Origin: Candidatus Effluviviaceae Genus V sp.
GTDB taxonomy: Bacteria; Joyebacterota; Joyebacteria; Joyebacterales; Joyebacteraceae
Assembly (NCBI GenBank): GCA_014728125.1
Contig: WJMD01000125.1
Span: forward strand, 1 to 33,063
DNA length: 33,063 nucleotides
Direction: 5' to 3'
Shown here: positions 1-33,063 of the stretch, one piece after another
Layout of the letters: each line of letters starts with the position of its first letter
How positions within the stretch are numbered: position 1 is the first letter of the stretch
Notes under the pieces: model-generated
Told to the model about the DNA's origin: nothing
The model's database searches: none
What the model saw: the letters and a program-made list of their open reading frames with translations, nothing else
Position numbers and translations under genes: made by a program

Positions 1-2
1 AG

Positions 3-992
3 CCGGAGTCGAACGTGATCGAGATCAGCTACACGCACGTCGATCCGGAACGGGCGGCGCTGGTCGCCAACGCCGTGCTCGACGCCTATCTCGAGGTGCG
101 CAAGACGGTCAATTTCGACTACGAGGCCGTTGAATACCTCGACGCGCAGGCCCGCCGCATCAGGACCGTGATCGACTCGATCGCGACGGAGATCGCCGAT
201 GTGGCCGGGGAGTCAGGCATCCTGGCGATCGGCATGAGGGGCCAGCAGCAGATGGACCTCATCGGGAACTTCCTCACGGAGGCAACCGGACTCGATCGCC
301 AGATCACCATGCGAGAGGAACAGCTCGAGCTGCTCGGTGAGTGGCTCGATGAGAACGACGACTTTGACGCGGTGCCGAGCGTCGACATCTACAACGACCC
401 GGCCGTCGTCCAGCTGAAGGAGACCCTGGCCAACCAGCGTGTCAACCTCGCTCAGGCCAGAGCGCGGTATACCCTGGATCATCCGGAGGTGATCAGGCTG
501 GAGCGCCAGGTGGCATCGACGGAGTCGATCATGCGGGACCATGTCAGCGAGGGCTACGACCGCATGGCCATGCGGCTCGCGGAGTGGAAGATCCAGCGTG
601 CCGCGGTACAGGACGTCATCGAGGAACTGCGTTCGGAGGAACCTGAGATCGCAGCCGAGACTATCCGCCTGAGGCTTCTCGAACATGAGATGTCGATCCG
701 GACCGATCTCTACGCCGTGCTGCTCGACCGCCGGGAGCAGTTCCGTATCACGGCCGCGACCGACCCGAACCTCCTGTCGGTCGGCGTTGTCGCGCGCGCA
801 TCCGTCCCCGCGACCCCCGTTCGGGCTGCAGTCAACATGACGGTCGTTGTCGCGGTCTTCACGTTCTTCTTCGGAGTGCTGCTCATCTTCGGTATGGAGC
901 GCCTTGACCACTCGCTCGAGCGCCGTGAGGATGTCGAGCGGCTGACCGGTCTCAAGGTAATGGCCTCGATCCCCGAGCGCGGCACGGGATGA
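3..992 (+). CDS. Wzz/GumC-type polysaccharide chain-length determinant, 5'-truncated
   Basis: Inner-membrane protein of the Wzz/GumC (PCP-2-like) family, which sets chain length and drives export of exopolysaccharide. The reading frame is open to the window edge. The first residues (SNVIEISYTHVDPERAA) match the conserved segment after the Wzz N-terminal domain, so the gene starts upstream. The visible 330 residues contain a long charged helical, coiled-coil-like region, then a proline-rich VPATPVR motif and one hydrophobic helix near the C-terminus (about nt 835 to 895), as expected before TM2. The chain stops about 30 residues after the helix, so there is no fused tyrosine kinase; a kinase-like protein is encoded two genes downstream. 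The stop overlaps the next start (ATGA). The family call is firm; the exact role in polymer length is inferred. Confidence 0.85.
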   Translation, partial: PESNVIEISYTHVDPERAALVANAVLDAYLEVRKTVNFDYEAVEYLDAQARRIRTVIDSIATEIADVAGESGILAIGMRGQQQMDLIGNFLTEATGLDRQITMREEQLELLGEWLDENDDFDAVPSVDIYNDPAVVQLKETLANQRVNLAQARARYTLDHPEVIRLERQVASTESIMRDHVSEGYDRMAMRLAEWKIQRAAVQDVIEELRSEEPEIAAETIRLRLLEHEMSIRTDLYAVLLDRREQFRITAATDPNLLSVGVVARASVPATPVRAAVNMTVVVAVFTFFFGVLLIFGMERLDHSLERREDVERLTGLKVMASIPERGTG

Positions 993-1876
993 CGGAGGGC
1001 GCCTTGTACACAGGCTTCTATGGACTGACTGAACGTCCCTTCGAGCTCTCTCCCGACCTCAGATACCTCTATCTGAGTGAGAAGCACCGGGACGCGCTCG
1101 CGCATCTGACGTACGGTGTCGAGGAACGCCGCGGCTTCGTGCAGCTGACCGGTGAGGTCGGAACCGGCAAGACGACTATGCTCGACGCGCTCGTGCAGGG
1201 TCTCGATGCGACCACGAAGGTGGCCTGGCTGACCAACACGACGATCGGTCGGACGGACCTCCTCCGCGCGCTTGCCTGGGAACTCGGCATCGAGGACGTC
1301 GGCAAGACGAAGATGGAGATCATGCGTCAGATCTCCGCGCAGCTCGTCAGGTGGACGGCCGACGGCAGGAATGCCGTCTTCGTCGTCGACGAAGGACAGA
1401 ACCTCTCGAACGCGCTCCTCGAGGAGATCCGTCTGCTGTCGAATCTCCGGGCCATGGGGCGGGCGAGCCTTCAGATCGTGCTGGCCGGTCAGCCGGAGCT
1501 TCGAGAAGCGCTCGAACGGCGGGAGCTCAGACAGCTTCGTCAGCGCATCAGCATCCGGTACCATCTGGAGCCCCTGTCGAGGGAAGAGACAGGCAGGTAC
1601 ATCCGTCACCGGCTCGACGTGGCCGGTGTCGGGAAGCGCGAGATCTTCGAACGGAGCGCCATCGACGCGGTACACGAGTACTCGGGCGGCGTCCCGCGTC
1701 TCGTGAACGTCATCTGTGACAACGCGCTTCTGTCGGGCTACGCCGACGAACTGACGTGGATCGGGCGCAGGACCATCCGCGAGACGGTCGAGGCCCTCGA
1801 TACCCGCCGGCGCGCGCCGTCCGACTGGACGTTCCGAGCCGCGGAGCAGACCGCAGCCGAGGTGGAGCGAGGCTGA
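989..1876 (+). CDS. ExeA/GspA-like AAA ATPase of the XrtA-type exopolysaccharide system
   Basis: Cytoplasmic AAA ATPase (295 aa) of the ExeA/GspA type that recurs beside Wzz and tyrosine-kinase genes in XrtA/PEP-CTERM exopolysaccharide loci. The N-terminus YTGFYGLTERPFELSPD is the family's signature opening. The Walker A motif GEVGTGKTT lies at residues 55-63 and Walker B FVVDEGQNL at about 131-139. A sensor region (IVLAGQPEL) and a C-terminal AAA lid (GGVPRLVNVICDNALL) follow. It is shorter than ExeA because it lacks the periplasmic peptidoglycan-binding extension. The start overlaps the Wzz stop by 4 nt, which implies translational coupling. It probably supports assembly of the export machinery, but its precise activity is not established even in better-studied members. 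No exosortase gene is visible in this window. Confidence 0.88.
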   Translation: MTEGALYTGFYGLTERPFELSPDLRYLYLSEKHRDALAHLTYGVEERRGFVQLTGEVGTGKTTMLDALVQGLDATTKVAWLTNTTIGRTDLLRALAWELGIEDVGKTKMEIMRQISAQLVRWTADGRNAVFVVDEGQNLSNALLEEIRLLSNLRAMGRASLQIVLAGQPELREALERRELRQLRQRISIRYHLEPLSREETGRYIRHRLDVAGVGKREIFERSAIDAVHEYSGGVPRLVNVICDNALLSGYADELTWIGRRTIRETVEALDTRRRAPSDWTFRAAEQTAAEVERG

Positions 1877-1878
1877 TT

Positions 1879-2658
1879 ATGGGCAGCAAGATATCCAAGG
1901 CCATGGATCGCTCGAGACGTGAGAGCGACCGGGAGCCGAAGGCTCCGAAAGACAGGGCGTACGGTACCTCCGCATCGGAGGTCCAGACGCCCCGCATCAG
2001 GCCGCCGATCAGTCCGACTCCCGAGGTTCGTCCGTCAGACAGTGAGGAGTACCAGACGCTGGCATCTGAGGTATTCCTCGCTCTGCCCGAGACGGACTCC
2101 CGCGTCGTGATGTTCACAAGCGCCCAGGTCGGCACCGGCACCAGTACGGTGGCGCGGGAGTTCGCCTGGACCATCGCAGAACGGAGCGAGCTACGGACCC
2201 TTCTCGTCGATGGTGACCTGAGGGCGCCCGACCAGCACCGGGCCTTCAGCATCGAGCGCTCGCCAGGTCTCACGGACCACGTGCTCGGAGGCGAGCCCCT
2301 TGGCTCCTGTCTTCACAACCTGAGCGGCAGCAGGCTCTCCGTGATGCCGGCCGGGCGAGAAGCCATGGCGCCTCCTCGCGTCTTCGGCGATGAGCGCATC
2401 AAGGGGCTCATCGAGGAACTCCGGGACGAATACGAGTACATCGTGTTCGACGTCCCCGCGGTTCTCTCGTACTCCGAGGGATTCACGCTCTCTCGTTCAG
2501 TCGACGGGGTTCTCCTCGTCGTCAGGTCCGGAGGCACGAAACGGGCCCTTGTTGAGCGCTCGATCGCTCTTCTGGAGGACGCCGGAGCAACTGTTCTAGG
2601 GGCCGTTCTGAACCGCAGGAAGTTCTACATCCCTCAGTTCGTCTACGATCGCCTCTAG
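1879..2658 (+). CDS. CpsD/CapB-like tyrosine-kinase homologue with degenerate P-loop
   Basis: BY-kinase-family P-loop protein (259 aa), a partner of the Wzz protein two genes upstream. The start is placed at the ATG just after the previous stop; the opening MGSKISKAMDRS resembles the MSKISKAL start of XrtA-associated autokinases. After a roughly 50-residue polar linker comes the Rossmann-like core. Its P-loop reads SAQVGTGTSTVA (81-92), with Thr88 where the family has the catalytic Walker A lysine. Walker A' is LLVDGDLRAP (108-117) and Walker B is YIVFDVP (187-193). The C-terminus has only two tyrosines (250 and 256), not a rich cluster. It may be a regulatory or weakly active homologue; kinase activity is doubtful from sequence. 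It acts at the cytoplasmic face, controlling polymer length or export. Confidence 0.82.
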   Translation: MGSKISKAMDRSRRESDREPKAPKDRAYGTSASEVQTPRIRPPISPTPEVRPSDSEEYQTLASEVFLALPETDSRVVMFTSAQVGTGTSTVAREFAWTIAERSELRTLLVDGDLRAPDQHRAFSIERSPGLTDHVLGGEPLGSCLHNLSGSRLSVMPAGREAMAPPRVFGDERIKGLIEELRDEYEYIVFDVPAVLSYSEGFTLSRSVDGVLLVVRSGGTKRALVERSIALLEDAGATVLGAVLNRRKFYIPQFVYDRL

Positions 2659-2692
2659 CAACCAAGACGGTCGCGCTGTCCCCGCCGGGGGT

Positions 2693-2717
2693 GCGGTCGA
2701 CCGCCGACCGTCGGCGG
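2693..2717 (+). other. GC-rich inverted repeats in the kinase-polymerase gap
   Basis: The 84-nt gap between the kinase homologue and the polymerase holds the palindrome GCGGTCGACCGC (2693-2704). It overlaps a 7-bp stem with a 3-nt loop (CCGCCGA/TCGGCGG, 2701-2717). No T-tract follows, so it is not a typical intrinsic terminator. It could be an mRNA structure between the two genes. The structure is seen in sequence; its function is unknown. Confidence 0.35.
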
Positions 2718-2742
2718 GCGGACTGAGGGACCGGGAGGCGAC

Positions 2743-4266
2743 GTGGCGAACCACGTTCGACGGACACCGAAACGTGCTGCAGACGTACCGGGCAGCGACC
2801 GCCAGCTTATCGTCATGGTCGGCGCGCTGCTGGTCTACGTCGTCATCGCCTGGATCCTCCTGACGCAGATCCGGCTTCCGAGCGCCATGCACCTCATCGT
2901 GATGGTGATGGCCCTGGGAATCCTCGTCATGACCGCCCTGCGCGTCGAACTCGGCGTGTTCGGCCTTGCCCTCATCCTTCCGTTCTCGCGACCCGGCTTC
3001 ACGCTCGGCGAGCTGGACCTCTTCCACGTCAGCGGGTTCAACGTAGCGCTTGTGGGCGTCTTTCTTGCCTACACGCTGCGCTACTTCCTGGACGACTCGT
3101 TCGCCGAGGGACATCCCTTCATCAGGAGCACGAGGGTCGATGCCCTCATTCTCGTCTTCGGCGCGCTCTACGTCTTCGCGTCGCTCGCGGCCTTCAACTA
3201 CAATGAGACGATACTCCAGCGGACGATGCTGGGTGTCGCCATCAAGGCCCAGCTTCTCCAGATCCTGTGGTTCTATCTGCTCGTCTCCATCATGAGAAGG
3301 CCGGAGGACGTCCGCAGCGTCGTGATCGCCTTCGCGATCGCGGGGTTCCTCGCAGCGTCCATCGGTATGTTCGATCGCATCACCGGAGGAAGCCGCCAGA
3401 TCACGGCGGGTACGCAGGCCGAGCAACTCGCAGCCGGCGCCGGGGGAAGGCTCCGGGGTGGGTGGTTCGGGCTCGGCCATCCCAACATGTTCGGCGGTCT
3501 GCTGCTTCTGACAATGCCGTATTGGTTTTTCATGGTGAGCCATCTTCAGAACGCATGGCGGCGCCTCGCTGCAGAGGCCGCGGTCACCATCAGCTTTCTT
3601 GGTCTGCTCTTCACGTATTCGAGAAGCGCCTGGATCGGGTCGCTTGCAGGTCTCGGTCTCGTCGGTCTGGCCGATCGTCGGTCGCTCAAGCGGATCCTCC
3701 TCTTCGGCATCCTCTTCCTCGTCATCGCCCAGGGGACGGTCTACGTGACGACCGGTCGCTCCCTCGCCGACGTCGTAGTGAGCCGCTTCGAGCAGCTCGA
3801 GGAGAGCGGCTTCTCCTCGAGGCCCGACATCTACGCTTCAGCCGCGGCCGTGGTCGCGTCGCATCCGTGGTTCGGCGTCGGGCCTGGCATGTTCCGGTAT
3901 CACGCGCCGCAGACAGCGACGGGATTCGTACCTCAGCATGCCCACAACGCTTTCTATCAATACGCCGCGGAGGTCGGGGTTCCGGCAGCCGCGATCTTCG
4001 TCGCGCTCTACTTCTTCCTGGTGAACCTGGCGCGGAAGAACCTGAGGCTCGTGCCGCGGGCGCCCGACCATGCTTTCCTGGCACTGGGCTCGGGAGCGGC
4101 TCTCATCGGCATCGGGGCCCAGATGATGGTGGTCGAGGTCTTCCAGCAGGAGATCCTCGGCTTCGGGTTCTACGCGCTGGCCGCCGTCATCGTCACGCTG
4201 AACCGGATGCGGAATGAGGGGGTCTTCGACATGCCGGCAACCGAATCATCGGGGACCGGACACTGA
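2743..4266 (+). CDS. O-antigen ligase/polymerase-like membrane protein (Wzy/WaaL family)
   Basis: Polytopic inner-membrane protein (507 aa) of the O-antigen ligase/polymerase (Wzy_C) family, likely to polymerise or transfer lipid-linked repeat units on the periplasmic side. The GTG start has a good Shine-Dalgarno (GGGAGG) about 5 nt upstream. About ten hydrophobic helices are visible. Family landmarks are GGWFGLGHPNMFGGLLLL (around residue 240), the TYSRSAWIGSLAGL segment (around 290), and the periplasmic loop with PQHAHNAFYQYAAEVGVPAA (around 400), which matches the conserved His/Asn region of Wzy_C. In this setting (Wzz, BY-kinase homologue, many GT4 enzymes) a polymerase role is more likely than lipid A ligation, but the sequence cannot separate the two. 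Confidence 0.85.
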   Translation: MANHVRRTPKRAADVPGSDRQLIVMVGALLVYVVIAWILLTQIRLPSAMHLIVMVMALGILVMTALRVELGVFGLALILPFSRPGFTLGELDLFHVSGFNVALVGVFLAYTLRYFLDDSFAEGHPFIRSTRVDALILVFGALYVFASLAAFNYNETILQRTMLGVAIKAQLLQILWFYLLVSIMRRPEDVRSVVIAFAIAGFLAASIGMFDRITGGSRQITAGTQAEQLAAGAGGRLRGGWFGLGHPNMFGGLLLLTMPYWFFMVSHLQNAWRRLAAEAAVTISFLGLLFTYSRSAWIGSLAGLGLVGLADRRSLKRILLFGILFLVIAQGTVYVTTGRSLADVVVSRFEQLEESGFSSRPDIYASAAAVVASHPWFGVGPGMFRYHAPQTATGFVPQHAHNAFYQYAAEVGVPAAAIFVALYFFLVNLARKNLRLVPRAPDHAFLALGSGAALIGIGAQMMVVEVFQQEILGFGFYALAAVIVTLNRMRNEGVFDMPATESSGTGH

Positions 4267-4289
4267 CCCGCTCCGTTCCGGGAGTGACC

Positions 4290-5447
4290 ATGATGCCGAC
4301 CGGCGGAGACATCGCGTTCGTCACCGACGCCCGGGCCTGGGGGGGAGCCGAGATCTACCTCTCCCGCATCATGTCCGCACTCAACGACTCAGGGTGGCGC
4401 GTGACGCTCGTCGCATCCGACCGGGAAGAGGTCGACGGATGGTTGGCGTCGGTCGAGTCCGACGGCGTCCGCGTCGTCCGGGCGGCGCCCCACCGCGAGA
4501 TCGACCGACGGGCGGTCGAGCGTTTCTCGGAGCTTCTGAGAGGATTCCCGCTGGTCCACGTGAACAAGACTGCGCCACGGAACAGCCTGCCGGTCATCCC
4601 GGCCGCGCGTCGCGCCGGGGCGCGGCATCTCGTGACGACCGAGCACATCGTCAGGCCGCCCGTCTCGCACTATCCGCTGGGAGCCACGGTGCTGACCGGG
4701 CTCGTGCGGCGAACGAACCGCATGGTCGACAGGATCATCGTGGTGTCGGAGGACAGCAGGCGAAGATATCTCAGGAGCTATCGCCCGCCGGCCGACAAGG
4801 TCGTCGCCATCCACAACGGAATCGACCTCACGCGCTTCCAGAAGGTCGGTCCGCGCGACGAGGTGCGGGCCGAGCTCGGGCTCGATGCGTCCGATCTTGC
4901 CGCGACCGTCGTCGGCCGTCTGACGCCCGGCAAGGGCCACGACACGCTGCTCGACGCGGCGCCGGCCGTGCTCGAGGCCGTGCCGTCGCTGAGGCTGCTG
5001 CTCGTCGGGAACGGCCCCCTGGAGGAGGAGACGCGGGCGCGGGCGGACGCCCTCGGCCTTGGGGAGCGCGTGCTCTTCACGGGGTTCCGCGACGACGTCC
5101 CAGATCTCCTGGCGGCCTCCGACCTCTTCGTCCTGCCGTCGCACGGGGAGAGCTTCCCCCTGACGGTGCTCGAGGCGATGGCGGCCGGGCTGCCGGTGAT
5201 CGCCAGCGACGTCGGCGGGATCTGCGAGGCCGTCGATCACGGCCGGTCCGGTCTGCTGGTGCCGGCGGCCGAACCCGAGGCGCTCGCCGACGCGCTCCGG
5301 CGTCTCGGAGGCGACGCCGGGCTTCGGCGGGAGATGGGAGAGAGGGGACGCGTCAGGGTCGAGCGCGACTTCGACGAACGACGGTCGATCGAGGCGGTTC
5401 GCAGTCTGTACGAAGATCTCGACGATGCCGATGGAGGCCGCCCGTGA
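4290..5447 (+). CDS. GT4 family glycosyltransferase
   Basis: Cytoplasmic GT-B fold glycosyltransferase (385 aa) that would add one sugar to the lipid-linked repeat unit. The N-terminal acceptor domain begins GDIAFVTDARAWGGAEIYLS, with the Gly-Gly-Ala-Glu loop typical of GT4. The C-terminal donor domain contains VVGRLTPGKGHDTLLDA and the E-x7-E motif ESFPLTVLE (E287, E295), followed by GLPVIASDVGG. The ATG at 4290 is chosen because GGGAG at 4280-4284 is spaced 5 nt before it; a GTG at 4284 sits inside that site. The stop overlaps the GTG of the next gene by 4 nt (GTGA). Donor and acceptor sugars cannot be read from the sequence. Confidence 0.88.
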   Translation: MMPTGGDIAFVTDARAWGGAEIYLSRIMSALNDSGWRVTLVASDREEVDGWLASVESDGVRVVRAAPHREIDRRAVERFSELLRGFPLVHVNKTAPRNSLPVIPAARRAGARHLVTTEHIVRPPVSHYPLGATVLTGLVRRTNRMVDRIIVVSEDSRRRYLRSYRPPADKVVAIHNGIDLTRFQKVGPRDEVRAELGLDASDLAATVVGRLTPGKGHDTLLDAAPAVLEAVPSLRLLLVGNGPLEEETRARADALGLGERVLFTGFRDDVPDLLAASDLFVLPSHGESFPLTVLEAMAAGLPVIASDVGGICEAVDHGRSGLLVPAAEPEALADALRRLGGDAGLRREMGERGRVRVERDFDERRSIEAVRSLYEDLDDADGGRP

Positions 5448-6682
5448 CGACACCTCTGAAGGTCCTCTCCATAAACCAGTTCTTCTATCCCGACAGCTAC
5501 GGCGGCGTCGAGCGCGTCGCGCACGAGACGCTTCGGAGGCTCGTGGAGCGCGGGCACAGTGTGCAGCTCGTGGGGCAGCGCCTCCGCTCCGAGCCGCCCG
5601 ATGTCGAGACCGTCGACGGGATCGTCGTCAATCGCTACGGCAGCATCGACAACAGCAGGAAGTTCGGGGGGAGAACGCTGGCCGCGCTCTTCGGAGCCCG
5701 GGGCGTGCTCAGGCGCCTCGCCCGGACGGGGGACTTCGACGTCGTCCTGGCGCATCACTACTTTCCCTACTACGCCTACGCGGGGGTGACGGGCGCTCCG
5801 AGGACGCCCGAGGTCATGACGTTCCACGCCTCGTACTGGCAGGAGCTCAGGCTCGAGGGTGCCGACCGGAACATCGGCAAGCCCCTGGAGTCGGTCCTCT
5901 TCGGAGGACTCTCGCGCAGGGCGGAAGCGTCCTGTCTGAAGCGTGCCGACAGCGTCATCGTCCTGAGCGACTTCTCCAGAGAACAGCTCGGGAGCTACTA
6001 CCCGTTCGCTCTCGGGAAGGTCGTCAAGATACCCGGCGGCGTCGACCTGGAGCGTTTCCGCCCGGCCGACGACCGCGCCCGGCTCCGCGAGAGACTCGGA
6101 CTGCCCGGCGACAGGCAGGTGCTCTTCACCGCGAGAAGACTCGTGCCCAGGATGGGGCTCGAGAACCTCGTCGACGCGTTCGGCGGCGTCCTCGATTCAC
6201 ACCCGGACACCCTCCTCGTGATCGCGGGCAAGGGGCGGCTCCGCGAGCCGCTCCTCGAGCGGGGACGCGAGCTGGGTCTGGCTGACCGGCTCAGGCTCGT
6301 CGGGTTCGTCGAGGACGACGAACTGGTGTCGTACTACCAGGCGGCCGACCTCTTCGTGCTGCCGTCGCTCGCCTTCGAGGGGTTCGGGATGGTGACGCTC
6401 GAGGCGCTCGCGTGCGGCACACCGGCGGTCGGCACGCCGATCGGCGCGACGCCCGAGCTTCTCAAGCCGCTCGCGGGCCAGCTGGTGCTCGGAGGCACGG
6501 ATGCCGTCGCCATCAGGCGGGGACTCTCCGCCGTGCTCGAGTGGCTCTCGGACGAGGAGGCCGCGCGGGCGCTCCGGCAGCAGTGCCGCCGCTACGTGGA
6601 GCGACGCTACGGGTGGGATGTCTCCGTCGACCGGCTCGAGGAACTCCTGCTGGAGCTGCACTCGAGAGGACCGCGGCGATGA
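5444..6682 (+). CDS. GT4 family glycosyltransferase
   Basis: Second GT-B/GT4 enzyme of the locus (412 aa). The start is the GTG overlapping the previous stop; the open frame runs far upstream, but that part is out-of-frame shadow of the preceding gene. The N-terminus is LKVLSINQFFYPDSYGGVER with the GT4 glycine loop. The donor domain shows LFTARRLVPRMGLENLVDA and an E-x7-E motif EGFGMVTLE (E312, E320). The R-x-x-x-R-M-G-L pattern in place of the usual GR-L-x-x-x-K-G is common in GT4 enzymes of the PimB/WcaL type. The stop overlaps the next start (ATGA). It probably builds the same polysaccharide repeat; its specificity is unknown. Confidence 0.88.
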   Translation: MTTPLKVLSINQFFYPDSYGGVERVAHETLRRLVERGHSVQLVGQRLRSEPPDVETVDGIVVNRYGSIDNSRKFGGRTLAALFGARGVLRRLARTGDFDVVLAHHYFPYYAYAGVTGAPRTPEVMTFHASYWQELRLEGADRNIGKPLESVLFGGLSRRAEASCLKRADSVIVLSDFSREQLGSYYPFALGKVVKIPGGVDLERFRPADDRARLRERLGLPGDRQVLFTARRLVPRMGLENLVDAFGGVLDSHPDTLLVIAGKGRLREPLLERGRELGLADRLRLVGFVEDDELVSYYQAADLFVLPSLAFEGFGMVTLEALACGTPAVGTPIGATPELLKPLAGQLVLGGTDAVAIRRGLSAVLEWLSDEEAARALRQQCRRYVERRYGWDVSVDRLEELLLELHSRGPRR

Positions 6683-8979
6683 GCGGCTCGCGACGCACGC
6701 GGTGGCTCGTCCGGCGGGCGGCGGCCATGGGGCCGGCGGAGCTCGGCCTCCGGCTCTCCCGCGGACTGAGGGACAGGATGCGCCGGCGTTCTTCGCCCGT
6801 GCCGCAGGAAGAGCTCCTGAGCTTGAGACAGGCTCTCGGCGGCCGCGATGTCGCAGATGCCCGCGGAATGCTGCGGGAACGTCTCAGGCCCTGGAACGCG
6901 CGAGGTCACCCTGCCGACGTGCGCGAGACGCTCGCCGGCCTCGGGGTCCCCGTCGAGGAGACGACGCGGGAAGCCGACAGGATCCTGGAAGGCTCCCTGC
7001 CGGCGTTCGGCCACACGAGACTCGATGTCGGACCGGAGCCGGACTGGCACCGCGACCCGGCTTCGGGGCTCGAGTGGCCGCGCGACGTCTGGTGGAGCAG
7101 GGTCGACTTCCGATTCGACCCGGACGTCGACGACCCGCGATACGTGTGGGAGGTCAACCGCCATCTCCACCTCGCCGCGCTCGCGAGGGCGTACACACTG
7201 ACGGCCGACGAACGGTACGCCGCCGCCGTGTGGCGGCAGATGTCGGACTGGGTACGGCGAAACCCGCCTCACTTCGGCATCAACTGGTCGAGCGCGCTCG
7301 AGGTGGCGATCAGACTGATATCGTGGACGCTCTCGCTCGGTCTCGTGGGGCCCGACGGAGCGTCCGACGACGATGTGGAGGGGGTTCTGACAAGCTGTTC
7401 GTTGCAGGCCCGTCACGTGTCTGATAACCTGACAGTCTATGGTTCGTCGAGGAACAACCACCTGATCGGGGAGGCCGCCGGGCTGCTGGCGGCCGGTGTC
7501 GCGTTGCCGTTCCTCGAGGGAGCCTCGACATGGACGGCGAAGGCGAGGGAGGTGCTCGAGCGGGAGATTCCCGCCCAGATCGCGGACGACGGGATCTCGC
7601 TCGAGCAGACGTTCCACTATCAGGTCTTCGTCATCGAGTTCGCCCTCGTGGCGATCGCGTGCGCGCGGGCGATGGGCAGTGAGATGTCGGCCCGCTTCAC
7701 CGAACGCGTCGGAGCCGCCGCGACCGCCCTTACCGTGCTCGCCGACGGCGCCGCCGCGCCCCCGAGCGTCGGCGACGAGGACGGCGGAAGGGCGTATCTT
7801 CTCGACGACCGGCCGGAGCGGCAGTCCCGCGCCGCCGCGGCGGCCGTGCTCCTGGCGGCCGGCAGGAAGCTCCCGGAGGACGTCGACCCGGCGGACCTCG
7901 CTTCCTCCGTGTGGGTTCTGGGGAGCGAGCCGGTTCGCGGGGCGCTCGAGGGACGGAGGGCCGCGGGCGGAGGACCGTCGAGGGCATATCCGGACGGCGG
8001 CTACTTCGTGCTGGGCGACGGACGCGCGCACGGCGTTGTGGACTGCGGTCCCCTGGGACTCGGGTCGATCGCCGCGCACGGACACGCGGACTGTCTGTCG
8101 CTCGAGGTGGCCCGCGACGGCGACTGGCTCGTCGTCGACCCCGGGACGTACTGCTACCATCGCGAGCGTCGATGGCGGGACCACTTCCGCTCGACGCGCG
8201 CGCACAACACGGTGACCGTCGACGGACGGGACCAGTCGGAGATGCTCGGGCCGTTCCTGTGGGGGGCCCGAGCGGGCGCGAGAGCGGTCTTCTGGTCGGC
8301 GGAGCGGCTGCCGGCGATCTTCTGCGGCTCGCACGACGGCTACCGGAGCAGCCTCGGGACGCTTCACAGGAGGACCGTACTCCTGCTGCGGTCCGGTGTC
8401 TGGGTCGTCGTCGACACAGTGGAGGGCGACGGCGACCACGAGGTGTGCGCCACCTTCCAGCTCGCCCCCGGGCTTGAGCTCGAGGGAAGCGGGGAGGGGT
8501 TGTCACGCCGCTTCGCGGCATCGGACGGACGGCGGCTGGCGTTCGTCTTCTCGGGACCCGAGGGAACGGACACGGAGGTCACGGCCGGGCTCGAGGACCC
8601 ACCGACAGGATGGGTCTCCGAGGGCTTCGGTCACAGGACGCCGGCGACGGCCCTGGTCGCGAGGACGGAAGGAACGCTGCCAGTGACGCTGGCGACCGTC
8701 GTGCTGGCCGGCGTCGACGCGGATGTTGCGGCGTCCGCGGCTCCCGAGGGAACGGGGGCGATGATCGAGATACGGAGCGGCGCGGATGTCGAGCGCGTGC
8801 TCGCGGGGACATACAGAGGCGGCGCGACGGTCTTCCAGGGGCTCGCGGGATACGCTGGTCCGTTCGGAGCAGACCGTGACGTGCTGGGGGCGGACGTCGT
8901 GAAGTGGGGAGAGGACGGCCGCGCCGTGGACTTCGAGCCCGTCCGGAACGAGCTTCGGCCGGGAACGGGACTGCAATGA
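6679..8979 (+). CDS. Heparinase II/III-family polysaccharide lyase
   Basis: Protein of 766 aa with the two-domain layout of heparinase II/III lyases. The N-terminal alpha/alpha-toroid carries VNRHLHLAALARAYTLTADE (about residues 157-176) and NPPHFGINWSSALEVAIRLISW, followed by a Tyr-Gly-Ser-Ser-Arg-Asn-Asn-His segment. The C-terminal beta-sandwich carries YFVLGDGRAHGVVDCG and AAHGHADCLSLEV (His around 465), then DPGTYCYH and RAHNTVTVDG. These enzymes cleave uronate-containing polymers by beta-elimination. No signal peptide is evident; similar proteins in EPS loci often lack one. It lies next to the AlgD-like gene, so a uronate polymer is a natural substrate for editing or release. The start overlaps the previous stop. 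Substrate is inferred from context only. Confidence 0.87.
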   Translation: MSGSRRTRWLVRRAAAMGPAELGLRLSRGLRDRMRRRSSPVPQEELLSLRQALGGRDVADARGMLRERLRPWNARGHPADVRETLAGLGVPVEETTREADRILEGSLPAFGHTRLDVGPEPDWHRDPASGLEWPRDVWWSRVDFRFDPDVDDPRYVWEVNRHLHLAALARAYTLTADERYAAAVWRQMSDWVRRNPPHFGINWSSALEVAIRLISWTLSLGLVGPDGASDDDVEGVLTSCSLQARHVSDNLTVYGSSRNNHLIGEAAGLLAAGVALPFLEGASTWTAKAREVLEREIPAQIADDGISLEQTFHYQVFVIEFALVAIACARAMGSEMSARFTERVGAAATALTVLADGAAAPPSVGDEDGGRAYLLDDRPERQSRAAAAAVLLAAGRKLPEDVDPADLASSVWVLGSEPVRGALEGRRAAGGGPSRAYPDGGYFVLGDGRAHGVVDCGPLGLGSIAAHGHADCLSLEVARDGDWLVVDPGTYCYHRERRWRDHFRSTRAHNTVTVDGRDQSEMLGPFLWGARAGARAVFWSAERLPAIFCGSHDGYRSSLGTLHRRTVLLLRSGVWVVVDTVEGDGDHEVCATFQLAPGLELEGSGEGLSRRFAASDGRRLAFVFSGPEGTDTEVTAGLEDPPTGWVSEGFGHRTPATALVARTEGTLPVTLATVVLAGVDADVAASAAPEGTGAMIEIRSGADVERVLAGTYRGGATVFQGLAGYAGPFGADRDVLGADVVKWGEDGRAVDFEPVRNELRPGTGLQ

Positions 8980-8995
8980 GGGGAGACACCGAGAC

Positions 8996-10321
8996 ATGAA
9001 GGTCAGCGTTCTGGGACTGGGCTACGTCGGTTGCGTGTCGGCAGCGTGTCTTTCCGAGATGGGGCACACGGTCGTCGGGCTCGATGTGGATGAACACAAG
9101 ACGTCGCTCATTCGAGACGGCAAGAGCCCGATCGTCGAACCGGGGCTTCCGGAGCTCATCGCGAAGGGCGTCGCGTCGGGCGGACTGACGGCGACCACCG
9201 ACTACGAGGAGGCGGTCAACGGGACGGAGATATCGCTCGTCTGTGTCGGGACCCCCTCGGCCGAGTCGGGCAGCCCGAACCTCGAGTACACCGAGAGGGT
9301 CTGTCACCAGATCGGCGAGGTCATCAGAAGGGGAAGCGACTTCCACACCGTCGTTTTCCGGAGCACGATCCCTCCGGGCACGGTCGAGGACCGGCTGATG
9401 CCCCTCATCGAGGAGGCGTCCGGGTCGAAGGAGGGCGAACGCTTCGGCGTGTGCTTCAACCCCGAGTTCCTCCGGGAGGCCTCCGCCGTCAAGGACTTCT
9501 ACCATCCGCCGAAGATCGTCATAGGCGAGCGCACCCCGGGCAGCCGCGCGGGTGACGCCCTGGCGAAGCTCTACGAACCGATCGACGCTCCGATGGTCCG
9601 GACCGACGTCAGGGTGTCTGAGATGGTCAAGTACGCCGACAACTGCTTCCACGCCATCAAGGTCTGCTTCGCGAATGAGATCGGGAATCTGTCGAAGGCC
9701 GTCGGAGTCCCGGACAGTCACAAGGTCATGGAGATCTTCTGTCTGGACACGCAGCTCAACCTCTCGCCGTACTACCTGAAGCCCGGATTCGCCTTCGGCG
9801 GCTCGTGCCTTCCGAAGGACCTGCGGGCGGTCGTCCGGATGAGCAAGGAGACCGGCGTGGAGTGCCCCGTGCTCTCCGCGGCGACGCCCTCGAACGACCT
9901 TCAGATCGAGCGCGCCATCGAGATGATCAGAAACACGGGTAAGCGCCGAGTCGGAGTCCTCGGTATGAGCTTCAAGGCCGGAACCGACGATCTCAGAGAG
10001 AGCCCGATCGTCCAGGTCGTCGGCACGCTCATCGGCAAGGGCTACGAGCTGTCGATCTTCGACAAGAACATCTCGTGGGAGGCGCTCTTCGGCTCGAACC
10101 TCGGCTTCCTCGAGCACGAGCTGCCGTACGCGCAGCGGCTCAAGGCGGACACGATCGACGAGGTCATTGAACGCTCTGACGTGATCGTCGTGGCGAACGG
10201 TTCGGACGAGTTCAAGGACGTGCCGGGACGACTCGGCAGGGACAAGACGGTCGTCGACCTCGTTCGGATCATCGACGATCCATCGACGCTCGAGTGCAAA
10301 TACATGGGGATCGCCTGGTAG
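8996..10321 (+). CDS. algD: GDP-mannose 6-dehydrogenase (AlgD-like)
   Basis: NAD-dependent four-electron dehydrogenase of the UDP-Glc/GDP-Man dehydrogenase family (441 aa), predicted to make GDP-mannuronate from GDP-mannose. The Rossmann motif GLGYVG is at residues 7-12. Other landmarks are the catalytic Lys in SEMVKYADN (K212) and the catalytic Cys in FAFGGSCLPKD (C271). The sequence follows Pseudomonas AlgD more closely than UDP-glucose dehydrogenase: GKSPIVEPGL, TNPEFLRE-like FNPEFLREASA, LNLSPYYLKPGFAFGG, LGMSFKAGTDDLRESP, LIGKGYELSIFDKN and a short end YMGIAW resembling AlgD's GICW. The recollected AlgD match is from knowledge, not alignment. GAGGGGAG precedes the ATG. ManC in the same locus would supply GDP-mannose. 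Confidence 0.85.
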   Translation: MKVSVLGLGYVGCVSAACLSEMGHTVVGLDVDEHKTSLIRDGKSPIVEPGLPELIAKGVASGGLTATTDYEEAVNGTEISLVCVGTPSAESGSPNLEYTERVCHQIGEVIRRGSDFHTVVFRSTIPPGTVEDRLMPLIEEASGSKEGERFGVCFNPEFLREASAVKDFYHPPKIVIGERTPGSRAGDALAKLYEPIDAPMVRTDVRVSEMVKYADNCFHAIKVCFANEIGNLSKAVGVPDSHKVMEIFCLDTQLNLSPYYLKPGFAFGGSCLPKDLRAVVRMSKETGVECPVLSAATPSNDLQIERAIEMIRNTGKRRVGVLGMSFKAGTDDLRESPIVQVVGTLIGKGYELSIFDKNISWEALFGSNLGFLEHELPYAQRLKADTIDEVIERSDVIVVANGSDEFKDVPGRLGRDKTVVDLVRIIDDPSTLECKYMGIAW

Positions 10322-10357
10322 CACAGGGCGGCCCGAACGTACGGCAATGGAGGCGAC

Positions 10358-11623
10358 ATGCCTCGCGGGAAGCGCATCCTGATCATCGTCGAGAACCTGC
10401 CGGTTCCGTTCGACCGGCGCGTCTGGCTCGAGTCGACCACGCTCAAGGAGGCCGGCTACGAGGTCAGCGTCATCTGCCCGATGGGAAGCAAGTACCCGGA
10501 GGCGTATGAGGAGCTGGAGGGGATCCGCATCTACCGATATCCGCCTCCTCCGCCGACGACGACCAAGCTCTCGTACGCGTGGGAGTTCCCATACTGCTGG
10601 TTCCAGACCCTCAGGCTCGCCGGGCGTGTCGCCCGCGAGACCGGGTTCGACGCGATCCACGCGTGCAATCCACCGGACACCTTCTTCCTGATCGGTTTCA
10701 TCTACAAGCTGTTGCGAGGGGCCCGGTTCGTCTACGACCAGCACGACCTCTGTCCCGAACTCTACCTCTCGCGGTTCGGCGGTCGTCGGGCGTTCTTCTT
10801 CTCACTGCTCCGCTCTCTCGAGTGGGCAACGTACAGAACGGCCGACATGATCATATCGACCAACGAATCGTATCGGGAGCACGCTGTCGAGGTAGGAGGC
10901 TTCGACCGGGACATGACGTTCGTGGTCAGGAGCGGCCCGCTGCTGTCGCGCTTCCGGCCGGTCGAGCCCGAGCCGGAGCTCAAGCGGGGCAGAAAGCACC
11001 TCGTGTGCTACCTCGGGGTCATGGCGCCGCAGGACGGTGTTGACTATCTTCTCCGCGCGATCCGACATGTGGTCGATGTCGTCGGCAGGAAGAACATCCA
11101 CTTCGTGCTGATCGGCTCCGGCGACTCGTTCGACGACATCAAGGGCCTGCGGGACGACCTCGGGCTCACCGAGTACGTCGAGATGACCGGGCGGATATCG
11201 GACGCCGACGTCCAGCGCTATCTTTCGACCGCGGACCTGTGCGTCTGTCCCGACCCGAACAACCCGCTGAACGACGTATCGACGATGAACAAGGTGCTCG
11301 AGTACATGACCTTCGGACGCCCGATGGTCTCATTCGACCTGAAGGAGAGCCGGTACTCTGCTCAGGACGGAGCGCTCTACGCGACGCCGAACGACGAGAT
11401 CGAGTTCGGCGAGCGCATCATCCAGCTCCTCGACGACCGCGAGCTGGCGGGGAAGATGGGGGAGGCCAACCGGGAACGGATCGTGAACAAGCTCTCCTGG
11501 GAGCACACGGGTCGCGAGGTGGTCCGTGCGTACGACGCGCTCTTCGGTATCACGGACGTCGAGGTTCCCGTGCCGGGTGCGTCGCGGAGCGAGGGCGGCG
11601 AAGAGGCGGGGAGCGCCTCGTGA
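10358..11623 (+). CDS. GT4 family glycosyltransferase (WbuB-like)
   Basis: GT-B glycosyltransferase (421 aa) of the subgroup often annotated WbuB-like. It opens KRILIIVENLPVPFDRRVWL and continues with HACNPPDTF and YDQHDLCPELYLSRFG, all typical of that subgroup. The donor domain has CYLGVMAPQDGVDYLLRAI and NKVLEYMTFGRPMVSFDL with E315; the first Glu of the classic E-x7-E pair is not at the usual spacing, as is common in this subgroup. GGAGG lies 4 nt before the ATG. The gene ends in a Ser/Gly/Glu-rich tail and overlaps the radical SAM gene (GTGA), so the two are likely co-translated. Sugar specificity is not readable. Confidence 0.87.
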   Translation: MPRGKRILIIVENLPVPFDRRVWLESTTLKEAGYEVSVICPMGSKYPEAYEELEGIRIYRYPPPPPTTTKLSYAWEFPYCWFQTLRLAGRVARETGFDAIHACNPPDTFFLIGFIYKLLRGARFVYDQHDLCPELYLSRFGGRRAFFFSLLRSLEWATYRTADMIISTNESYREHAVEVGGFDRDMTFVVRSGPLLSRFRPVEPEPELKRGRKHLVCYLGVMAPQDGVDYLLRAIRHVVDVVGRKNIHFVLIGSGDSFDDIKGLRDDLGLTEYVEMTGRISDADVQRYLSTADLCVCPDPNNPLNDVSTMNKVLEYMTFGRPMVSFDLKESRYSAQDGALYATPNDEIEFGERIIQLLDDRELAGKMGEANRERIVNKLSWEHTGREVVRAYDALFGITDVEVPVPGASRSEGGEEAGSAS

Positions 11624-12603
11624 GCGGCCCCCTCGGGTGCGTTGCGGCCGTCACCTATCGCTGCAACTCCAGGTGTACGATGTGCGACATCTGGAGGACC
11701 GACGCGCGAGCGGGCGACGAACTCGAGCCCGAGGCGTACCGGTGGCTTCCGGATTCGCTGACCTCGATCAACGTCAGCGGGGGCGAGCCTTACCTTCGGG
11801 ACGACCTTCCTGAGGTCGTCTCGGTCATGCGCGATGCGTGTCCCCGGGCCCGCATCGTCGTGTCGACGAACGGGCTGACCCCGGAGCGGATCACCGGGAT
11901 GACGGCCCGCATGCCCGGGGTGGCCGTCAGGGTGTCGCTCGACGCGGCCGGACCGCTCCACGACGAGATCCGCGGGATCGAGGGCGCCTACGAGTCGGTG
12001 CTCGAGACCGTACGGCTGTTGAAGGACTCCGGCGTCGAGGACCTGGGACTGGCGGCGACGTCGACCGAGGCGCACGCGGACGAGCTTCTCGGCGTGAAGA
12101 GCCTGGCGGATGAACTCGGTATCAGGTTCATCGCGAGCGCCGCGCACAGCTCGCCGATCTTCTTCGGCGACCACGAGAGCGAGCGGCCGCACTCCGAAAA
12201 GTCCGCCCGCGCGTTCGGGCGTCTGATGCGTGAGGACCTGAACTCGCCCAGGCCGAGGGACTGGGCGCGGGCGTACTACTGGCGCGGAGTGGTCGACTAT
12301 GTGCGCGGACGTCCGCGCCGTCTCGGGTGCGGGGCCGGCACTTACTTTTTCTTCCTCGACCCGTGGGGTGACGTCTATCCGTGCAATGTCGGCGGTACGA
12401 GGATGGGGAACATCAGAGATGGGTCGTTCGCGGAGCTCAGACGCCGGACCCGGAACGAGGTGGGGGAGGCGGTCGCGAACTGCCCTCATCAGTGCTGGAT
12501 GGTCTGCACGGTGACGCCCCCGATGAGGCGGCGGCCGCTCGGACCGATCGCTTGGATCGCCGGCGCGAAGCTCTTCGGCATCGGTCGCGGGAGCGGGCGC
12601 TGA
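11620..12603 (+). CDS. Radical SAM/SPASM-domain protein in the EPS operon
   Basis: Radical SAM enzyme (327 aa). The CxxxCxxC motif is C15-x3-C19-x2-C22 in VTYRCNSRCTMCDIW, and the SAM-binding GGEP is in INVSGGEPYL. A C-terminal SPASM/twitch-like region has further cysteines in RLGCGAG, DVYPCNV and NCPHQCWMVCTV, enough for at least one auxiliary Fe-S cluster, with the typical DPWGDVYPCN and MGNIRDGSF spacing. The GTG start overlaps the upstream glycosyltransferase stop. SPASM proteins modify peptides, but also sugars and other small molecules; no precursor-peptide gene is visible nearby. A role in modifying a sugar or lipid intermediate of the polysaccharide is inferred from position only. Confidence 0.85.
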   Translation: MSGPLGCVAAVTYRCNSRCTMCDIWRTDARAGDELEPEAYRWLPDSLTSINVSGGEPYLRDDLPEVVSVMRDACPRARIVVSTNGLTPERITGMTARMPGVAVRVSLDAAGPLHDEIRGIEGAYESVLETVRLLKDSGVEDLGLAATSTEAHADELLGVKSLADELGIRFIASAAHSSPIFFGDHESERPHSEKSARAFGRLMREDLNSPRPRDWARAYYWRGVVDYVRGRPRRLGCGAGTYFFFLDPWGDVYPCNVGGTRMGNIRDGSFAELRRRTRNEVGEAVANCPHQCWMVCTVTPPMRRRPLGPIAWIAGAKLFGIGRGSGR

Positions 12604-12661
12604 CCTGCGGCCGGGGCGTGACGGAGACGAACCTCCTGAGGAACGTGAGGCCCTGACAGCC

Positions 12662-13876
12662 ATGAAGGTGCTTGCCGCCAACAAGTACTACTTCGTCAAG
12701 GGAGGCGCGGAGCGCTACTTCTTCGAGCTGTCGAGGATCCTCGCGGAGCACGGGCACGAGATCGTGCCGTTCGCGATGGACGACGAGCGGAACGAGGCGA
12801 CGCCGTGGAGCAGGTACTTCGTCTCACACGAGCCTTTCGAGAACGGGACCCCGGTCCTCGGCAGGCTTGCGGCCGCGGGGCGCGTGCTCTACTCCTGGGA
12901 GGCGAGACGGAAGATCGAGCGGCTCGTGGACCGGACGGAGCCGGATGTCGCGCACCTGCACAACATCGCGCACCAGCTTTCGCCGTCGATTCTCCACGGG
13001 CTGGCGTCACGCGGCGTCCCGATCGTTCAGACGCTGCACGACTACAAGCTCGTCTGTCCCAACTACCAGATGTTCGTCGACGGGGCCACGTGTGAGCGCT
13101 GCGAGACGTTCAGATACTACCGGGCCATCGCGCACCGGTGCATGCGGGGAAGCCTGCTGGCGAGCACCCTGGTGGCTCTGGAGGCATACGTCCACCGGAT
13201 CATGGGGACGTACCTCGAGAACGTCGACCTTTTCATCGCGCCGTCGCGGTCGCTGCGCGACCGTATGATCGCGCACGGCGTGCCGGGCGAGCAGATCGTC
13301 CACATGCCGTACTCGATAGCGCTCGACGAGTACGAGCCGCGTCATGAGCCGCAGAACTACGGAGTCTGTTTCGGCCGCCTGTCCGGCGGAAAGGGCCTGC
13401 GCACGCTGGTCGAGGCGCTCAGGAAGGTCCCGGAGCTTCCGTTCAGGATCGTCGGCAGCGGCCCGATGAGGGAGGAACTCGAGCGACTGGCCGCCGGTCT
13501 CGACCATGTCGAGTTCACCGGGTACATGACAGGAGAGCGGCTCCATCGTGTCGTTGCGGACGCCCTCTTCGCGGTCGTGCCCTCGGAGTGCTACGAGAAC
13601 TCGCCGCTCGCGGTCTACGAGTCGTTCGCCCTGGGCACGCCGGTCATCGGCTCGACGATCGGCGGCATTCCGGAGCTCGTGACGCACGGCGAGTGCGGGC
13701 TCCACTTTCCCACGGGCGACGCGGAGGCCCTGGCGGAGGCGATGCGCGACCTCTCGGCCGACAGGGGCCGTGCGGTCGAGATGGGGCGCGCAGCGCGCAG
13801 AAGGGTCGAGACGGAGTACGGACCGGCCCGTCACTACGAACTGATCACCTCGATCTACGAGAGGGTCACACAGTGA
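12662..13876 (+). CDS. GT4 family glycosyltransferase
   Basis: GT-B/GT4 enzyme (404 aa). The N-terminus KVLAANKYYFVKGGAERYFF has the GT4 glycine loop. The segment VQTLHDYKLVCPNYQMF and a pair of cysteines (CERC) around residue 145 are typical of a large GT4 subgroup in capsule loci. The donor domain has CFGRLSGGKGLRTLVEAL and the E-x7-E motif ENSPLAVYE (E312, E320), followed by GTPVIGSTIGGIPEL. A 58-nt spacer separates it from the radical SAM gene; GTGAGG lies about 10 nt before the ATG. The stop overlaps the next start (GTGA). Probably cytoplasmic, acting on the lipid-linked repeat. Confidence 0.88.
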   Translation: MKVLAANKYYFVKGGAERYFFELSRILAEHGHEIVPFAMDDERNEATPWSRYFVSHEPFENGTPVLGRLAAAGRVLYSWEARRKIERLVDRTEPDVAHLHNIAHQLSPSILHGLASRGVPIVQTLHDYKLVCPNYQMFVDGATCERCETFRYYRAIAHRCMRGSLLASTLVALEAYVHRIMGTYLENVDLFIAPSRSLRDRMIAHGVPGEQIVHMPYSIALDEYEPRHEPQNYGVCFGRLSGGKGLRTLVEALRKVPELPFRIVGSGPMREELERLAAGLDHVEFTGYMTGERLHRVVADALFAVVPSECYENSPLAVYESFALGTPVIGSTIGGIPELVTHGECGLHFPTGDAEALAEAMRDLSADRGRAVEMGRAARRRVETEYGPARHYELITSIYERVTQ

Positions 13877-14970
13877 AGATCGCAATGCTCGGACAGAAAG
13901 GCATCCCCGCGACCTTCGGCGGCATCGAGCGCCACGTCGAGGAGCTGGCCACACGACTCGTGGAGCGCGGGCACGAGGTGACTGTCTACTGCAGACCGTA
14001 CTACACGAAGATCCGCGGAGACTACCGCGGTGTCCGCCTCGTCGTCCTCCCGAGCATTCGAACGAAGCACCTCGACACGGCGACGCACTGCGCCGCGTGC
14101 ATGCCTCACATCCTCTCGGAGGACTACGACATCGTCCATCTCCACGCGCTCGGCCCGTCGCTCTTCGCCGGCATGTCGAAGTGGGCTGGAGCGAAGAGCG
14201 TCGTGACCGTGCACGGTCTCGACTGGCAGAGGGAGAAGTGGGGCGACTTCGCGACCTGGATACTCAAGCGGTGCGAGTACACGTCGGTCTGGTTCCCGAA
14301 CAGGACGATCGTCGTGTCGAAGGCCCTGCGTGAGTACTTCAATCAGTCGCGGGGCGTGACCGTGACCTACATCCCGAACGGCACCGTGCTGCCGCACGTC
14401 CGCGAGCCGGAGAAGATCAGGGAACTCGGGATTGAGCCGGGCAGGTACGTCCTCTTCGTCGGCCGCCTCGTCCCGGAGAAGGGATGTCACTATCTTCTGG
14501 ACGCGTGGAGGAACGTCGACTCGGATCTCGAACTCATCATCGCGGGCGGAACCAGCTTCTCGACCGACTACGTTGAGAAGCTCCACGAGATGGGCGACGA
14601 ACGGACGCGGTTCCTCGGATACGTCTACGGCGACGTTCTCGACGAGCTCTACTCCAACGCGCGTGTCTTCGTACTGCCGTCCGACATCGAGGGACTGCCG
14701 ATCGCACTGCTCGAGGCCATGAGCTTCGGGAACTGCTGTCTGACGAGCGACATTCCGGAGAACCTCGAGGTCATCGGCGACTGTGGGGCCACCTTCCGGA
14801 AGGGAGACGTCGCGGACCTCTCGAACAAGCTCCAGCGGCTTCTCGGGAACTCGGAGAGCTGCCACGCGATGGGCGACCGGGCGCGGCGCCACGTGCTCGA
14901 GACGTACGACTGGGACGGTGTCACGCTGCACACCGAGGCCATCTACTACACGATGCTCCGGGGCTTCTAG
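13873..14970 (+). CDS. GT4 family glycosyltransferase
   Basis: Fifth GT-B enzyme of the locus (365 aa). It starts at the GTG overlapping the previous stop. KIAMLGQKGIPATFGGIERHV resembles the DUF1972/rhamnosyltransferase-type GT4 opening. DIVHLHALGPSLFA and VTVHGLDWQREKWG follow, then the donor domain with LFVGRLVPEKGCHYLLDAW and the E-x7-E motif EGLPIALLE (E273, E281). Five GT4 enzymes suggest a repeat unit of several sugars. The donor is not identifiable by eye. Confidence 0.87.
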   Translation: MKIAMLGQKGIPATFGGIERHVEELATRLVERGHEVTVYCRPYYTKIRGDYRGVRLVVLPSIRTKHLDTATHCAACMPHILSEDYDIVHLHALGPSLFAGMSKWAGAKSVVTVHGLDWQREKWGDFATWILKRCEYTSVWFPNRTIVVSKALREYFNQSRGVTVTYIPNGTVLPHVREPEKIRELGIEPGRYVLFVGRLVPEKGCHYLLDAWRNVDSDLELIIAGGTSFSTDYVEKLHEMGDERTRFLGYVYGDVLDELYSNARVFVLPSDIEGLPIALLEAMSFGNCCLTSDIPENLEVIGDCGATFRKGDVADLSNKLQRLLGNSESCHAMGDRARRHVLETYDWDGVTLHTEAIYYTMLRGF

Positions 14971-14996
14971 ACCGGAGTTCCGAGGAGGACGACCTG

Positions 14997-15890
14997 GTGG
15001 ACATAGCCTGTCGTCTCGAAACCGAACGCGAGGCCGTCGAGGCCCTGCTCGACCGGTGGCTTCCTCCGGAGGGGGAGTATCCGGAGCGCATTCACGAGGC
15101 CATCAGATACTCGGCCCTCGGCGGCGGCAAACGTCTGAGACCGATCATCATGCTGGCGGCGGTGCGGGCCGTCGGCGGCGACCCCGATCTCGTCGTCCCG
15201 TCGGCTTGCGCGGTCGAGTACGTGCACTGCTGTTCGCTCGTTCTCGACGATCTCCCCTCGATGGACGATGCTGCGATGCGCAGAGGAAAGCCGACCACAC
15301 ACCGCGTCTTCGGGTCCGCGACCGCGATCCTCGCCGCCGACGCGCTGCTGATGCACTCGTTCAAGCTCCTTGCCGAGAACGGCGTCTCGGTCGACGCCGA
15401 CGGTCCGACGCTGGCGTCGGCCGTCAGGGAGCTGGCGACCGCCGTCGGTTCGTACGGCATGGTGGGCGGACAGCATGTCGACCTCGAGACCGCCGCCCAT
15501 GCCTCGATCGCTCCCGAGACCCTCGAGTACATCCAGAGCCGCAAGACGGGGGCGCTCTTCGTCGCATCGGCGCGGATCGGACCGCTGCTTCTGGGAGCCC
15601 CTCCCGAGATGCTCGCCGACCTCGAGACCTACGCCCGCAGCCTCGGGCTCGCTTACCAGATCGTCGACGACATACTCGACGCCGAGGGCGACGTCGAGAC
15701 TCTCGGGAAGGACGTGGGCCGGGACGCGGACACGAGGAAGAAGACCTTCGTGACCGTGCACGGCGTCGACGAGGCGCGTCGCGCGGCGCGTGAGCTCGCC
15801 GGGGCTGCCGAGCGCGCGATCGACGGGTGGTCCGGAACCGCTGATCCGCTGAGAGAGATCGCTGTCTACTGCGTCGAACGAACCGCCTGA
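14997..15890 (+). CDS. Short-chain polyprenyl diphosphate synthase (FPP/GGPP type)
   Basis: All-alpha trans-prenyltransferase (297 aa) that condenses isopentenyl diphosphate with allylic diphosphates. GGGKRLRP is at residues 42-49, the first aspartate-rich motif DDLPSMDD at 84-91, followed by RRGKPTTHRVFG, and the second motif DDILD near 224-228. The residue five before the first motif is Cys79, where bacterial farnesyl synthases commonly have Tyr; a small residue there favours a longer product such as GGPP, so I leave the product open. The start is a GTG preceded by GAGGAGG with 8-nt spacing. It sits between the last glycosyltransferase and manC. It could feed lipid-carrier synthesis, or may simply be a housekeeping gene placed here. 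Confidence 0.87.
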   Translation: MDIACRLETEREAVEALLDRWLPPEGEYPERIHEAIRYSALGGGKRLRPIIMLAAVRAVGGDPDLVVPSACAVEYVHCCSLVLDDLPSMDDAAMRRGKPTTHRVFGSATAILAADALLMHSFKLLAENGVSVDADGPTLASAVRELATAVGSYGMVGGQHVDLETAAHASIAPETLEYIQSRKTGALFVASARIGPLLLGAPPEMLADLETYARSLGLAYQIVDDILDAEGDVETLGKDVGRDADTRKKTFVTVHGVDEARRAARELAGAAERAIDGWSGTADPLREIAVYCVERTA

Positions 15891-15907
15891 GGGACCCCGG
15901 GGGACCG

Positions 15908-16969
15908 ATGCGTCACGCTGTGATACTGGCCGGAGGATGGGGAGAGCGGCTCTGGCCGCTCTCGACCAGGGAGCGTCCGAAGCAGCTGCTCCCGCTCGTC
16001 GGCGACCGGGCGCTCGTGCGACAGACGCTCGAGCGCGTGGCGCCGTTGACGTCGCTCGAGACGTCGCTCGTGCTGACCGGCGGGACGCTGCGTGCCCCTA
16101 TGGCCAGGGAGCTTCCGGAGATTCCCGGGGCGCGGATCATCGGAGAGCCGGTAGGGAGGAACACGGCTCCGGCTATCGCTCTCGCCGCCCTGCTTCTCGT
16201 CCGCGAGGATCCGGACGCCGTCCTGATCGTGCTGCCGGCCGATCACATCGTGAAGGACGAGCGCGCCTTTCAGAGGACGCTCGGACTGGCATGCGAGGCG
16301 GCGGAGGCCGAGCGCGCGCTGGTCACGCTCGGCATCGAGCCGACACGCCCGGAGACGGAGTACGGCTACATTCTGAAGGGCCCGGCCTCATCGCTCCCGG
16401 GCGTTCACGTGGTCGAGCGCTTCGTCGAGAAGCCCGACGTCGCCACGGCGAGGGCCTACCTCGACGAGGGCGGCTATCTCTGGAACAGCGGCATGTTCGT
16501 CTGGAGAGCCGACCGGTTTCTCGAGGAGACCGAGCGGCGGCTTCCCGACGTGGCCCGCGCGCTGTCGCGTGTCGAGTCGGAGCCGGGCGACCGGGACTTC
16601 GACGACGTGCTGGGCGCCTATTATGAAGACTGCCCGTCGGTCTCCGTCGACTACGGGGTCATGGAGAAGGCGTCCGAGGTGCTCGTGGTCCCCGCATCGT
16701 TCGGATGGGACGACGTCGGTGCGTGGTCGGCGATGCCGCGCATCTGGGAGGCCGACGAGGCGGGCAACGTCGTACGGGGCGATGCGGTCGTCCACGACGC
16801 GTCGAACTGCGTGGTCGACGCCGAGGACGGGATCGTGGGCGTCGTCGGCGTCAGCGATCTCGTCGTCGTCAGGACCGGGGATGCGACCCTCGTATGCCCG
16901 AAGGACCGGGCGAGGGACGTGCGTGAGATCGTGCGCGCGCTTCGTGAGAGGGGACCAGCGGGGGAGTGA
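15908..16969 (+). CDS. manC: Mannose-1-phosphate guanylyltransferase
   Basis: Nucleotidyltransferase (353 aa) that makes GDP-mannose from mannose-1-phosphate and GTP. The signature LAGGWGERLWPLSTRERPKQ spans residues 7-26. GRNTAPAIALAAL, VLPADHIVKDE, TEYGYI, FVEKP, LWNSGMFVWRAD and YGVMEKA are all present and typical of the ManC/AlgA/CpsB family. It is the single-domain form of about 350 aa, without the C-terminal cupin phosphomannose isomerase domain found in bifunctional enzymes. It starts 18 nt after the prenyl synthase stop. With the AlgD-like enzyme it defines a GDP-mannose to GDP-mannuronate route for the locus. Confidence 0.92.
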   Translation: MRHAVILAGGWGERLWPLSTRERPKQLLPLVGDRALVRQTLERVAPLTSLETSLVLTGGTLRAPMARELPEIPGARIIGEPVGRNTAPAIALAALLLVREDPDAVLIVLPADHIVKDERAFQRTLGLACEAAEAERALVTLGIEPTRPETEYGYILKGPASSLPGVHVVERFVEKPDVATARAYLDEGGYLWNSGMFVWRADRFLEETERRLPDVARALSRVESEPGDRDFDDVLGAYYEDCPSVSVDYGVMEKASEVLVVPASFGWDDVGAWSAMPRIWEADEAGNVVRGDAVVHDASNCVVDAEDGIVGVVGVSDLVVVRTGDATLVCPKDRARDVREIVRALRERGPAGE

Positions 16970-16987
16970 CGACCACATTCGGGCTGC

Positions 16988-17016
16988 TTGACCCCCGGAC
17001 CCGATTCTGCTATCCA
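16988..17016 (+). promoter_or_regulatory. Sigma70-type promoter ahead of galT
   Basis: TTGACC (16988-16993), a 17-bp spacer and TATCCA (17011-17016). The site lies in the 106-nt gap after manC and would start transcription near 17023, about 53 nt before the galT ATG. The motif resembles the other intergenic promoters in this window, which share the exact 17-bp spacing. Predicted by eye only. Confidence 0.6.
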
Positions 17017-17044
17017 TCCAACTTCGAGGCGTATCGAGCCGAAG

Positions 17045-17059
17045 GCCCCCGAAGGGGGC
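17045..17059 (+). other. Hairpin just upstream of the galT ribosome-binding site
   Basis: GCCCCC (17045-17050), loop GAA, GGGGGC (17054-17059) form a perfect 6-bp all-GC stem, 5 nt before the Shine-Dalgarno AAGGAG (17065-17070) of galT. It would be in the 5' UTR if the promoter at 16988-17016 is used. It could stabilise the mRNA or affect translation; no T-tract follows, so it is not a terminator. Confidence 0.4.
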
Positions 17060-17075
17060 ACCACAAGGAGACCTG

Positions 17076-18074
17076 ATGCCGCAACTCAGGAAGGACCCCG
17101 TTCTCGGACGCTGGGTCATCATATCCACGGAGCGGGGCAAGAGACCGACGGACTTCGCCACCGAGCCCGAGGCGAGGAAGGGCGGTTTCTGTCCGTTCTG
17201 CTCGGGAAACGAGGACAAGACACCCCGCGAGGTCCTGTCGTACCGTGACGAGGGCACGAAGCCCGACTCTCCCGGGTGGAAGGTGCGGGTCGTGCCCAAC
17301 AAGTTTCCCGCTCTCGCCATCGAGGGTGACCTCGACAGGGCGGGCGAGGGCATGTACGACAAGATGAACGGCGTCGGCGCTCACGAGGTCGTGATCGAGA
17401 CACCGGCGCACGACAAGACTCTCGCCGATCTGCCTGTCGAACACGTCGCACTTGTCGTCAAGGCGACACAGGAGCGCATGGTCGATCTGCAGGGCGATAC
17501 GCGCTTCAGGTACATCCAGCTCTTCAGGAACAGGGGAAGCGCAGCAGGTGCGTCGCTCGAACATCCGCACTCACAGATGATCGCGCTGCCGATTCTCCCG
17601 AAGCGGCTGATCGAGGAGCTGTCGGGGAGCAAGAAGTACTACGCGTACAAGGAACGCTGCGTGTTCTGCGACATGGTGGCGCAGGAGACGCGCGACGGCA
17701 CGCGCATCATCTCGGAGAACGAGCTCTTCATCGCCGCGGCACCGTTCGCAGCGCGGTTTCCCTTCGAGGTCTGGATCATGCCCCGCGACCACATGCCTTC
17801 CTACGACGTCATGGATCAGAGCACGCGCGTGGCCTACGCGTCGATCCTCAGGGACACGCTCCGGCGGGTCAACGGGGCGCTCAACAATCCGCCCTACAAC
17901 CTCATCGTTCACACGTCGCCGACGGGTGAGCGTGATCTCAAGTACTACCACTGGCACGTGGAGTTGATGCCCAAGCTGACGAAGATCGCGGGCTTCGAAT
18001 GGGGGTCCGGCTTCTACATCAACCCGACGCCTCCCGAGGAGGCGGCCGGGTATCTGAGGGACGTTTCCATCTAG
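17076..18074 (+). CDS. galT: Galactose-1-phosphate uridylyltransferase
   Basis: HIT-superfamily nucleotidylyltransferase (332 aa) of the Leloir pathway, exchanging UMP between UDP-glucose and galactose-1-phosphate. The catalytic motif HPHSQ is at residues 163-167, with His165 as the nucleophile that carries the UMP. CPFCSGNE (about residues 45-52) and CVFCDM (about 195) are cysteine pairs consistent with metal binding. The opening PQLRKDPVLGRWVIISTERGKRP is typical of bacterial GalT. The ATG has AAGGAG 5 nt upstream. It is followed after 51 nt by glgA, a pairing that suggests sugar-nucleotide or glycogen metabolism more than the EPS itself. Some relatives of this type have ADP-glucose-type specificity, so the exact nucleotide is not certain. 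Confidence 0.9.
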   Translation: MPQLRKDPVLGRWVIISTERGKRPTDFATEPEARKGGFCPFCSGNEDKTPREVLSYRDEGTKPDSPGWKVRVVPNKFPALAIEGDLDRAGEGMYDKMNGVGAHEVVIETPAHDKTLADLPVEHVALVVKATQERMVDLQGDTRFRYIQLFRNRGSAAGASLEHPHSQMIALPILPKRLIEELSGSKKYYAYKERCVFCDMVAQETRDGTRIISENELFIAAAPFAARFPFEVWIMPRDHMPSYDVMDQSTRVAYASILRDTLRRVNGALNNPPYNLIVHTSPTGERDLKYYHWHVELMPKLTKIAGFEWGSGFYINPTPPEEAAGYLRDVSI

Positions 18075-18125
18075 CCGGCGACGGTCTGTGCTGCCGCGTC
18101 GGAACAGAACGAGGAGGTCGCTTTC

Positions 18126-19616
18126 GTGAGGATCGTCATCGCCGCCGCCGAGGTGGCTCCGTTCGCCCGTGTCGGCGGTCTCTCGGACGTCGCAGGCGCC
18201 CTGTCGAAGGAGATCGCGGCCCGGGGGCACGAGGTCTCTGTCTTCCTTCCGAAGTACGCGGCCATCGACGAGGAACGGTACGCGCTCGAGCCCGTGTCGG
18301 GCGCGGGGCCGCTCGATGTCCCGATGGGGGACGGACGCGAGCGCTGTCGGCTCTTTCGCGGCTCGATGCCGGGGGCCGACGCGGTCGCCGTCTACTTCGT
18401 CGAGCACCCGGGTTTCTTCGAGCGCGAGGGCATCTACGTCGACCCGGAGACCGGACACGGCTACCCCGACGAGGTCGAGCGTTATGCGCTCTTCGGCAGG
18501 GCGGTTCTCGAGAGCATTCTCGCTCTGGAACTCGAGCCCGACTGCATCCACCTGAACGACCACCATACGGCGCTCGTGCTGGCCTATCTGAGGGAGGTCT
18601 ACGGGGACAACGCGGTGCTGCAGCGCGCGGGGACGGTGTTCAGCATCCACAACCTCGGCTACCAGGGACCTTTCGACCCGTCGCTCCTCCCGCGGCTCGG
18701 ACTTCCCGAGTCGCTGGCTGAGCCCGGCGGCCCGTACGAGTTCCACGGCATGGTCAACAACATGAAGGTCGGGATCGAACTCGCCGACTACGTCAACACG
18801 GTGAGCCGGCGCTACGCCGAGGAGATCTCCAGTCTTCCGGAGTACGGGCTGGGCCTCGAGGACGTGCTCGGTGAGAGACGGAAGAACGGCAGGCTCGTAG
18901 GCATTCTGAACGGCGTCGACTACTCCGTCTGGGACCCGTCAGTCGACGACCTGATCCCCGCCCGGTACGGCCCCGGCGACCTGGCCGGCAAGCACCGGTG
19001 CAAGGCCGCGCTCCTCGAGCGCGCCGGGTTGCCTCCCGACGGCAAGACGCCGCTCATCGGCATCGTGTCCAGGCTCGCGGACCAGAAGGGCTTCGACCTG
19101 CTCCGCGAGGTCGGCGACGACATTCCGGCGCTCGGCGCCGGTCTCGTCGTCCTCGGTACCGGGCAGCCGGAGTACCACACGTTCCTTGAGGAGCTGGCGA
19201 AGCGCCACCCGGAGAGGGTCTCGGCGAACCTGACGTTCAACAACGAGTTCGCTCACTGGATCGAGGCCGGGTCGGACATGTTCCTGATGCCCTCACGGTA
19301 CGAGCCGTGCGGTCTGAACCAGATGTACAGCCTTCGATACGGAACGGTTCCGGTCGTGCGCGAGACGGGCGGGCTGGCCGATACGGTCGCCGACTATGAC
19401 CCGGCGACCGACGAGGGAACAGGCTTCGTCTTCCAGGAGTACGATGCAGCGGCCATGCTCGACGCCATCCGTCGCGCCGTCGAGACCTACGCGGACGCCG
19501 CGGTATGGTCGCGGATCGTCGAGCGGGGGATGGCGGCCGACTTCGGCTGGGCCGTCTCGGCGGAGCGTTACGAGGAGCTCTACGGCCGGGCGAAGGAGGC
19601 GGCCGGGACGCGTTGA
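18126..19616 (+). CDS. glgA: Glycogen synthase (GT5)
   Basis: GT5 glycogen/starch synthase (496 aa) that extends alpha-1,4-glucan from ADP-glucose (or UDP-glucose). Landmarks are VIAAAEVAPFARVGGLSDVAG at the N-terminus, CIHLNDHHTALVLAYL, VFSIHNLGYQGPF, the C-terminal donor domain IGIVSRLADQKGFDLL, and MPSRYEPCGLNQMYSLRYG followed by GGLADTV. The family's K-x-G-G-L donor loop reads R-V-G-G-L here (Arg18), a conservative change. Length is as expected for bacterial GlgA. The GTG start follows a GAGGAGG at some distance (about 10 nt). It is probably co-transcribed with galT. No branching enzyme or glgC is in the window. Confidence 0.92.
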   Translation: MRIVIAAAEVAPFARVGGLSDVAGALSKEIAARGHEVSVFLPKYAAIDEERYALEPVSGAGPLDVPMGDGRERCRLFRGSMPGADAVAVYFVEHPGFFEREGIYVDPETGHGYPDEVERYALFGRAVLESILALELEPDCIHLNDHHTALVLAYLREVYGDNAVLQRAGTVFSIHNLGYQGPFDPSLLPRLGLPESLAEPGGPYEFHGMVNNMKVGIELADYVNTVSRRYAEEISSLPEYGLGLEDVLGERRKNGRLVGILNGVDYSVWDPSVDDLIPARYGPGDLAGKHRCKAALLERAGLPPDGKTPLIGIVSRLADQKGFDLLREVGDDIPALGAGLVVLGTGQPEYHTFLEELAKRHPERVSANLTFNNEFAHWIEAGSDMFLMPSRYEPCGLNQMYSLRYGTVPVVRETGGLADTVADYDPATDEGTGFVFQEYDAAAMLDAIRRAVETYADAAVWSRIVERGMAADFGWAVSAERYEELYGRAKEAAGTR

Positions 19617-19701
19617 GGCGCTTCCGGCCCCTCACCGAGGCTCGGGTCTGCGCCCGGCGGTGTTTCCTGAAGAGCCCAGCGGGTGGGCGGTTCTTCGGGA
19701 C

Positions 19702-19730
19702 TTGACACCCCGGGGGCCAGTGTCTATACT
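19702..19730 (+). promoter_or_regulatory. Sigma70-type promoter of the tRNA-Gly/Cys/Leu operon
   Basis: Consensus TTGACA (19702-19707), 17-bp spacer, TATACT (19725-19730). The -10 ends 20 nt before tRNA-Gly, leaving a very short 5' leader. This is the clearest promoter in the window. Confidence 0.8.
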
Positions 19731-19750
19731 CTCGTATGTGTGCGCATAGC

Positions 19751-19825
19751 GCGGGAATAGCTCAGTGGTAGAGCGCCACCTTGCCAAGGTGGATGTCGCG
19801 GGTTCGAGCCCCGTTTCCCGCTCCA
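19751..19825 (+). tRNA. tRNA-Gly (anticodon GCC)
   Basis: Full cloverleaf: acceptor stem GCGGGAA/TTCCCGC, D-arm AGCTCAGTGGTAGAGC, anticodon stem CCACC/GGTGG with loop TTGCCAA (anticodon GCC at 19783-19785), T-arm GGTTCGAGCC, discriminator T and encoded CCA (19823-19825). Length 75 nt. First gene of a three-tRNA operon. Confidence 0.97.
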
Positions 19826-19834
19826 GATAGCAGC

Positions 19835-19869
19835 GAGGGCAGGGGGCGGATTCGTCGTCCCCTGTTCTC
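19835..19869 (+). other. Stem-loop between tRNA-Gly and tRNA-Cys
   Basis: The arms 19835-19847 (GAGGGCAGGGGGC) and 19857-19869 (GTCCCCTGTTCTC) can pair over 13 positions, three of them G-U, with a 9-nt loop. It fills most of the 50-nt spacer. It could guide tRNA processing or protect the spacer; without a T-tract and with tRNA genes following, termination is unlikely. Confidence 0.5.
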
Positions 19870-19875
19870 ACGACA

Positions 19876-19950
19876 GGCGGCGTAGCCAAGAGGCTAAGGC
19901 AGAGGATTGCAAATCCTTGATCACCGGTTCGAATCCGGTCGCCGCCTCCA
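19876..19950 (+). tRNA. tRNA-Cys (anticodon GCA)
   Basis: Acceptor stem GGCGGCG/CGCCGCC, D-arm AGCCAAGAGGCTAAGGC, anticodon loop TTGCAAA with anticodon GCA at 19909-19911, T-arm CCGGTTCGAATCCGG, discriminator T and encoded CCA (19948-19950). Length 75 nt. Second gene of the operon. Confidence 0.97.
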
Positions 19951-19965
19951 TCGTTTGCTCCAGTT

Positions 19966-20013
19966 CGCCGCCGGCGCCTCGGGATCTCCCGGTCCCATGA
20001 CGTGCCGGCGGTG
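19966..20013 (+). other. Stem-loop between tRNA-Cys and tRNA-Leu
   Basis: The arms 19966-19977 and 20002-20013 pair over 12 bp with two G-U pairs. The 24-nt loop contains a second small stem (CGGG 19980-19983 with CCCG 19988-19991). Like the preceding spacer, it is largely one hairpin. A role in tRNA maturation is inferred. Confidence 0.45.
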
Positions 20014-20028
20014 CTCGTATGGCCGCCT

Positions 20029-20118
20029 GCCGGGGTGGCGAAACTGGTAGACGCATCGGACTTAAAATCCGTCGAGGCGTCATGCCTCGTGCCGGTTCGA
20101 GCCCGGCCCCCGGCACCA
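20029..20118 (+). tRNA. tRNA-Leu (anticodon TAA)
   Basis: Class II tRNA with a long variable arm (GAGGCGTCATGCCTC region). The acceptor stem is GCCGGGG/CCCCGGC, the D-arm has GGTGGCGAAACTGGTAGACGC, and the loop CTTAAAA gives anticodon TAA at 20063-20065. The T-arm is CCGGTTCGAGCCCGG, discriminator A and encoded CCA (20116-20118). Length 90 nt. Last gene of the operon. Confidence 0.96.
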
Positions 20119-20130
20119 GCGGCGGCCTGA

Positions 20131-20145
20131 AGGGCGCCCCGCCCT
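20131..20145 (+). other. Short GC hairpin after tRNA-Leu
   Basis: AGGGCG, loop CCC, CGCCCT: a 6-bp stem 12 nt after the tRNA-Leu CCA end. No T-run follows. It may mark the 3' end of the tRNA transcript or just reflect GC-rich sequence. The rest of the gap to 20340 shows no gene and no convincing promoter. Confidence 0.3.
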
Positions 20146-20340
20146 CTCGTACCCGCATGCCGCCCGCTCCCGGGCGACGCCCCGCGACATCGTCACCATC
20201 CTGTCCAAAGAGGTCCGCAAGCGGAAGAGCCCCTTCCTGTGGTGCCTTTCGTGTCGATTGTTACTTGCCAGATGGCATAAGACTTGCAGCTCCGGCAAGG
20301 TAGCGGATCACGGTACGGACCATCCGACGGAGGTGGCGGG

Positions 20341-22515
20341 ATGAGGGGCAGCACACGGACGCTTGTAGCGGGACGGACGGACATCCGTGCTCTGATCATG
20401 TGGACGGCGGCGGCTCTGGCGCTCGTGGCGCTCCTGTGGCCGGTCGACGCGCGAGGCGGCGGCTACCCGAGGCTCGCCAACATCTACTTCGGCTCGCTCG
20501 CTACGACTGACCTTGAGAAGCTCGCCCGGTGGGACGTCCTCGTGCTGGGGAAGCGCGCCGAGGACCTTCATCGTGAGGAGGTTGCGGAGCTTCGTCAGCT
20601 GAACCCCGACATCACGATCCTCGCGCACATGGCCGTGTCGTATCACGGAGGCTACGAGGAACCGCCGATCAACGGCGAACTGCTGGCGAAGATCGAGGCG
20701 GAGGACTGGTGGCTCAGAGACACGGCCGGAAGCGGAATCCGTCCCGGCTTCCCGGCTACCGTACTCAACCTGACGACCTGGTGCCAGCCGGACAGCGACG
20801 GGAAGATGCTGTGCGAGTGGCTCCCCGAGTACATCAACGAGAAGCTCGGCCCGGGGGGCATCTGGGACGGCGTCTACCTCGACTGCTGCTGGGAGCGTGT
20901 CGCATGGGTCAACGGGGCCATCGATGCGAACGGGAACGGACTCCCCGACGATGCGGACGAGCTGAACGAGAACTGGCGCGAGGGACTGGGCATCGCCGTG
21001 GCTCGCCTTCGCGAGCTGGTCGGTCGCGACTACGCGATCGTGACGAACGGGAACAACACCCTCTACGACCACTGCAACGGCGGGACGCGGGAGAACTTCC
21101 CTGAGATGCACGGCGGCTGGCTGGACAACGTCCTCCACGCCGAGCACGGGTACCGGGCGCTCGACGCCCGCTACAGGGACCCGGCGATCAACATCATCAA
21201 CTCGATCTGGGAGGGCGCGGCCACAGCGAGCGGTCCCGTGTCCTCGAGCCGGGCGGAGAAAGAGCTCAGGCTGGGACTGACCAGCACGCTGGTCTTCGGC
21301 GACGGCTATTTCTCGTTCGACGGTGGAGACGGTCTGCCGTGTCACAGCCAGCTGTGGTGGCACGAGCTCTACGACATCGAGCTCGGGGAGCCGCTCGGAC
21401 GCGCCGTCCCCGTCTCGGCCTATCCGGGCGACGCCGGCTGGCTCGATCTCGGTGACATGCTGCGGCTGAGGCGCTTCGAGAAGGGCGTGGCCGTCGTCAA
21501 CCCGAGCATGTCGTCGCAGACGATCGATCTCGGCGGCTTCTACTTCGACAGAGAGAGCTGGAACGGCGAGTTCTACCCGCAGAGCGGCGTCATGCAGCAC
21601 GTGACGGTCGACGCCGTGTCGGGCGAGATCCTCGTCGGACGGGGGCGACTCCTCGTCGGCGTCGCCGACGTCACGTACAGCGTTCCCGAGAGGGGAGGCA
21701 TCGCGCTCGACTGGGAGGAGGTTCCTGGAGCGACTGGCTACAGCGTGTACCGCGAGAACTACAGAGGACCGGGGTACTCCTCGAGGCAGCTTCTCGGTGT
21801 CGTCGCGACGACGTCCTACACAGACGGACGCGCGAAGGCCGACGGGAACTACCGCTACTACGTTGCCCCGATCGACGAGTTCCGCTGTGAGGGTCGGCTG
21901 TCCCGTCCGATCGAAGTGACGGCAGCTATGGGGAGCGACCTGTCTATCCTGCTCATGGTCGATGAGCCGGACGGGCTGCTGGCCCTCACGTGGACCGTGC
22001 CCGACGTGGCCGACGATCTGTCGATCGACCTCGTTCGCTTCGACGACAGGGGCGACGTGGAGATCATTGGAAACATCGAGCCGGACGAGCGCGGGCGGGC
22101 CCGCTACGTCGATGCTGACGTCGAGCCCGGCGCGTCCTACGAATACAGACTCGTCGCGAGCGACGGGAGCGCCGAGCTCGTGCTCGGCAGCGCCCGGGCG
22201 ACCGCGCCCGAGCAGCGCACGACGCGGACCGCGCTCCACGCCCCGAGCCCGAATCCCGTCAGGGGTTCGACCTCGATAGCTTTCGAGATCGCGGACGACG
22301 AGCGATGGGGCAGCACCCCGACGACGCTGACCATCTACGACGTGTCGGGCCGTGTCGTTAAACGCCTCGTCGACGGGGACATGCCCTCCGGCAGGCACCA
22401 GGTCTCGTGGGACAGCCGGAACGAGGACGGTCACAGGGTCGCCTCCGGCTGCTATCTGTATGCGCTGACGGCCGGCTCGGAACACCGAACGGGCCAGCTC
22501 GTCGTTCTCCGCTAG
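20341..22515 (+). CDS. Secreted GHL15-like putative glycoside hydrolase with FlgD-like C-terminal sorting domain
   Basis: Predicted exported protein (724 aa). The ATG at 20341 is preceded by GGAGG with 7-nt spacing. Residues about 20-38 (MWTAAALALVALLWPVDARG) form a signal peptide after an unusually long basic N-region. The next 400 residues look like the hypothetical glycosyl hydrolase family 15 (GHL15): YPRLANIYFGS, WDVLVLGKRAED, GIWDGVYLDCCWERVAW, DANGNGLPDDADELNENW (a Ca-binding-like Asp/Asn loop) and AIVTNGNNTLYD. A fibronectin-III-like segment follows (about residues 450-530), then a second one. The last 90 residues resemble FlgD-like/type IX sorting domains: PSPNPVRGSTSI, IYDVSGRVVKRL, GRHQVSWDSRNEDG, SGCYLYAL. 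It may act on surface or extracellular glycan; activity is unproven for this family. Confidence 0.78.
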   Translation: MRGSTRTLVAGRTDIRALIMWTAAALALVALLWPVDARGGGYPRLANIYFGSLATTDLEKLARWDVLVLGKRAEDLHREEVAELRQLNPDITILAHMAVSYHGGYEEPPINGELLAKIEAEDWWLRDTAGSGIRPGFPATVLNLTTWCQPDSDGKMLCEWLPEYINEKLGPGGIWDGVYLDCCWERVAWVNGAIDANGNGLPDDADELNENWREGLGIAVARLRELVGRDYAIVTNGNNTLYDHCNGGTRENFPEMHGGWLDNVLHAEHGYRALDARYRDPAINIINSIWEGAATASGPVSSSRAEKELRLGLTSTLVFGDGYFSFDGGDGLPCHSQLWWHELYDIELGEPLGRAVPVSAYPGDAGWLDLGDMLRLRRFEKGVAVVNPSMSSQTIDLGGFYFDRESWNGEFYPQSGVMQHVTVDAVSGEILVGRGRLLVGVADVTYSVPERGGIALDWEEVPGATGYSVYRENYRGPGYSSRQLLGVVATTSYTDGRAKADGNYRYYVAPIDEFRCEGRLSRPIEVTAAMGSDLSILLMVDEPDGLLALTWTVPDVADDLSIDLVRFDDRGDVEIIGNIEPDERGRARYVDADVEPGASYEYRLVASDGSAELVLGSARATAPEQRTTRTALHAPSPNPVRGSTSIAFEIADDERWGSTPTTLTIYDVSGRVVKRLVDGDMPSGRHQVSWDSRNEDGHRVASGCYLYALTAGSEHRTGQLVVLR

Positions 22516-22583
22516 CGTTCTCAGCAGGACACCCTCCACAGAACCAGGATCCGAGAGGCGAGGCTTCACCCGACCGGTCGAGA

Positions 22584-22608
22584 GGGCGCCCGTTGGACGG
22601 CTGCGCCC
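22584..22608 (+). other. Hairpin between the GHL15 gene and the cvpA promoter
   Basis: GGGCGCCCGT (22584-22593), loop TGG, ACGG then GCGCCC (22603-22608) form a stem of 10 bp with a 2-nt bulge (CT). It lies about 70 nt after the upstream stop codon and just before the -35 at 22612. It may act as a terminator-like barrier although no T-tract follows. Confidence 0.4.
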
Positions 22609-22611
22609 GCC

Positions 22612-22640
22612 TTGACAGCGGGGCGGGGCGGTGCTAGCGT
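22612..22640 (+). promoter_or_regulatory. Sigma70-type promoter of the cvpA-clp-aldehyde dehydrogenase operon
   Basis: TTGACA (22612-22617), 17-bp spacer, TAGCGT (22635-22640). Transcription would start near 22647, about 44 nt before the cvpA ATG. This supports taking 22691, not the upstream GTG at 22631, as the start of cvpA, because the GTG would lie inside the promoter. Confidence 0.65.
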
Positions 22641-22690
22641 ACACCGCATTCCACGACGGCTCGCTCGTCGGCGGTCTGGAGGGTGTTTCC

Positions 22691-23302
22691 ATGAACGGTG
22701 TCGATCTTGTCATCCTCGTCATCCTCCTCATTGGGATCGTGGGCGGGCTCGCCCGCGGGTTCGTCAGGGGCCTTCTCGGTCTGGTCGGCCTCGCGCTGGG
22801 CGTTCTGCTTGCGGCCGCGCACCACGGCTGGGTCGCGAACACGCTGCTCGGGTTCATTCCTGGAGAGAGGGCGTCGGCGGTCGTCGCTTTCATCCTCATC
22901 TTCATCGCCGTCGTCGTCGTGGTGGGGCTCATCGCCGTAGCCATCACGAAGGCCCTGAGGCTCGTTGCTCTCGGATGGCTCGACCGGCTCGCCGGGGGTG
23001 CCCTCGGACTGCTGATGTCGGCCATCGTGGCCGGTCTCCTTCTGCTCCTCGCCGTCATGGCCGGGTTCGACGAGAACGAGGCCATCGTCCAGTCGCGGCT
23101 CGCGCCGCGCGTGTTCCGCGTGACCGACGCCATCGTGTCGATGGTGCCGAGCGAGGCGCGCGAGACCTTCGAGGACGGGTACCTCAAACTCAGACTGCGA
23201 TGGGAGCGCGCGCAGAGCCGCAGGGAGCGGCTCGTGCACTCCGTTGAGCTCCGGTCCGGTGAGGACCCGGAGTCGCGGTCCCGTGGAGGAACATCCATAT
23301 GA
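22691..23302 (+). CDS. cvpA: CvpA family membrane protein
   Basis: Small inner-membrane protein (203 aa) of the CvpA (colicin V production) family, whose molecular role is poorly defined. GGAGGG lies 7 nt before the ATG, and the upstream open frame overlaps a promoter. Four hydrophobic helices are visible: about residues 5-40 (two closely spaced, with the family's GLARGFVRGLLGLVGLALG loop), 63-85 and 98-125. The C-terminal 60 residues are charged and cytoplasmic-looking (SRRERLVHSVELRSG). The stop overlaps the AAA+ start (ATGA), so the two proteins are probably made together. CvpA is often found beside mutS2 or Clp-type genes in other bacteria, but no function can be assigned here. Confidence 0.83.
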   Translation: MNGVDLVILVILLIGIVGGLARGFVRGLLGLVGLALGVLLAAAHHGWVANTLLGFIPGERASAVVAFILIFIAVVVVVGLIAVAITKALRLVALGWLDRLAGGALGLLMSAIVAGLLLLLAVMAGFDENEAIVQSRLAPRVFRVTDAIVSMVPSEARETFEDGYLKLRLRWERAQSRRERLVHSVELRSGEDPESRSRGGTSI

Positions 23303-25194
23303 TCGAACGTCCGGACGGCGACGAGCCGGGGCAGGGGAACGGACGGAACGAGAGACCACGGACATCGGCACCCGGAGACGATGAGAGCGCGGCCGAACAG
23401 CCGGGCGGCCAGAGCGTGCTCGAGACGCTCGGCATCGACCTGACCGAGCAGGCTCTCGCCGCGAGAGAGCTTTCGCTCGACGGAGGTCTCTGGGAGAACC
23501 AGATTCGGCGCCTCAAGGAGATCCTGGGGCGCCGTTTCGGTCACTCGGCGGTGCTCATCGGGCCCGAAGGCGTCGGGAAGCGCGCCCTCGTTGCCGAGGT
23601 AGCCCGCCATATCGCCGCAGGGCGCGTCCCTGGACGGCTGGCCGGCCGCAGGATCATCGAACTACCGTTCCACCGCGTGCTGGCCGCGCTCAGGACGGCC
23701 GGGGATTTCGAGAAGATCGTCTTCGCCGCGCTCAGAGAGGCAGCGGCGCGCGACGATGTCCTCCTGTTCATCGACGGCATCACACACTTCATGGGCGGCG
23801 TCGGACGCGGCGAGAATCTCACGAACGCGGCCTACGCGATCGAGATGGGCTGCCATCAGCCGGGACTCTATCTGATCGGGAGCGCGACGCCGGAGCGCCT
23901 CCGTGAAGCGTCCAGGACGATGCCCTGGTGCGCGACCCTTCTGACGCCCGTCATCGTTCCTGAGCCGAAGAGAGAGGCCGCCGTCGAGCTGCTCGCGATC
24001 CCGGCGTCGCGTCTGTCGGAGTACCACGGCGTCGGAATCGACCGGGAGGTCATCGAGGCGGCCGTCGATCTCTCGAACTACTACATCAGAGAGCTTGTCC
24101 TTCCGGGGAAGGCCGAGTCGCTGATCGACCGGGCGGCGTCCCGCGCCGAACTGAGGAAGGCCGAGGGGGCGGACCCCGTCGCCGTTACGCGCGGCGACGT
24201 CACCGAGGCGCTCTCCGAGTGGGTCGGGATCCCGGCGGGGAAGCTCGCCGGACCGGGCGAGGGTCGCGAGCTTCTCGGGCTCGAGGAGGCGCTCTCCCGC
24301 CGGATCAAGGGACAGGACCACTGTATCAGGAAGCTCGCCGACGTCATCCGCGTCGCCAAACTCGGGCTCGACGCCAGACCCGGTCGCCCGGACGGGGTCT
24401 TTCTCTTCGTCGGTCCGCCCGGCGTCGGTAAGAGCGAGCTCTCTCGGGTTCTTGCCGACGAACTCTACGGCGCCGACGCGGGCCTCTTCGAGTACAACAT
24501 GGCTCGGTACGGTGACGACGACGCGCTCCCGCGGCTCATCGGCCTGAGGGTCGCCGACGTGGACTACAAGGGAGACCTGACGACGGCCGTTGCCGCGCAC
24601 CCGCACTGCGTCGTGGTGCTGGAGAACATAGAGCGGTCGAGCAGCGACGTTGCCGTGATGCTGATGCAGCTCTTTCGCCACGGGACCGTGCGGGATGCGT
24701 CCGGGGCGGACGTCTCATTCAGTCACGCCACGATCATCATGACGACGAACTCCGAGAACATACGGCCGGCCGTGCCGGACGAGGGAAGCGCCGTGGGATT
24801 CGGCGCCGTCGATCGGGCCGACAGGGACCGGGATCTCGAGGACGTGCGCGAGGCCGTCGAACGCTTCTTCCCGCCGGAGTTCATGGACGGCGTCGACGAG
24901 GTACTGCTTTTCGACCATCTCACCGACTCGGTCCTGAGGGACATCGTCCAGCTTCATCTCGAGGACATATCGCAGCGGCTCGCGGGCCGTTCGATCGAGC
25001 TCTCGGTCAGCGAGTCCGCGGTCGCCCGGCTCGTGGAGAAGGGGCACAGCCGCGAATACGGGGCCCGCAACCTCGGGAGAACGGTCGAGGGTCTGGTGCT
25101 GAAACCGCTCGCACGCTTCCTGCTTGCCCATCCCGCGGTCGACGCCGTCTCGGTCAGAACGGTCGAGGGGGACATTGAAGTGGGGGCGTCGTGA
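23299..25194 (+). CDS. Clp-like double AAA+ protein with degenerate catalytic motifs
   Basis: Clp/Hsp100-like protein (631 aa) with two AAA+ modules, no N-terminal Clp domain and no middle domain; residues 1-45 are polar. Module 1 has GPEGVGKR (88-95) and LLFIDGITHF (155-164), so the Walker B Glu is Gly and the P-loop Thr is Arg. Its small domain, SNYYIRELVLPGKAESLIDRA, is clearly Clp-like. Module 2 has an intact P-loop GPPGVGKS (372-379), but Walker B is VVVLENIERS (438-447) in place of LLDEIEK. The pore loop GYVG is replaced by VADVDYKG, and the arginine-finger motif NRIDE reads DGVDE (Gly531). Sensor 1 (TTN484) and sensor 2 (GAR590) are kept. It probably binds nucleotide without working as a threading unfoldase. 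It overlaps both neighbours by 4 nt. Confidence 0.85.
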   Translation: MIERPDGDEPGQGNGRNERPRTSAPGDDESAAEQPGGQSVLETLGIDLTEQALAARELSLDGGLWENQIRRLKEILGRRFGHSAVLIGPEGVGKRALVAEVARHIAAGRVPGRLAGRRIIELPFHRVLAALRTAGDFEKIVFAALREAAARDDVLLFIDGITHFMGGVGRGENLTNAAYAIEMGCHQPGLYLIGSATPERLREASRTMPWCATLLTPVIVPEPKREAAVELLAIPASRLSEYHGVGIDREVIEAAVDLSNYYIRELVLPGKAESLIDRAASRAELRKAEGADPVAVTRGDVTEALSEWVGIPAGKLAGPGEGRELLGLEEALSRRIKGQDHCIRKLADVIRVAKLGLDARPGRPDGVFLFVGPPGVGKSELSRVLADELYGADAGLFEYNMARYGDDDALPRLIGLRVADVDYKGDLTTAVAAHPHCVVVLENIERSSSDVAVMLMQLFRHGTVRDASGADVSFSHATIIMTTNSENIRPAVPDEGSAVGFGAVDRADRDRDLEDVREAVERFFPPEFMDGVDEVLLFDHLTDSVLRDIVQLHLEDISQRLAGRSIELSVSESAVARLVEKGHSREYGARNLGRTVEGLVLKPLARFLLAHPAVDAVSVRTVEGDIEVGAS

Positions 25195-26612
25195 GGTCGA
25201 TCATTGCAGGCCGCGACCAGGGGTCCGGTCCGGTTCTCAGGGTGCTCAACCCCCGCGACGGGTCGGTCGTCGAGGAGGTCGCGACCGTGACGCGGTCCGA
25301 GGCGCTCTCTGCGCTCGAGGCCGCGGAGTGCGGGGCGGCCGCGATGGGGAGCACGAGCAGATACGAACGCGCCGCCGTACTGCGCCGCGCCGCTCGGCTC
25401 CTCGAGGAGCGGGCCGGCGCCTTCGCCGAGACGCTCGCCCTCGAGGTCGGTAAGACGCTCGGGGAGGCCGAGGGCGAGGTGGCGAGGGCCGTGGAGACCT
25501 TCACAGTGTCCTCCGAGGAGGCGCGGAGACTCGCCGGTGAGATCGTCCCGTTCGACGGCGCGCCGACGGGCGCAGGTCGCTTCGGTTTCGCCGTTCGCGT
25601 ACCGCTCGGCATCGTCGTCGCCATCACCCCGTTCAACTTCCCCCTCAACCTGGCGGCGCACAAGGTAGCCCCGGCGCTGGCGGCGGGGAACGCGGTCGTT
25701 CTGAAGCCGGCCTCGGCGACGCCGCTCGCCGGTCTCAAAATGGCCCGACTGCTGTACGATGCCGGACTTCCTCCCGAGGCGCTCTCGGTCGTCGTCGGAG
25801 AGGGGAGCGCCGTCGGGGGAGCACTGGTCGAGGACCCGCGCCCGCGCATGGTGACCTTCACGGGCAGCGTAGACGTCGGCCGGGCCATTCAGCGCCGGGC
25901 CGGTCTCAAGAAGACGGCGATGGAGCTCGGTTCGAACTCCGCCGTCGTGGTTACGGAGTCTGCGTCGATCGCGTCGTGCGTCGACCGGATCGTGCTCGGC
26001 GCATTCGCCCTGGCCGGTCAGGTGTGCATCTCGGTCCAGCGCGTGCTCGTCCACGAGTCGCTCTTCGACGAGTTCGTGTCGGAAGCCGCGTCGCGCGCAG
26101 CGGCTCTCGTCGTCGGAGACCAGCTCGACGAGGGGACCGACGTCGGTCCCATGATCACGCCGGGGGAGGCTGAGCGTGCCGAGGGCTGGATCGAGGAGGC
26201 GCGGAGCGCGGGCGCCCGCGTTGTCACGGGCGGTGAGCGGGACAACGCGTTCGTGACGCCGGCCGTCATCGCCGGGCCGCCGGAGGAGGTCCGGCTGTGG
26301 CGCGAGGAGGCGTTCGCGCCGGTACTCTGCGTCCGCAGTTTCCGGACCTTCGACGAGGCGATCGACTCCGTCAACCGGTCCCGCTTCGGGCTGCAGGCGG
26401 GGGTCTACACGGAGCGATGGGACGAGGCTCTCGAGGCGTCCCGGAGGATCCGTGCGGGCGGCGTCATGATCAACGACGTACCGACCTTCCGGGTGGACCT
26501 CATGCCGTACGGCGGGGAGAAGGACAGCGGTCTGGGCCGGGAGGGGCCGCGGTACGCCGTGCGGGAGATGAGCGAGCTCAGGACGGTCGCCTTCCGCGGC
26601 GGGGACCGCTAG
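25191..26612 (+). CDS. Aldehyde dehydrogenase family protein
   Basis: NAD(P)-dependent aldehyde dehydrogenase (473 aa). Landmarks are the oxyanion-hole Asn in ITPFNFPLNL (N149), the cofactor Lys in VLKPASATPLA (K172), FTGSVDVGR, the general base in MELGSNSA (E245), the nucleophile in AGQVCISVQRV (C279) and REEAFAPVL near the C-terminus. The MPYGGEKDSGLGREG ending is typical of the GabD/lactaldehyde/GAPN-like branch. The substrate cannot be named from sequence. The GTG start overlaps the Clp-like gene stop (GTGA). It shares an operon with cvpA and the AAA+ gene, which gives no obvious pathway. Confidence 0.92.
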   Translation: MRSIIAGRDQGSGPVLRVLNPRDGSVVEEVATVTRSEALSALEAAECGAAAMGSTSRYERAAVLRRAARLLEERAGAFAETLALEVGKTLGEAEGEVARAVETFTVSSEEARRLAGEIVPFDGAPTGAGRFGFAVRVPLGIVVAITPFNFPLNLAAHKVAPALAAGNAVVLKPASATPLAGLKMARLLYDAGLPPEALSVVVGEGSAVGGALVEDPRPRMVTFTGSVDVGRAIQRRAGLKKTAMELGSNSAVVVTESASIASCVDRIVLGAFALAGQVCISVQRVLVHESLFDEFVSEAASRAAALVVGDQLDEGTDVGPMITPGEAERAEGWIEEARSAGARVVTGGERDNAFVTPAVIAGPPEEVRLWREEAFAPVLCVRSFRTFDEAIDSVNRSRFGLQAGVYTERWDEALEASRRIRAGGVMINDVPTFRVDLMPYGGEKDSGLGREGPRYAVREMSELRTVAFRGGDR

Positions 26613-26715
26613 GAGCCCCGTGAGTCCCGGTCGGTCGCGGCGGCGAACCGCGGGTGGTCCCGTGCGGGGCGGCAGCGACTCCGGCCGGCGAGGCCGCACG
26701 ACCGGCTCTTTCGGC

Positions 26716-26744
26716 TTGACAGTGGCCCGCGTGTCCCGTATCTT
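26716..26744 (+). promoter_or_regulatory. Sigma70-type promoter ahead of tRNA-Val
   Basis: TTGACA (26716-26721), 17-bp spacer, TATCTT (26739-26744), ending 49 nt before tRNA-Val. Since no separate promoter is evident before infC, read-through from here could also supply the infC operon. Confidence 0.7.
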
Positions 26745-26793
26745 CAGGGGACGAGGCGGGACGTCCCCGCGAACGGCGGGGTATGTCGCGAAC

Positions 26794-26870
26794 GGGCGAT
26801 TAGCTCAGATGGTTAGAGTGCTTGCTTGACATGCAAGAGGTCACTGGTTCGAATCCAGTATCGCCCACCA
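26794..26870 (+). tRNA. tRNA-Val (anticodon GAC)
   Basis: Acceptor stem GGGCGAT/ATCGCCC, D-arm AGCTCAGATGGTTAGAGT, anticodon stem CTTGC/GCAAG with loop TTGACAT (anticodon GAC at 26828-26830), T-arm CTGGTTCGAATCCAG, discriminator A and encoded CCA (26868-26870). Length 77 nt. The TTGACA inside its anticodon arm is part of the tRNA, not a promoter. Confidence 0.97.
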
Positions 26871-26962
26871 CTCGGACCCGCCCGCGGACCGGCCGCGCGA
26901 CGGACCGGCCGCGACACGCTCGAACGGCGCGCCCGCGATGGGGCGCCCGGCGGGCGTCACAG

Positions 26963-27067
26963 ATGAATGAGAAGAAGAAGCGGCACGCTTCTCACCTCAA
27001 GGACTCCCGCGAGAAGGGGAGACCCGAAGAGGTTGAACGTTTGATATCGGGCACAGGGACGTCCTGA
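26963..27067 (+). CDS. Possible 34-aa leader peptide ahead of infC
   Basis: Short open frame from ATG 26963 to TGA 27065-27067, encoding a basic, charged peptide (MNEKKKRHASHLKDS...). No good Shine-Dalgarno is visible, so translation is uncertain. Its interest is positional: the stop codon lies inside the first of two abutting hairpins (27046-27075), so a translating ribosome would disrupt that hairpin. A hairpin (26976-26992) lies at its 5' end. It could equally be chance. Confidence 0.25.
   Translation: MNEKKKRHASHLKDSREKGRPEEVERLISGTGTS
26976..26992 (+). other. Small hairpin in the infC leader
   Basis: AGAAGCG, loop GCA, CGCTTCT: a 7-bp perfect stem with a 3-nt loop, 14 nt after the putative leader ATG. 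It is the first of three stem-loops between tRNA-Val and infC. Function unknown. Confidence 0.35.
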
Positions 27068-27075
27068 TGCCCGAT
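27046..27075 (+). promoter_or_regulatory. infC leader hairpin 1
   Basis: ATCGGGCACAGG pairs with CCTGATGCCCGAT through an 8-bp perfect outer stem (27046-27053 with 27068-27075) and a 4-bp inner stem, with one bulged A and a 5-nt loop. It abuts hairpin 2 with no spacer. In many bacteria the infC-rpmI-rplT operon is controlled by ribosomal protein L20 binding to a structured leader; this hairpin is a candidate part of such an element, but I cannot match it to a known L20 leader by eye. Confidence 0.5.
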
Positions 27076-27110
27076 GAACGGGATGTGCCGCAGCGCGCAT
27101 CCCGTTCTTT
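27076..27110 (+). terminator. infC leader hairpin 2, attenuator candidate
   Basis: GAACGGGATGTGC (27076-27088), loop CGCAGC, GCGCATCCCGTTC (27095-27107) pair over 13 bp with one G-U, and are followed by TTT (27108-27110) and then GCAT. The T-run is short but is the best in the window's non-coding DNA. The structure lies 41 nt before the infC GTG, so it is placed to attenuate transcription of the operon. Confidence 0.5.
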
Positions 27111-27151
27111 GCATGAGGTTGTCGCGGACGCGGCAGAGGGAAGGAGGGACG

Positions 27152-27691
27152 GTGGCAATAAGGAGCCCGCGCGTCAATCGCCGGATCCGCATTCCGCAGG
27201 TTCGAGTCATCGATGCTGACGGAGCGCAGATCGGCATTATGCAGACGTCGGAGGCGCTCGCACTTGCGCAGGAACGCGGCCTGGACCTCGTCGAGGTGTC
27301 GCCGAAGGCCCGGCCGCCCGTGTGCAAGATCATGGACTACGGGAAGTACATGTACCAGCTCAAGAAGCGCGCGAAGGAGGCGAAGAAGCGGCAGCACGTG
27401 ACCCAGGTCAAAGAGGTCAAGATGCGGCCCAAGATCGAGCCTCACGATTACGACTTCAAGTGCCGGCACGCGCGCGAGTTCTTCGAAGATGGGGACAAGG
27501 TCAAGTTCACCATCATCTTCCGCGGCCGGGAGCTGGCGCACAAGGAACTGGGAAGGCGCGTCCTCGAGCGTGTGGCGGAGACGCTCGACGACGTCGCGCA
27601 TGTCGAGGTACCGATCCGTTCGGAGGGGCGCAGCATGACGATGGTCATGGCGCCGGCCTCCGGGCAGAAGAACAAGGAACGTGGGAGCTGA
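27152..27691 (+). CDS. infC: Translation initiation factor IF-3
   Basis: IF-3 (179 aa), which binds the 30S subunit, prevents premature 50S joining and checks the start codon. The N-domain opens [21 protein letters not shown], followed by [20 protein letters not shown]; the C-domain has [17 protein letters not shown] and [16 protein letters not shown]. The start is taken as the GTG after AAGGAGGGACG; the spacing (4 nt) is tight, and an ATA at 27158 in the same frame would be better spaced, recalling the rare AUU-type starts of infC genes. A longer upstream frame exists but would run through the attenuator hairpin. First gene of infC-rpmI-rplT-pheST. Confidence 0.93.
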
Positions 27692-27695
27692 GAAC

Positions 27696-27890
27696 ATGCC
27701 GAAGATCAAGACACACAGAGGAGCGGCGAAGCGGTTCAAGCGGACGGGCAAAGGCAAGCTCCGACGCTTCAAGGCGTACCGCGGCCACTTCTTCATCAGG
27801 AAGAGCTCGAAGCAGAAGCGTGCGCTTCGTCGGCCGGAGTACATCGATGCCGCCGACCGGAAGCGCATCGAACGTCTGCTGCCTCGCTAG
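27696..27890 (+). CDS. rpmI: 50S ribosomal protein L35 (bL35)
   Basis: 64-aa basic protein with the L35 hallmark [20 protein letters not shown] and the end segment [12 protein letters not shown]. The ATG at 27696 gives the family length; a slightly earlier in-frame start at 27681 would overlap infC. It is 4 nt after the infC stop and 33 nt before rplT, in the standard operon order. Confidence 0.95.
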
Positions 27891-27923
27891 GCGGCGCCAT
27901 CGCAAGAAAGGACGAGGAGAACC

Positions 27924-28280
27924 ATGTCCAGGTCGAGAGGGGCTTCGTCTTCGAGGCGGAGACGCAAGAAGATACTGAAGGCAGCAAAGGGCTACCGCGG
28001 CGGCCGGAGCAAACTGATCCGGACCGCCAGAGAGACCGTCCACAGGGCCGGGCAGTACGCTTACCGCGACAGGCGGGCCAGGAAGCGGGACATGCGTCGT
28101 CTGTGGATCATCCGCATCAACGCCGGCGCGAGGCTTCACGGTCTCTCGTACAGCCGCTTCATGCACGGTCTGAAGGAGGCGAACGTCGAGGTCGACCGGA
28201 AGATGCTCGCCGACATGGCCGTGCACGACGCTGACGGTTTCGCCCGTCTCGTCGAGGTGGCGAAGGACAGTCTGGAGTAG
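27924..28280 (+). CDS. rplT: 50S ribosomal protein L20 (bL20)
   Basis: 118-aa protein with L20 landmarks: [57 protein letters not shown] and [17 protein letters not shown] lies just upstream of the ATG. L20 is needed early in 50S assembly, and in several bacteria represses its own operon by binding the leader RNA, which makes it the likely ligand if the hairpins ahead of infC are regulatory. The N-terminus has a slightly extended Ser/Arg-rich stretch. Confidence 0.96.
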
Positions 28281-28301
28281 GATCGACCGCGGAGGTCGCC
28301 C

Positions 28302-29312
28302 TTGATCGAGCGGCTGAAGGAACTGGCCGAGGAGGCGCGCCGGCGGATCGCCGACGCAGCCGACGAACGCGAGCTCGAGGAAGCCCGCGTGGCGTGTCTC
28401 GGCAGGAAGAGCGAGATCAACCAGGCCGCGCGCGGACTCGGCAAGCTGCCCGAGGACGAACGGCGCGAGGCAGGGAAGGCCCTCAATCAGCTCAAGGCCG
28501 AGCTGGAGGGCCTCCTCGAGGAGGCCCGCGAGCGGATCAGCTCGGGCGGCGACTCGGAGCGTGCAGGTCTCGATGTCACGCTCCCCGGCCGCGCGCCGTG
28601 GGTGGGGCGACGACATCCCCTGAAGCGCACCTTCGAACGGCTCGAGCGGATCTTCCTCGGCCTCGGCTTCCAGGTGGCGGAGGGGCCGCACGTCGAGGAC
28701 GAGTTCCACAATTTCGACGCGCTCAACATCCCCGCGGAGCATCCCTCCCGGGACGCCTGGGACACCTTCTATCTCGAGGGCGGCATGCTCCTGCGTACGC
28801 ACACCTCTCCGGTGCAGATCCGCGAGATGCAGTCGAGACGACCGCCGATCCGCATCATAGCCCCCGGGCGCGTGTTCAGGAACGAGACGCCGGACGCGTC
28901 GCACGCCGCGGAGTTCTACCAGCTCGAGGGACTCGCCGTGGGGTCCGACATCCGGTTCGGCGAGCTCAAGGGGGTTCTGACGAGCTTCCTGCACGAGCTC
29001 TTCGGACCGGACGTCGGCGTCCGTTTTCGGGCCGGCTTCTTCCCGTTCACAGAGCCTTCTACAGAGGTCGACATCGCGTGCGTCGTCTGCGGGGGAGACG
29101 GCTGTCCCGTCTGCAAGCGCACGGGCTGGGTCGAGCTCCTCGGCGCCGGCATGGTCGACCCCCGCGTCTTCGAGGCGGTCGGCTACGATCCGGACGAGGT
29201 GTCCGGATACGCGTTCGGCCTCGGAGTCGACAGGATCTGCATGATGCTGAGCGGCATGGACGACATCCGGCTCTTGCTTGAGAACGACATCCGGTTCTTG
29301 AGGACCGTCTAG
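28302..29312 (+). CDS. pheS: Phenylalanine-tRNA ligase alpha subunit
   Basis: Class II aminoacyl-tRNA synthetase alpha chain (336 aa), catalytic half of the PheST heterotetramer. The N-terminal coiled coil (about residues 1-85) binds tRNA. Motif 1 is in HPLKRTFERLERIFLGLGF, motif 2 in GRVFRNETPDASHAAEFYQLEG, and motif 3 in FGLGVDRICMML. Cysteine pairs CVVCGGDGCPVCKRTGW (around residues 260-276) are a common feature of bacterial PheS. It uses a TTG start with GGAGG 6 nt upstream. It ends 17 nt before pheT. Confidence 0.96.
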   Translation: MIERLKELAEEARRRIADAADERELEEARVACLGRKSEINQAARGLGKLPEDERREAGKALNQLKAELEGLLEEARERISSGGDSERAGLDVTLPGRAPWVGRRHPLKRTFERLERIFLGLGFQVAEGPHVEDEFHNFDALNIPAEHPSRDAWDTFYLEGGMLLRTHTSPVQIREMQSRRPPIRIIAPGRVFRNETPDASHAAEFYQLEGLAVGSDIRFGELKGVLTSFLHELFGPDVGVRFRAGFFPFTEPSTEVDIACVVCGGDGCPVCKRTGWVELLGAGMVDPRVFEAVGYDPDEVSGYAFGLGVDRICMMLSGMDDIRLLLENDIRFLRTV

Positions 29313-29329
29313 AGAAGGGGCGCGTCACG

Positions 29330-31723
29330 ATGCAGGTCGGGCTCAGGTGGCTCAGGGACTACGTCGAGATCGATGTCGAGGCCGATGCGTTGGCCCGGCG
29401 ACTCAGCGAGTCGCTGACGGAGACGTACGTCGTCCCGCTTCCCTCCGACACCGTACGGGGCGTCGTCGCGGGACGCGTCGTCTCGGTCGACCGGCACCCG
29501 AACGCCGACAGGCTCTCCGTCTGCGTGGTCGACGCCGGGGAGCGGACCTACACGGTGGTCTGCGGCGCGCCGAACGTCCGTTCCGGGATGTCCTCCGCAC
29601 TGGCCCCTCCGGGCTCGACCGTGGCGGAAGGCCGCACCATCTCGGAGGCCACCATCCGCGGCGCCCGGTCGCAGGGCATGCTCGTCTCCGAGGTCGAACT
29701 CGGGCTCGAGGGCTCAGCGGACGGGATCATCGAGCTTCCGGACGATGTCGTTCCGGGGGCGGACCTCTCGGACCATCTGGGATACGGCGACGCGGTCTTC
29801 GAGATCGATGTCCAGCCGAACAGACCCGACTGCATGGGCGTGCTGGGGATCGCCAGGGAGGTCGCGGCCGTTCTTGACAGGCCGCTCACGCTGCCGGCGA
29901 CCGACCTGGTCGAGGATGGTCCGGCCGTCGAAGAGCTGGCGTCTGTGTCCATCGAGGACACCGACGGCTGTCCTCGCTACATCGCCCGGGTCATCAGCGG
30001 TCTGAGCGTCGGCCCGTCGCCGGCATGGCTGGCGGTGCGTCTCAGGAGCGCGGGTCTTCGGTCGATCTCCAACATCGTCGACGTGACCAACTTCGTCATG
30101 CTCGAGTACGGGCATCCGATCCATGCGTTCGACCTCGCGCTGCTTCCGGAGGGGCGCATCGTGGTACGTCGGGCGCGGAGCGGCGAGCGGATCACGACGC
30201 TCGACGGTGAGGAGCATGCGCTCATCGATGAGGACCTTCTGATCACCGACGGGAAGAGGCCGGTGGCTCTCGCCGGCGTCATGGGGGCCGAGAACTCCGA
30301 GGTCTCCGCGAGTACGACCGACGTGCTCCTCGAGTGTGCCTGGTTCGACCCCGTCACCGTGCGCAGGACCGCCAGACGGTTGGGCCTGCGCACGGACGCC
30401 TCGCAGCGATTCGAGCGGGGCGTGGACCCGGCCGTGATGGACCAGGTGGCGTCTCGCGCCTCCGAGCTGATGCGGAGTCTCGGCGCAGGGACGGTCGCAG
30501 TTGGAGCCGCCGACGAAGGTGTAATGCCGCCGGAGCGGCCGCGGCGCGGGCTCAGGACCGACAGCGTCCGGCGACTGATCGATCCCGGCATCGGCGACGA
30601 CGAGATCGTCGGGTTGCTGGACCGTCTGGGACTCGAGCCCGAGGCCACCGGAGAGACCGTCACGGTCACGATCCCGACGCACCGCCGGGACCTCGAGACG
30701 GAGGCCGACCTCGTTGAGGAGGTCGCGCGGCTCAGGGGATTTGAGTGCGTCGAGGCGTTCGTGCCGTACCGGGACATCGGAGCGTCCGGAGGAGATCTCA
30801 GAGCGGCGCGTCGTTCGGTCCTGACCGCGATGCTCTCGTTCGGCTTCCAGGAGGTCCTGACCACGTCGTTCATGAGCGAGCGGTCGCGCCGCCTCGTCGA
30901 CGGAGAGGCGTTCTCGGGCGGCGAGCCCGTCAGGATCACGAACCCGATGAACAAGGAGATGCCGTGGCTTCGCACGGCGCTTCTGCCGGCGATGCTCAAC
31001 GTCGTGCGGCACAACCTCAACGTCGGCAACCACGAGCTCCGGCTTACCGAGGTCGGTAAGGTGTACCGCACGACCCCGGAGGGGGTGGACGAGGCCTGGC
31101 GCCTTGGGGCGGTGCTCTCGGGGCCGCATTCCCGCCCGGGCTGGAGCGGCGAGCAGCGCTCCGTCGATCTCTACGACGGGCTGGGCATTCTCTCCGGGCT
31201 GACGGAAGCTCTCGGAGTTGACACTCCCGTGGCCGATTGCTACGATGGCTCCCTGCTCGACCGGGCGGAGGCGGCGCGGATCCGCATCGGTGGGTCCGAT
31301 GTCGGCGTGGTCGGTTCGCTCTCGTCCGACGTTCGGGAACGTCTGGACGTATCGCAGCCTGTGGTTATCTTGGAGGTCGAACTCGAGCCGTGGCTTCGCG
31401 TCCCGCAGGTCGTGGGGCAGTACAGGCGGCTCCCCAGATTCCCGAAGGTCAGACGAGACGTCGCCCTCATCCTGGATGAGTCGACACCGGCGGGCGACGT
31501 GCTCAGGGAGATCGAGAACGCCGAAGAGGAGCTTCTGGTCGACGTCCGCATCTTCGACGCGTATCAGGGAGACCAGCTTCCTGACGGCAGGAAGAGCCTT
31601 GGGCTCTCCCTGACATACATGTCGGAGGAGAGGACGCTGACCGACGAGGAGGTCGAGCGGGCCCACGGGCGTATCGTCCGGCGGCTCGTCGACGGGTTCC
31701 AGGCGGAACTCCGGGGCTCCTGA
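29330..31723 (+). CDS. pheT: Phenylalanine-tRNA ligase beta subunit
   Basis: Beta chain (797 aa) of PheST, carrying tRNA recognition and editing. The domains are a tRNA-binding OB fold near the N-terminus (VVAGRVVSVDRHPNADRLSV and VVCGAPNVRSGM), the B3/B4 editing region (YIARVISGL, DVTNFVMLEYGHPIHAFDL), a B5 domain (about residues 400-470), the catalytic-like core (LTTSFMSERSRRL, RITNPMNKEMPWLRTALLP) and the C-terminal anticodon-binding FDX-ACB domain (RLPRFPKVRRDVALILDE ... SLGLSLTYMSEERTLTD). Length is typical. A promoter-like sequence lies inside its 3' half (31218-31246). Confidence 0.96.
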   Translation: MQVGLRWLRDYVEIDVEADALARRLSESLTETYVVPLPSDTVRGVVAGRVVSVDRHPNADRLSVCVVDAGERTYTVVCGAPNVRSGMSSALAPPGSTVAEGRTISEATIRGARSQGMLVSEVELGLEGSADGIIELPDDVVPGADLSDHLGYGDAVFEIDVQPNRPDCMGVLGIAREVAAVLDRPLTLPATDLVEDGPAVEELASVSIEDTDGCPRYIARVISGLSVGPSPAWLAVRLRSAGLRSISNIVDVTNFVMLEYGHPIHAFDLALLPEGRIVVRRARSGERITTLDGEEHALIDEDLLITDGKRPVALAGVMGAENSEVSASTTDVLLECAWFDPVTVRRTARRLGLRTDASQRFERGVDPAVMDQVASRASELMRSLGAGTVAVGAADEGVMPPERPRRGLRTDSVRRLIDPGIGDDEIVGLLDRLGLEPEATGETVTVTIPTHRRDLETEADLVEEVARLRGFECVEAFVPYRDIGASGGDLRAARRSVLTAMLSFGFQEVLTTSFMSERSRRLVDGEAFSGGEPVRITNPMNKEMPWLRTALLPAMLNVVRHNLNVGNHELRLTEVGKVYRTTPEGVDEAWRLGAVLSGPHSRPGWSGEQRSVDLYDGLGILSGLTEALGVDTPVADCYDGSLLDRAEAARIRIGGSDVGVVGSLSSDVRERLDVSQPVVILEVELEPWLRVPQVVGQYRRLPRFPKVRRDVALILDESTPAGDVLREIENAEEELLVDVRIFDAYQGDQLPDGRKSLGLSLTYMSEERTLTDEEVERAHGRIVRRLVDGFQAELRGS
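31218..31246 (+). promoter_or_regulatory. Possible internal promoter within pheT
   Basis: TTGACA (31218-31223), exactly 17 bp, then TACGAT (31241-31246), inside the pheT coding region. It matches the pattern and spacing of the four intergenic promoters in the window. It could drive the coiled-coil gene and zapA about 500 nt downstream; a chance match inside codons is possible. Confidence 0.4.
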
Positions 31724-31743
31724 GGCTCCTGCAGGGAGCGGAT

Positions 31744-31977
31744 ATGCAATTGCCCGGACTGGAAGAGCTGGAAACCACCGTCGCGAAGGCGGCCGAGGAG
31801 ATCGGCGGCCTCCGCAGCGAGAACAGACGGCTTGCGGATCTTCTCCGGGCTGTAGGAAAGGAGATGGACGCCCTGGCCGGACAGCTCAGCGGACTCGAAG
31901 CCGGCCGGAAGCTGGATGCGAGGAAGCGCAAGCGCATCGAGGATCGTGTGAAGTCGATCATCGAGAAGCTTCGCTGA
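31744..31977 (+). CDS. Small coiled-coil protein, ZapB-like by position and form
   Basis: 77-aa protein, almost all helical, with heptad-like leucine spacing (LEELETTVAKAAEEIGGLRS, NRRLADLLRAVGKEMDALAG) and a basic C-terminus (KLDARKRKRIEDRVKSII). It has no enzymatic motif or signal peptide. It lies between pheT and zapA, 20 nt after pheT, where small coiled-coil proteins are often found. ZapB is a coiled-coil partner of ZapA in E. coli, but similarity here is only in general form, so I do not assign the name. Confidence 0.75.
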   Translation: MQLPGLEELETTVAKAAEEIGGLRSENRRLADLLRAVGKEMDALAGQLSGLEAGRKLDARKRKRIEDRVKSIIEKLR

Positions 31978-32082
31978 CCGTACGCGATGCGGCCCATCGG
32001 GGTGCGGACGGTCCTTCAGGAGCACTCGAACCGTCGTCGTGGGTGACGGCGTGGAGGGGGCTCGCGAGACCGGGATGAAACG

Positions 32083-32364
32083 ATGAACACCGTCAAGGTT
32101 GAGATAAACGGTTCGGAGTACCGGATCCGCGGCGACGCCGATCCGGAGCAGATCCGCGAGATCGCCCACTATGTGGACAGCAGAATGCGTGAGGTGGCGA
32201 GCGAGACGAATCTCGGCTCCTCGCTCAAGGTAGCCATCCTCGCGGCGCTCAACATCGCCGGCGAACTCTTCCAGGAGCGAGAGGACAGGAACACGCTCCT
32301 GGCCGTCGTCGAGGAGAAGGCCGAGGAGCTGTCCCAGACACTCGAGTCGGAGCTGGGCGACTAG
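32083..32364 (+). CDS. zapA: Cell division protein ZapA
   Basis: 93-aa ZapA-like protein that would promote FtsZ bundling at the Z-ring. The N-terminal globular part is VKVEINGSEYRIRGDADPEQIREIAHYVDSRM, the typical ZapA start, and the rest is a coiled coil (AALNIAGELFQEREDRN ... KAEELSQTLES). The usual small size fits. It is separated by 105 nt from the coiled-coil gene, with no clear structure in between. Co-occurrence with the pheST end is common in bacteria. Confidence 0.9.
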   Translation: MNTVKVEINGSEYRIRGDADPEQIREIAHYVDSRMREVASETNLGSSLKVAILAALNIAGELFQEREDRNTLLAVVEEKAEELSQTLESELGD

Positions 32365-32506
32365 AGGAGACCCGAACCCGACGCATCTCGACCCCCGGAC
32401 GTTTCCCTCCCGATCCGCCCCTGAGTTCCCCGCGCAGCACACCACTTCGCGCGGCGGTCCTCGCACCCGACTGGTCTGTCATTGAGCGGCTGTCGACGGG
32501 GGCGGC

Positions 32507-33063
32507 GTGACGACCCAGACGAGCGGCGATCTCTTCCAGAGACCGGACGGGCTCGCTCCCGAGCCGGGAGCGGGGCTCGCCAGGCGCATGCGACCGCGCA
32601 CTCTCGACGAGTACGTCGGGCAGTCGCACATCCTGGCGCCCGGGAAGCTCCTCAGACGTGCGGTCGAGGCGGACCGGCTCTTCTCGATGGTCCTGTACGG
32701 TCCGCCGGGAAGCGGCAAGACGTCGCTCTCCGAGGTCATGGCGCGCGCCACGGGTTCGGCGCTCGTGACCATGAACGCCGTTGAGGCCGGTGTGGCCGAT
32801 CTGAGAAGGACCATCGCGGAGGCGAGGAACAGACGACCGAAGCGGACGATCCTGTTCCTCGATGAGGTCCATCGCTTCAACAAATCGCAGCAGGACGTGC
32901 TCCTGGGACCTCTCGAGGACGACACCGTGACGATGGTGGGGGCGACGGTCGAGAACCCGTTCTTCTACCTGAACCCGGCGCTCCTCTCGAGGATCCAGGT
33001 CTTTGAACTCAGGGCGCTCGAGGAAGCGGAGGTTCGCGCGCTCATCGAGGCGGCCCTCCGCGA
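32507..33063 (+). CDS. rarA: Replication-associated recombination protein A, 3'-truncated
   Basis: AAA+ ATPase of the RarA/MgsA/WRNIP1 family, acting at stalled replication forks. Only the first 185 codons are inside the window; the frame is open to the edge. The N-terminus has LARRMRPRTLDEYVGQSHIL, Walker A is GPPGSGKTS (about residues 65-73), and Walker B with its continuation is LFLDEVHRFNKSQQDVLLGPLEDDTVTMVGAT, the RarA signature, followed by ENPFFYLNPALLSR with the arginine-finger region. The GTG at 32507 is the first start after an in-frame stop at 32483, with a G-rich stretch upstream. It stands 142 nt after zapA. Confidence 0.93.
   Translation, partial: MTTQTSGDLFQRPDGLAPEPGAGLARRMRPRTLDEYVGQSHILAPGKLLRRAVEADRLFSMVLYGPPGSGKTSLSEVMARATGSALVTMNAVEAGVADLRRTIAEARNRRPKRTILFLDEVHRFNKSQQDVLLGPLEDDTVTMVGATVENPFFYLNPALLSRIQVFELRALEEAEVRALIEAALR

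Follow-up and report, generated by a model that had tools for sequence, protein, structure and literature searches.

An Hsp100-type protein that has lost most of its motor residues retains an invariant VGF tripeptide in two bacterial phyla and may dock on ClpP

What can a Clp-type protein do once the residues that drive unfolding are gone? The question is raised by a locus of Candidatus Effluviviaceae Genus V sp., which we analyzed in a window of 33,063 nucleotides (the whole stretch of DNA under study). An earlier note, made from the sequence alone, had described here a Clp-like double AAA+ protein deprived of both Walker B motifs, the pore loops, and an arginine finger, and had proposed a nucleotide-binding scaffold or regulator, perhaps tied to the membrane protein encoded next to it. 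The gene and its two neighbors are as follows:

22691-23302, plus strand: CvpA (Colicin_V production, PF02674), the upstream membrane protein, coupled to the next gene via ATGA
23299-25194, plus strand: pseudo-Clp (pClp), a 631-aa double AAA+ Hsp100-type protein without N-domain and without M-domain
25191-26612, plus strand: aldehyde dehydrogenase (ALDH), downstream of pClp and coupled via GTGA, the same neighbor throughout the phylum

The pClp reading frame is genuine. A GGAGG Shine-Dalgarno sequence lies immediately 5' of it, its start overlaps the CvpA stop in the sequence ATGA, and its end overlaps the ALDH start in the sequence GTGA. CvpA begins at a conserved Met at position 22691 and, in the window, is translationally coupled to pClp.

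pClp is built, like class I Clp/Hsp100 proteins, from two AAA+ modules that carry Clp-type lids, and matches the Pfam families AAA_2, ClpB_D2-small, and AAA_lid_9; neither a Clp N-domain nor an M-domain is present. The NCBIfam ClpA profile aligns collinearly over residues 28-609, scoring 320.6 bits against an equivalog cut-off of 993. ClpA therefore resembles pClp in its collinear full-length match and in the absence of an M-domain, but differs in this score and in the motor residues, which pClp has lost. With its two AAA+ modules, pClp is not a ClpX either, as ClpX has one such module and an N-domain with a zinc finger. AlphaFold2 predicts residues 1-37 to be disordered, and its model of pClp (pTM 0.49) has low confidence in the domain arrangement, making the overall orientation unreliable; the best PDB matches that Foldseek found with this pTM 0.49 model are ClpC chains from ClpC-ClpP complexes. 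Membership in a defense system was rejected, as PADLOC returned weak generic AAA+ matches only.

We then compared the motor motifs with those of the intact ClpC (G000:C134) and ClpB (C14) that the window genome also encodes, and counted them in 25 aligned orthologues, each total below comprising those that cover the site (D1 and D2 are the two AAA+ modules):

23560-23583, plus strand: D1 Walker A, GPEGVGKR, with Arg in place of Thr; 23/23 orthologues covering the site have R or Q
23692-23703, plus strand: D1 pore-loop position, RTAG as against KYRG; aromatic in none of the aligned orthologues
23761-23778, plus strand: D1 Walker B, LLFIDG, without the catalytic Glu; Glu in 0/25
24412-24435, plus strand: D2 Walker A, GPPGVGKS, retained; no variation in GVGK across the clade
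24553-24573, plus strand: D2 pore-loop region, ADVDYKG, 2 residues shorter than GYVGYEEGG
24616-24633, plus strand: D2 Walker B, VLENIE; in place of Glu, N, H, Q, or A in the window's phylum and G in the second phylum
24748-24750, plus strand: D2 sensor-1 Asn, kept in 21/24
24889-24891, plus strand: D2 Arg-finger position, Gly; G in the window's phylum, S or A in the second
25060-25068, plus strand: D2 sensor 2, GAR; R in 17/18 orthologues of the window's phylum and 1/6 of the second

Alignment to the genome's own ClpC and ClpB bore out the motif readings of the earlier note: FIDG at the D1 Walker B and GKR at the D1 P-loop, LENIE in place of LDEIE at the D2 Walker B, VADVDYKG in place of GYVG (a two-residue deletion relative to GYVGYEEGG), DGVDE in place of NRIDE at the D2 Arg finger, and a D2 P-loop with sensors 1 and 2 that are all kept in the window protein. 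Its statement that both Walker B motifs are lost holds for the glutamate, which is gone from both, but not for the D1 aspartate, which is still there. Conversely, it had understated the damage to the Arg fingers and to D1; the D1 pore motif, D1 sensor 1, and the D1 Arg fingers, where ERRF has become ATLL, are gone too. Across the alignment, neither GYVG nor KYRG occurs in any orthologue, ERRF is not retained in the clade, the D2 Walker-B Glu is found in 0/24 orthologues, and the D2 Arg finger is missing from 24/24. The D2 Walker-B Asp position holds Glu or Asp in the window's phylum, where the D2 Walker A is retained; the Walker-A Thr has become Asn in 4/6 orthologues of the second phylum. MAFFT and phmmer agreed, ruling out a misalignment that hides a displaced catalytic Glu or pore residue. 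Class I Clp/Hsp100 proteins have Walker A in both modules, both Walker-B glutamates, aromatic pore loops, and Arg fingers, and pClp falls short on each of these points. Our alignments show that both AAA+ modules of pClp lack the residues predicted to serve hydrolysis and threading.

To what extent is this a property of one strain? The window's phylum was represented by 20 genomes (G000-G019, 8 genera; those with identified records are metagenome-assembled genomes), and a second phylum by 7. Orthologues of pClp occur in 20/20 genomes of the former, one being split across two contigs (G008) and one a fragment in a 57%-complete draft assembly (G011), and in 6/7 of the latter, at 35-39% identity and equal length. 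At the thresholds used, no further pClp group was found outside these two phyla among about 386 sampled genomes. In a maximum-likelihood tree, the proteins of both phyla form one clade apart from the canonical Clps (support 100/100), each phylum's subgroup is itself supported at 100/100, and the branch that separates pClp from the canonical Clps measures about 0.7 changes per column. Among the top-scoring canonical relatives is a fusion of a TPR region to a Clp protein (L088 in G072; at least 1085 aa), whose motor is intact and which carries an LGF loop.

No member of the pClp clade has an intact motor, and pairwise dN/dS values of 0.10-0.29 indicate purifying selection. As the motor losses are common to orthologues in two phyla, they are neither accidental nor strain-specific; strain-specific decay is ruled out by this conservation together with the dN/dS values. 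The wider notion of a functionless gene in decay can appeal to the many catalytic motifs that are gone, but the gene is kept in 20/20 genomes of one phylum (once as a fragment) and in 6/7 of the other, has no internal stops, and combines low dN/dS with invariant motifs, and we consider this explanation next to untenable. The substitutions first noticed in the window protein are thus conserved in two phyla, in the alignment of 25 orthologues, and the observation that would have pointed to a decayed gene, close homologues with an intact Walker B, was not made among the orthologues of either phylum. That the changes are fixed clade-wide, in a gene under purifying selection, supports the proposal that hydrolysis and threading would be abolished in pClp and that it may act as a scaffold or regulator.

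The earlier reading overlooked one element that survives:

24793-24801, plus strand: VGF tripeptide, amino acids 499-501 (V499-G500-F501), in the alignment opposite the PhiGF loop by which ClpC docks on ClpP

VGF is invariant in 24/24 pClp members covering the site. It aligns with IGF in the ClpC of the window genome, whose ClpB is without the loop, and phmmer independently aligned it with the VGF of Bacillus subtilis ClpC. The flanking residues are among the most variable positions of pClp, forming a hypervariable loop, and when about 600 tripeptide windows are ordered by how sharply the core contrasts with its flanks, VGF comes out well ahead at 2.33 bits, the next independent window reaching 1.31. 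Fully invariant tripeptides occur only in VGF, in the D2 P-loop GVGK, and in VLPGKA of the D1 lid. Residues 490-507 have an AlphaFold2 pLDDT below 50, which is in keeping with a flexible or disordered loop, as docking loops are. pClp has the [LIV]-G-[FL] loop after D2 sensor 1 that is characteristic of ClpP partners. The motif (L/I/V)-G-(F/L), described as ClpP-binding, is found in 84% of ClpC sequences and in 89% of those of ClpX (PMC10128030), and mutation of the AGF motif of Staphylococcus aureus ClpC abolished ClpP binding (PMC12521514). Retention of VGF could, alternatively, have a structural reason or reflect another partner instead of ClpP.

ClpC, whether from the window genome, B. subtilis, or S. 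aureus, shares with pClp the two AAA+ modules, the D2 small domain, and a PhiGF docking loop at the equal position; unlike ClpC, pClp has no N- or M-domain, neither Walker-B Glu, no pore loops, no Arg fingers, and no D1 Walker-A Thr. ClpB/Hsp104 is similar in its D2 fold, as the ClpB_D2-small match indicates, but has an M-domain and an intact motor and no ClpP loop. The corresponding motif of ClpA is IGL as against VGF.

ClpP is encoded in the same genomes as pClp, full or nearly full in 17/20 genomes of the window's phylum and full in 6/7 of the second, with no synteny between clpP and the pClp gene. The window genome assembly lacks clpP, likely through an assembly gap, because its contig C113 (G000:C113:1-462) begins within lon, which adjoins clpP in the relatives; a true biological loss was rejected on the same ground, the break falling inside lon. 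The clpP loci inspected in the window's phylum read tig-clpP-lon, with no clpX in between, and ClpX above the family cut-off was found in 0/20 of these genomes, where matches were weak and below that cut-off. Two loci of the second phylum, read directly, have the order tig-clpP-clpX, so pClp is not simply a substitute for ClpX.

Together, the invariance of VGF and GVGK in two phyla, purifying selection, and the co-occurrence with ClpP support a docking role. On balance, we favor the explanation that pClp is a Clp/Hsp100 pseudo-unfoldase that would dock on ClpP and regulate it without ATP hydrolysis, the binding itself being deduced from the motif. If so, pClp probably controls ClpP without motor work. 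pClp would assemble into rings, and its VGF loops would insert into the hydrophobic pockets that ClpP has on its apical surface. Such hexamers are putative, and the missing Arg fingers may weaken their formation. The D2 ring would be locked with ATP in the window's phylum and in a passive state in the second. By analogy, the D2 module of the window's phylum, which keeps Walker A and sensors 1 and 2 while its Walker-B Glu is mostly H, Q, or N, would resemble an engineered Walker-B Glu-to-Gln trap; tight binding of ClpX to ClpP requires MgATP, and a Walker-B E185Q ClpX served to prolong the ClpX-ClpP complex (PMC7112952). As 4/6 proteins of the second phylum have Asn for the Walker-A Thr and sensor 2 is mostly lost there, an ATP-locked state is not general. 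The effect on ClpP could have either sign, pClp acting as a cap or a competitor of active ClpC, or else opening the gate or serving as a tether, independently of ATP; engagement of IGF allosterically rigidifies the ClpP gates (PMC7112952). That one such hydrolysis-independent regulator (cap, gate opener, or tether), derived from an AAA+ unfoldase, is common to both phyla is a more tentative proposal, to which we give somewhat less than an even chance.

Other explanations must be weighed against these observations. One would make pClp a poison or adaptor subunit that enters mixed hexamers with active ClpC and tunes or stalls its motor; the missing Arg finger and pore loops would act on the motor, and VGF would complete the ClpP-facing surface. 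The ClpC-like fold, the retained VGF loop, and the intact, IGF-bearing ClpC of the window genome fit this, but pClp has no M-domain, is strongly diverged (the branch of about 0.7 noted above), and is not gene-linked to clpC, and we regard such a role as unlikely. Still less probable, in our opinion, is an unorthodox active ATPase in which D2 hydrolyzes ATP slowly, relying on a different acidic residue or on an Arg finger contributed in trans. The D2 module of the window's phylum does keep Walker A, sensors 1 and 2, and an acidic residue (Glu or Asp) where Walker B has its Asp, and the LAP1-Torsin pair offers a precedent (PMC4358337). Against it, the catalytic Glu position is H, N, Q, A, or G clade-wide, the second phylum is also without sensor 2 and often without the Walker-A Thr, and the lost pore loops make the usual threading route impossible. 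Torsin and LAP1 share with pClp an AAA+ protein with missing catalytic parts and a membrane partner, but they form an active ATPase pair, are eukaryotic, and have no ClpP loop.

The gene order raises a further alternative, that pClp is a nucleotide-binding platform working at the membrane with CvpA, and perhaps with the downstream ALDH, unconnected to ClpP. In the window's phylum, the order galT-glgA-GHL15-CvpA-pClp-ALDH-IF3-L20-pheS-pheT holds in every locus as far as the contigs extend, CvpA adjoins pClp in all loci covering the site, and the start and stop codons overlap in the window. The tie to CvpA suggested at the outset stands to this extent, but the pClp genes of the second phylum adjoin unrelated ones (TPR, vWA/YfbK, or sigma-54-activator genes), and neither CvpA nor ALDH lies beside them. 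CvpA is therefore not a general partner and is at most a lineage-specific one. In addition, the charge pattern of CvpA suggests that both its termini lie outside and that its cytosolic loops are short, its structure model is poor (pLDDT 57), and the invariant VGF would be left unexplained; we find a membrane platform of this kind rather improbable. The invariant VGF suggests ClpP instead as the partner of wider occurrence. Under the docking explanation, the conserved CvpA operon may bring a pClp-ClpP complex near the membrane in the window's phylum.

Pseudoenzymes of the Clp protease are known on the ClpP side, as ClpR. ClpR are catalytically dead ClpP subunits, and PA28 and PA200 are proteasome activators that are not AAA+ proteins; as non-enzymatic regulators of a self-compartmentalized protease, they would be functional analogues of pClp, ClpR differing in that it belongs to the peptidase side. 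The atypical plant Clp proteins SMXL/D53 are, like pClp, Hsp100-derived regulators, but SMXLs are without an IGF/L motif and carry an EAR motif (PMC9133912), a definition that pClp fails by having an IGF-type motif. In the open-access literature, we found nothing relevant on pseudo-unfoldases, on CvpA with ClpC, or on Eisenbacteria with Clp, and no description of a motor-side pseudo-unfoldase that retains its hook for ClpP. Should pClp dock on ClpP, it would represent control of the protease by a dead motor, in principle a bacterial counterpart of the non-ATPase proteasome activators. In that case, it may also be the first recognized pseudo-unfoldase to retain little beyond the nucleotide-pocket and ClpP-docking elements. 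It would serve, in a phylum without ClpX, as a natural test of what docking on ClpP requires apart from ATP hydrolysis.

Several further features were seen around these genes. In the second phylum, pClp genes (L066-L068) are divergent to genes for TPR proteins encountered in two or more genera. In the window, a GHL15-type putative glycoside hydrolase with an FlgD-like C-terminal domain lies directly 5' of CvpA (20284-22515), and this gene is present as tandem duplicates in several relatives (L052, L053, L054, and L058). Between glgA and the GHL15 gene is a cluster of tRNA-Gly, tRNA-Cys, and tRNA-Leu (19751-20118). Finally, positions 989-16966 hold an exopolysaccharide-type cluster comprising an AAA_22 ATPase, a Wzy-type ligase, several glycosyltransferases, a UDP-glucose/GDP-mannose dehydrogenase, a polyprenyl synthetase, and a nucleotidyl transferase.
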